This document shows, one piece after another, positions 1 through 64,000 of a DNA stretch of 64,000 nt. Made by a program: the position numbers and the translations under genes. A model generated the notes under the pieces. That model was not told where the DNA came from, searched no databases, and saw only the letters and a program-made list of their open reading frames with translations. The stretch lies in contig NC_092680.1 in the NCBI RefSeq assembly GCF_964355755.1, forward strand, positions 7,231,001 through 7,295,000, given 5' to 3'. Origin of the DNA: Antedon mediterranea (taxonomy: Eukaryota; Echinodermata; Crinoidea; Comatulida; Antedonidae). Position 1 is the first letter of the stretch. Every line of letters starts with the position of its first letter.

Positions 1-142
1 TTGTATATCATTAATTTGTGTTTTTAACCTGCTGTGTTACAAATTAAACACCTTGTTTATTCCTCTGGCAATGATAAACAGATCCACTGAATTTGAAATC
101 TTTTGTATACTGCAACTCAGCTAATTTTGTTTACATTTTTAG

Positions 143-1263
143 GACAATTCCTTTGAGTTTGAGAAGAGAAGAAATGTGCCTGTAAAATATGATCGTGAAT
201 TATGGCAGAAAACAATTAAAGCAATGGCTCGTGTTGAAGAGATAAAGAAGAAACGACAAGACCAACACATCCTAAACAGGTCAGTATTTGAACAGTCTTA
301 GGGCAAGTCCAACACATCCTAAACCGGTCAATATTTAAACATACAACAAGTTTGATGGATGGATAGGATAATTTATAGTTAATCTAAACGTCTAAAGCTT
401 GTTATGCATATATACTGTACAACAAGTTATTGTATTACAGAATAGAATAATTACCAGTGCATAGTTAATATTTGGAGTGTGGCACGTATGTGAGAGCAGT
501 AATTGTATACAAAAGAACGCACTAAAATATACATTATTTTTGCAGGCTTAAGAAAGGAAAGGAACTACGAAAGGAGAGAGACATCAACGAAGTCAAGAAA
601 AACATTCACATCATCAGACCACCAGCATCAAGTAAGTTCAGTATTATAGCCTTTTAATAATAGTAAAAATTGATAATTACAACAGGGTAACAGGCATGGG
701 CCCCACCTAAAATTTAACAGCCATGTCTTTTTAAAATAAACTATTTTTATTCTGCAACCCGAAGAATTGTTTTTATCATTCATGAGATATTTCTGTGCTT
801 CCATAGTATTTTATTATTATTACCTTGTTGTTGTTCTGATTTATTTATTTGTATGTTATTATGAATGAATGAATTTAGCCCCCTCCTAATGATTCAGGCA
901 TGTCAAATTGTTTTTGAGAATTGAAAATATTACAAATACTAAGTGGTCATTAGCTCATTATGTAGGCATGGAGGTTATGAGTCAAACATATTAATAAGCA
1001 AAACTAAAACAACTATTATTTAATATGTTGTACCATATTGGAAATACGAATAACTCTTTTAATTTTAATAAGCAAGCATTTTGCCAAGTAATCACTATTA
1101 ATTAATATACTACTAATCAGAATATGTATGAATTTGAGGATTCTTGTTTTTGGAAATTTTTTAATAATTTAAAATGTATACATTTTTAGAACTCAAGAAA
1201 GAGGAAAAGCTGTTACAAGTTGTTGCAGAGGAGGATGCAGAGATGAAGGAGGAAGACATGTGA
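143..1263 (+). CDS. RSL24D1: RSL24D1 (RLP24-type ribosome biogenesis factor), 3' part
   Basis: This is a pre-60S ribosome assembly factor, the nucleolar L24-like placeholder protein. Three exons are visible: 143-279, 546-631 and 1190-1263. All have AG/GT borders and joining phases that match. The first encodes [20 protein letters not shown], then a [13 protein letters not shown] helix; this follows the human protein from about residue 57 almost residue for residue. The second gives [20 protein letters not shown] followed by HIIRPPA. The third is a short acidic tail ending in [11 protein letters not shown] and TGA. The zinc-binding L24e-like N-terminus must lie left of the window, so the gene is 5' partial. 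The last codons and first UTR bases are duplicated just downstream. Assignment is by remembered family sequence and is strong. Confidence 0.93.
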
Positions 1264-1334
1264 ATGTAACAGCTATTTTCCAAAGGACGATGTAGATATG
1301 AAGGAGGAAGACATGTGAATGTAACAGCCATTTT
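1234..1334 (+). repeat. Two-copy 55-bp tandem duplication of RSL24D1 stop region
   Basis: Bases 1234-1279 (last coding codons, TGA and first UTR bases) recur at 1289-1334 with a few substitutions. The second copy again reads ATGAAGGAGGAAGACATGTG and then the same UTR. It lies in the 3' UTR after the first stop, so it is not translated in the main frame. Confidence 0.85.
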
Positions 1335-1653
1335 GATATCAATTAACATCAGAAAAAACAAGTCATTAAATACACCCATTAATGTATCATTATTCATTAA
1401 TAATGACACTAACTAACAATAACACATTAAACTATATATACATTTTGCTTAGCGTTGTTATGTTTACATATAGAATGATTCTTTATGGATGACTAACTAT
1501 TTTTAATTTGCTATGAAAACAAATACGTTACCTACTCAAAGCACAAAATGCAGCCTTTAATGTAATTTAGGTTGGTAGTATTACCGTATACAACCAGTCT
1601 TGATTGTGGGGTGGAGGCGTTGATGTTGTTATATTGTATTTTGCTCTAGAAAT

Positions 1654-1659
1654 AATAAA
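1654..1659 (+). terminator. Candidate poly(A) signal of RSL24D1
   Basis: An AATAAA hexamer lies about 390 bp after the RSL24D1 stop, in AT-rich sequence. It is the first clear one in this orientation. No transcript end can be seen directly. Confidence 0.45.
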
Positions 1660-2636
1660 CTAAATAATTGGCAATTTTATTTCAAATGTAAATACCCCTG
1701 TTGTACATTAGAGTATTTCCATTTTTAAAATGTATTGTAGTTCAAAAGGCTGTCTAGTGGAATACACTTTTCACAGCTTTATATGAATAAATGACAACAC
1801 AACAACAGGTGAATACATGAATTTGTATATGTTTGTTACCTATATTATTTCAATACAAATAATGCAACCATTTTTAACATCAATTAAACACAGTAGTTTG
1901 ATAATATTCCCAGAAATATCAAGTTTCTTTTATGTTGGTTAACCTAAAAAAATGTAGGCCTATATATTTTAGAAAACGGAACAAAAATGTTGTTGGAATT
2001 ATGACTTTGCAATTGTATTTTGCCTAGTCATGGTAAATACAAGAATCAATATGCGATTTAATTTATTTCGCATTAAATTAATTTGGACGACTTATTAACT
2101 TTGAACTTCCACATGATTTATAATCAAGGTCATAGGTCTATTGCTTAATACAGATCGTTTGTGTTTGCTAATTAAATTCTCAAATAAAAAACTTCAGTAG
2201 TTACAAAAGTTTGAGAGAGAAAAGTGTTGTTTTATGACATTGAGAAATTACGCCAATTGCAATAGGGACTTTTAGATTTTCACGAGTCGACCCTATTATA
2301 CGTCATTTTTTATGATATGCGCTAGGCGACTGGCAATTTGAGCACTTGTTCAGTAGCATTTTGACGTTCGCTCTCTGGCATGAGTACCAGTGGACGTATG
2401 ACATAACAAAATCATGGCCGAGAATATCGCGATGATTTTCTGAGAATGTAGTTATAAAGTGAATTTCAGTCAAATTATATTCCCAAACTGTGAATTATTG
2501 CTTTGTATTGGTTATTTCAGTGTAAAGGTTTTAACAATACAGGTTATGATCTGGGTCTTATCACTTGGACACAGCTTTCGTTCAGAAAATTAAGGAGCTA
2601 AGATAGGCCTAAAAAGCTACACACTTAGTCTGGCTA

Positions 2637-2762
2637 ACAGTGTTAATCTGCGACAAGTGTGGATGTCGTGCAGAACCGCAATACAAACCATAACATACTG
2701 GAGAGCAGCAGTGTAAATCTGAAACCTGTGGATGTGGTGCAGACTGCAGAACCGTAAACCGC
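2637..2762. repeat. Imperfect two-copy direct duplication, period about 70 bp
   Basis: Both halves carry CAGTGTNAATCTG, GTGTGGATGTNGTGCAGA or a close variant, and CAGAACCGNAA. The two short minus-strand reading frames here arise from this duplication and are not supported as genes. Confidence 0.6.
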
Positions 2763-4158
2763 CACGTCGCACTGAGCAAGATTTGTAAAATGTGATGCAA
2801 CAGGTACGAATGGTAGTGTTGCCGTCAGTCGTCAAATCCTACTTATTTCTGAAATCAGTGCCCCCCATGATTGGGGGGTGGGGGGATTCAAACATGATTG
2901 CCGTCTCTTACTCATTCACTACCGCACCGTAATGTCTTCAAGTAATGTTTATTATTCTGATATTAATTTCACGTTGCATTTGCTTCACTCAAACATTTCA
3001 CTTTTCAGTTAATGTCTAAAACGCAAACAATGCTGTTTTGATAAATATAAATCATTACCGGAACCATCGATCAGAACCAATTAAGAAGAATTGTGATTTA
3101 TTTGCACTATCGATCTCTGTGTGTTATTAAGAAATAATATTTAACGCGGCGTTTTCACAAAACTCGTCACTCGCCGCAGAGGTTCGGGAAACATAGGTAA
3201 GTGTAGAAGTAGCACTGTCCTTTGTTGTTATTTAGAATGGTATTTTTTCTACAACACACATTAAATAATATAAACTGAATAGAAATCAATTTGAAGTAAA
3301 ATCTTCATAATTGTTTGTATGCATTTAAATTGAAGAATCAATGTAGCAGACAATTATTCTGGACTGTCGCATCGCATTACGACCATTAACAACATAAGAA
3401 TTTGTTAATTATATAATTATAGTAATTTTTATTTTAATACTGTATAGGCCTAGTAATAGTATGTATAACCGATTCTCAATGCTGTATCCACATCTCCAGT
3501 ATCCTTATTTAATATTTTGGTTGTGGTATCTAAATTTGTATCGCATGTGGTGCCTATATCGTGGGCTATAGCATGGATACTCCATGGCTAGGCATATGAT
3601 GATAGGAGATGTGATATATGTGATGTTGTATTACCAATAGTCCTATGATAAACCAACTGGAGAAATCTAGTACGAGAGTCGGGTGGATGTTAGTGATTAA
3701 AATGTATATTTTATTTTTAAAATCCTATAGATTCAATACGATTTAACAAAAAAACAATAAGTTTGGTTGTTCCACTTCACGACAAAACTTGTATTATCAT
3801 TTTATGGGTAATCATAATGTTTTGATAGATATTTGTTAAATAATCATTCATTCCTATTTATTCATTCATTCATTTGTATTTATGTATGTCTTTAGGCCTA
3901 CATTTCGTTACTTTCTCGTTATACATCAGTTTAATTACTTATCAAATAGGCCTAAATTGATTAATTAATAAAACATTTTATTGATTGATAAAATATTTGA
4001 TTTATTGATAAATGTGTGAATGTGAGTTATACATCGTATCATCTTTTCTAAAAAAGACAAACTAAAAAAAAGTGTCACAAAACTGTATTTCCGATTGGCA
4101 CTCTCTCAAGTTCAAAATCTAACATTCCAAGCGAAACTTAGTAAACAATATTAATTCT

Positions 4159-4319
4159 AGCTCTGTCTACACTGCAAACGTCATGCATGTGACAACAAAT
4201 GTCATGTGCCCATGATTATGCCATATCAATACCATATTTGGCCATATCACTGCCATATTTAGGCACATCCGTGACATCATACTTTTTTGTCAAAGTATTT
4301 TGATAGTGTAGACAAGCTG
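4159..4319. mobile_element. MITE, TGTCTACAC family (copy 1)
   Basis: Inverted ends are present: AGCTCTGTCTACACT on the left, and on the right AGTGTAGACAAGCT. The body contains repeated CCATAT units and GACATCAT. A second copy with the same ends and body motifs (GGCACATC, TTTTTTTGTCAAA, TTTGATAGTGTAGAC) is at 58829-58959, so this is a dispersed non-autonomous family. Confidence 0.7.
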
Positions 4320-5268
4320 CAACGATAACTTCACATGCGTTTTGCCGAGTCATGAAGAGAAAATTCTGGAAAAAAAAAACAAGATCAGTAAGTTACGGTT
4401 TATCAATTTAATTTATTTCTCATTAAAGGTAATCTAGAGGACTTATTAACATCGATTATCAATATGCGGTTTGGATTAATAAGTCTTAATATAATAACAA
4501 TACTTTGAGTTGTTACGCATGTTTCCACTTGAAAACGTTTGTTTAAGCTAAGCAATTAGATTTTGATTACGTGATATTTAGCAAAGATACCTACACAAAC
4601 GCATGAACCTTTCCAGTACAATTCCTGTCATTTCAATGCCTCGAACCTCTCTCCTCCTCCTAAAATGTTGATATCGTTGTTAAGTGTATGGAGTGGGAAA
4701 TTGGTATACAAGCACACTCGCTTTAGGGTGATCCATCGTTGTGATTGGTTAAAGCAACTTACGATACGCTTACGTCACGTCCGTCCTTGCATTGCATCCA
4801 AAAGAGAGGGAACCACTATCTGCAATATGATGCAGACGAAAACTGAGGTCTGCTACTCAGCAGTGTAACTCGTAACTGAAACTTACTCAAACCACTTTAA
4901 ATTATTATGATTTATCGTCGACGTCGTGTAGATGGATTTACCCCAAGGCTATTTTATTATACCGATGCTGTGCTTGTTTTCGCCGACAGAACGCCATTCA
5001 TTAAGATGTTTTATATTAATGAAAGTAGCAACAGCTATATAGATCTATATCAATCGTGCTATCGATAGAACCGCCGAAGCTTGCGCGCCGTAGTATCCTA
5101 TTGAGAAAATGCTCGGTTAGCTAAGAAATTGTGAGATGGTCATCGCAAAAACTATAAATAAAATTATTTTTAGGCATATTTGAACAATATTGTGTTTTTC
5201 AGGTTTGTAGCCGTTGGTGAAGTGTAATTCAAATCATTTTTTTTAGAGGGAGGAAAGCTAACTGTAAG

Positions 5269-7652
5269 ATGGATGACGACAGTATTCAAACTATTAGCTT
5301 GAGAAAGTCAAGTAACAGAAGTAACAAAATTCACCCAAAGGAGCTAGATGTCGAAGTCTTGCGTGCAACGACGTCACTCAGTATCAGAATGAGTCACCCA
5401 CTCTACTCTCAACTGAAATGGTTTATTTTCATCATGAAAGTTGCTGGAATATACCACGAGCCATCATTTAATGACGTCAGAAAACAAGAAGTAATTTGGA
5501 AGATATGGCACTTTGTTGTTTGCGTCATAACTGCGTTTAACTTTTTCCGATTTGTTCCAGAAATTTGGAAAACAGATATTTTTCCTGGTCTAACGTACTC
5601 TGAAATAATTATGTGTGCGTGGTTTTTCCAGGTGTTTGTAAATACAGCAATGACATTCGTTATATGCGCTAAAAAGGAAGGTTTATTATCGTTTTTTGAA
5701 CATAGCCAAATGTTCGGTAACAGTGAAGAAAGTAAACTCCTTAACTGCGTTCCTGATAAGAGTAAGCTGAGCCGCAACGTCAAAGTTTCATTAGTTATTA
5801 CTGCAATGTGGATCATAAGTGGCTTTTTTATTTCACTATACTTAACACTTAAACTTGAATCCAGTTCGTATCATATAATGACTGCTCCTTGGACATCGAA
5901 TCTTAGCATAACGCTCGTTATGATTGTCTCTGTCGTATGTCATTTATCATCCATACAACACACACTTTTGTTTTGTCACATTTCCGAGTATCTAAGAACA
6001 CAGTTCAAATTACTCTCAGAAACTTTTTCGAAGTTGTTATTAGAGTCTGAGGAAGGCAAAAAAGGTGAAGTAAATGAGCGCCGTTATGAGTTAATACGTC
6101 AACAACACAACCACTTGTGTGTTTCTGTTCAAAAAGCAGATTGTTGCTTTTCAACGTTGGTGTGTGTAGCATGTTTTGTGGACATCCCACTAATGATATT
6201 CATAGCATATCAATGTATTTACTTGAATGTAAATATTGAAACCAGGTTAAGTTATGCCTATTGGCTTGTTGTAGTTACTATAATGGTTGCCGCTTTAACA
6301 ATTTATGCATCGTGTCTTAATTCCGAGGTAAGTTCGCACAGTGTACACCGTACCCAATTCGCTTACGTTATTAGTTTTCGTTTACATTTTGTTGTTTAAT
6401 AAAATCATCTTCGCAGTAACTTTATGATTGCGTTATCTTAACAAAAACGGTGTTATAACGCCCTAATTACGGCGTTATAACGCCGTATTATTATAAAATA
6501 ATTGTTTTCTTTGGCGGAAATCAGCCACCGAGTTAACACCTTTCATCATAGTAATTGTTTTGTTCTACATGAAGATATACGAGAATTGACAGCAATGTTA
6601 TATGCCATATTAAAATATTGTGTATTGTATTTTTTAGGTTCATGCATTAAATGAAAAAATATTCAAATTGAACGCAATTGCTGACTCGCCAAACGATAAA
6701 CTTCTCACGGTAAAGCTTGGTTCCCACTTGGACGCAACGTAAGGACGTGGACGCAACGCAAGCGAGTTGACCAATGACAGAGGACAGTTAGAATATTCCA
6801 TCGCTTTTGATTGGTCAAATCCCTTATGTTGCGTTACGTCGTTGTGTTGCGTCTCTAGTGGGAACCAAGCATTAGGAAAACAGTAGTTTTAAACATGTAT
6901 GATTGTAATGTATGTGCACGCACTTACATTATTATCAACTTGTATGGAGAAATGCATGCATAATGTTTTATTTGGAGGGAGAGCAATAATTATCACAATT
7001 ACAACCTAATACGACACATTTACCCGATACGAATTGGCCTTTAGTTTATGTCATGATGTGGAGATACAGAATATAATCGGGTGACAGATAAGTAGGCCTA
7101 ATAAATCTTATCTTAACAATCTTATATTAAACTTTGGTATTAATGTGCATGATCAGTAATCACTCCTAATTGTCGTTTTTTTCAGGTACATACTCTGTTT
7201 TTGTCTCGATTGAATGGCCCGCCTATTGGCTTTTCTGTGTGGGGAATGATTATCATTAGCAAAGAGGTTCTATTGACGGTAAGATGGTGTGTTTCCAATT
7301 AGTGGTCTACTTACACGGCCGCCGGGCGAATGAGAGCTCACAACATTATTATGGGTCTCAGACGCTTAGAAATACTGTATCTTAACATAATTTTGATTCC
7401 GGTAATTTTATGAGAATATATTAGTATAAGTGTTAGATTGTCTTGGTTACCAGCTGAAGCGCAGAGATAAGAAATAAGGATATTATAATGTCTATTAAAC
7501 TCGGGATCTAGAAAAAAAACAAAAAAACCTGCAGATTTAGTTATACGAGAATATTACAATGTCATTATTGGCTAAAAAATACTTTACTTTCTTTTCTATA
7601 GGGAGTTGGTATGGTGTTTACATATTTCGTACTGTTGGTTCAGTTCAAATAG
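5269..7652 (+). CDS. Gustatory-receptor-like (Gr/Grl) seven-transmembrane protein
   Basis: This is a complete gene with exons 5269-6327, 6638-6709, 7186-7278 and 7602-7652. All introns are phase 0 with GT-AG borders, giving 424 aa. Hydrophobic helices are visible at about residues 81-100, 108-131, 171-192, 208-228, 287-310 and 324-345. The last exon supplies a final helix, TYFVLLVQFK, then TAG. This TYhhhhhQF signature is the hallmark of the insect chemoreceptor superfamily's TM7. The preceding exon (FLSRLNGPPIGFSVWGM) also fits the family. Family members are ligand-gated cation channels in insects; their role in non-arthropod animals is less certain. The start is the first ATG, 16 bp after a polypyrimidine AG that may be a UTR acceptor. 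Left unspliced, the first exon runs on to a stop at 6397-6399. A MITE sits just after the exon 2 donor. Confidence 0.85.
6715..6870. mobile_element. 156-bp MITE abutting the exon 2 donor of the Gr-like gene
   Basis: The element begins GCTTGGTTCCCACTTGGACG and ends GTCTCTAGTGGGAACCAAGC, an obvious inverted terminal pair. Internal GACGCAACG/CGTTGCGTC motifs also mirror each other. Any target duplication is short and not certain. Its first bases are positions +6 onward of the intron whose donor GTAAAG starts at 6710. Confidence 0.85.
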
Positions 7653-9639
7653 TTTTCAACGTTGGATAAATTCGTAGTTGTGGACTAAACAGAATAGAAA
7701 GGAACATGGCTCTGTATTGCAACTATATCCATCGAGTTTTGATCAACGACGACAATATCTCTGGAATTGTAATACCTTTACGCAACCGTATTCAAGATTG
7801 GTTCTATCAAGACTTATATCATGGATGCTATATCCTTGTTTTCATGTCTAATTCCAGAAAATGATCTCTATCGACACCACCACCGCGGCGCTGATCTGAT
7901 TACCGTAAATCTTCTAATAGTAACCCACACTCTAATATTAATCCCCTTCTAATAGTAACTCACCTTATAAGTCAATCTATAATAATAACCTATTACTCTA
8001 ATAGAGTACCCCATGGGGGTTACTATTGTAAAATATATATATATATAATAATAAATACGTTCCCTAGTTGTGTTGATTGTATCATGTATATGGAGAGAGG
8101 ATTGTAACAGCGGTAACATTAAAGTGATCAAACCAAGGCAATCTAACAGGAGATGCTGAGCTCCGGAGAAAAAAGGGTTTATCTGTGGCTGCGACACGAT
8201 CAGTTCCCATCCCCTTAAACAGACACTGCAGAGATGTTCATAGCACAGTAATGTTGGTATTTGTCGCAGCCAGACAAGAGATCAAAGGAGTTCCTCTTTT
8301 GCGAGCTCAGTGTCCTATTAGATTGAAGCACACTCTTTGAACATCAGATCTTGAAAACGGCTTTTATATTGGAAGAAGTTGTGAATCAACTGGGTTTAGT
8401 CAGTAGTGTCAATGATTGGCTACTGCTGGTTATGATATCTACGTCACAACCAATCACTGGGCATCATCAAATCAGAGATGAACACGATTTTCATAAACAT
8501 AATTAGAGTGTTTCAATAGGGTTTTTTGTTTTAATGTTGTATTGTGCAGTATATGATAGGACAATAGTTAATGAACGAAGGTGCGAAGTTTCATTGTATT
8601 AGAACAATTAGAATACCCCATTGCTAAGGCGTAAACAAATACTCGGCTATTTTTTTGCAATTTGCATTTTGTAAGTACAGAAACTGTACTGCATTTTTAA
8701 ATCATGGATTATGTAGTTTCAGTATTTATGAAAATCTCAATTTTGAAAATGTCTATGTCCGATTCTGTATGAATGTCATATCTGTACTGTTTAGTTAGGC
8801 AAACATGAAATTTGGTTTCAATGATTGCTATACACTATACTTATTAAAATAAACACCCAACACATCGTTTGGCGTTAACTTTTTCTTCGAATAAAACCCC
8901 GTCACATGCATTACAAATGTCTATTTTGTAGTACATACAATTCATTAACTTCCATTACCTATATAATTTTACTGTATTTTTACTCGGGGTACCAGAGTCT
9001 AGGACTCGCTCATCTTCTCCTTCCATCTGGACACTATTGAGCCAACTTTAAAGTCCTACTAGTTCTTTAGGCGTCGTCTGACGGCTCTGAAACATGGCAT
9101 GCATATACAGTACTGTACTAGGGTAATAGGTGAACAAAGCTATAGAGAGAACATTTTTGTACTTCAACCGGATGCAGAATTACGTCGTAAACATGGTATG
9201 AAACGAAAAAAGTGCGATTTAAAGTACTACTCCTCCCTTATTCATTGTAGTATTGAGCTGGGATTTGGCATGGGTATACTACAGGGACATGTCCTCAAAG
9301 CTATAGATCCGGATTTTAAAATTTCAAATCGGATACAGCCATATGACATCTCGAAGATGGTACCTTGGTACCAAACGATTTTCGTCGTAATATAGCCGTG
9401 TTTGGTGTCATTTCAAAGGTATTGACTTGGAGAATAAGAATATACAGTAAAACCTATTTATGATATTGTGACGTCACTTCTGCTCGCGGAAATAGCAAAA
9501 AATCACTTTTGAGATTTCACAATTTACCGTAATTATGCCATTTCCGGTTATGTGACGTAACTTTTCGGAATATAGCCGTATTTGGAAGCGAGGGTAGTAC
9601 AGGGAAATTTTCCAAAAATGGCCAATAAAAGAGAATCTC
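7653..9639. other. Intergenic region between the Gr-like and RNA-binding-protein genes
   Basis: This contains the Gr-like 3' UTR, a short TA run near 8033-8046, and repetitive sequence at 9330-9600 where ATATAGCCGTNTTTGG occurs twice in direct orientation (9391, 9571) beside GTGACGTCAC-type motifs. The 98-codon frame at 9099-9395 shows no recognisable domain or splice context. No gene is called. Confidence 0.5.
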
Positions 9640-10253
9640 GCAAATACATTTAACAAAATTTATTTGAAAACACAGCATTTTAAGTAAACTAATGGAATAC
9701 GAGAGCTATAAGAAATAATATTTGATATGGACACAATTGAGTGGAAGACTGCCATCAATAGTCAAGTACATTCAAACCCAGCAGAACAAAGTAAACCGTA
9801 TATACATATCGTGCAATGAATGTGAATGTTTAACCAATTACTTTCTTTTATTTTAACAATAACATACAAAATAAAATGCATTCCATCATTTTAGTAGCAT
9901 ACTATTTATACAATACACAGCTGAAAATTCCATCATAATTTCTCAAAGCTTTAAAATACATTACTGAATTAAAAAAAGGATATTGAAACTTGTTAATTAA
10001 AAACTCTCAGATAAATTACCTAACTGATAATTGGAAATGCCAAGTTTGGTTGTTTTTCCTGGTACAATTATCAATTACAAATGCTTATTTTTGGGTCAAA
10101 AGAATCACCAGGTCAGTATCATGAATGTAAACCTAACGCATACAATAGAACAATTTCTCTATTTTCTTTTTTAATTGTCCTAAACTCCCGCCCAAGAACT
10201 TTTTACAAATACTCAGCATAGATAATACTGCTAACATAGCTTGGTCTATTAAT
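9640..10253 (-). other. 3' UTR of the minus-strand RNA-binding-protein gene
   Basis: Reading on the minus strand from the stop at 10254, this segment aligns over most of its length with the 3' UTR of the plus-strand paralogue (26874-27440). Shared stretches include GTAAAAAGTTCTTGGG, GGTTTACTTTGTTCTGCTGG and AATACGAGAGCTA (or its complement). It ends with an AATAAA. Confidence 0.75.
9659..9664 (-). terminator. Poly(A) signal, minus-strand RNA-binding-protein gene
   Basis: TTTATT on the plus strand reads AATAAA on the minus strand, in the context CAAATAAATTTTGTTAAATG. The paralogue at 27406-27411 has the identical context. Confidence 0.75.
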
Positions 10254-13200
10254 TTACCACTGCTGTTGCCCATAGTCGCCACCGCCGTATCCTCCGCCGC
10301 TGCCACCACCACTACTGTATCCTCCTCCTCCGCCACCGCTGTATCTTCCTCCTCCACCACCTCCATAATTACTTCGGCTATTTCCGTAACCGCCGCTGCC
10401 ACCACCGTAGCCTCTGTCGTTAGATCTATATCCTCCGCCACCGCCTCCATATCCTCCGCCGCCGCCTCCATATCCTCCACCACCTGCTCGACGGTCATAA
10501 CCTACAAAGAAAAACATAGTAAAAGTAACTTACAAACTGGGCCACTGATCGCCACCTCCTCCAAATCCACTTGACCAACAACAACAAACCTAGGTATGCG
10601 CGATCGACGTTCTGATACTGTATTTAGAATGAATATTTTTTTTTCACAAGGTCCCAAAGATATTACGCGCGCACGTATTAATCTATCTTCAGTATTGTTG
10701 GAAAGTTCTCGTTTCAAAACCTACCTCCTCCGCCTCCACCTCCACCACCACGACGACTCGTTGCTGGTTGGATTCTCAACTGTAAAAAAAAAAAAACAGT
10801 CCACAATTCACTTAATCTGTGTGTGCAGTTTGATATTTGACAATTTAAAGGGTTTAGTTCTAAATTAAAACGAGTACATCAATGATGGTCCCACGTGTAA
10901 TCATGTTTGTGTGGAAGAGCCGAGGATAGTTTAGCTGCCTGCAAGTGAACTCTCCCCAAGATAAGCTCAAAATCTATTTAGATAATCATCTTCTAAAATC
11001 TCCATTATCATTTTGATGATGCCATGTTAAAAATTGGAATAAAAGATGGGTCTTGTGATTTCTCCTATGCTAAACACTGTACTGTATATAATTTATACAG
11101 TATATTCTGTAAAAATACTGTATACTGTACGACAAAAAACACAATTCATCACTGTAAACATTTACTTCATCAGTCGGAGAGCCGCGTTGGGAAATATGAC
11201 CGCTATCGCTGAATTTACAATTTCGCACGACGTCATAAATTTTTTAGAGAACCTCTCTCGGCACAGAGGCATCAACGTTTCGCGCGAAAACATTAGCATA
11301 AAGTATACATCATTTAATAGCTGTTTAATAAACATTAGTAGGCGATAAGATTGAGGCGTTGAGATAATTTCCTTCCAAAATTGCTACCTTTGCGTTTCAT
11401 TTTGAATCCGTTAACATGTTAAAAATTGGAATAAATAGCGAGTTTCGTAATTTCACCTATTCTACACTGTATGTGCTACTGTATGTATACAGATTATACT
11501 GTGTATACGATATGACACAAAATAACAGAATTCAGCAATAAAAACATATCATATTCTTCAGTTCAGGTCATAATGCCATAATCTTTTTCTGTGTGCAATA
11601 TTCCAACGTATGACGTGCACGTGGCGTTTGTGGTGCGGATAACTAACTCGACAAAGTGACGAGTTTCATGTCTAGTTTTGGCCTAGTTATTACAATATTT
11701 TTTAATTTTGGCCTTGGTGCCCCTTCGATTTAAAACAAATGGCCTTGGTGCCCCTAAAATCAATTAAATTGTAGTTCAACTATTGAAATACGTTTATTGA
11801 TTTAATTTAATATCAAAATTATACCATTTTCTAAGTGTACTAAAATAGCAAAAACATTTTCCACGAAGCGCGCCCTCACAATGAATGAAATCAGTGATGC
11901 GTTACCAACGCGGCTTTCCGACTGCATGTCGAAGAATGGAATAATTATTTTCAGCGTCAAAGTGATGAGTTCAAATCAAGTTGAATTTAAATTTAGAATG
12001 TTTTTTACATTTTATAAAAAAGAATCTATCCACAGAACATAAAAATTCTTACCACTCTACCACTAAGTTCAAAATCTGCGCTGGCAATCGCCTTCTCCGC
12101 CATCTCTGGGTCAACAAATGTTACAAACCCAAAACCACGACTACGTCGAGTTTCCCGATCCGTGATAATAGTTACTTCGGTAACCTTGCCGATGTTTTCG
12201 AAAGCAGCTTCTAACATCTCTGCAAGAAAATATTTAGTCGTTGGATTTACGGTGCATAGATTAGAATTGTAAAAAAAAATCATTAATATAAGATGTTGTG
12301 GTGAGTAACGAAGGTAAGAATTTCCAATATTGTTATGCAGTAATGCATACACAAAATTTGCAATGACTTGGTGAATACTGTGTGCTGCAGTTCCATTTCT
12401 TTAAATCACTTCAATAATTTAGTTTAAACAACTAATGTTGCAAATGCATGATCAAATATACCACTTAAAAAAAGTAGTGTCATATCATAAATTCACTGCA
12501 TTGCTATTTGGCAATACACCAGTCCTTCACGTATGAAAAAGTTCATTGCTCTCCTGGAATACTGAGAGCAGTTTGCTCTCCTAGTACAGTACATGGTGCA
12601 AAATGTGGACTAGCCTAGGCTGGGTCCGGGAGGAGAGCAATTAGTTGCTCTCCTTGAAACAAGTTTAGGAGAGCGGAGGAGAGCAATCGCTCTCACTCTC
12701 CTTAAAACTGATGGACTGAACACACAGTACTGTACAACACTACATTCATGTCTGTAATAGACACAAAGGGTACTGTATGTTCACATGTACGGTGGAAGGC
12801 TGGCATATGCCTTGCTCAACGTATGCCTTTTAATGTGAACTAGGCAGTTAATAACTCGCAAACTATGCCATGTTCTATCGCGTGGCAACTAGGCCAGCTA
12901 TATCTTAACTAACACCACAGAGCTAACTACAACGACGCTTTTGACTTTATTTCAAGATATTTACCAATGACTTCATGTCTTTTAATGTATAGTATTGGAA
13001 AATTTATTGCCGATAAAACAAGCTTTACTAAGCTATTCTCTGCTATTTGAAAGCGTATGAATTTGTTTAGGGTGAAATAAATAAATAACGGTCAAAAGTA
13101 GAGTGACTTTAAAAAAGAATTGAACTCGGAAATGAAGCTCAGAGAATAATTAAGATTAGTCAAGCAGTCAACTCTGCACAAGACAATAAATCATCACTAG

Positions 13201-16200
13201 ATATTTTGTATAAAATTCTCCCCTTGCACGATTACTTTGTAATTTTTATTTAGAAATTTTGAAATGATTACATTGGTTTTCTTAAAGGGGGGTTCCGGGT
13301 TTAAAATGAATAGTAAAAAATGTAAAATATATTTGTTTGTCTCTTGAACGGTAAAAGTTTCAATTTATATAAGCGCCCAGTGAAGCAGAACGAAGGCTGT
13401 GAAATGAGGCCAGATTACAAGTGCAGCTACGGCAAAATCACACTGTGGTTACAGAATAGGAAATTCGTGAAATGGTCAATCTTCCGACGACTCGTTATCA
13501 TTAACCATATCAATTACTTTTGTAAAATTATACTTATCTGATGTAATTTTAGTCGGTCTTCCCATTTATAAAGTCAATTTTCTATGAAAATCCATCAAAA
13601 CAGTGAAAAATTAGATAAGTTTGCACTTTACGTTTGCCGATTTTCGCACTGACTTAGGGAAAGCCTTCAAAATCAATGAAGCGTAACGTATACATTCCTG
13701 CTGAGCGAGGAGAGCGAGACGACGATACACGTGCTCTCTCTGTCCATGCCTGGCATCATCACGTGATAATCAGATATAATACAGTATACAATACCAAACT
13801 GGTCGGGTCGAGTATACCCCGTCTATAATCACAACATGAACGATGTACAGTATTTGATTGAAGGTCGACTCAACCTACCGGAATGGTATAGATAATATAG
13901 CTCGAATGAGAGAGTTTGAATATTTGTAAACATAAGTACAGTATTGCTAATTTTAACAAGTGTAGCCTATAGTAAAAGGCCTGGTAGTATCAATTCGCAT
14001 AGGGTCTACTACACTAGCTAGCTCAATTTTTAACTGGGCCGGATCGGCTAGGCTAGGCTAGGTCTCCTTCCTACTCTACCGGTCTACTTGCTTGATGCAG
14101 TATCCGCTTTTTTGGAGAGTAAACTAGGCCTACTTATTACATTAGACGATCGGGACGTACACGTACGTGCGGACGGCGATCGGACCTTGTTTTGCCTCAA
14201 TATTTACAGCAGATTTTTGTAGAACGTTTTAGGTTTAGACTGTTTAGGAGTTTGGTTGATAGGATGGGTTTTGAATCCACTGAGTTTTGTTATTGATGGG
14301 CCAATCGTTTAGTAATAGGCTAGCTAGGCCCATGAATGATGGCCCCAATGTTTTAACGTAGCCATCGTGGCATGGAATCCCTAGTCAGAAATGGCTCTCA
14401 CCCCGGCATGAATAAAATGATTTAGGCTAGGCCTAGCCTAGTACGTGAAGCCGATATACGATCTGTACTATTAATTCAAGGTATAAAAATAGTATAATTT
14501 ATGACCCCGTAATCTGTACTAAATTTTGTATTTCATTAAATGTCAAATAAATATATGCTACTACTGTTATTATTACACCTTAGGCCTAGCTTAGCAAATC
14601 TACAAAAAAATGTATTTCACAATGATCGGGTGGTCGAGGTCGTCGTTTGACAGAGAGGAGAGAGAACACAACTAAGCTTGACGTCGCGAGTTTGGAATCC
14701 ACTGATGACGTGATTTTGTGAATATCTCATGAATATTAATGAGCTTCCCTAAGCTGCTGAAAAACAGACTTTCCATGAATTTACCCTAAAATGTATATGA
14801 AATTTAATTTTTTTAATTTCTCGTTATTTCTTCTTCATTCTGACATGTCTATATTGTTATAATATTTTTTATTTAATAAATAAACGATATTTAAAAGCAA
14901 TTTTAAACCCAGAATCCCCCTTTAAGTTGTGGTGTACAATAGTATAAGCAGCAAAAAAAAGCAAGGATACCAATTACATATAGTACTGTAAATTTAGGCC
15001 TGGCGTTCAATGCTCAGCATTACAAATCTATAAAGTATAATTTAAGCCAAAATTTTCATACCCATACTAGAGTAATACTATTATATTTGAGTTGGCGGAG
15101 TTGACTGTATTATAGCAACGGACACATTACGGAAAGGGTCACAAAGTATTATGATACAGTAGTTAGTATTAATACTTCGCAAGGAAGAAGTTAGTTGAGA
15201 TTCTCAATAAACTTTTCATATTTAGTAAAAACCACTTGGCCCAATTTTAGTTAGAGTTCTAACTTGATCACATGAACATATTTTTCAGGGTAATACTATA
15301 CAGATATATACTGCTTAGAAGTTAAATATAAGATTTGACATCCCATATTTTACCGATATATTACACAGTCAACAAATAGAATATCTGCTGGGTCGGCTAG
15401 CTAGGCCTCCTTTATTGTATGTAAACAAGCCTGCCTAGACACTTTACCTTGCAAAAAATAATATACAGATAATTACGAATTATTAATTCCTTGGCAATAA
15501 AATATTCACTAGCCTAGGTTGTTTAAATAATAACAGAAGAATTGCCACCAATAAGCCTACATTAATAATAATATTATCAGGTAGGCCGAATAAATAATAA
15601 TTCATCTACTTCGAGCCGAATCATTGGATGTTCGCCGCGTACCGAGTTACTACTGTGAGTATTAACCAATCACAAACAGTCTTTCATCACATCTAGGGAG
15701 GACTAATAACAAACTATAGACCACAACAAACTCTTGTGCATGACATTCCGATGTATGTAGGTCATTAGTATTTTTGACGCAAAAAAAAGAAAATAACGCA
15801 ACCTTGTTATAAAAAAATGTTTAAATTGCACAAGTGTAAACATTTTCTATTTAATTATTATACATGAAATTGAGAATTCGTAAAATTGAGCATCAGAATT
15901 AAGGGCTGCTCTCATGATGCTTCACAAGTTCTATACTATTACAGTACTGTATAAGAAGAAAAACCGCACTAAATTTTCTTAATTTTAAGAATCCTCAATT
16001 TGATTTTTAACCGATACAAAACAAACATTTTAAAGAAAGTTAATCATTGTGTAAACAAACAATTAAAAATATGTGTAAATCGGGTACAAAAGGAACCATT
16101 TCTATCAACCAATTCGTAACAAAGAGAACTTTAGATTTTAGTCTTAATATGAGAAAGTTGAAATCGTAATCCATTATCAGGTCAGAAACAATTCTACTGC

Positions 16201-18009
16201 CCTTTATTGTAAGCATAGAGAGATCTAAACGAATGCTTTAATATATTCATTAAAAACCAAACTGAACTTTTGTATAACTGAGCAAATACAGACTAATATT
16301 TTGAGTAGACGTATTACAGTTTATCGGAATAACAAATGTTCTTTCTCATGTTCTCGTACGGATGGCTTTCAGACTAGGGCCTCAGGCACCCGCAAACACA
16401 AACCAAACTGACCTTCCGTAGTATCAAAGCTTAGGTTACCAACATACACCTTTCTGTTGATGAAAAACGTTAACAAATCATTACATTTAATTGCCTTTCT
16501 TTTTATAGCTTTATCCACGAAGGATTTGAAAATATAATCTCAAATATTAAACCTTCTTTGGTTTAAAGAGTGTGATTTTTTTAACTATACTTAAACCAGG
16601 CTTTATTTGTGAGATGTTTCCTTGGTCTTTTAAATCAAATATGGTACAACTTGTGTCACCAAGCTCTGTTTATGTATAGCAAAATAACAGTCATTATCAA
16701 TCAATTATCATCAAGAAAACAGTATATTTTATTGAAGGCCTAGCTAGAAGTAACAAAGATTCAGAAATAAAAAATTTACTTAATCTTCTTTAAAATATTT
16801 TAATTAAAGCCAATACAGAATATTGTTCAATATTGTTATTTTGCAGGACCTACTGTAGCTCTAAATGAACGTTATGTCTAAAGATACGGTACCGTATCCA
16901 TACTTTTAAAAACTAAAGGTACGGTAATTATAGAGGGCGCTATGTAATGGGGATGTTAATCAAATAGGTTATTGCATTGGTTTTCTGCAAGCCAGCTGTG
17001 TAGCCTAGTGGGCATGTGGTGATGCTTTGGCTTAAGGGGTTGTAGGTTCGATACTCTTCTTGACGTCTTTTTTAAATTTTTTTTTTTTAGTTTTTAATTT
17101 AAGAGAGATTATTTAGAGGGTTAGGTTTTTAATATTTAGGAAGGAGTTTAATATTTAGGAACGAGTTTTATATTTAGGTACGAGTTTTAGGAATGCAATT
17201 TTACCGTACTTTTAGCAAACGGAAGCGCCCTCTATAATTACCGTATCTTTAGTTTTTAAAAGCATGGATACGGTACCGTATCTTTAGCAACGGCGCTAAA
17301 TGAATGCTTACAAACACTAAATTTTTATTATTTGTTAGGCCTACTAGCCTCGAGTAGTAGAATTAAAAAGAACCATATTAAATTTTTAAAACTTGTTTAG
17401 CCTTCTATTTATTATAGTTGCTCTTTTTCAATAGAAACAAAAAATATTAAACATGGAGTATACAAAATTTGCGAACAGTGTGCGAGATACTCGTCTTGAA
17501 AAATATAAATTGAAAAGAATTGTTTTTACTTTTTATGCGATTTTCCTTCATAAAAGTACAGTACTTATAATTCTAAAAAAAAGTGTAGTATTCACGATAA
17601 TTGATAAATTAAAAACAGTAAGAGATTTATAGATAGAGTTAAAAAATACAAGACTGTTTCACTACTTTTTACACATGCTAAATGTAAAATGGAACAACCG
17701 CCCGAAAAAGGTCTAGCGAAAATTAATGTTTTTGGGGCCTTGTATAAATAAAGAATTTATTTCTGTGTTTATAAAATTAAATAAAGTAATGCAGGTATAT
17801 CTAAATAAAACCACCACGTGCTCTTGTCTCACGTGATACATCTAGCTTATGTGCTTTGTGTGGTCTAGGCTAGGCCTAGTCGTCCATCGTGTTAACAAAA
17901 AAAACCAACAAAAATTAGGTTTTTTTAAATAATCTCCCCATTTAATCTTATTGTATGTCACAAATTAAAATAACAAAAACAATATATACCCTGCTTCTGA
18001 TTCTCCCAT
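10254..18009 (-). CDS. Glycine-rich RRM RNA-binding protein, CIRBP/RBM3-like (copy A)
   Basis: This is a single-RRM, glycine-rich RNA-binding protein of the cold-inducible (CIRBP/RBM3) hnRNP type, expected in nucleus and cytoplasm. Minus-strand exons run 18009-17990 (ATG; MGESEAG), 16453-16413 (RNP2: KVYVGNLSF), 12219-12053 (RNP1: RGFGFVTF), 10779-10725, and 10501-10254 (YGGGG repeats ending DYGQQQW, TAA). Phases agree and give 176 aa, close to vertebrate CIRBP. All introns are GT-AG; introns 1 and 2 are long. The paralogue at 18686-26873 has the same five exons with identical sizes for exons 1-3. The RRM exon differs at roughly a third of its residues, while much of intron 2 is nearly identical between copies. 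A long frame overlapping the Gly-rich exon in another phase is a shadow of low-complexity DNA. Confidence 0.9.
12541..12715. repeat. Cluster of GGAGAGCAA inverted motifs
   Basis: The segment contains a hairpin (GGAGAGCAATTAGTTGCTCTCC split at its centre) and further GAGAGCA/TGCTCTC copies. It ends in a GATGGACT motif. A related stretch with GATTAGTTGCTCTCCTT and GATGGACTA is at 22507-22600. It is probably a fragment of a dispersed repeat in intron 2 of copy A. Confidence 0.5.
13286..14921. mobile_element. TTAA-flanked non-autonomous DNA transposon (piggyBac-like)
   Basis: TTAA at 13282-13285 is followed by AGGGGGGTTCCGGGTTTAAA. The right end is its imperfect reverse complement (TTTAAACCCAGAATCCCCCT) followed by TTAA at 14922-14925. 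TTAA target duplication is typical of piggyBac elements. No transposase frame is visible in the 1.6 kb interior, so it is non-autonomous. It lies in intron 2 of copy A and has no counterpart in copy B. Confidence 0.8.
15850..16560 (-). promoter_or_regulatory. Conserved intron block around exon 2 of copy A
   Basis: On the minus strand this matches 23525-24215 of the paralogue, through exon 2 and about 560 bp into intron 2. Two 60-bp windows (16261-16320 and 16141-16200) are identical between copies. Others differ by a few substitutions or a 2-3 bp indel. Noncoding conservation exceeds that of the RRM exon. A splicing-regulatory role is inference; the conservation is directly visible. Confidence 0.75.
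16878..17287. mobile_element. Foldback/MITE, CTAAAGATACGG family (copy 1)
   Basis: Long inverted ends of about 62 bp begin CTAAAGATACGGTACCGTAT and run to GAGGGCGCT; the mirrored copy ends CCGTATCTTTAG at 17287. Flanks carry a near-direct repeat (CTAAATGAACG before, CTAAATGAATG after), possibly target-derived. The interior has a tRNA-like segment and 3-4 tandem units of about 20 bp (AGGAACGAGTTTTATATTT-like). A second, decayed copy is at 32652-32923. Confidence 0.8.
17001..17055 (+). pseudogene. tRNA-like sequence with A and B boxes inside the MITE
   Basis: TAGCCTAGTGGG at 17001-17012 fits the pol III A box, and GGTTCGATACT at 17045-17055 fits the B box with tRNA-like spacing. A T-rich run follows at about 17068-17088. 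No complete cloverleaf with paired acceptor stem was found, so it is called tRNA-derived or SINE-like rather than a working tRNA. Confidence 0.45.
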
Positions 18010-18685
18010 GGCTTCCGTTGATATTGAATTGAATAATTTAGATTTTTGTAGCTTAAATGTGCTATCTCAGTCTTCTCTGTTCAACCCAAGCGAAGAAAAA
18101 GAACGAGAAAACGCGGCACAAGAATTAATTATTGTTCATAAGTGCGAATATCCATCATTGCGAAAACGAGGTGAAAATGAAAGTAACCCGCAAAAAAGCT
18201 ATAGAGAGAGAAGAATTCAATTCGCCCTATTGTTAGATTAGTACTACAGATTATCCAGTCATACGTACCACGTGATCTAAACTAACAAGTACTTAACAAT
18301 AATTATTATTAGTCCTAGACTAGGCCTAGTCTAGGACAGAAATTACTGAATGTACTTTAATTTTATTTTTGCGCAACAAACAAGCAAAATATGCCAAAGA
18401 TTAATTATGATGATGTCGACCAACAAACAAAAGACAAAGACAAACCAATAGTAAAATAGTGCGAATTGAATTCTATGTTTAGCGCCACGCGGATGAATAT
18501 TTTGGTTTAGTTTTCGCATTAATGGGCATTCGCCCTTGTGTGACGACGTGTGAACAATAATTTACTCGCGCCGCGTTTTCTCATTCTTTTCTTCGCTTGG
18601 GCCCGATAAGAGAGAAGGCTACCTAGGTTTGCACATTAAAGACTACACAAATCTTTTTATCTATACGCAAATATCTACGAAAGCC
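18010..18685. promoter_or_regulatory. Bidirectional promoter interval of the RNA-binding-protein pair
   Basis: Only 676 bp separate the two divergent start codons (18009 minus, 18686 plus). Both ATGs have similar leaders (GGAAGCC and GAAAGCC before ATGGGAGAA). The interval contains GC-richer sequence around 18530-18610 and no other supported gene. A 77-codon frame starting at 18008 runs over the copy A start region and is rejected. Promoter function is inferred from position. Confidence 0.6.
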
Positions 18686-21600
18686 ATGGGAGAACCAGAA
18701 ACTGGGTATAAATTTGTTATGTTATTTTAATTAATGACATTCCTACATGATACAATACAATTAAAAGTAGTAAAATCATGCACCGCGCCTAGCTAGCTAG
18801 GGCCAGGCTAGCCTAGGCCTAGTAGTACTAGCCTTAGGCTAGGCCTAGCCTAGGCCTAGTAGTACTAGGCCTAGTAGGCCTACTACTACTTACTACTACT
18901 ACTAACTAGCCTAGGCCTAGTACTTCTATTAGGCCTAGGTAGGCCTAGTAGTAGACCAGCAGAGGCTAGGCTAGTAGTAATTAATAGGTAGGCTTGTTCC
19001 CAACACGTACACAAGACGCGTGACTGACACACAGACAGTAGAGCATTCTATCTACGCACGTGTCGCTTTGTGTTGGCGATAATCCTATACTAAGACTATA
19101 GTATAGGCCTAGCTAGGGACTGGCATATATTTTTCAATTTATCTTTCTGCATTTGAATAGTGTTCAGTTTGAAAGAGTATATAAGCATTTTAAACTTTAA
19201 ATCAACAAAATTGATTGAGTATTTCGAAAGTTATGAATAAAATAAGGTGTAAAAATTTGGCACCATCACTATGCTTTGTTTACATACGAATCCCCACCCC
19301 GCGTTTGTGACCTTGTACACAAATAGTCACTGGGTGAAAATACTACTAAAACACATAAATACATTTTATGAACATATTTTTAATTAGAAAGTTGATGGTG
19401 ACAAATGTATATTTGCATAGTACCACATTTTGTTTGGAAATAGTGTCAAAATCACAAAAATAAGATAGAAAGTACTTATTTTATGTTTACCCTCTCCCCG
19501 GACTGCGCGAATGTCCCGGAGGAATACCCCCACCTCAGACAGGCTGTGTGATGACATCATCAGGGACTTCGCGGCCTAGAATTGCTTACTCACCTAGCAT
19601 CAGGTGATTTAAAACCTTTTGCGATCCAATATAGGTGATATTTATGTAAAACCAAAGGCGTACACTGTTAAAATATAAATATATCTAAAATATATAAGCA
19701 AAATCCCAAAATATTGGGCATGTTTTCGATTTTTTCTGATTTTACTAACATTTCGAGCCCAAAATAAAATGTCATCGCGAAGACATGTGGGCAAAGGAAT
19801 TTCAAATTTTTCATTGGAATTTTCCGGAGAAGATTGTACAGTCATTCGTTTTTTCTGAATAGCCAATCAGAGTTCGTAAATTCATGCGCAAGTTGACCCC
19901 TTTTTAACAGGTTATGGGTCACACTTGTCTATTCCCTAAAGATGTGCTCCATACAAATTACCGGATTTTTATAAAAAAAAATATAGAACGCCGTGGTTAG
20001 GATTCCGGCACCGGAACTCAACTGCCCAGCGTTAGGGAATCCGACACGCTATTGCGCATGCCCAGAGCGAGGTAATTGGCGACTCTATACTTATCAACAG
20101 CGATGGGTCATTTCATAGCTGCGCCACAGCGAACCATACTAGCCGAGATGGCTACTAATACGGGATCCACTAATAGTAAATGCTAGGCCTACCAGTTAGA
20201 CGTGACCAGTGGGCCTACTATTTATTTTGTAATTAAAAAGTGGTCGCTTCATTCATATTTATAAACTTCATATAATTATGAATTTGTATATAATTACATG
20301 ACTAGTTCTATGATTTTTCAAGTACAAAATAAAAGATTTCATATAACGCATTATACTGTACATAACATGCAATCGCAAGTTGATTTGTCGACGGCAGCCA
20401 CCGCGTGGATGTGAAAAAACTGTTCGGGAAGTCGGGGTCGCAACGCTAATTACAGCATTAGGATTCTTAGATAGATACTGATTCTTATTAATATAATAAT
20501 TATTTTAACGCGTGGCGTAGTCGTACAGTCGACTCCGCGAAAGTCAAATTTTTAGGAAAGTCCCAATTCTTTCCTATACATTACTGTGTAATTTTTATTT
20601 CTAAGTCGAAATTCGTCTAAGTCGACGTCTTTTTGCTGTCCGAATACACACATTCTTTAGTGATTTATATCGTATAAATCGAAGTCACAAATTACGCGGC
20701 AACAACGCGCTAAAAAAGCCGATGAAACGTACGTAATTCGATAAACAAACAGAGGGGATAATGTGGGACCATATCGGTTCTCTCAAGCAGGTTGTATAGT
20801 ATAGGTGGCGTCCTACAACTCGCGCTAGTGTATAGTGTACAAGTTGTTTCACAGTTGAGAACTTGAGTGGCGTTTTGTGGGTACCTATTTTGTGCTAGAC
20901 AGATGGCAATAAACAATGGATACCGATTTCGAATAAGAACCGAAATGTATTTATTATACGTTTTTGTATTGTTTCAAGAAAATACAGTTTATCATTGCCG
21001 ATAAAGAGGCTTAGCATTTATTAGCTAGCTAGCTAAGCAAACTCAATTCAAGAAGGCTCATCAGGGCTCGATTTTTGAAATTTTACTAGCTAGACCACTG
21101 GGCTTGTTCAATGTGAGTTTCACTAGCCCACTGGATGTTTCACTAGTCCGCTTATTGACTAAATCTTACTGGGTATATACCGCACACCTGAATCAAAACT
21201 AACTAAACTACTGTAAGTTCTAGTTAGTTTATACAGTAGGCCTATGCTGTAGTTTAAAGGTCAATAACCATACTATCGGCTATTCAGGAATCCGGCTATT
21301 CTTGTACAAAATGTGCCATTAGACTGGATAGAAACACACATGTTTTAAACAATTTAAAACGAAAAAAAAATTCATAAGACCACAATTTTCAAAGTTATAT
21401 TATTATTATATTTGACTAATAGTTCAAAGGTCAATAGTTGTAGAATCGGCCATTTTTTGTAAAAACATTTCATTATAATAAATATGAATGTATAGTTTCT
21501 GAACAATTTGAGCCCTATTTCGTGTCTCTCCGATTATTGGTTACTGAGATACGATAAATCAAGGTCAAATGGCAAAATGCCAGAAATAAGACTTGCATCC

Positions 21601-24600
21601 ATTTTTTGAGAAAATGTGTCATTAAAGTGAATATAAAAACATATATTTAAAACATTTTGACACCAAAATTAATTATCTGTGACAAGTGGTTCTCGAGATA
21701 TAGGGTAATTATAAAAAAGGCTTAGATGGCCGAATTTCGCTTGGGATCCGCCATATTCGTAATCAGCAAGGTCGAAATATCCTAAATCAAGTGGATCCCA
21801 GCTTCTACCCAAAAATGCTTCTTGATTCGTTTTCTAGGCTGTTTTTTCAGAAATCTACTCTAGGCTAGGCCTAGGCCTATAATAAATAACATAGGGCTAG
21901 GCCTAGGCCTAGAAATTAAAAACAAAAATTAAGTACCTGTATTTCACAAAGTAATACAAAAAAAATATTAATGACAAGTTACTAAGTATCATTTGAATAT
22001 TACATCTTAAAAATGTAATTAAGGAAAGGGTATTTGGCTGTGTTTACATGCGGCGGTCACACACGCGATGCTTGCTAGAAGAGCTAGACCAGCTGCTGGG
22101 ATGGTGAGACTAGAGGACATGTTTTGTCACTAAATTTGGGTAACCAAATTGGTTGATTTTTTTCGGAGAAAAAAATTAATTAAAATTCCAAAGACAGAAG
22201 TGAAGCATCTTCCTCTAATTAATAAAAATAGGCCTACTTCTATTAAATTTTTTTTTCATTAACTATATTTTATACATTAAAATTGATTTGTTCAATAAAA
22301 GCAACCATTTGGTTGGTACTTGTTCTGGCTTAAAAGACTAGTTGAGGCATTTATCTGACACCGCACTGGATACACTGTGAGGTGGAATGGAAGTAAATTG
22401 GCACTTGAAAGCAAAGATCGTATAGCGCCACGTAGTGGCGCTCTTCGTGGCGCTATAGTATCTTTGCTTGAAAGCAGACAGGGGAATCCCCTTATTGGTG
22501 ACTTGACACGCTGATTTAAGGAGCGTGATTAGTTGCTCTCCTTCGTTAACGTTAACGAGGAACGTGATTGCGAAGGCGCTCTATAAAAATGATGGACTAC
22601 AAACAATTAGGCCAGTGGCTAGAGTATTTTAATAATGCATTTTAAAAGTCTAGGCCTAAATATTCTCTAGCCTAATTATTTACACACTAGACACCCGGGC
22701 TTGTTGGGTGGAAGATTGACTAACCCAGAGCAGTTTTAACTAGACATTGTACGCCGGACTAGTGAAATATCGAGCCCTGCTCATCGCGTGGGCCGCGACA
22801 GGGCAGGGTCCACTAGGCCTAGCCATAGCGCGGCTAGTGAGTGAACCTAGGCCTAGCATTTTTTTGGCAAATCTGTAAGTCGAAGTTCGCGTAACTCGAA
22901 TATTTATACCGGTCCCATTCGATTAGACTTAGGCGGAGTCGACTGTATTTATATGCCTAGTGTGTTATCATTATTGACATAATTTCATTTAACAACTAAA
23001 AGTCGTAGTTAGTTATGTCTCGGGTCACATTCTATGGTCACCGTACAGATAGGCTACTACATCAGTACTTCTATGAATGGATGACTAGTTGGTGACAAGA
23101 ACGCTAGTTGGTCATACCCAGTACCGTTTTGATTTTTACGATCTTTCGGGAAACCACCTCACGATGTTATTCTTCAAGTTAACGAACCGTGTACAGTATC
23201 AACAGTAACATTCATGGTTCTTTTCTAAATCTACTCTATGCCTAATATAAATTTGAGTCTTTGTGGGCATTCCAGTTAGGAACTAGGCCCTATTTAATAA
23301 AATTTGCAATGTTACCTCTAGGCCTACAATAAAATATAGTTTTCTTGTTTGATTGATAATGACTTTGTTATTTTGCTATCAATAAACAGCATGGTGACTC
23401 AAGTTGTACCGTATTTGATTTTGAAAGACTAAGGATACATCGCACGAATAAAGCCTGGTCCAAGTATAGTTAGCAGATATGGTTCCTGACAATATTTTGG
23501 CTTAAAAATCACAATGTTTAAACCAAAAAAGTTTTTTAATTTAATATTTGAGATTAATTTTAAATCCTTTGTGGATAAGCTGTTGAAAGAAAAGAAATTA
23601 TAATGATTTGTTAACGTTTTTCATCAACAGAAAGGTGTATGTTGGTAACCTAAGCTTTGAAACTACGGAAGGTCAGTTGGGTTTGTGTTTGCGGGTGCCT
23701 GAGGCCCTTGTCTGAAAGCCATCCGTACGAGAACATGAGAAAGAACGTTTCTTATTCCGATAAACTGTAATACGTCTACTCAAAATATTAGTCTGTATTT
23801 GCTCAGTTATACAAAAGTTCAGTTTGGTTTTTAATGAATATATTAAAGCATTCGTTTAGATCTCTATGCTTACAATAAAGGGCAGTAGAATTGTTTCTGA
23901 CCTGATAATGGATTACGATTTCAACTTTCTCATATTAAGACTAAAATCTAAAGTTCTCTTTGTTACGAATTGGTTGATGATAGAAATGGTTCCTTTTGTA
24001 CCCGATTTACACATATTTTTAATTGTTCACACCTAATGATTAATTTTCTTTGTTTGTATCTGTTCGAAATCAAATTGAGGATTCTTAAAATTAAGACAAT
24101 TACATTTTGCTTATACATTACTGTAATAGTGTAGAGCATGTGACGCATCATGAACCCTTAATTCTGGTCCTCAATTTTACGATTTCTCAATTTCACATAT
24201 AATAATTGAAATTTGAACATACATACTGTTACATATTTTGCAATAAGTTAGCACAGTTCAAACAAATATTTGTAAAATAGTTCAGTAGAAAAAAGTTTTG
24301 TGCGCTACTTCCTTTTGTTCTGTGTATAAAATTACTAATACTATAATATTTGTGTAAACCTTGTCACTGTATTAGGGACTTTACGAAACATGACGGTGCT
24401 CATGAATAATTTATGAATGAGCTCTATCAAAGTGGGCGGAGCTTATCGTGAAATTTTGCCGTCTTAACTTTTTGAGGATGATAAAGTTGCCATTTTCCCG
24501 TTTAAGGAGAACGAATAGTTCAAATTACACTTAAAAGTGGAAATTTCAAAACTCTAAAAATTATTTGAACTTCTTGTTTAACGATATAACATTTTTATTG

Positions 24601-26873
24601 GGTTAAAATGGCTGTGTTAAAAGCAATACATTCTGCGTGGCGTTTGAATGCGAGGCTCCTGCTAGGAAGGCCTATGCTGTTCTACCAGAGCCAAGCGATT
24701 CAAAAGGCCCCATGCCGCGAGACAGGAGAGGGAGAGAGATACTGCATCGGTCAACTTTGCACAAGGGTGCGTAACTAATAAAACGGCTATGTTGACTGAT
24801 CAGTGATATATGATTTTACGCTCTAGTGGACAGGATATTCGTCGTCCTCTAACCGTCGTGTTTCGTAAAGTCCCTATTGACTACACTGTGAAAGGGTTGC
24901 ATAAGAAACTTGTATTATTTTCCATGCAAGGTAGTGTACTAAATACACATTGTTAATTTTTGAAAAAATCCTTAATTGTTACAAATTTCGTTGACAATTT
25001 TTTTGCTGTCCTATCTAGTACAACTCTGCATTGTCTTTAATTCTTTAAAATCGAAATGGTAATGATGATAAATGGTTTATGTTGACATACTGTAGTACTA
25101 CTCTGAGCTTGTAGAATCGCCTGACATCCCATGCACATTTACTGTATACGTCGATAGGCAACCTCTTTAAATTAAACATTTATTGTACACTTCAAAAGTT
25201 TTGGTCTGAGGAGCTAAATATGACTGTATGCAATACATCTGCAATTACAAACAGAGTGGTTTCATTTGTAGAAATTGTTTTCACTGAACACACCGAAAAT
25301 TTAAGAAAGCCATGTTTACTGGTAAAGTTGTTAAATGTTTGAAAAGTTTAATTCTATTTTGGAAGAAGTCCATATTATTATTAACAATACAAATGAATAA
25401 TTGAAAAAAGAGGTTCGACTAAAAACAAGGTTCGAAAAGTAAAGAGATGATAATGAATGTAGTAGTTGGGTCCTCAAGTATTTATACTGTCTGTACCATA
25501 ATATAATTTTTGTTTTAACCTTTTTTTAATGTTAATACAGTATGTACTATATTTCATGAAAATTTGACGACTTAATGCAGAGTTGACTATACTGAACATA
25601 GTTGTGGATCTTTATGGCATGACGTATGTTGCCTAATAACAGCACAGTGCAATTAGAATTGTACTACTTGGTTTAATTAAGTTGCGTTTGATCATGCATT
25701 TGAAGCATTAGCTCTTTTTTGTAAGTAACTGTACGTTGTTTACATACTTTGGTTCATTAAAAAAAAAATGAACATTTGGTAAAAGCAGCAGTCATTTTCT
25801 TATGATGCTTGACACTTTTGTGCTTGCATTACTGCGTAAAAATCTTAGGAATACTCGCTTGTTTTACAATTATGTTTTATGAATCCTAATATATACATTA
25901 TTAAAACTACGTTCTTAAATCTATCAACCAAATATTTTCTTACAGACGATTTGCAATCTTCTTTCAAAGCCTTTGGGGAGGTCACCGAAGTAACTATTAT
26001 CCGAGATCGCGAAACTAACAGCAGTCGTGGTTTTGGTTTTGTAACATTTGACAATCCAGATGCCGCAAAGAAGTCGATTGACAGCGCAGATGTTGAGCTT
26101 GGTGGTAGGGTGGTAAGAATTTCTACTCTATGTTCTGTAGATAAATTATCTTTGTCAAATGTAAAAAAACAATCTAAATGTCAATAAATCCTTTAAATTG
26201 TCAAACTGCACACACATCTTAAGTTAAGTCAAGTTAATTGTAGATACATGTTTTTTTTTTACAGTTGAGAATCCAACCAGCAACGTCTCGTAGTGGCGGT
26301 GGTCGAGGAGGTAGGATTAAAAATGTTTAAATCTTGGCATGACTGAAAATGCATTATTAATATTTAATTGAGATTAATTCTCTGACGAAAGCATGCAAAA
26401 TATGCCATTTCCTGAATATACTATTTATAGTTTACTATTCTTTTCAACTTTATTCAGAATTGTATTTTTTGGCCCTGCTCTGGGTCCACTTTGAGTCCAA
26501 GGCCCCTTGGTTTGGCTAGTGAGCCCTCGTAGCCATTGCACCACTGGATATGTAGTTTATGATACGATTTTAGAAAAAAACTTTGCTTATATTTATTTCT
26601 CCATGCTTTATACAGTTCTTTATGTTTTTCCTTGCAGGTTATAGAGGAGGCGGCGGCGGCGGATATGGAGGCGGCGGAGGAGGATATGGAGGCGGCGGTG
26701 GAGGATATAGATCTAACGACAGAGGCTACAGTGGTGGTGGCGGCGGTTATGGAAATAGCCGGAGTAATTATGGAGGTGGTGGAGGAGGAAGATACAGCGG
26801 TGGCGGAGGAGGAGGATACAGCGGTGGCGGTGGAGGATACAGCGGTGGCGACTATGGGCAACAGCAGTGGTAA
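18686..26873 (+). CDS. Glycine-rich RRM RNA-binding protein, CIRBP/RBM3-like (copy B)
   Basis: This is the paralogue and mirror image of copy A. Exons are 18686-18705 (MGEPETG), 23631-23671 (KVYVGNLSF, RNP2), 25946-26112 (RGFGFVTF, RNP1), 26265-26310 (LRIQPATSRSGGGRG) and 26638-26873 (YGGGGGGY repeats, then SGGDYGQQQW and TAA). All borders are GT-AG with matching phase; the product is 169 aa. In the family such proteins bind RNA through the RRM and use the Gly/Tyr/Arg-rich tail for assembly and localisation. Intron 1 is about 4.9 kb and hosts a nested pair of DNA transposons. Intron 2 begins with the block conserved in copy A. If intron 2 were retained, the frame would run 14 codons and stop at 23713-23715; copy A keeps the same arrangement. 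Confidence 0.9.
18781..18985. repeat. AGGCCTAG/GTAGTA-rich low-complexity patch
   Basis: The palindromic heptamer-octamer TAGGCCTA and its neighbours (AGTAGTACTAGGCC, TACTACTACT) recur many times within about 200 bp just inside intron 1 of copy B. The motif is scattered through the whole window (for example 14410, 21860, 22800). Confidence 0.7.
21063..22778. mobile_element. hAT-like non-autonomous element nested in a pogo-like element
   Basis: Ends are AGGGCTCGATTTTTGAAATT and, mirrored, AATATCGAGCCCT, flanked on both sides by GCTCATC (21056-21062 and 22779-22785). The duplication is 7 bp, close to the 8 bp of hAT elements, and the ends resemble hAT termini. The interior holds three imperfect tandem segments of roughly 130-170 bp starting near 21256, 21425 and 21559 (each with AAGGTCAA and a CATTAGA/CATTAAAG-type motif). 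No transposase frame is seen. Confidence 0.65.
22413..22467. mobile_element. 55-bp foldback insertion with 8-bp flanking duplication
   Basis: A near-perfect hairpin (left arm with ATAGCGCCACG, right arm with CGTGGCGCTAT) has TTGAAAGC immediately on both sides (22405-22412 and 22468-22475). It looks like a tiny transposon remnant inserted inside the hAT-like element. Confidence 0.65.
23525..24215 (+). promoter_or_regulatory. Conserved intron block around exon 2 of copy B
   Basis: This is the counterpart of 15850-16560 in the minus-strand paralogue. Similarity starts about 105 bp upstream of exon 2 (ATATTTGAGATTA) and continues through the exon into intron 2 to about 24215. It is nearly identical at 23681-24020 and more diverged at the edges. 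Known analogues are conserved intronic elements of hnRNP and SR-protein genes that control their own splicing; applying that here is inference. Confidence 0.75.
24373..24876. mobile_element. 504-bp DNA transposon with 24-bp inverted ends
   Basis: It starts TAGGGACTTTACGAAACATG and ends with the mirror CGTGTTTCGTAAAGTCCCTA. The next bases (ACGGT/ACCGTC) also pair. The target duplication is unclear. It lies in intron 2 of copy B and is absent from copy A. It has no coding capacity. Confidence 0.75.
26455..26560 (-). repeat. SINE-like fragment related to 53220-53415
   Basis: It shares CCCTTGGTTT/CCCCTGGTTT, AGTGAG and TAGCCATTNCACCACTG with the element at 53220-53415. On the minus strand this gives CAGTGGTGCAATGGCTA, resembling a tRNA 5' half with A box. 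It lies in intron 4 of copy B. Confidence 0.5.
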
Positions 26874-27440
26874 ATTTATAGACCAAACTATGTTAGCAGT
26901 ATCATGGACGAGTCTTTGTAAAAAGTTCTTGGGAGGGAGTCTGGGGCATTTAAAAAAAGACTAGAAATCTTTCCATTGTATGTGTTTATATTTGTAGTAC
27001 TGGCCAGGTTTTCTTTGTCCTAAAAATAAGCATTAGTAATTATAGTACATTATATATGGTTTTCCATGAAAAAAATAACTTTACATGTCTAATGAACGTG
27101 TTCATTATCTAGTTTTAAATAAATTAATTTTGATACCCATTTTTACTTCACGACTGTATTTTAAAGCTTTGATAAATTACGGAATGGAATTTTCAGCTGT
27201 GTATTGTATAAATAGTATGCAACTAAAATAATGATGCATTTTTTTGGTTAAACATTCACATATGTATATACGGTTTACTTTGTTCTGCTGGGTTTGAATG
27301 TACTTGACTATTGATGGCAGTCTTCCACTGTGTCCGATCCCATATCAAATATTATTTCTTGTAGCTCTCGTATTCCATTAGTTTCCTTAACATGCTGTGT
27401 TTTCAAATAAATTTTGTTAAATGTATGCCTTTTTGTGTAG
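26874..27440 (+). other. 3' UTR of the plus-strand RNA-binding-protein gene
   Basis: It aligns with the inverted segment 9640-10253 of the paralogue, including a near-identical stretch around 27260-27330 (GTATATACGGTTTACTTTG, then TTGACTATTGATGGCAGTC). It ends with AATAAA at 27406-27411. Extended UTR conservation may reflect recent duplication, gene conversion or regulatory constraint. Confidence 0.75.
27406..27411 (+). terminator. Poly(A) signal, plus-strand RNA-binding-protein gene
   Basis: AATAAA in the context CAAATAAATTTTGTTAAATG, identical to the paralogue's signal at 9659-9664. Confidence 0.75.
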
Positions 27441-27991
27441 ATTCTCTTTTGTTTGTGAAGTACTGTAGTAATAATTGTATCGTAATACATTCATATTTGC
27501 AATTCATAAAAAGTCATCCGAGAGGAGGTACGATAAATTCAAAGTAGATATATTTTTTCACAAATTTGCATATAATTACCGATTTTAAAGTGCACACATT
27601 TTCCAGTTTAATAATAATAAATAACATTTATAAAGCGCAAGAGACAAAGGTTTCAAAGCGCTGTGTTTTCCAAGATCAGTGCAAGTAGTAGCGTGCGATT
27701 ATGCTTCTCTGAAGAGATGAGTTTTGAGTTTAGTTTTAAATGTGATAACAGATTAATAATGTGTTCTTTTGCAAATAAGTTAATAAATATCACAGAAAGA
27801 ACGGAAATCAACATTTTTACGCAATTTCTGAGCTTATTTAGTAGCACGGTACAGTATTTGAACAATATACATTTAATTTGTCGAATTTATTCTGAATTTA
27901 AGAAGGCCGACTTAGAAAACTGAAGACCGCCCTCTTTAATAATCAATTAGAGGAGGATCGTGATCCGCCGATGTGATGGTCTACCTATACA

Positions 27992-30226
27992 GTAATCTCT
28001 TCTTCCTCGGTCACATTTGCCTCATTTTAATACTGTATAATGTCACGCTAGGCTGAACAACACTCTCATGAATAATAAACGTTGATTACGTCGTACTATA
28101 CTGGGATTTTACCTCTTGAATATTCATAAATTTCACTTGCACTACAGTATTGGGCCGTAATTGTAATTGGATGGAAAAGATAAAACAAGATATTATTTAA
28201 TGTATCAAATTGAAATATTATGTAATGATTATTATGAATAAACTGGATTTTTCATTTTTCAATTTAAGTGCTTTCTTGAGAACAATTACCAAATTAAGTG
28301 ACATGAACACATATTCATCAATTTGATTTTGGGCTGCTGACAACGGTACCTAGCACTATTATTAAATAGGGTGTGAGTGTGAGATATTTATTCATCAAAT
28401 TGAACTTTCAGTCAGATTAGGCCTATACCTAATACACCTGTATTTCTTATGTATTTCTTCAATACAATTTTATTACAAGTCTAAAAGATTTGTCCGATAA
28501 AAAACACATTTTTTTAAATAAACAATTACTGAAATCAAACACATGTCATGTTTTCTAGGTAGGCTATATAACTATGGCCCTGTTCAGACCCATGGCGTTA
28601 GACCGTTTTAGCGTACGACGCTAAAAGAATGTGTGTCTGAACAGTTGGGGATTAGCGTACAACGCGTCGTACAACGGTTGTAGCGTTGTAGTGGAAAACG
28701 GTTGATAGTACCGTTTTAGCGTACGACGCTACTGTAAGTCAACGTTGTATCCAATCAGAACGTTTCCTGTTATGACGCGAAACAAGGTTTGACCTAGGCT
28801 GACATCTTGTATCGTCAATGTGTGAGATGGATTTCAATAACAAAAAGGCCAGAATAAATAAGGCCTAACTACACTACAAATACAACTGTTACAAAGGCTA
28901 CAAACTATTATCAACTGATTACCATTATATTATTTTCTAACAAATGACATAAATACATGCACCTTGTATTTAAACATAGGGACTACGATCCCATCCGCTT
29001 TTAGGCCTAGAGCCATTCACGCATTTCATTCAAGCTAAAAACTAGCGTGGGACATCAAGTCACTCATTCATCAAGGCAGACTAGACTGGACAAGTTTAAT
29101 GCTGAAAACCCCCTAACTACTAAAAAAATCAGTAAACAAACAAGGGGAGCTGTGTCCCTTTTATTAGCAAGTTAAGGGTTATTTTCAACCGACTGGACCA
29201 AAGAATATATATCTTGACTGGACTGGATAGACTAATCACAATCATTGTTTTCTTCATCATTACGAGGCCTGCTTTATTTTCGTAACACAAGAGCCTGGGG
29301 AAAATGTTTTTTACTACAAAATAAAAACAATAGAAACAGAAATTTGGCTTTACTATATTTTTCTTAAATAAATGCTGAGGTATGTTTTATTTACGGCAAA
29401 TTTTGTCATAATTGTAGGGCTGAGATCTAGGCCTATATACAGTGGAAATAATGATGAAAACACGTGGGTAAGAGCACATGAATATGCAACTAGAAACAAC
29501 CTGGATGACGTACTTCCGTTGTAACGATAATCGTACGCTATGGGTGGTCTGAACACCTCGTTTTTTTCTCTGCGGTTTGTAACGTGACCTTGATAGTAAC
29601 GTTGTACGCTAAAACGGTCTAACGCCATGGGTCTGAACAGGGCCTATAACTAAATAAAGAGAAATGGTACCCTTTACGGTGCCTTAATTATGACCTCATC
29701 ACATACATTTGGGATGAGTTAGTTTATGGAATTTAAATGACATCATGGCCCCTTTAAAATTGTTGTAGATGACAGAAACTTGAGTCACATTCCTAATCAT
29801 TTATATTATTATTAAGTGTCTTTAACATAGACATGGATACTTTATCACAACTTTATACAATAGTTACTATGTTCCTACAGTTCACCGGTCAAACTAATAC
29901 AATACATACAAATCTACAGTATCTTTTAAGATAATTGGTTCACACATACATACACATAGACAAAACCATACTAAAATTTTCACTAGAAGTGGTAATTTAA
30001 AAATTATTCGCCGCCTTTGAACCAATGAGGGCCAATATGAAATCTGAAAAATCCCAAATTTTTAACAAAACTGCATTTTAAATCCACCCTGGAGGATATT
30101 TTTGCTTTTAAAATTCCAGTTGTATAGTATGACGTAATCAACTGTTTATTATTCATGAGAGTGTTGTTCAGCCTTGCGTGACATATATTAAAATGAGGCA
30201 AATGTGACCGAGGAAGAAGAGATTAC
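27992..30226. mobile_element. DNA transposon with about 113-bp inverted ends, interrupted
   Basis: 27992-28104 and 30114-30226 are inverted copies, roughly 90% identical. Both run from GTAATCTCTTCTTCCTCGGT through CACTCTCATGAATAATAAAC to TGATTACGTC. The 2.2-kb whole encloses a second element at 28576-29644. The flanks show no convincing target duplication. No transposase frame is visible, so it is a non-autonomous long-TIR element. Confidence 0.75.
28576..29644. mobile_element. hAT-like element, perfect 41-bp TIRs and 8-bp TSD
   Basis: The left end GGCCCTGTTCAGACCCATGG continues for 41 bp and is matched perfectly by the inverted right end at 29604-29644. TATAACTA flanks both sides (28567-28574, 29645-29652), an 8-bp target duplication as in hAT elements; one extra T stands before the left end. 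Subterminal GCGTACGACGCTA-type palindromes repeat several times at 28613-28735. No transposase is present. Perfect TIRs suggest recent insertion. Confidence 0.85.
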
Positions 30227-30900
30227 CTTACTACACACGTGTAAGACTATGAGCATGCTGTCCGCTTATAACGTAACGATAGTGATACTACCAACCAGGC
30301 TATGCCAATATAGTACATACTTCTACTAGGCCCAGCTTAGTAGTATACTACTACTAGTAGGCGGGAGTAGGCTACTATACTACTAAACTAGGCCCATGTA
30401 ATACTAGACACAGCTAACTACAGATGAGATACTAGCTTTTAGGCCCTGTAGGGGCTATATGGGCTTACTCATCATAGTCTAGGGCCTGGCCTGAGTACTA
30501 AAGTACAGTACTAGTAGTTAACCCGTTAGTAGCCACCTATCTACAGTGCTAATGCATGCTGTTTCGCACACCTTATATTTCCATTCCAAGTGTTGAACTA
30601 ACTTTATTTTTGTGGATAGCAGCGCACCTCAAAACTACTTATTTTATAAGGAGAATCACATATTTTAAAGAAACATACTACAGAAGTATTAATATTATAA
30701 TTGTTTTTTGGGCCAGGCATTGTACTAAACTTTACTTGCCCATGTAATTGCCCATTTTGCTGATCGAGTTTTTCACCATAGATAGTGAATTTGGACAAAC
30801 TGTAGCAAAGCCTCCTTAACTTCTCCCTTATTTTTTTTTCCAGAAATTGTGGACGGGATTGTGGATGCTATTTCTAAATTTTTAAAAACCAATTTCAAAG

Positions 30901-33900
30901 ATGAACCTCAGAGTTAAACAGTATTTGTTTAAATTACAATATGTGCAGTTTACACAAACTATAAAAAACAGTTTTTTTGCAAGGTGTCACCGCCATTGTA
31001 TGAAATCCAGTTCTAAATTTTACAATTTTTCAAGAATGACATTTTCTGAAAGATGTCTTCCTCCACTGTTTTTTTCTGGTTTTGTTTTCTGCCATCAAAA
31101 TTCATTTCCTGTGACAATTGAAAAATCATATACATTTAATTCTCCAAGAAGTTTCTACATGCAGTCACCAAAGTATGTCACATTGACCCACGAATTAGTT
31201 CCTCAGCTAAAAGCACCATTCATGATTTCTGAACATTCGCCCTCAGAATCTAAAATGGATGCAACCAGTTCTGTTCACATTCCTTGGTCTGACTCTGTAA
31301 AATTCAACGTAACAGAATTGGTTTCACTTCATACTTCACTTGTACAAGATGTGTATAACCGCAATTGTGATTTTTTTATAAAAGGCATTAACAGTATTGG
31401 AACATTAGATAACGACATTTTGAAGGATTGTTTTAGATTGTTTGCCAAATTGAAAAATGTTGACCAACGTGTAATAAAAACATTTGAACAAAAATGTTGT
31501 GACCAGATGGATTTGTGGTCTGTGGAGACTGTTCTTCTTGTGTGTGATGCATTCCATTTGGTGAACTATCACGCTTCATTGTTTAACATGAGAATGTATG
31601 ACTATATGGAGAAACGTATTCAGTCGCTAAGTAAACACAATATAATACAACTGACTTTTCTCATTGGTGAAAATCGCAAAGTTCCATTCTTGCTTTTTAA
31701 AAAACTACAGAAACGAATGCTAGATTTCAAAGATCTTTTTACTGTATGTGAAATAGGCGTTATTTGTAATGGTTTATTTAAATCACAAACTCGTATCACA
31801 GCGAAAAGACTTTTAACTAATTTTGAAAAATGCATAAAACTTGAAGACCTTCGTGCTGTTGACAGTCACAGTATTGTTGGGATCTGCAAGATGTATAGAT
31901 ATTCCTATTTTGGTTCAGAGTCACTGTTCAGCAAAATTGCTTGCGAAATAGTCAATAGAATCCCTTCACTGCATATAGAGGCAATAACTCATATAGCTTT
32001 GACCTATTCTACTTTACACATGTTTCATGCTCCACTAATGAATGCCATTGCAGAATGTTATGTTTGGAAGATAAAACATAGTCGCTGTAAAGATGTAACC
32101 AAATGTCTCTGGTCAATGAACACCTTGGCTCATGTTCCTCCAAACGCTAACAAGTTTTACAACGTTGCTGTCTCTGAGATACGAACACGTTTAGTTGAGT
32201 ATAAAAGATTTCCCAATCAACTAACGGCAGCTTTACTAGCTCTAGCTTATGTAGACATTTATCCATTGGATCTTATTCATTATATATTCAGCAGTGAAGT
32301 TTTGGATTCCATAAGAAGTGAGTTTATAACTGGTATATACTGTACATTATTACTTGTTTATGTTTTTAGAAATTCAAACCAAAATAAACTAAGCAGGTTG
32401 ATTAAAAAAGGAGTTTCAATTTAATTCCAACCCATTCTTTGGTGACCCCTTTTCCCCATGGTAATTTGGTGACTCGCCCCATCCTAAATATTGGATAATG
32501 GTTATAACATATTTATATTGTGCTCTATATGAAATTGTCTCCTTTAAGCATCCCTTCATGTTGAATGCTAAGTATCACCAAACTCTGCTCATTTTGTCTC
32601 TCCGCAATGACAAAATAAGCTTCTGAAGAGAAGTATAGCTTTTTGTTATGGCTAAAGATACGGAACCGTATCCATACTTCTAAAAACTAAAGGTACGGTA
32701 ATTATAAAGGGCGCTATAGGTTATGCCAATGGTTTTCAGCAAGCCAGATTATAGAGGGTTAGGTATTTAATATAGGAAAAAGTTTTAATATTAGGAACAA
32801 GTTTTATATTTTGGAATGAGTTTTATATTTAGGTACAAGTTTTAGGAATGCAATTTTACCGTACCTTTAGCAAACGAAAGTGCCCTCTATCTATAATTAT
32901 CGTACCTAGTTTTTAGAAGTATAATAAAACAATCCTACACATATTTTAATATACCATGATTGATTAAACATTAATTTTTAAAAATGAAAATTATTTAAAT
33001 GTTGAATATATTTTTGTTTTCTTCTCGCAGAGTATAAACAAATTAGTGGAATTGATCTGAGACCAGATCTTCATCTATTGAACTCGGCATTATCAATTGA
33101 TCGTCCTCTTTTTAGAGAAAATAAATTACTAAAGGTTGGAAACATTTTATTTCTTTCAGACTAAATACTGTAGTACTCTATACAGAATACAGAAACTCTT
33201 GTCTTGTTATATAATTATAATATTTATAGAAATATAAAAAAAATTATTTCACTGTTGGTGGCCACGAGTAAAAAAAAAACTAGAAATAATATTTTTATAT
33301 TATCATTTACTTTCCTTACAATATTTTAAATATGCTTTGAATTGTTTTTTAAAGGATTTCTTGAAAGAAGCCAAATTACCTGATGATGTTCATGCTAATT
33401 TGGGGCAGGAAATCAATAAAAGGCAGTTTCTGAAACCCGTTATTTCAAGTATTTCTCAAATTCTTGAAGATTCAAACGTGATAAACCCCAGGTTCATTCT
33501 ACCTTACATGAAAACAATCGGTATGTGGAATCTATTTGTCTCAATCTAGCTAAATAGGTTACATTACCATTGTCGTGTTTCGTCTAGCTTCGATCGCACT
33601 GGACTTAATTTGGTCAAATTAACGGAGTCTCTGGTCCAATTTGAACACTGGCTACAATTTCCTTAGGGTTAAATTAACCAAGTCCAATAGTTACTTTTAC
33701 CGACCATTGCCTGCCCAGTAGAACTTACCATGGTTTTTGTAAAACTAACCATGCCGTCTAAAAGGTCTAATCCGAACGGCGTCTCGGGTAAACGCATGAC
33801 CTTCACCATGCGAGTCCATTGTAGTTTTTAACATCACGGTTAAATTTTAGAGTGAAATTGTCTAAGTGCGAACAATGGTCAAATTTACCGATGGCCTTGG

Positions 33901-34730
33901 GTAAAGTTACCATTTTTCAGTACAGTGCGAACAAGGTTTATGAATTATGTTTTCCTTACAACCAGGTATAGAGCTACGTTTATCTCATCAATCAAATGAG
34001 CTTATTCCAGTTACAGAGTGGGAAAATCTCAATGCAAATGTAAGAACAATTTCACCAGCAAGTGCAATGGTTCAGAAAATTATAGAACAGACGTCAATAC
34101 CACCAGAAAATGAGTTAAAATTAAACGAAACAGGAATAACTAGGTAATTACACAAACAAGGCTGTTTTTGACAAGAGCACAATTTGCAATACCATTTTGG
34201 ATTTAAAAGATGTTGGAAAAAGAATTAAATAGGTGGTTTAGTATTTATAGAACCTTAAAAGAATATAAATTTCTTTTACAACTGAAAATTATTTATTATT
34301 TAGAATTGCTGTTATGCTGTGGTCTAGAAATCATTATCGTTTTGGAGCAAAGGAAAATGTTGAATCACGATGCCTTCTGGGACTTCATGCAATGAAGCGG
34401 AGACATTTGATGTTGCTAGGCTACAAAATTATAGATGTAAGCAATGATATTCAATGATAGAAACATTCAACATTTAATTTTCTCTTGGATTGTCTGTGTT
34501 CCGAGGCTTTATTTGCTAATGCTGATGCTAATGAACCTTAATGATTATAAACTGTTGTTGCATTTAGCAAGTTTATTTTAAAAAAAACAAATATGGAAAT
34601 GAGTAATTATCATAATTTAGATGTTTTTAAATTTCAGCTTCCATTTTTTGAACTGGAACACATAGTTGGTAAAGAGCAGGATCTTAATCAGTACTTGAGA
34701 AGCAAACTGGAAATACTCTACACCAAATGA
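30901..34730 (+). CDS. FASTK-family protein with C-terminal RAP domain
   Basis: This is a member of the FAST kinase-like family, which acts on mitochondrial mRNA. Exons are 30901-32317, 33031-33134, 33355-33520, 33966-34143, 34304-34436 and 34638-34730. All are GT-AG with consistent phases, giving 696 aa. The large first exon carries the N-terminal region and helical FAST repeats (residues about 140-470). The following exons give the second FAST region. The last two encode a RAP domain: RIAVMLWSRNHYRFG, then LLGLHAMKRRHLMLLGYKII, LPFFELE and YLRSKLE. That ending resembles vertebrate FASTK itself (RERHLGLMGYQ, LPFEELE, YLRQKL), so FASTK is preferred over FASTKD1-5, but I do not fix a symbol. 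A CAG acceptor at 30841-30843 precedes the ATG, so the 5' UTR is split. The exon 2 donor (AAG|GTTGGA) is the weakest junction. Confidence 0.85.
32652..32923. mobile_element. Foldback/MITE, CTAAAGATACGG family (copy 2, decayed)
   Basis: It begins CTAAAGATACGGAACCGTAT and has the same tandem AGGAACAAGTTTTATATTT-like units and TTACCGTACCTTTAGCAAACG segment as copy 1 at 16878-17287. The right end is degraded and the tRNA-like middle is missing. It lies in intron 1 of the FASTK-family gene. Confidence 0.75.
33590..33940. mobile_element. Possible MITE in FASTK intron 3
   Basis: The left TCGATCGCACTGGACT and the right AGTACAGTGCGAACA partly mirror each other. Inner TTTGGTCAAATTAACGG and GGTCAAATTTACCGATGG also pair loosely. 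The ends are imperfect and the limits are approximate. Confidence 0.4.
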
Positions 34731-35329
34731 GACATAAGTTGAAAAACGATGGAGTCAAATTGAAAATAGTTTTATTGCTGATGATCTGAAAAAATACAGA
34801 TTTTACTAGTTATTTGAATGTTTATGCTATCCTATTCACTGGACGAAACATACAATATACACAAACAATCTTATTACAAGTTTTTGAGTGTGGAGAGTTG
34901 TTTTTTGTCACATGAAACTTGATTAATATTAGATATATATCTATATATATTTGTTTTTTACACAAAAGCCAGGTAGAGTGACAATTTATTGGATGTTTGG
35001 GATTACAATAATAATAAAAACAAAATTGTTAAAGCAATTTTAAATAACATAATTTATTTAATTTTATAATTATAAATATTTAAACATTGATCAAAATATA
35101 TAATAGCCTTTTAGAATAACTATTCCACATTGGTTTCATTTTAATGACAGAGTAGAATGTAAAACTACATTTGAGTACATTACGTAATACTGGAGCAAGC
35201 ACACACATGGATGGACTTAAACCCTTATGTTATATTTAACATTATTGGGATATTAAATTCAACATTCTTTAACCTTCACCTTTTGAAAAACTATATGGTA
35301 AATTAAAGACTGGCAAAGTAACATAACGT
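34731..35329. other. Convergent 3' region of FASTK and FBP genes
   Basis: The two genes face each other with 599 bp between stops. Candidate poly(A) signals are AATAAA at 35013-35018 (plus, FASTK) and TTTATT at 35053-35058 (minus, FBP), so the transcripts may end close together or overlap slightly. No other coding sequence is seen. Confidence 0.55.
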
Positions 35330-38161
35330 CTACTTTTGATGTAGTTTGACGCACTCCAGATATTCATTGACATCTTCTGTTGAGCCCATTACAACTGGAC
35401 ATCGATCATGGACGTTTGTTGGTATAACATCAAGGATCATTTCTTTACCTGTTGTAGCTAGGCCACCTGCTTGGGTCACCAAGTATGCCATTGGATTGCA
35501 CTCGTACATCAAACGAAGCTGTATTTGAGAAAAATAAAACTATATATTATATATTCTGTGTTATTTTTACTCATTGCAAAGAAACATTGAATTGACTGTA
35601 AAAATTGCAGTCTTTAAAATATTTTTAACAATTATTCTACTATAACATTATTCTATTGCAAAAAACTACATGTTTTTACATAATGTATATTATTTTATTT
35701 GTACATACTTTGCCTTTAGGACTCTTGGAGTGTGCTGGATAAAGGAAAATGCCCCCATATTTGATAGTCCTGTGCATGTCGGCTACCATTGAACCAATGT
35801 ATCGAGCCCCATATGGTGATTTTCCTTCCTTCAAAATAAAACAATGACAAAATTAGCACAAGATTAGTATTAAAAGTTAAATCATATCAAATCATGTATT
35901 ATATTTTTGATACATTTTACCATTTTGTGAATGTGCAACAATAGGGTTTTGTACAGTAGCATTTATGTCTATGCCACGCTGCCATTTGAAAGTGAATACT
36001 GTATTAATGATACTAAAAAAAGCATTTATAATTACCTCTGGATATTTCTTTTTATGAATATAATCTTTGACGGCATTGTCCCAGTATTGAGCATAGCCTT
36101 CATTAATACTAAAAATCTTGCCTCTTGGCTTAATCTTCATGTTATCATCAGTCAAAACAAATTCACCAATAGCCTACAATGCAATAGAGTATTCAGTGGT
36201 TGATGCTTTTCTGATAACTTTCTTCACACGTTATTGACCTGCATATACACAGCTCACACCTCTTTATTTTATTTATTTCCCTTGAACAGAAAAATTCACA
36301 GGGATATTCTATATCATGTTTTAAAATAAAGTCTCTCATTTGAGGCTTAAAGATGAAAAATGAAGATTGATTAAATCAGACTTTGACTAATAGGTTATTT
36401 TGCAGTTTCTTTCATAAAAAACAGAAAAAATGTTTTCTCAAATAAAATGACAAAATACATGGTGAAATTCAACCGAAAACCCATTGGCTGGCAGCCAATT
36501 TTTGCTTTAAATTACAGTTTTTTTCAGGTAAATACATTTTTTTTCTATTCAATTTTTGGCATATAAAACAATTATGTTATTAGGGGGACAATACATCTTT
36601 AAGGATAGACTTGCTCCAAGTCTGTATTTATTGTCTTTTTTATGTCATTCCACACATCGTCGTTTTGAATTTTGTCTGAAAATTGATTATCCAAACTCAA
36701 GTAATACACGTATGAAACGCCATATGTGCAAAAATATTTATATTTTTACTAATATTAAGACAAAACTCCGTCTGGAGCCCAGACTACTTTAAGGAGTAGT
36801 CGTGAGTTACAACCTTAGCACTAGATATCAAGTTTTAACCTTGAGATTGAAAGACAAAATTGCCAAGCTCAAAACTCCACTATTTCCCTGATGTGTAATC
36901 ATGTTTGAAGTCATTGAATATTTAGAGCGTTTAGAGTTGCCTAAGAACCATGGAGTATTTGTAGCAAGTTTCTGAGCAGACAAAGAACTTACTGGATCAA
37001 GCATGAATCCATTGACACCATTTCCAGAGCTAAGAACAATCATAGTAGCACTACCATAAAGGGCATACCCAGCAGCGACCATGGATCTGCCTGGTTGCAT
37101 AATATCTTTGTCAGTTACTGGGCCTTCTTCCACCTGTGGAGCAAATAACACATCCAAAAATGTCATGATATGATACAAATAGGAACCAGACTCTGGTGTG
37201 TGACAAAATATGAGGTAGCGAGACCTGCCTAAAATGCCTTCTCCTTATTTTGGTGTTTGTGTTGTTGAACACAGTGTTGAAGTAAAACCATAAGAAAGTG
37301 TTCCAAAATAGGATTTTTACTGTATATTATGCATGATACATACTTGTTTCCAGATGCCAAATATGGAACCAATAGATACAAGGCAATCAATGTTAGATGA
37401 CCCATCAAGTGGGTCAAAACTAACAATGTATTTTCCTTTCTTCTCTGTCTCAACAATAATGCATTTTTCGTTTTCCTCCGAGATCAAGGCACATGTTGCA
37501 AAGGTCGACTTAAGCATGTTGATGAAGAGATCATTGGCCAAGATATCAAGTTTCTTTTGTTCATCTCCTGTTGAGTTGCTCCCTCCAGCAATACCATAAC
37601 TAATGTAATAGTGTAGAAAAAAAATGCAATAAATAAATAAAACTCCACAATGTTGATGAGGAATTACCAATCCATCAGTGAGGTTTAATGTGTGCACCTG
37701 TGTGTGCAACATTGCCAATAAAAGCATTTGCCATTTTTCATGACATAGAAATAGTGTAAAAATAAATACTGTATTATAATCAATACATAAAATACTAATT
37801 TATATTCAACATGCAACACTAAAATACATTCTATCTTACAAAATTATACATAATAATTTAATATGGTCATGCGAATTTATTATATTATAAACTTATTGGA
37901 TACGACAGTATGCAAGTACAGTAAATGGCAAAATGATAATATATTGATAGTCCCATCCCTGCCTGGAATATTGTCAAACATGGACACTCACAGCTTAGCA
38001 ATACCCGCCTTTCGGACAGCCGATGATACGGCCTTCACAGCTGTACAGATGGCGATGAGAACCTGGGTTAATTCACCGGTTGCTCCGACGTGCCTACGCT
38101 GTTCTTCCAACATAAAACGAGTTAACGTCATAAAATCTGTTCTCATTCCACTGCCTTCCAT
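35330..38161 (-). CDS. FBP1: Fructose-1,6-bisphosphatase
   Basis: This is the gluconeogenic enzyme that hydrolyses fructose 1,6-bisphosphate to fructose 6-phosphate in the cytosol. Minus-strand exons are 38161-37992, 37599-37344, 37133-36993, 36173-36036, 35828-35709 and 35518-35330. All have GT-AG borders and matching phase. The product is 337 aa (human FBP1 has 338), so the gene is complete. Visible landmarks are TGELTQ (N-terminal AMP-site loop), [17 protein letters not shown] (metal-binding Asp motif), [27 protein letters not shown] (metal-binding Glu), and the C-terminal [10 protein letters not shown]. The AMP-site KY pair is kept (KGKYIV), but the position of the human Arg in GIYRKK reads GIWKQ, which could alter AMP inhibition (inference). 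A 260-bp fragment of a dispersed repeat lies in intron 3. FBP1 versus FBP2 is not resolvable for an invertebrate. Confidence 0.95.
36341..36600. repeat. Dispersed repeat fragment (CCATTGGCTGGCAGCCAA family)
   Basis: It shares, inverted, CCATTGGCTGGCAGCCAA and its flanking T-rich sequence with 62640-62700, and shares GGGGGACAATACATCTT with that element's right end. It lies in FBP intron 3. Confidence 0.6.
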
Positions 38162-39151
38162 GTTTTAAAGTTAACTTGTATTTTTGTTGTGGTAGCCTAC
38201 CAGGTATATACAGGCCAAAAATACAAGGCTGACTTATTTTAGCACGAAAAGAATTTCACCAGGCACTCTCTACGTCGTACGTACGAACGTGGAATCAATT
38301 ATGCGTGGCGGTTCTTGTGTTGACCCCTCTCTTTTAATAACCAATCAGATAACAGGAGCCGGGGGTGTGTCTAGGGCGTGTGTGTAAATACTCGGCACGT
38401 GCGTACGTGCATCCGATCGTGTGCACGTGGCGCTTGTCTCACTCTTACCTGGTGGTGTGTAGACCATTGGACTCTTTTGTAAGTGAAGGAAAATTAATTT
38501 AATTTATGCAAGAAAACATAAATAAATGAATGAATTTTGAATACTGTATTTAAAAACAGGAGCAGGCTTAATACTATGCACATTTTATTTTATTCGGTTT
38601 TTCAACATAAGATTAAAAGACAATATGAAAATACAAACGATTTACAATAAATACAAGCAAATAAATTACAATTAAATAAGAACAAGGATAGCCCATAAAG
38701 TCGAATGAAAAATTGGTAATACAACTTTAAATAAGCAATAAATATGCTTGTCACAATTGAACAAAATTGTACCGTAAAATAAATTATTTAAAATTTGGAA
38801 AAATGATTTTTTTAATGTAAAAAGCAGTCGATTTATACCAAATAATAATGAGTAGTATTATTACAGTACAGTATAGGGTAACAATTTTAAGATGGAGGGC
38901 AGCAGACAGGATAAACTAGTTCTCTAGAGTTTCTTGCGCTGTCAGTAGCTCAGCTGTCAGTCAGTATGAAACATGTAAGTGATCTGATTGGACGTCCTAT
39001 GGTGGAACTAACAATCTGATCAAACACAACTTAATAACATTTCAACATTGCTTTTTGCTGCTGCTAAGAATGCAGCGGTTGTAATTGATCTCGTTCTGCA
39101 ACCATGTCGGAAGCAAGATATTTATATGCAGCAATTTAAGGCAAATTTACA
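38162..39151. promoter_or_regulatory. Divergent promoter region, FBP and a possible small gene
   Basis: CpG- and CACGTG-containing sequence lies directly upstream of the FBP start: CACGTGCG at 38396 and GCACGTGGCG at 38423. An AT-rich stretch follows (38500-38880). A GC-richer segment at about 38930-39140 precedes the small plus-strand gene and includes a 12-codon upstream frame starting at 39103. Regulatory function is inferred from position. Confidence 0.4.
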
Positions 39152-40100
39152 ATGGCTACTATCGTTATTGAAGGCCCAATTGAAGGTAGGTTGATAAGCC
39201 TGGAGATTGCTGTAATCTATTAATTCCTTGTCATATTCTTCAAGATATGTAGGACCGGGGACCATGGTCAGTCAAAAATACTGAACTATCTATTGCGTTG
39301 GCAGGACTCCTCATTGTCTACCAGTAAAATTCAAATTCTACCAACGAACGATTTTTAAAATTTATGTGACACCATGCATTATTTACTCCACAAAATTAAA
39401 TGTATATGCCCGTAGTTATATGGTCATCGTGAAAACTGAGAAAATGTGACACTACGCGCACACAGCCAGGGAGTTGTAATACAACTCCCTGCCCACAGCA
39501 GAGCCATTACTTTTAAGTTAATACCAGGTTCATGCATTACACAGGAACAAAGGCTTTAAGTCCCATCCAAAGGACGATGCAGAGAGAAGGATGCCCAATT
39601 CCTACTGTGCTCCATGTCGAGTTTCGCCGTGCTATGGAAGAACTAGTATAGCAATTTCAGTGTATCATGAAATCCTATTTCAGAAATAATTCATTTTTAC
39701 TGAAAAATGTCCTTCAAATGTTTTTTTTTAATTGAAACAATTAAAAATGTAAAATTCACTGTTTTGTGAAGAACCAATAGATGACCAAAAAATAAGTTTA
39801 TGTCAAAAGATTGTGAACATTGGTTTTATAATTTTTGTTCAGTAAAAACGGGATAACAATTCCAATGGTTTTTAACTATTTATATAGTAATGAAAATTGA
39901 ATAAGTACAGTATTCAAACACTTTGTATGTGTGCTTATATTGTAATTGTCAGGTGCATGACTAGCTTGGTTTTGCTGCACTGTACAAATAAACACCGTCA
40001 GTTTATGGAACACAATGCATTGGAGTTATCCAATATCATAAGGGTATATCCACAAGCAAGGGTAATCCAGAATGAATTACAAAAGAGAGGACACATCTAA
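39152..40100 (+). CDS. Possible small three-exon gene, function unknown
   Basis: The model is 39152-39185, 39545-39645 and 40002-40100. It reads MATIVIEGPIE..., then a basic, proline-containing stretch (ALSPIQRTMQREGCPIPTV), then FRRAMEEL joined to FMEHNALELSNIIRVYPQAR and a short end (KRGHI, TAA), 77 aa in all. Supporting evidence: the exon 1 donor GAAG|GTAGG, CAG acceptors before exons 2 and 3, an open frame across both junctions, and protein-like composition. Weak points: a poor polypyrimidine tract at 39541 and a modest donor (CTA|GTATAG). Without that donor, exon 2 stops at 39649-39651, giving 46 aa. No family was recognised. It lies divergent to FBP. Confidence 0.42.
39467..39491. repeat. 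Perfect 25-bp palindrome
   Basis: CAGGGAGTTGTA, a single A, then TACAACTCCCTG. The arms pair perfectly over 12 bp. It may be a minimal foldback transposon remnant, in intron 1 of the possible small gene. Confidence 0.7.
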
Positions 40101-41436
40101 CATGTTGGTAGATTTTAGAGAGTTGGTTCAATTGTTGTTGACATTAAACTAAATGAATTTAATACTGTATAAAAAAGGCATTTTTTTTTCAATCTTGCAA
40201 TTTCTGAGTGCGGCGATTTTATATATTGTTTTAAATAAGAAAATGTTTCACTTTTAACATCATGTGACATTTTAACCAACAAGAAATTTAAGCTTAGATT
40301 TATGTTTATAGCACTGTATATTACTTGTGGATTAATACGTAATTGCTGTATGTCACAATGTTCAACATGGGAGAGAGTCACCAAAGCAGATCCAAAACTG
40401 CCATAAAAATAACTGTTTCATCTGCTTTTCTCTTTAAGCAATATCTGAATACAATAATGTACAATATTCAAATACATTTTTATTTTTAATATTATATGGA
40501 TGGATAATAAATCAGAAAAACTTATTGCGAAACCTGTACAGAGGCACCTTAAAGCTAAATTTGTTTTGGCATAGCTCCCTACAAAAATCCAAAATACACG
40601 CTGCTAGAAGACCCACACCCCAAACTTTTTTATTTACAAATTTAATTTTATTTATTTTAAGGGCGGCAAAATATTTATTTTTTAATAAATGTATTTTGTT
40701 AATAAAGGAAATATATGTAGGCCCAACAGCCTATAACCCTCAGTGTGATAATAATAATGGATAAAATAGGGTTAATGGCCATAGTATGACACTCTGATGA
40801 TTCACAAGGTAGTAAAGTGCAATCTGTTCTCTCTAGATATTTATAATTTTGCAATTTCCGAATACTTCAAAGAGTTTCAATGTATTTCATTGGTTAAAAT
40901 TGTTTTCCTCTCAAAACTAAACTGGGTTAAACCATTATCTGTGAAAGGTAGAATTGGTAATCACTCATGAATATTATTCATATAACAACACAGTGGATAT
41001 TTACATTAGATATCTATATGTATATTGTCCTTTTGTTATTAGACTTTGTACTAAAGGTTAATATTAATAATAGGTAGAGATTAATATATGTTGTTGACAT
41101 GATTTCAGAGCTAGAACCAACACACAACAATCAATAAGTATAATTGCTACAACTATGTTATGACGTCTCCTCAAAAAACTATTTCCACATACATGCAGGA
41201 TTTTGAAGCTGATTGAGCAATTATTGATAAATGAAAGCATTGTGTGAATTGGTTGCATTGTTTTGCTTCCTTCCAGGGATTAACCTATTGGATAATAATT
41301 ACAATTGTCACTTTGAACTTCGTTTTATGTTTGACACTTGCATTATATTGTATATTATTTCCTGTTAATGTCTCATGATTATATTAACTATTAATTAATT
41401 TATTAAACATTGTTTCATACTGGATACCTATTTGCA
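40101..41436. other. Intergenic region upstream of the first GH31 gene
   Basis: AT-rich sequence with no recognised exon. The short frames here (for example 40525-40764) lack domains and splice context. The 5' UTR and promoter of the GH31 gene are expected near the right end. Confidence 0.45.
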
Positions 41437-43641
41437 ATGGAGATGGATGATGATGATACTAATACCTCTTTACTGCTTACAGAACAAGATATCCCGCTTG
41501 AGACAACACCCAAAAATGAAGCCAATGGAATTGAACCAGAGACTGTTACTGAAAAAGAACTGAAAGAAAGAACACAAGCCATCGTCAACCCAGAACAGGT
41601 GGACATAGCCTTCCCGATTAAACAACTAAGATTTCGTCGAGAGATTAAGTTAAAAATTATGGTTTTGTTTCTCTTTTTTGCAATTGTTACGGGAGTGGTA
41701 TGTATTTACAAATTTTTCGAACCAGACAGTTTATACTTTGAGTTTGGCGAAACAAAATTTGATGTAGAGAGTCACATGTTGGAGGTTCGATACAATGATC
41801 AGACAGTTCTTTTAGGTACTCTGGGTCAACAAATCTCAAAAGATGTCAACCCATATTATTGTCACAATTCAAAAACCGAAATTTGCCTGAGGTGGATAAA
41901 TTTAGGATCTTTGACAATAAAACAGAGTGTGTTTGAGTCAACAGAAATATACCACGTGACGTGGATAGCATGGAAGAAAAATCAACAACTCGTTGATTGT
42001 TATTCATTCGGTGATAATTATTCATGGTATGGTGGCGGTATACTACCTGACCAGTTATGGCCAGTTCAACATTGGAATAAATCGCAATACGTACCTTTCA
42101 TAACATCTTCTTCAAGCAGTCTTATTAGTGGTTACGGACATGAGGGATATGGCTCTGTTCAAGAGCGTTATTTTTTGTCTTCCAGCGGTGTGCAAATCAT
42201 CATCAACAGTACTAACCCACTTTTTGTAAATATCTTCAATCAATCACAAATTTGTTTCAAGTCTATGTACTCTAATCCCTACCTGAAGTCGATGAACAAC
42301 CAGTTAGAATTACAGTACAGTATTACTGTTGATAAATCTGTGTCGACTGTTTACAAATATGCAAAATCTAACATTTTTCCAGAAACATCAACACCTCAGG
42401 AGTTTTTAATCGGTGATGTTATTTGGAGTTTACAAGATGTTATACATGGTGATTGTATGACGCAAACAGACATTTTAAATTTTGCTGATGATATACTTTC
42501 ACATGGATATAACGCAAGTATTTTAGAAATCCCAGAAGGCTTTGCCTCAAATTACGGAGATTTTAACTTTGATCGTGAAAGGTTTCCGAATGCAAGTGAA
42601 ATGTTTGAGGTTCTTCATAGAAAAGGTTGGAAAGTTATGTTAGTGACAGGTATATTTGCAAATACGGATGCTAATGCATTTATAGAAGGTATTTCACAAG
42701 GATACTGGGTACAAGACCCACGAGGAGAGGTACCTGGACTCGTGCAATGGGATTACGGTATCGGAGCATTGCTTGACGTAACGTATGATAACGCCATTAC
42801 GTGGTTTGTCAACAGATTAAACAATTTCAGAAGAAAATATTATATCGATTATTTTACTTTTAAATATGGGCAAGCCAGTTATCTTCCGTTTGGATTTAAA
42901 ACAAAAATTAATCTTGCGAATCCGTCTGATTTCACAAGATTATATGTAGAAGCAATAACACAGGTTGATGGATGCTTAGCAGTGACGTCGGGTTATCAAA
43001 ACCAAGACTTAGGACTCTACAGTCAGCTTGAACCCCTACATCCAACATGGCTACCTTTGAAAGGTTTAAAGAGTGTTATTCCAACTGTTCTTAATCTATC
43101 AATTCTCAACTACCATTACTTTATCCCAAGTACAATCGGTGGTACAATCAATGTAGCTGAGAATTGTAGTCATATAGACATTGAATACAGTGTCGACCCA
43201 GAGTTATATATCCGATGGGTTGAAATGCAAGTATTTTTTCCAGTTATGAAATTCTCAGTTCCCCCATGGAAATTAAGTGATTCTGTTGATAATATTGCTA
43301 AAAAGTGGGTCAAATTTCATGGAAATTATTTCAAAAATAAAAATGCTCAACAATTGGATTCATTTGAGGAAGCGTTAATAAAACCAGTTTGGTTAAGTGG
43401 AGACGTAAAAAATGTTGAATCCAATGTTATTGAAACGTCATTTATGGTCGGAGACTCAACAGTTGTTGCTCCTATTTTAAATTCCAAAGAAAATAGCAGA
43501 AAAGTTTACTTGCCTGAAGGCAAATGGTCTAGTCCATTAAGTAGCGAGTTATTTCAGGGTGGACAAACAATAACAATCACAGGTATAAACACTGATAGTA
43601 TTGCCTATTTTGAGCTTATAGATGATGAACTTCACAAATAA
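41437..43641 (+). CDS. GH31 MYORG-like protein, predicted catalytically inactive
   Basis: This is an intronless 734-aa type II membrane protein of glycoside hydrolase family 31, closest to MYORG (myogenesis-regulating glycosidase). An acidic cytoplasmic N-terminus (MEMDDDD) is followed by one membrane anchor (about residues 73-92) and a lumenal GH31 body with many N-glycosylation sequons. The start is the first ATG; the open frame extends 27 bp upstream without one. Compared with the paralogue at 49491, active-site motifs are replaced. The nucleophile motif FKFDAGE reads FKYGQAS (Tyr at about 477). The acid/base region WGDDKGL reads WLPLKGL (about 538). IDDGYQ reads IPEGFA and PDMIGGN reads PSTIGGT. 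The fold-supporting motifs YGDFNFD, LLDVT and LYIRWVEM remain. The frame is intact, so it is not an ordinary pseudogene. A pseudoenzyme role is inference. Confidence 0.88.
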   Translation: MEMDDDDTNTSLLLTEQDIPLETTPKNEANGIEPETVTEKELKERTQAIVNPEQVDIAFPIKQLRFRREIKLKIMVLFLFFAIVTGVVCIYKFFEPDSLYFEFGETKFDVESHMLEVRYNDQTVLLGTLGQQISKDVNPYYCHNSKTEICLRWINLGSLTIKQSVFESTEIYHVTWIAWKKNQQLVDCYSFGDNYSWYGGGILPDQLWPVQHWNKSQYVPFITSSSSSLISGYGHEGYGSVQERYFLSSSGVQIIINSTNPLFVNIFNQSQICFKSMYSNPYLKSMNNQLELQYSITVDKSVSTVYKYAKSNIFPETSTPQEFLIGDVIWSLQDVIHGDCMTQTDILNFADDILSHGYNASILEIPEGFASNYGDFNFDRERFPNASEMFEVLHRKGWKVMLVTGIFANTDANAFIEGISQGYWVQDPRGEVPGLVQWDYGIGALLDVTYDNAITWFVNRLNNFRRKYYIDYFTFKYGQASYLPFGFKTKINLANPSDFTRLYVEAITQVDGCLAVTSGYQNQDLGLYSQLEPLHPTWLPLKGLKSVIPTVLNLSILNYHYFIPSTIGGTINVAENCSHIDIEYSVDPELYIRWVEMQVFFPVMKFSVPPWKLSDSVDNIAKKWVKFHGNYFKNKNAQQLDSFEEALIKPVWLSGDVKNVESNVIETSFMVGDSTVVAPILNSKENSRKVYLPEGKWSSPLSSELFQGGQTITITGINTDSIAYFELIDDELHK

Positions 43642-45004
43642 AAACACAATACGTCTCTATATTATACATATTATGACAAATATGCACACACAATTTAAAG
43701 TAAATATTTGTATGATATAAAACAACACTGTAGATCTTAATAGGACCTTCTTTTTTTTTAGAAAATATAATATTTTCAGTATTTTTTTATATTTATAAAA
43801 TGGTATCAAAATTGCATATATAGATTTGTGCATTAAGAATTTATATCTGTTTTATAATGTCTTTATCCAAAATAAGAAATTTAAAATATTTTTTATTTAT
43901 GAATGTATATATTGAAGTGACATGCTTGTATAATATATAAATTCTATAAATTCATTATTCAAAATACAATAGAAGAAATATATTATAACAATATTTTATT
44001 TAAACAAAATGAAAAGGAATTAAATTTGTATATAAAAAGGATATTAATTTAAAATATAATGGACAGTACAGTACCAATCTTTTGTTTTATGTTTTATTAA
44101 AATTAGTATGCTATCTGTATGGAGGTTCTACAGAGATTAACGTAATATTCAGAATTAAACAAACATTTAGCGCAAATGGCGTGTCATTAAATACTTGAGC
44201 TGGAAGAAAATCAAAATAGCCCGCTTATGGTTAAAGATTAGAGTCTATAGCAATCTGTAGGAGGCCTACTGTAGAGACGGATTGTTGAAAATAACTTTTA
44301 ATAGCAACACTAAAAAAATTGATTTAGGAAGAGTAATTTGGAGCAGATTGTCATTTTTGAAATTGTTCATTATACATACTAGGGCATTGAATAGTTTTGT
44401 TAACATGGAATTTGTAACATTGATTTGTATTAGACTGATGGCTATTGATGACATTTGAAGACATTGATAAATCACTGTGCTTGTTTGTTTGACAATTAAT
44501 GTGATTACACATCAATACTTTTTGATTTATGCAAAATAAGAGTATAACAAATAGGAAAATTAAACAGTAGACAACATGGCACGATAGCTTGTCTACACTT
44601 TACCTAACTGGCAGTATTTCACATTTATCTTTCTTTTCTAGATTATAAAAGATCAGTTTGACAAGTTCAAAATGATTGAAAATCAATTCAAGTGATCAAG
44701 TTGAATTAAAAAAATCAACTTTAATCCAGGATTTGGTTGGTTGTTAAATGTAAATTGAATTTCCAAGTGAAGAAAATGACACATTGATTTTTGTATAAAA
44801 CAAAATGCTATTTAAGATTTGATATCATTTTAAAAGGTGTGTATCAAACATTCCATTTTACTGCGAAATAAATCTGAATTAGATTTAGTAGCATTCATTT
44901 TTTAATAAAATAACAGGCCTAAATATTATTATTAAAACAGAAAATATTTATTTATTTTTATAAGCATAAGGACTATATGTGCCCTACCAACCAACTTACA
45001 TGTT
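43642..45004. other. Intergenic, 3' of the first GH31 gene
   Basis: Very AT-rich. An AATAAA overlaps the stop codon region at 43638-43643 and several AT-rich variants follow. At 44588 a TAGCTTGTCTACAC motif matches one end of the TGTCTACAC MITE family without its partner. No gene is seen. Confidence 0.45.
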
Positions 45005-47110
45005 AAATTCAATTCAATTCAATTCAATTCACATTTATTTACTCATCGTTTATAAATACAGTTTCATAGCATAAATGATGGCAAGGATCCTGCATAGAGA
45101 AGTTTACACTTCTGTTTTCGCAGGACCCTTTTACATAAAAAACATAAAACAATAAACACAACAATAGATACAAAATTTAAAAAAAAACATTTCCTATATA
45201 CATTTTAGAGTTGTTCATCATCAAAAAGCGATACTGTTTTTCTAACATGATTATTTATACATTTTGTCTTAAAAAAGAAGATATTCAGTTTATTACTTCC
45301 AGTACATGTGGATTCTTTCTATATATATTATAACAAAAGTATGAATACATATAATATAAAACAGGCTATGTGTGTATACTCGCACACACCAACACAAATG
45401 CATAATATATGCATCTATATTTTATGAGTGAAGCATTTTAAGTTCTGTAATTCGATAAAATGTCTCTTTTTACATATTTTTTTAGTATTTTATAATTTTT
45501 GTTAACAATATCTAAGTGATTTCTACAGAGCTCGTTCCATAGTTTCGGTCCGTGAATACTGATAAAATGTTGACCAGACGTTAACCTAGAGTATGGTTGT
45601 TTTACGCTACAAATATTTCGAAGATTATGGGTAGTATTTTCGTTTCTTTTGAATATCATTTGGATTCGTCTGGGTAAAACATTGCTTTTAATCTGGCCCA
45701 TGAAACCTAGGACGGTAACTCTGTTGATATCTTGTATGTTAAGTATATTTAATTGCTTAAACAGTGGCTCAGAATGTTGCCATGGCTTTTTAAATAAAAT
45801 TATTCTAGCAGCCTTTTTCTGGAGTTTAAGAAGAGATTCTAGTGTACTATCATATGTACTGCCCCAAATAATGTTTCCATACTGAAGGTGCGGTAGAATT
45901 AATGTATTATACAAATTTGTTAAAATATAATTAGGAAAAAAATGTCTAGTTTTTATCAATATTCCAATAGACCTAGCGGTTTTTTTGCTAATAAGCCTTA
46001 TATGATTTTTCCAGCAAAGGTTCTCATTTATTACAACCCCAAGAAATGTTACATTTTGTTGTTGTTCTAAAGTAATGTTATTCATTTTCAATTCAATGTT
46101 GGTTGTAATAATACGCCTTTGGGCAGTTTTAAAGATTACGTAATTTGTTTTGCTGGTGTTTAATAAAAGTTTATTAGCTTTGAACCACATATTAATTCTA
46201 TCTAGTTCCACATTCATAGTGTTTGCCAATGCGTTCAGGTTATTTCCACACTTGAATCCTGTTGTATCATCGGCAAAGCTAATTAATTCAATTTGTGTAC
46301 TTGAGTTACATATATCGTTTACATATACTGTACAAGAAACAACAAAGGTCCCAAAACGGACCCTTGTGGAACACCAATACTAGTCTCCTTAATATTAGAC
46401 GAAGTACCATTTATAAAAACATATTGCTTTCGTGATTTTAAGTAGTTACTGAACCATTTTAGTGTAACACCTCTTATACCATAGTGGAATAGCTTGTTCA
46501 GTAATATACTGTGGTCAATAATATCAAATGCCTTTGACAAATCCATAAATGTGGCAATTACGAACTCTTTGTTTTCAAATGCCTTTAGTATTTTGTGGAT
46601 CAGATCAATTATAGCGTGGGAGGTTGAATGATTGTTTCGGAAGCCGTATTGCCAATCATTTAGTATATTGTAAGTTTTAAAGTAATTATACAATCTGGAA
46701 TGGACTATCTTTTCAAAGATTTTAGAGAAAATTGGTAGTAGTGATATCGGGCGATAATTTGAGGCTAAATGACGGTCCCCTTTTTTGTATATGGGAATTA
46801 CTTTTGCAATTTTTATCTGTTCCGGTATTGAGCCGGAGTGAAGAGATACGTTAAATATATAAGTCAAGGGCTTTACAATAGCATCACCAACTGCCTTGAC
46901 TACCTTTGGTGAAATATCATCAAAACCAGGTGTTTTGTTTGCATCAAGTGATTGAATCACTTTTAACACTTCCTCCTCATTTACATGGTAGAAAAACATA
47001 GAGTTACTTTGCCTGTTTAGCAGGTAATCAGAGTATTGTGCCGTTGATGGCTCAATACTGTCTCGTACCTTGAGACCAACATTAATAAAATACCAAATTT
47101 GTTTCTACCA
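45005..47110 (-). mobile_element. 5'-truncated non-LTR retrotransposon (CR1/jockey-like)
   Basis: Read on the minus strand, this is the 3' part of a LINE. It starts abruptly within ORF2 near 47110 (in-frame NVGLKVRDSIEPSTAQYSDY), runs through the reverse transcriptase and its C-terminal domain to 45438, and then a 430-bp 3' UTR. The UTR contains a hairpin (AGGGTCCTGC and GCAGGATCCT arms at about 45082-45129) and ends in about five GAATT units at 45006-45030. Endonuclease and ORF1 are missing. Short tandem 3' tails instead of poly(A) are typical of CR1/L2-type elements. Confidence 0.88.
45438..46999 (-). pseudogene. Reverse transcriptase ORF2 fragment, frameshifted
   Basis: The upstream frame (46999-46319) carries the RT fingers and palm motifs: TPGFDDISPKVVK, KKGDRHLASNYRPISLLP, ATFMDLSKAFDIIDH and GVPQGSVLGPLLF. 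It then hits a stop. The catalytic FADD box lies at 46266-46277 in the other frame, which continues to 45438 with the LINE C-terminal domain (WFKANKLLLNTSKTNY, FLGVVINENL). A small insertion near 46325-46335 breaks the frame between these motifs, so the element cannot make an intact enzyme. Confidence 0.88.
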
Positions 47111-49490
47111 TCTACTGATAAGTCCTTTTTTTTACAAAATTAAAACTACATATTAATAGTCTTATGGAATGTGAAGCTGTCAATACATGAATTAAAAAAG
47201 TAAATAAAAAAAAAAACTATTATAAATTGGAATTTATAGCACAAAAATAAAATATAAATTCAACTTTTAAATGTAAAATTTCTTTGAAAAAAAAAATGTT
47301 TATAGCAATTTATTACGGTATAACCAACAAAGTAAGAAGAGAGAAGTTTGATTAATGTAAAAGATAAGAATTTATTTATTAAATCCAATAATTCAGTTAT
47401 TAAGATATGGATATATTCAATATTTTCAATTTAATAAGAAATAATTGCATAGTTTGCGTAAGCTGAAATAATATTTATTTTCTATTAGTATTTCTAAAAG
47501 GTTAGGATGACAATGATTAAGTGTTAATGAGTTGGCGATCTGCCAATGATGCAATGAATAATAAAACTATCCCATCATGCATCATTCTCAATCAAAACAG
47601 CAAAGTGTCAACACTTAACATCTGGCAATTAAATTCTTGTCAACTATTGGTGCCTCGGGATTATACAATTTGATAAATACCATGGCAACCAAGAGGGCTT
47701 TATGCATAATTATGATTTAAATATTTAAAGACAAAACAGGCATACACTATCTAAAGATTCAACCAATCAGAGCACAGAATTTTTGTCAATTGATTTACAG
47801 CCAAAAGTTGAAAAAAAATTTATTATAAGTTGAGATAGTTTGCGTTGAGTTTTTTATTTCAAAAATATATATATATATATATATATATATAATTCGTGGT
47901 AAATTTAACGCAGATCATGAAAGCAAAAGTGCTTGATACAAAATGTATATATATATTCTGTGTGATCCTTAAAAATAAAAGCCTGTATTGTTTATGTATT
48001 TACTTCATTATTTTCGTCAAATATTTTTCTGTATAAATTTAGAAAAAAATGTAAATAAATAGTAAAGGTATTCAGATTTGCAAAAAACAAATACAATATA
48101 TATAATTATATGATACAATATGAAGTGATGGCAGTGGAAAAGATTAAATAATATTTTGATTTAGAAAAAAACTGATGATTGACTTCTTTTTGTTTGCAAC
48201 ACATTTTTAGTGTGCTATGTACGATAATAAAGAAACGGCTATGAAACCTGCAATGAAAACAGTCAAAAGCTTCTCATTTTATTTTCTGTAAAGTGGGTTT
48301 TGTTTTTATAGAAATGGATTCTTTTATTCTAAATTTTCTGGAAATTACACATGACAGTCGACTAATAACAAAAAAACAATATTATATATACATTATACAC
48401 AATAATAGATATGAATCCCAGGGCTAGGGCACGTACTCATATATAAAATATATTTTTGTTTGTTATTTTTTTTTTATATTTGGATATGCAACCTCATAAC
48501 TTCCATCCATCACATAAAACTTGTCTTTATTGTACTAATATAGCATAACATTGATTGCATGTGAAATATAAATCTAAAAAAATAAGTAATCTTATTACTA
48601 TCAAATGTTTTATCACCTGCAGAAATCCATATTGTTGACGTAAGCATATTTTAAGATTCGCTTTTAGAATAGCTGTGTTTATTTATTAAAAGAGTTTAGC
48701 ATAGCTAAGCTCCTGGCTTTAGTGCAGTATAGGGAATAGATGGATTTTGTCTACACAACGAGTTCTAAATGTGCTTTAGAGTAATGTTTAGTGGAGATGA
48801 ACACCTTTACATTTGTTGTTTCAACCAAAAGAAAACTGTTATTGAATGTCTATGAAAATATTGTTTTTAACAGAAAGGGAGAAACAAGCCAGCAATGTAA
48901 AAATAGTAATAGTCAAAGTATGTTGGAGTTAAGAAAAACTGTCAAAGTCCAAACCCTGTGGCACATCCAGGATTTTGAAAAAGGGCCAACATTTTAAAAT
49001 CTATCAGTAACCAACTCAACCTGACTAATTTACAGGGCCCCTGGAGCCAACCACAGTCCAGTTATGAGTGTGCTGAATCCTGTTTTTTGTTTGTTTGTTT
49101 TTTTTGTGCTATTGTTGGTTCCTTTATGAATGACTGTGAATTAGGTTCACTTTACATTTGCCCTGATTACTGTCAATGTTGTCTATTATCAAAGATATGG
49201 TGGGTTCTCTTGATAAATTGCATAATTAAAGATTAAATGTTAATAAAAGTTTAACCTTTGCTCTCTGGCATGTGCCTACAGTTTATATACATACAAGATA
49301 AAACATCGGAAGGTTGTTAAAGTCGCACCGGCTTTCATTTGAACCTATATTCAGAAGAAAGTCACAGAGCTGTCTGACTGATGGTGTACTTGTACAGCGG
49401 ATTTAAATTGAATCTGTTTCGCAAAATTATCACAAGCTGGTGTGTGATCCAATTTTTGAAAAGTTATAAGGTATCTTGATTTAATGAAAC
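47111..49490. other. Intergenic region between the LINE and the second GH31 gene
   Basis: AT-rich, with a (TA)n microsatellite at about 47866-47892. The 68-codon frame at 48791-48997 has no recognisable domain. No gene is seen. The right part probably holds the promoter of the second GH31 gene. Confidence 0.5.
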
Positions 49491-51470
49491 ATGCAAGTCG
49501 GAGTTAAAGTGGCATTGATTACAACTGCAGTTGTAGTTGTGGTTGTAGGTATAGTGTGTACAGTGTTGTTTACTGGTGATAACAGTGATGACCAAGATGG
49601 CAACAATAAGCATTACAATTTCCAGATGGCTAGTCAAGAATTAACTATCAAAAGCAGCAATGGAACACTTCTTACTGGCAAGCTTGGATCTCAGCTGTCT
49701 ATGTACGATATTGCCGAGTGTAGCGATGAACAAGATTGCTTCATCTGGGAAGACAAAGCAAGGCTGAAGATAAGTACAACAATTATAAGTAGTCAAATTT
49801 CTTGCACACGTTTCTATTGGGAAGTGTTAAATTCCATGACCAATGATCTTATTGATTGTTTTGAGCTAGGTCATTCGCATTGGTATGGGTCAGCAGAGAT
49901 GTATTACCAGTTTTGGCCAATTGAACGCTGGAATAAATCGATGAAAATGTATGTATCTGGCGATATGTATGCAGATTCCCAAGATTGGGGCTCTGTGATG
50001 GAACCATACTGGTTGTCTTCAAACGGTGTAGCTATCTGGGTTGATAAAGACACTCCACTTCATGTGAGTATTAACTATAATAATGAGGGAAAAGTTTGCT
50101 TCAAAAGTACTTACAGTGACTCATATTACCAACGACCCTCTGGAAAACTTCCAGTTATGATGTATGACATCTGTACAGCTCATAACATCAGAGATGTACA
50201 TCTTTACATGACAGAGCAATTCCTTGGTAAACCTTCAGGAATACCAGATGATCGAATGATATCACTTCCAATCTGGTCAACTTGGGCAAGATACAAGATC
50301 TTTATCAACAACAGTGTGATTCTAGAATATGCACACGAGATCATTGAGAATGGTTTTAATAACAGTCAACTGGAGATAGACGATGGTTATCAGAGTAAAT
50401 ACGGAGACTTTGACTTTGATTCAGAGAAATTCCCCAACCCGGCGGAGATGATCACAGAGCTGCATAATCTTGGATTCAGAGTAACCATGTGGGTAATGCC
50501 ATTTGCTAATATAAACTCTGATGCATATGCTGAAGGGAAGAAGTTAGGTTACTGGGTAAAGAAGCAAGGGTCAGAAGACCCTGGATTAGTGACATGGTGG
50601 AATGGTTTGGGTGCATTACTGGATGTTACAAACTCTGATGCATGTGATTGGTACACTCAAAGACTTGTGGACATTCGCAACTCATATGGAATAGATTCTT
50701 TCAAATTTGATGCTGGTGAAACTAACTACTTGCCGAAAAATTACAAAACAGCCGGTGAATTGTATAACCCTGCTGATTATACAATGTTGCATGCAAAAAT
50801 GGCTGCCAGTCTTGGAAACCAGATTGAAGTGCGAGCCTCTTATGGGAATCAAGACCTTCCAATATTTGTAAGAATGATGGATAAAGATTCCAAGTGGGGA
50901 GATGACAAAGGCTTGCTAACTATAATCCCAACAGCATTAACATTCAGCATACTAGGCTACCCATTTATTTTACCCGATATGATAGGTGGTAATGCCTATG
51001 AAGGTGGTTTTCATGGGCAGGATAAACCAGAACGTGAACTGTACATCCGGTGGCTAGAAGTCACTGCATTTCTCCCTAGCATGCAGTTCTCTATTTCACC
51101 ATGGCAATATGATGCTGAAGTAATCGCTATTTCTAAGCGATGGGTTGAATTCCATACAACAGATATTGCTCCCCTTATAATAGAGCTAGCTGATGAGGCT
51201 ACCCAATCGGGAGCACCAATTATTCGACCATTATGGTGGTTGGATCCAGAAAGTGAAGATGCATTAACTGTTGATGATGAGTTTCTTGTTGGCAATAAAA
51301 TTCTTGTTGCCCCAGTATTAGTCAAAGGTGCGGTGTCAAGGGATGTCTTTTTACCAGCTGGTTCCTGGATGGATGAATTAAACAAATACGTTGTGGAAGG
51401 AAACAGATGGTTGAGGGATGTATCAATTGCATTAGACGAGGTTGCATATTATACACGGATTGGAGAATGA
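49491..51470 (+). CDS. GH31 MYORG-like glycosidase, catalytic residues intact
   Basis: This is an intronless 659-aa type II membrane glycosidase resembling MYORG. The membrane anchor spans about residues 6-28 (VALITTAVVVVVVGIVCTVL), followed by an acidic stalk and the GH31 catalytic domain. Active-site features seen are LEIDDGYQSKYGDFDFD (subsite Asp), VTMWVMPFAN, the nucleophile motif DSFKFDAGE with Asp 407, VRASYGNQDLPIF, the acid/base region WGDDKGL (Asp 471 or 472) and PDMIGGN. The C-terminal beta domain contains APIIRPLWW and DEFLVGNKILVAPVL. In vertebrates MYORG is an ER/Golgi alpha-galactosidase-like enzyme, also encoded by a single coding exon. The neighbour at 41437 is its inactive-looking tandem paralogue, separated by a broken LINE. 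The exact substrate cannot be told from sequence. Confidence 0.92.
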   Translation: MQVGVKVALITTAVVVVVVGIVCTVLFTGDNSDDQDGNNKHYNFQMASQELTIKSSNGTLLTGKLGSQLSMYDIAECSDEQDCFIWEDKARLKISTTIISSQISCTRFYWEVLNSMTNDLIDCFELGHSHWYGSAEMYYQFWPIERWNKSMKMYVSGDMYADSQDWGSVMEPYWLSSNGVAIWVDKDTPLHVSINYNNEGKVCFKSTYSDSYYQRPSGKLPVMMYDICTAHNIRDVHLYMTEQFLGKPSGIPDDRMISLPIWSTWARYKIFINNSVILEYAHEIIENGFNNSQLEIDDGYQSKYGDFDFDSEKFPNPAEMITELHNLGFRVTMWVMPFANINSDAYAEGKKLGYWVKKQGSEDPGLVTWWNGLGALLDVTNSDACDWYTQRLVDIRNSYGIDSFKFDAGETNYLPKNYKTAGELYNPADYTMLHAKMAASLGNQIEVRASYGNQDLPIFVRMMDKDSKWGDDKGLLTIIPTALTFSILGYPFILPDMIGGNAYEGGFHGQDKPERELYIRWLEVTAFLPSMQFSISPWQYDAEVIAISKRWVEFHTTDIAPLIIELADEATQSGAPIIRPLWWLDPESEDALTVDDEFLVGNKILVAPVLVKGAVSRDVFLPAGSWMDELNKYVVEGNRWLRDVSIALDEVAYYTRIGE

Positions 51471-51863
51471 AGTCACAGAGTCAATAATAATTAAAGCACA
51501 ATTTTCAACAATTTAAAATGTTACCAGAATCACATATTGCAGAAAGTACATGAAAAAGACTGATAAGTACTTAATGTTATTACTATCGTATTGATGATAA
51601 TTTAATCCTAACTCAATACTTGTACTGTATAGCAATTTTGTCATGCAAGGATGTATTTTGATAATATCACATCTTAATATTTTTTTTTTAAATATCCAAG
51701 GCTCATTACTATAGTACTATAATAATAATCAAATTGTTATTGTAATACTTTCTTTTCATTTTTGTTCATATGGATTGTATTTTAATAGCACATTTTCATT
51801 AATTCAACTTCCTTCCTTCAGAGTTCAGGCGCATTGATAATTGTACCACACTGTATTGATAAT

Positions 51864-51869
51864 AATAAA
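51864..51869 (+). terminator. Candidate poly(A) signal of the second GH31 gene
   Basis: AATAAA in TGATAATAATAAACATT, about 390 bp after the stop, in the first stretch with a clear hexamer on this strand. Confidence 0.45.
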
Positions 51870-53219
51870 CATTTAACTCAAAAATCCTTGTATTGTATCT
51901 CTTTCCAATTTGTTCATGCATAAGTGTATTATAACAGCATGTCCATATATTCATGCAGGTAGCAATATGCATTTTGAGCTATATACAGAAAATATGAACT
52001 TGAGCTGAATATTAATATATTTACGTAGCAGAAACCTATTAATTTTCTTAATGAGAAGCGGACTCTCTCTCTCTCTATATTTTTCGGTATTAATAATTAA
52101 TGGGAGATGAGTGTCACGATCTGAATTAAACTTTTTCAGTGGGTTAGATGACACCAGTGTCTTGTACACAGGCAGACAGAGGTGAAAGCACAACCTTCTT
52201 TCAATGGAGTCACTTCAGTCACTTGTACACAGTTACATTTTCTACTAGAGTGTTAGCCATTTCAATTATGTATAAGACTATGTCATATTGAAACTAGTTT
52301 GTCATAGCCAAAATAGAATATATTGACCAAATCAAATATTAATTTTTAATATGAAGACACAGGAGAATATAGCGAAAAGTTCAAAGAGTCAAAAGGGACA
52401 AATACTGTACGTGTTTTATTGACAAGTTTATTTATTACTGTAGTAGCAAGAAACATAATTTGGGGTATGGAATTGCTGAAGAACGCATGGGAAGACAATA
52501 TTAGTTTTGAAGAAATTCATTATTCCAAAAAAACAAGCACCAACATTTTAAATGTGCACATATTTTGTAATGACACTTGGGTCTAGTGCTTGAACATTTT
52601 TTAGTTAAAAGAATGTGGTTATTTTTCAGCTCTTTGCTCGGCCAATATATCTACAGTTAGTAATCCGGAATAAAAATCAACAACTATACGAAACTACAGT
52701 TGAACTCTCCTTTGGGAAACCCCTATTCATGTGACAATCTCCCATAAAAAGAACAAGGGCAAATATATGACACTATGGCCATCAACCTCTATTCAAGAAC
52801 CACTCTTTGTTATAAGGGTGCTACTAACATTCACATAAAAGGCAAATATTGAAAATGAACAATAGTTACCAGAAAACATTGAACCATTTAAAACCAAATA
52901 TATTCAGATATGCATTTATTAGTCATTTTAAATGTGTTTGACATTCATTAAAAGAGACAAAGCAATATAATTTGGTGGAGATGATAGCTTCAACAAAGAC
53001 AGTCTGATAAACAACCCAGAAGGCAAGTAGTATCTAAACACTAACTATTATACAGGCCTGTTACAATTGTACCATATAATATAATACAGTGGAACTTATA
53101 TACTACGTACAGACTGGCATAGAGTTTATTTATAGGGAGGCAAGTTTAACTGACATGCAAAACAAGCTATTTCTAACCAACATTAATTGCGACTAGTGAT
53201 TTGTTGCTTTAAAAAAAAT

Positions 53220-53415
53220 ATGTGTAAACCCCACATTCTATGATGATTGCAATAAGAGACACGAACCCAATCCTGTAGGTTTACAATTAGGCACTGTAGT
53301 AGGCCAACCATGAGTGTCGTAACGCAGGGGGAAAAGGCCCCTGGTTTAGCACATGATATAGGGCTCCTTAAGCCCTGGGGACAGTGAGTGCTCATAGCCA
53401 TTACACCACTGCCAA
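53220..53415 (-). mobile_element. tRNA-derived SINE-like element
   Basis: On the minus strand it begins GGCAGTGGTGTAATGGCTAT, resembling a tRNA 5' end with A box. Farther on is GATTGGGTTCGTGTCTC, resembling a B box, about 130 bp away, so the two boxes are spread by an insert. A shorter relative is at 26455-26560. The edges are approximate. Confidence 0.5.
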
Positions 53416-54692
53416 CATTAGTAGTAAAATATATAGTATTAGAGTGATTATTGTACTCTAGTAGTATAGTAGATCTCTAGCCTAGTAGTTTCCAAAGCAA
53501 GTGTTCTGTAGTAAAAGTAAGTGTACACAGTATATCAGAACCTTCACATTAAGCCTGTTTTTCAACTAGAAAAAATTAGAAGAAAAAAAAAAATGCACTA
53601 CCGTTTCCAATAGCGCATAGCATTGATTTTCACTTAGTCACTTCCATTGTCTACTGAGCTGTTGGATTTGCATGAGTGCTCATGAGTGCATGACAACTCA
53701 TTTTCGGAAGCTCTTCGCAAAAACTAGGAACTGTTTAACCTACAGTTTTGATGAAGGAAATAAACTTTGTCGCATAAAAGAAATGTTGAAGATGGAAATA
53801 GGAATGCGTATAAGTTGGCGCTATTGATTTGCCTAGTGACAACAAGAAGTATCCTCTAGCATACAAATATCAGATTTATTGGTTCAGAATCTTAGATTTA
53901 AGAAGTGATTGTTGTCAAAATGATGCTACACATAATATGATAAATAAACTTTAGTTTCAAAAGTTTTCGATTCTTTTTGTCACTTTAAGTGTACAGTACT
54001 TGTATTTCATTTGATTTACATTTCACAGTCCCTGAAAAGAAGCACATAATACTGTAATGCACTACACTATGAAATCTTTAACAATTTATCTTAATCTAAA
54101 TTTCTTCTATGATTCTGTTAATACATTTTTTGTGATAAATAAAGTCATATAATAAATAACAATTCTGATACTATGAGATAACATGAAGCTTTGGTTAAAA
54201 AAGTAAGTCTAGAATAATTTTTTTTTTGTGACTTACCCCAATTTAATCGCTGTTGGGTATTTGCTTTGCTTGTAATTAATTTGTTACTCTACATTTTATC
54301 TTTCTTTAAAACATACCTACTTTTCCCCAAAGCCCGACTACATTAAAAGAAAATATACCATACACTAGTGATTAGTGGTAATTCTTATAGTAATAATGTA
54401 AATAGAAGTTGATAGTAATAGTGTTTTAATTAGCTCTAGGAAACGCACATCAATCCGAAAAGTATTACAATTTCTGTCATAAGCCGTAAATTAAAAATTG
54501 AAAAACAACAATACATTACTTTATACTTATTTACTATTTATAAGAATGTATTTGTCTCCTAATTTCTTGTTGTATTCAGTGCAAACAAAATTCCTTCTCA
54601 CTCTCTAAACTTTACATTGTATTAAAATATGACACAGTTGTTGTATATATAATTATTATCGTGTGCTATTGGCAATGCCAGTAATACAAGGT

Positions 54693-57600
54693 TCATTCAA
54701 AATAGACCCAAGAATCCTTCTCATATCCTTCGTGTACATGCTCCAATAGTACCTTCCGTCGACTTTCACAGTATCTATTGCAATAGTAATAAAAAAAGTA
54801 ATTATAAATATAAAATTTAAAAGGAAATCGGACATTAACCACGCAGGACAATAACCACGCAGGACAATAACCACGCAGGACAATAACCACGCAGGACAAT
54901 AACCAGGGCACCCAAGTTTGTCCTTTACCACTTTAACAATGGTTATGTGTGATTATTGTCTCGGTTGTTATTGACCCATTTACACTCATTTGAAAACTTC
55001 AGAAGAGATTGTAGTATTACATCACAACAACAATTAAACCTAAGAAATGGTAGTACAGTCAACTCTCCCAATACCGGACACCTTTGGGCTGGCCTAATAT
55101 GTCTGGTTTCCCAGGAAGTCTGGTATTCGGAATGTGTTTTTAATGATAAAAATGAAGTTGGATGAAAATCTGGTTTTTTTTGGAGTCCAGTTTTGGGAGA
55201 GTTGACTGTATCAGAATATAATCAATAATTAAAATACCAACCTTGATTTATCTTGCACCTTTTGCTTGATATCAATAATGGAATCTGATGTAATATCTCG
55301 TTCTAAATATTCTGATAAAAACTCAGTTGCGTTTTCTAAATCTTTCTGGTTCTCCTGAAAAAGCGAAATTAAATCTGACAATAGTGTTTTTTTTTTAAAT
55401 GAACAGAAATGTTTTAATTGAGTAGCATCAAATGAAGTATAGAGTTTCTTTTAAGAATACAGCTATTTACAAATACCATAGAGTAATAATAATGAACATA
55501 ATACTCCGGAGTGTATCCTTACTATCTGCAATGCAAAACTGTCACATGTTCAAAATCTAAACCGATAGTGTGTGTCTATAAACTGTTCTATTCTATGGCC
55601 AAAATCGAAGTGCTGCTTTTATCAAAGGCCTAACCTTTGACATGTAAAGTAGCAGATATATTACTTTAATACAGTAAGTGTGTTATAAAACAATGAATGT
55701 TTCATATTCATTGAATAGAGACAATAATTCCATTCATTGAAAGCCACACTGTTCTATTTAACCCAGCTATGCCTTGTTAAAGGGAATAATTAATCTCATG
55801 AAAATATTCTTCCATTCAACTCATAAAAACATTATTTGTATAACACTCCATGCAAATACAATGCATTATTCCATGCAAATAGAATTCAATGTATTAACCT
55901 CAAATATTATACTCTGGTTGTTTTTGCCAAGATAGAAAGCAAACACATAAGTATTCATTAGCGTAGAGCGGCATGAGACGAGAACATCAACAGCTTTCTT
56001 TAGAAACTGTACTTCAATCCATGACATGTTCATCTGCTGCATGTCTTCCATTTTAGTTTTAATCTTAGTATACAGCTGTAAAAACATATAATATAATTCA
56101 ACTCTCATTTATTCAAACTAAAATGGTATTGTAGAATAAACTGAATTACAACAAATTTACATTAAAAACTAGAAAGCCACTCCGAGAGTGCATACCTCCG
56201 CCTACTGTAAAATTGTTCTACATCAGATTTAGTCACCGGAAAGTGTGTGTCTTAATGCTGCATGTGAATTATATAAGCATGTGTATGTGTTTGGTGTAAA
56301 GGTTATGTAACCCGCCTTTCAACTAACAAAAGCTTCAGCCGACTAACAATAGAACAGAAACGCGAAAATCAAACGAGTGAATTTGAAAAGAAATAGGATT
56401 TTTAAACTACTCGTATCAAAAAACTTGTAAATTAAATCTAATTATGTTTTAAAATTACAAATCACAAAATATAACTCTTACCGCTTGTACAAAAATGAAG
56501 TTTTTTAGACAAGTAGTTCTCGAGAAAATACAATTTTAGTTTACTTGTTACTTTAAGACTGCTCACCGGCTTTTGAAATTTCTGTCCTATCTTTTAACAC
56601 TAGCAGGTGTGAAAAGTATATTTAAAAGTGGTCCAGAATTGGGACCATGGTCTTAAATGGTCCCAAAATTTAATGGAATGGTCCTTGACCACATATCTAT
56701 ATGTATATTCATTTTGGTAAAGATCTTGTATTTACTTTTTGAGTAATCCTGCTAACAAACAAACAAACAAACAAACACACGCTACCGATTACATATACCT
56801 CCTTGGCGGAGGTAAACTACACTGTACAAGTATAAAATAAATTTCATTTAAAAGTTAAAACACAAACAACTTTCAGATATAAGGTACATCATTTTTTAAA
56901 AATGTCCATATTTACATTCAAATCAATATACAATGTAAAAGTTCTATTCAAAATGTAAACATTTCATTTTGGTAATACTGTAATAATATTATTCCAATAA
57001 TTTGCCACCAATAAGATAAGATAATTTCGTCCACACGAAAAGTGAAAATAATCGGAACAATACAGCTATTTGTTGTTGTTTGGCAAAACTAAATAATATA
57101 TGGAGTGAGATGCTTAATCGGCGACAGAAGCGCTTGGCACATTTAAAGGGTCTTTCAGACCTGTTCCGGCACGGTTCCGGAAAATCCGATCGAACGTGAA
57201 TGTTTCGTTTTCACACGGCTACGCGCATATCCATTGGCGCATAGCCGCATGGAGTGTCGTGAAAACGGAACATTGATGTTCGATTCGCCGGACCAGAACC
57301 GTGCCGGAACAGGTGTGAAAAACCCTTAAAGCCTGTTTTCCTTTCGACATTATTCAACGCTATCGTCATTGATCGTTGAACAGTTCAAACGACAATCGTT
57401 TGAAAACGATCAAGTTGAAATGATAACCATAGCGAGTACCTTTTCCTGTAAATCGTTAACATTTCAATGTTTACGTAGAAGATTGCCGATTATTGTTAAT
57501 GATAGCATCGAATAACGTCGACAGGAAAACAGGCTTAAGCTATTTGAAACAAAAAAATATCAATTTATATTTTAAATAACTTTATACACGTACACCATTT

Positions 57601-60600
57601 AAAGTTTCTAATCATTATCAAGCATACCTTATTTTCAAACTTGAGACTTTGCATGTGATTCATGTAGCGATTACAATAGAAAAGGTATCTCTGCAATGCT
57701 GATCTGGATTTCTGCAATAAGACACAAACATTCCATAAAAATTTGCTGGAAACCATTGAAAATAGCAACTTTATATTGAAAAACAGTCACAAACAGCCGC
57801 CAAAAGTGTAGGGGCACATCTAGGCATTCCACAGACAAGAGGACTTTAAAACTCTTCTAGTTCCACTAGGATCTTTTCAGCCATTTTAACCGATTTACCC
57901 CGGTAAGCACTTAAAACGCTCACAAGGTTAAAAATCAAGGTAATTGTAAACAAATTGTCAAAAAATAAAAAGTAAATCGAATTTACATGCGAAGTTTGAT
58001 GTGCATGAATCAGAACAAAAAATTATACAAAATACTCAAAAATAAAATGCTTTCAAGTATATAAAAACAATTGTTGAAGTGAGTATGAAATAAATAAAAG
58101 AATATAACAGTTTTTCGAAGTACGCTGTTCGAAACGCGAAGGACGTAAAACCGTCTAAAATCCATCATTATTTGTAATAATCACTATTGTGAAGCTTGTA
58201 TACAATAAATATATAATAAATAAAGATTATTTATCAGTTACAGTGTCTTAATCGTAATAATTACATGTAATCGGAGAAAACTCGTAGCTGCGTCCTCCCG
58301 AGGGCCATGCCATGTTGTTTACCTTTGATATGTAATATGAACCCTGACATGTCAGATGCATTATGGGCATGAAATATTTTTTCAAACTCTCCGCAAAGGT
58401 CAGTTTTTTTAAGCCTAGCTTTTGACAAACATTTTGATACCAAACCTGTTTTGGTTTAAAAAATTTTTCTGATGCATTTTCGTCTAATTTTATGCAAGGT
58501 ACACATCTGAGATGGCGTACCAAGCTCCCAATAAACGCCAGTGCGCGTGAGAATGGCAAATTCCAAGTCGCTTTCAGGTTGTTTTTTTAAACATTCTTGC
58601 TGACCAAACAGCGGCTTCCAAGGCCTAGGCCCTATATGATCATTGTCGTATGGGTCCGTCTACTAATTTATTCATAATTTCGAAACCGGTCATTCATAAT
58701 GGTCTCATAAGTTTGGTCTTATTTTGAAGAGAAGAAATAGGTTCTGATGAAGAGGAGAAGAGTTAAAGGTAACCTAAGCATTCCACAGACAAATTAGCCA
58801 TGCCTTTTCTATTGTTAATTCACTTTTAAGTTCTGTCTACACTCTCAAATTTTATGGAACAAAAAATGTGATAGGGTCATGGTGATGTCATATCACTACT
58901 ATATTTGGGCACATCACATCTTTTTTTGTCAAACTAGTTTGATAGTGTAGACAGAGCTTTAGGCTTTTAGGCTACCAGGCTCATATCATGATCCTCCAAA
59001 TGTTCAACGAAACACAAATACTCAGTACGAGATCTTACTTCTTGATTATCTCTAGCTTTCTTTGCTTCATCTTCATCAAACCTATTGCAATTATACCTGC
59101 AACAAAACATACATAGTATTTTACTAATTATTCATCATCTTCTGCCTTATCCTAAAATAATAATAGTTCTTATATAGCACATATAAGCAAGCTGTCATGC
59201 ACTGCACATTATTAACCCTGGTCATTTTGTATCAAACACGTACAGTATGAAAACATACTCCCATAATCAAGCTAGTAATCAGTGCAAAGTTGTATCCATT
59301 TTATACACCTGGGTGGAGAGAGGCAAATGTAAGTAAAATGTTTTGCCTAAGTAAACAAGCAATGCGGCAAGAGTTGGATTTGAACCACGATCTCACGATC
59401 AGAAATCCAACATCCAACAGAACACACTGTACGACACGCCTCTCACATACAGTAAAGACGCTCCATGAACAATCCAAAATTCTATGTCATTAGTTTAGAG
59501 TAAGAACAGTTACGATGTTTGTGCTCATGCCTATTGCTACTTGCTTCTGGTTAAAGATACTTTTTTAAACTTGCCAAATAAATATTATTACTGTATATCC
59601 TAGTATAATCCCACTATCTGATGTACGTTATATACCGACACAACTGTATGATCAATTCCATTGTTGTTCAAGTATAATCACACTCCCTGATTTAGGCTAA
59701 ACACTGACACGAACAATCCCACTCACACAATTTAGTTCCCGGGACTATACTAGGTCATCATACAATATGATTATTAAATAATTAAAATCAATTTACCAAG
59801 AAGATCCATGAGGCTCCCAAGGACCTAAGCAAACCCAGCAAAAATCAGCCTGCGGAATAAAAACAACAATATATAATATAAATACTACAATATTTCATTG
59901 TCTATCTTTCTTCTTATTTTGACATAGTGTAGATATAACATAAAGGAAAAACACAAAGAGGAATTTCAGAAGCACAGCTAAACTGTGAAATCAAGTTACT
60001 TGCCTTGCAGCTCTGGTTACGACACACCATGTGATTGCAGCCGCCATCTTTCTCAATGGTCACATGACACTTGGGACATTCTTTGGTGTTTGCAGCTATC
60101 CAATTAGAAGTCTCGCTGTCATCATCACATTTCTTTATCCATTTTTTTAACCACTGAAAGAAAAATTCATGCAAAAATTAGCATCTAAGTTAAGTTTAAA
60201 AACAAATGTTATTTATAACTTCATGTTTAGCTTTTGACTGTACTGTACTGAATATCGCAAATAGTGAGTTAATTGTAAAAAGATAAAATTATTAAGGATG
60301 AAATGCAGAATCAATTATGGCCCTATGGTTGTCATTTTCAGACTTAAAATACATTTTTTACTGAATATTACAATCTATTTTTTTGTAATTTAATGTTTTA
60401 TTATCCTAGCCATCTTATGAAGTTTGTTGTTGTTTTTTTTTACTGTTATCTTTGGCTTGAAAAAGAATGAAATGAAGATGAAATCAGTGTAAATAAGCAA
60501 TTGTTAATAAATAATCAAATCACAAATGAAGATGAAATCAGTGTAAATAAGCAATTGTTAGTAAATAATCAAATCACAAATGAAGATGAAATCAGTGTAA

Positions 60601-61476
60601 ATAAGCAATTGTTAGTAAATAATCAAATCACAGTTATTCAATTATTTTACACAGTACAATTATTTATCACCAGTAAGATTGGATACGTCTTTACCACGTT
60701 GAAACACCGGTTTGCGTCAGATCACCGAAATTAAGCGAAGTTGGGCCTGGTTAGAGCTTGGATGGGAGACCATCTGGGAATATCGGGTACTGTATATGGA
60801 GCTGGGGTCATTTTGAAATCAGCATTGCTGGCTCTTATGGCAGCCCCTGCATTTAGTATCTGCCTTTCCTCTGGTCAAGGTGGGCACTGGACGAGAGAAA
60901 CCCTTGATCAATGTTAGGGCCAATCAAGTAGCTTTAAACAGTTCTGACTTTGTTTGTTTCAAACCTGTTAGTGGCGGTAATTATCACTGTTGGTTTCGAT
61001 TGAATAAAAAAATTAAAAAAAGAGTTAAGTAATAGTACTATAATAAGATTATATTTAATGCTGTTGTACTTACTATACATTTGACAGGATCATGCCACAT
61101 TTCACCACAGGAAAAGCTGTAAATAAAACCAAATTATTATTACTATTTTGACAAAATTACAAATTTAACAACAATTAAGAATAATAAATATTCTCAATCT
61201 TATCGAGGATTATAAACACCCTTTTCGAAAAAAAGTAAGCCTAGACTTGACGTGGTTTTTATTTAGTTTCAGTGAGGGAAAAAATTCTTTACAAAGACAT
61301 ACCAAAACTCATGATCACAACGGCATTTGACTGGTTTGACCTCATTATGGTTGACCTTGACAGCGTACGGACAATCAGGAGCTGGACACCATCGCATCAG
61401 ACGATTACAACCCACAAAACTCAATGTTATAAGGTGTTGATACTTTAACTTTACACGAGGCTCTTTAACTAGTTTC
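54693..61476 (-). CDS. ARIH1: ARIH1 (Ariadne-1) RBR E3 ubiquitin ligase, 3' part
   Basis: This RBR-type E3 passes ubiquitin through a catalytic Cys and works with neddylated cullin-RING ligases. Nine minus-strand exons are visible: 61476-61303, 61116-61074, 60153-60004, 59849-59797, 59096-59039, 57711-57628, 56075-55899, 55354-55242 and 54774-54693. All phases agree. They encode the end of RING1/IBR ([28 protein letters not shown]), RING2/Rcat ([20 protein letters not shown] with the catalytic Cys in GGCNHM), then the Ariadne domain ([64 protein letters not shown]). Similarity to human ARIH1 is very high. The UBA-like and RING1 exons must lie right of the window, so the gene is 5' partial. 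The intron after 60004 uses a GC donor (AAG|GCAAGT). Confidence 0.95.
54839..54902. repeat. 16-bp tandem repeat, four copies
   Basis: CCACGCAGGACAATAA is repeated four times head to tail in the last ARIH1 intron, with partial units on both sides. Too few copies and no distinct spacers, so it is a minisatellite. Confidence 0.9.
55056..55208. mobile_element. 153-bp TA-flanked pogo/Tigger-like MITE
   Basis: TA then CAGTCAACTCTCCCAATACC at the left; the right end reads TTTTGGGAGAGTTGACTG then TA. CAGT...ACTG ends plus a TA duplication fit pogo-like MITEs. It lies in the last ARIH1 intron. Confidence 0.85.
56168..56816. repeat. Dispersed repeat ending CCTCCTTGGCGGAGGTAA
   Basis: It starts near GCATACCTCCGCC and ends with (CAAA)n, CACACGCTACCG and CCTCCTTGGCGGAGGTAA. 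This 3' end is one I recognise as widespread in invertebrate genomes. It probably marks a non-autonomous element; the class is not certain. It lies in an ARIH1 intron. Confidence 0.55.
57147..57325. mobile_element. TTAA-flanked MITE, first of an adjacent pair
   Basis: The left end AGGGTCTTTCAGACCTGTTC continues to CGGCACGGTTC; the right end mirrors it as GAACCGTGCCGGAACAGGTG, then TGAAAAACCC. TTAA lies at 57143-57146 and 57326-57329. The central CGTTTTCAC/GTGAAAACG also pairs. It is a non-coding element in an ARIH1 intron. Confidence 0.8.
57330..57534. mobile_element. TTAA-flanked MITE, second of an adjacent pair
   Basis: The left end AGCCTGTTTTCCTTTCGACA and the right end GTCGACAGGAAAACAGGC mirror each other. 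TTAA is present at 57326-57329 and 57535-57538. The left TTAA is shared with the neighbouring element at 57147-57325, so the second insertion used the first element's target duplication. Confidence 0.85.
58829..58959. mobile_element. MITE, TGTCTACAC family (copy 2)
   Basis: Ends AGTTCTGTCTACACTCTCAA and TTTGATAGTGTAGACAGAGC are inverted copies. The body motifs match copy 1 at 4159-4319. It lies in an ARIH1 intron. Confidence 0.8.
59285..59445 (-). mobile_element. tRNA-derived SINE
   Basis: On the minus strand, GTGGTTCAAATCCAACTC (plus-strand 59371-59388) is a good B box. It is preceded by an A-box-like TGTCGTACAGTGTG and followed by a body ending CCACCCAGGTGTATAAAATGG, a form typical of marine-invertebrate tRNA-SINEs. 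It lies in an ARIH1 intron. The limits are approximate. Confidence 0.6.
60470..60631. repeat. 54-bp tandem repeat, exactly three copies
   Basis: Units start at 60470, 60524 and 60578, each with AAATGAAGATGAAATCAGTG at the front and CAATTGTTAGTAAATAATC later. Copies differ at one position. As 54 is a multiple of three, the array creates a repetitive 77-codon frame that is not a gene. Confidence 0.95.
60681..61020 (+). mobile_element. 5S rRNA-derived SINE (SINE3-like)
   Basis: 60681-60800 follows the eukaryotic 5S rRNA, including CCACGTTGAAACACCGG, GATCACCGAAATTAAGCGAA, GTTGGGCCTGGTTAG and CTTGGATGGGAGACCATCTG (the internal promoter region). It is followed by about 220 bp of non-5S body and an A-rich tail (AATAAAAAAATTAAAAAAAG). 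Several changes from the conserved 5S show that it is not a working rRNA gene. Confidence 0.88.
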
Positions 61477-61899
61477 CTGAAAGAAAACATTATCAACAAA
61501 CATTAACCTAGTGATTACTAACTAACTATGGAATTCACCATATGCCTATATGTAAATTTGAAAAAATATTTTATTACCTTGATACGACATTAAAACATTT
61601 TTTTATTTCAAGATACATGTACAGGAAAAAAAAATACAGAAAAAAACAGAGATACATACAATAAAAAATTTTTACAAAATATTAAAAAACTCTAACCATT
61701 TTCTTTCAAACTAGTCGGTTTTTCCTTTATGTCTTGAAATTAACTTGTCATGAAATGGGTTTTAAAAATTGTTCTAATAAAACTATAACCGTTTGATACT
61801 ATATGATCTAAAATATGGCTCCAAGATTTATAAGGATGCATAAATCTATAAAGTGTAATTGACAATTCATTATGCTGTACTGTGAGTTTCATATGTATT

Positions 61900-62850
61900 A
61901 TGTATTGTCCCCCTGAAAAAATAATTATTAAAACATTTTTTGTTGAATATGCCATTTCAATGTCACCTAATAGTTATCCACTATAGTTATCCACTTTGAC
62001 CAAAAATTAGATCGAAAAGAAAATGTATTTACCTAAAAAACTGTAATTTAATAAAGGCCAGGTGCGGGCAAAACATTTCTATTGATCATACATTCCAATA
62101 ATTATCGATCTATAGTTTCCCCTATGTTTCATAATTTTTGGGATTTTATTTGTATTACACGAACTTGTTGAAAATAAGCACTTTCTTATCAGTGGGGGGA
62201 TAGTTCAAATTACACAGTAAAATCTCTATTCTTTTGTACACAAATTTTGTAAATAGAGAGGCATTTTAAAAAGCTATGAAAAATAAACAGTGTGGTAAAA
62301 AATGTTATCAGATGACTAAATATAGGTAATATAACTTGAATATTACATTTCTGGTATTTTTATTCAACTTCAGATTTTTATTTTCATGCTATAGCAAAAA
62401 TTATCCACTGTATATCCACCATCTTTTTTGACTTGCTAGGGAGTCACCAAACATGTTATTACATTAGGTTTACTACCTAACTACTGAAAAAAGGTTTTCC
62501 TGGTTTTTATGGAAGAATTTTGCCAAATTTTGTATTTGACCATATTAAGGAAAATTCATGTTTTTTCGTCTTGATTTCTGTTACAAAGATTTGATTTATG
62601 TACAATTAACCAAATATTATATTTAAAATTCATGCCTGTACCTGAGCTTTAAAGCAAAAAATAGTCAAATTGGCTGCCAGCCAATGGGTTTTTGGTTGAA
62701 TTTAACCACTTATTTTGCCATTTTATAAGTGAAACCATTAATTTTTTCTGTTTTTTAAGTGATTAACTTTATTAAAACTACAAAATAATCTATTCAAAGT
62801 CTGATTTTATTAATTTTAATTTTTCATGTTTTTGGGGGACAATACATCTT
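61900..62850. mobile_element. Possible DNA transposon with TGTATTGTCCCCC ends
   Basis: The left end TGTATTGTCCCCCTGAAAAA is mirrored at the right by TTTTTGGGGGACAATACATC. Only about 15 bp of the ends pair well. The region 62640-62850 is shared, inverted, with the fragment at 36341-36600. No coding capacity is seen. Confidence 0.55.
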
Positions 62851-62856
62851 CAGGCC

Positions 62857-63000
62857 TCGAATTTTACCGCGGCCACCGCGGCCAGTGCCCTCCCAGTTGG
62901 CCTCAATGCCCTCGAAAATTAATAGCACCCACGGCCACTACTGGCCTGCCCTTTTTTTTGCGTTGGCCGCGAGTGCCCTTCCCGAGTTTTACCACAATAA
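62857..63000. repeat. GC-rich dispersed repeat piece
   Basis: CAGGCCTCGAATTTTACCGC begins a stretch with repeated GGCCAC/GTGGCC and AGTGCCC motifs. A mirrored, degraded CCGAGTTTTACC lies near its end. The start resembles hAT-type termini, but boundaries and duplication are not clear. Confidence 0.4.
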
Positions 63001-63404
63001 AAACCACTGAATTAGATAGAAAATAATGTCAAGAAGATTTGTTTACACGACTCGGACGAGACGCAAAACTATCGCCTGTCTTCGTTGCAAGGGGATTTCC
63101 CTAAACGCATTTATTAATACACAAACAGTAAACAAAACATCGAACATTGCAATAGGGGTAACCAAAACAATATCATCCCGGCCGCCGTGCGTGGTAAATC
63201 ATGGTATAGATAGTACATTAAAATACAGGGGTGTAAACTTTTAATAATCAAGCTAAAAACGTTCCTCGATCAGAGGTTACTGAAAGTATTAAAGTCGCAC
63301 AATAATCGAGCTAGCCGCCTTCGATAAAAAAAATTACATGCACTCCTAGCTAGCCTAGCCTATCCTCCCGCCGCCGATCCGGTCGAACACACGCAATTCA
63401 ATGC

Positions 63405-63555
63405 ATTGGGAAAACAATTCTATTTGACGCACACGCACCCTCTGATAAGAAATTTCACACACTACACACAACGTCGTGTGTGAGAGTACGCGCGAAGGAT
63501 CGGATCGTTGGAAAAACAATTCCTTTTGACGTACACGCACCCTCCTGAGAAGAAA
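63405..63555. repeat. Imperfect two-copy duplication, period about 103 bp
   Basis: TTGGGAAAACAATTCTATTT at about 63405 recurs as TTGGAAAAACAATTCCTTTT at about 63508. Both are followed by GACGNACACGCACCCTC. Confidence 0.75.
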
Positions 63556-64000
63556 ATACCATGTGCGTTCCTGCATGGTGTAGTCCATTATACGTGTAAA
63601 ATTAGGGGTGTTTACCTTTAGCACCAAAGTTAAACCTGCACCTCAACCCGAAGATCGTTGGAAGTATATCATATTTATATTTTATCGCACCCACCTCAAT
63701 CCAGCAGACAGATCATCGAAAAATCTTGTTTAACAACGTCGTACACTAAATTACCAAACGCGTTTTTACCGAATTCAAGGAAATGAATCAAGTCCAGAAT
63801 ACACGTGCCGAAGGCTAAACAGAGAGAGAAAGGGGTCGGTGTCCGTCCGTGTTTTGAATTCTTATAAATATGGATTATACAGTACTAACAAAAAAGCTTC
63901 AGAAATCGAAACTCGGAAAATAACTATAATTTATATTCTACTACATAATGTCATTGGCTTGATTTTTACCGTGGTTAACACTCTGTGTATGAATAGTTGT

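Follow-up and report, generated by a model that had tools for sequence, protein, structure and literature searches.

SR genes contain ultraconserved elements, long near-identical sequences within genes for RNA-binding proteins; these are identical between species and mostly of separate origin in each paralogue, the paralogues having lost the ancestral unproductive splicing event and gained different ones instead (PMC4379411). Conserved intronic sequence is also found in RBM3, with its conserved poison exon 3a, and in CIRBP, with a poison exon that is excluded in the cold; these are cassette exons with premature stops, as RNA data showed, and that of RBM3 lies in intron 3 (PMC10165353). In plants, the glycine-rich RNA-binding paralogues AtGRP7 and AtGRP8 each affect the other's use of an intronic cryptic 5′ splice site, a demonstrated effect (PMC3526319). 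Patches that are far more similar than the rest of two linked copies are described for Drosophila heat-shock and amylase duplicates, in a source that associates ectopic conversion with the nearness of duplicates and itself calls that conclusion tentative (PMC3924832).

The locus considered here lies in a window of 64,000 nucleotides (the whole stretch of DNA that was analysed) and shares features with each of these systems. As in the Drosophila duplicates, the copies are linked, but the similarity is mainly in a single patch, about 430 bases long and enclosing a small exon, for which transfer is the proposed reading. As in RBM3 and CIRBP, conserved sequence lies inside an intron, although here it adjoins exon 2 and no well-scored cassette exon was found. 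As in AtGRP7 and AtGRP8, two glycine-rich RNA-binding paralogues have an intron that is a possible control site, but a mutual effect would be hypothetical in this pair, and its best new donor (23695) is weak. In contrast to the SR elements, the identity is between paralogues of one genome.

An inverted pair of genes for glycine-rich RNA-binding proteins

Two oppositely facing five-exon genes form a head-to-head pair, and the product of each is a single-RRM glycine-rich protein. The exons of the splice models are as follows.

18686-18705, plus strand: plus gene, exon 1 (coding part)
23631-23671, plus strand: plus gene, exon 2, with AG/GT borders, within the near-identical core
25946-26112, plus strand: plus gene, exon 3, bulk of the RRM (PF00076 in the protein, E 2.2e-20)
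26265-26310, plus strand: plus gene, exon 4
26638-26873, plus strand: plus gene, exon 5, glycine-rich tail
17990-18009, minus strand: minus gene, exon 1 (coding part)
16413-16453, minus strand: minus gene, exon 2, within the near-identical core
12053-12219, minus strand: minus gene, exon 3, bulk of the RRM (PF00076 in the protein, E 1.2e-21)
10725-10779, minus strand: minus gene, exon 4
10254-10501, minus strand: minus gene, exon 5, glycine-rich tail

The plus-gene model encodes an uninterrupted RRM/glycine-rich protein of 169 amino acids. With PF00076 found in both proteins, the layout is CIRBP/RBM3-like, with a single RRM at the N-terminus and a glycine-rich tail behind it; we take RBM3 and CIRBP, which have the same composition, to belong to the same broad protein class. 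When the plus-gene RRM was compared with PDB, the top 25 matches were chains that were longer, fused or had several RRMs, poly(A)-binding protein and hnRNP A1/A2 among them. Of the chains with about one RRM, CIRBP (6.5e-19 and 8.6e-19) and RBM3 (1.3e-18) ranked highest among the best 60 of 165 matches.

An old inverted duplication is the best explanation for the two genes. Exon 3 differs between them at 42 of 167 bases, and 35 of the 56 encoded residues are identical and 21 differ, which agrees with the estimate of about a third made earlier by the sequence-only reading. Over the exon 5 region (26621-26940), 30 of 320 bases differ between the genes. More distant paralogues are also present: 21 places in the genome were matched at E ≤ 0.001, the exon 3 matches of both genes included, and the next best two paralogues show 51% and 46% protein identity.

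A near-identical core around exon 2

The two genes align around exon 2 over a block that contains a much more similar core, delimited by change-point analysis.

23318-24210, plus strand: plus gene, BLASTN-aligned block enclosing exon 2, with flanks 13-15% divergent
15850-16743, minus strand: minus gene, BLASTN-aligned block enclosing exon 2, partner of 23318-24210
23596-24027, plus strand: near-identical core of the plus gene, the proposed gene-conversion tract
16058-16492, minus strand: minus gene, near-identical core corresponding to 23596-24027

BLASTN aligned 23318-24210 with 16743-15850 in inverted orientation over 939 columns (84.6%, E = 0), so that the shared inverted block, noticed earlier at about 690 bp, is real and larger than described. 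The core (5 differences in 429 aligned bases, plus three small indels) runs from 35 bases before the end of intron 1 through exon 2 (23631-23671 / 16413-16453) into intron 2, where 5 of 354 bases differ. It was thus correctly seen as better conserved than the RRM exon (5/429 against 42/167), but it includes exon 2 and is not purely intronic. All five substitutions fall within 23661-23751, and 23752-24027 has none and two small indels; the two identical 60-bp windows reported before were genuine and understated the identity. Position 24028, just outside the core, is also substituted.

The two cores are 7.1 kb apart and inverted. A genome search in which the best candidates were scored found the block only twice, which rejects a repeat element as its source. 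As expected, exact patterns of 30 and 24 bases from the core had no match in virus and prokaryote collections (0 each). Beyond the block, intron 2 is mostly unalignable between the genes, as had been stated: collinear matches (E < 0.01) were restricted to two stretches close to exon 3, of 91 and 40 columns, a further piece of 30 bases adjoins exon 3, and the two introns carry different repeat elements.

Shape of the divergence

Divergence steps from about 1% in the core (5/429 differences) to 13% in the left flank (31/238) and 15% in the right flank (28/183). Among models of one to seven segments, three segments gave the lowest BIC (428.9, compared with 460.9 for a single rate). The contrast between core and flanks (Fisher P = 5e-14) is descriptive only, because the borders were picked from the same data. 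The flanks are alike (P = 0.57) and flat with distance, with 19/119 differences up to about 60 bases from the core and 40/302 farther away (P = 0.53). The longest run of identical columns, gaps skipped, is 273, a length reached in 0 of 5000 permutations of mismatches over the block and in 570 of 20,000 permutations within the core (P = 0.03).

The proposed comparison of the block with silent sites was carried out, and core divergence is 0.012 against a silent divergence of 0.39 in exons 3-5. Exon 2 has no silent change in its 13 scorable codons, compared with 25 changed codons among 118 for exons 3-5 (P = 0.07), a contrast that is only suggestive in favour of homogenisation. The pooled flanks (59/421, 14%) also differ less than do the silent sites of exons 3-5 (about 34/111; P = 0.0001). 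Transitions and transversions (1:4 in the core, 32:27 in the flanks, P = 0.19) and base composition favour neither constraint nor conversion. A second conversion tract in coding exons 3-5 was not supported, since the longest silently identical run there, 19 codons, was common in permutations (1814/10,000).

Search for regulatory features

The sense-strand RNA of the plus-gene core folds no better than its shuffles (z = +0.47; 69 of 100 at least as stable), and Rfam gave no match inside the core on either strand up to E = 1. A known structured RNA or tRNA was rejected. Across a 22-kb stretch, Rfam returned five matches, all far below gathering scores and none over the core. A conserved coding frame was likewise rejected, as each of the three sense frames is interrupted by stops in both copies and there is a 2-base indel.

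Splice sites were scored with a generic matrix that was not trained on the source genome. Among 490 donor and 481 acceptor candidates it ranked 6 of 8 real plus-gene sites in the top 18, but not the exon 1 donor (rank 168) or the exon 3 acceptor (rank 114). By this matrix the core has no strong extra splice site. The best new donor past exon 2 (23695) scores 2.0 against 4.5 for the real donor; the best new acceptor of the plus copy (23719) scores 0.3, and −1.7 in the minus copy, and the best acceptor equal in both copies (23807) scores −0.9, against 2.9 for the real acceptor. If exon 2 is read through its donor, a TGA stop follows after 41 nt in each copy (23713-23715 and 16371-16369), and both cores contain AATAAA (23874-23879 and 16208-16203).

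The genes are also similar in their distal 3′UTRs.

27155-27453, plus strand: distal 3′UTR of the plus gene, near-identical islands split by indels
9624-9966, minus strand: distal 3′UTR of the minus gene, partner of 27155-27453

An AATAAA lies near the islands of the plus gene (27406-27411), and this combination of islands and indels beside a poly(A) signal looks like constraint. The same kind of genome search, with the best candidates scored, found the distal 3′UTR twice, and a repeat element was rejected as the source of the similarity. One of the sub-threshold Rfam matches (27205-27271, minus strand) overlaps it.

Proposed gene conversion and its alternatives

From the comparison of the two copies, we consider the core to be probably an ectopic gene-conversion tract between them (probability about 0.6). 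We infer that a short ectopic (non-allelic) conversion, or a few overlapping events, would have transferred some 430 bases, exon 2 included, between the copies well after the duplication, the direction and age of the copying being as conditional as the event itself. If the core is neutral, its divergence, at about 3% of the silent divergence of exons 3-5, would make the copying recent relative to the duplication. The flanks, being below that silent rate, require something further, either a second, older and longer conversion tract or moderately constrained sequence. The patch has the abrupt edges and low divergence by which ectopic conversion is recognised, the flanks are flat, and two inverted copies lie close together and are the only ones that the genome search found. 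Constraint would be expected to produce edges that decay gradually instead. Of constraint and conversion limited to the block, between which the sequence-only reading did not choose, conversion thus fits better, given the step edges, flat flanks, near-uniform core rate and indifference to the exon/intron border. The closeness and inversion of the cores may count for conversion too, and so does the absence of a functional signature in the fold, Rfam, splice-site and reading-frame analyses of the core; the uneven placement of the five core differences counts against conversion.

It is conceivable, if doubtful, that the core is instead an ultraconserved element of RNA processing, preserved in both copies by purifying selection and serving negative feedback by the encoded RNA-binding proteins, for example through unproductive splicing, read-through of exon 2 or an intronic poly(A) site. 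This is a gene class prone to intronic control, with RBM3/CIRBP and AtGRP7/AtGRP8 as precedents, and the early read-through stop and the AATAAA are shared by both copies, although both could be expected by chance in AT-rich sequence. The core also starts about 35 bases before exon 2, which may be roughly the position of a branch site. The near-identity of the distal 3′UTR islands makes noncoding constraint likely in the gene pair, and in suggesting that such constraint acts here the islands count against conversion. Nevertheless, the step edges and flat flanks speak against an RNA-processing element, as do the unremarkable fold of the plus-gene core, the lack of an Rfam match and the lack of a strong new splice site by the generic matrix. 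Near-identity between paralogues would moreover be unusual by the standard of the SR genes, because paralogues there evolved separate unproductive events (PMC4379411). The autoregulatory splicing element suggested earlier therefore found no positive evidence in the fold, Rfam, splice-site or reading-frame analyses of the core, although the distal 3′UTR does look constrained. A transcriptional control element (enhancer or promoter) that was duplicated together with the genes and is under constraint in each would account for a core that is mostly intronic, noncoding, near-identical and found only twice by the genome search, but we regard it as very unlikely, since the core takes in a coding exon and its splice sites and the step-edge argument holds here too. 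Hardly probable at all is an assembly or polishing artefact, in which reads from one copy were used to correct the other at places of existing similarity; such errors could yield a sharp-edged, near-identical patch, but five substitutions and three small indels persist in the core and the similar exon 5 region was left unhomogenised.

Conversion and selection might also act together, the core being kept near-identical as a shared RNA-level control element through which the two proteins of this head-to-head, cold-shock-like gene pair would regulate both pre-mRNAs in common, a concertedly evolving auto- and cross-regulatory intron beside a constrained distal 3′UTR; this we think unlikely. More generally, near-identity of paralogous introns is easily taken for functional conservation, and the first checks for such patches are the shape of their edges, the flatness of their flanks and the silent sites of any enclosed exon. 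If the core proves to be conserved across species, the pair would be an uncommon case of paralogues keeping a common splicing-control element, unlike the SR genes, for which separate elements are reported (PMC4379411).

The gene pair

The window contains two head-to-head genes, each with five coding exons, which were modelled from the sequence and from homology between the copies. The start codons are separated by 676 bases, and the predicted proteins comprise 169 aa (plus gene) and 176 aa (minus gene).

Predicted coding exons of the two genes
18686-18705, +, plus gene exon 1
23631-23671, +, plus gene exon 2
25946-26112, +, plus gene exon 3
26265-26310, +, plus gene exon 4
26638-26873, +, plus gene exon 5
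17990-18009, -, minus gene exon 1
16413-16453, -, minus gene exon 2
12053-12219, -, minus gene exon 3
10725-10779, -, minus gene exon 4
10254-10501, -, minus gene exon 5

Both proteins carry a single RRM (PF00076; E = 2.2e-20 for the plus gene and 1.2e-21 for the minus gene) and a glycine-rich tail. Among the best 60 of 165 PDB matches to the plus-gene RRM, the highest scores belong to longer, mostly multi-RRM chains, while CIRBP and RBM3 rank top among chains of about one RRM. The architecture of both proteins is fairly described as "CIRBP/RBM3-like". Upstream of both start codons, 18551-18601 (+) and 18085-18138 (-) differ at 4 of 51 aligned columns and could possibly represent a common element of a bidirectional promoter.

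The introns contain several repeats. Copies of the two intron-2 elements were sought in the 354 Mb genome (18 contigs), with 40 of 283 and 40 of 473 candidates scored. In minus intron 2, at 13281-14926, lies an element of 1.65 kb bounded by 27-base terminal inverted repeats; its long genomic copies among those scored are 94-99% identical. Plus intron 2 has a different element at 24373-24876, 0.5 kb long, with terminal inverted repeats of 25 bases; the other scored copies of this element, short pieces excepted, are 71-83% identical, and four of its copies are clustered on a single contig, C5. Minus intron 1 contains an element of ~410 bases (16878-17287) with 64-base inverted arms that are 97% complementary. 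The exon-2 donor region of the minus copy (16400-16420) is imperfectly repeated 146 bases away at 16254-16274; the repeat, 86% identical across 21 bases, lacks the GT.

Elsewhere in the window are two glycosyl-hydrolase family 31 open frames (41407-43641 and 49488-51470, +), fructose-1,6-bisphosphatase exons (36828-37799, -), and a FAST-kinase-like open frame (30886-32424, +). A 392-aa frame at 5221-6399, with no Pfam match at E ≤ 0.001, looks by eye like a multi-pass membrane protein.

A near-identical core around exon 2

The alignable block around exon 2 (23318-24210 against 16743-15850) shows 84.6% identity over 939 columns. In a change-point analysis of 850 aligned columns with 64 mismatches, BIC preferred three segments.

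Segments of the block (plus-gene coordinates)
23318-23595, left flank, 31/238 mismatches
23596-24027, core, 5/429 mismatches
24028-24210, right flank, 28/183 mismatches

The core, paired with 16058-16492 in the minus gene, has three small indels and includes the longest identical run of the block (273 columns; matched by 0 of 5000 permutations). In exon 3 the copies differ at 42 of 167 nucleotides, and the encoded protein at 21 of 56 residues, which bears out the sequence-only reading that an intron patch is better conserved than the RRM exon. One refinement is that exon 2 and the final 35 bases of intron 1 lie inside the core. Outside the block, the final 130 bases of intron 2 contain 44 differences, and a forced alignment of the short plus intron 3 with its long minus counterpart gives 47 differences in 144 positions. 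Silent divergence is 0.39 for exons 3-5 and 0.56 for exon 3 by itself.

Conversion or constraint

The core most likely (probability about 0.6) arose when a short tract around exon 2 was converted, relatively recently, between the copies of an old inverted duplication. Four features favour conversion. The core edges are steps: divergence does not rise away from the core (19/119 mismatches near, 40/302 far; P = 0.53); nor do the left and right flanks differ (P = 0.57). The core spans intron 1, exon 2 and intron 2 irrespective of their borders, and silent changes number 0 in 13 scorable codons of exon 2 against 25 in 118 of exons 3-5 (P = 0.07). Its divergence, 0.012, is much lower than in the sequence around it: the flanks reach 0.155 and silent sites 0.39. 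Finally, the two cores are inverted and only 7.1 kb apart; nearby duplicates in Drosophila are tentatively reported to convert more often (PMC3924832).

Other results weigh against conversion. The five core differences are bunched in 23661-23751, leaving 273 columns free of differences, a pattern equalled by 570 of 20,000 permutations. The flanks (59/421 different) are less divergent than silent sites (~34/111; P = 0.0001), so that a longer and older conversion, or else moderate constraint, must be invoked besides. No further conversion-like run in coding exons 3-5 was significant (longest 19 codons; 1814 of 10,000 permutations). Transition/transversion ratios (core 1:4, flanks 32:27; P = 0.19) are uninformative. 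The main rival, that the core is a constrained RNA element, we consider rather unlikely. In sense orientation, the plus core forms no more stable a fold than shuffles (z = +0.47), and Rfam matched nothing inside the core at a threshold of E = 1. With a generic splice-site matrix, exon 2 supplies the only strong sites of the core: further on, the highest-scoring new donor (23695) reaches 2.0 against 4.5 for the real one, and of the best new acceptors that at 23719 scores 0.3 in the plus copy and -1.7 in the minus copy, and that at 23807 -0.9 in both, against 2.9 for the real one. Read-through of the exon-2 donor runs into a stop 41 nt on in both copies, and the plus and minus cores each contain an AATAAA, in the former at 23874-23879. 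Both are expected by chance because the core is AT-rich, and their sharing weighs little because the two cores are nearly identical.

Comparison with known systems

Poison exons are described for RBM3, in intron 3, and for CIRBP (PMC10165353), and AtGRP7 and AtGRP8 are each reported to affect a cryptic 5′ splice site in the other's intron (PMC3526319). SR genes carry ultraconserved unproductive-splicing elements, and their duplicated paralogues are described as having swapped the ancestral event for distinct ones (PMC4379411). Drosophila ultraconserved elements overlapping exons are linked with alternatively spliced exons (PMC4989106). The Antedon core has no near match among these systems, from which it is set apart by identity between paralogues of one genome and by step edges.

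The distal 3′UTR

The distal 3′UTR (27155-27453, +, against 9966-9624, -) has a texture unlike that of the intron core. It has near-identical islands split by indels as long as 36 bases; one island, which spans a 12-base indel, has 0 mismatches in 89 aligned columns. Overall, 28 of 289 columns mismatch, and for 22 of these a gap lies no more than 12 columns away; the proximal stretch ahead differs at 67 of 205, and similarity wanes shortly past an AATAAA at 27406-27411. Since islands with variable spacers stop at about the expected message end, the distal 3′UTR appears to be under mRNA-level constraint, which raises the odds of noncoding function in the gene pair. As a candidate for RNA-level constraint, it would rank above the intron core.
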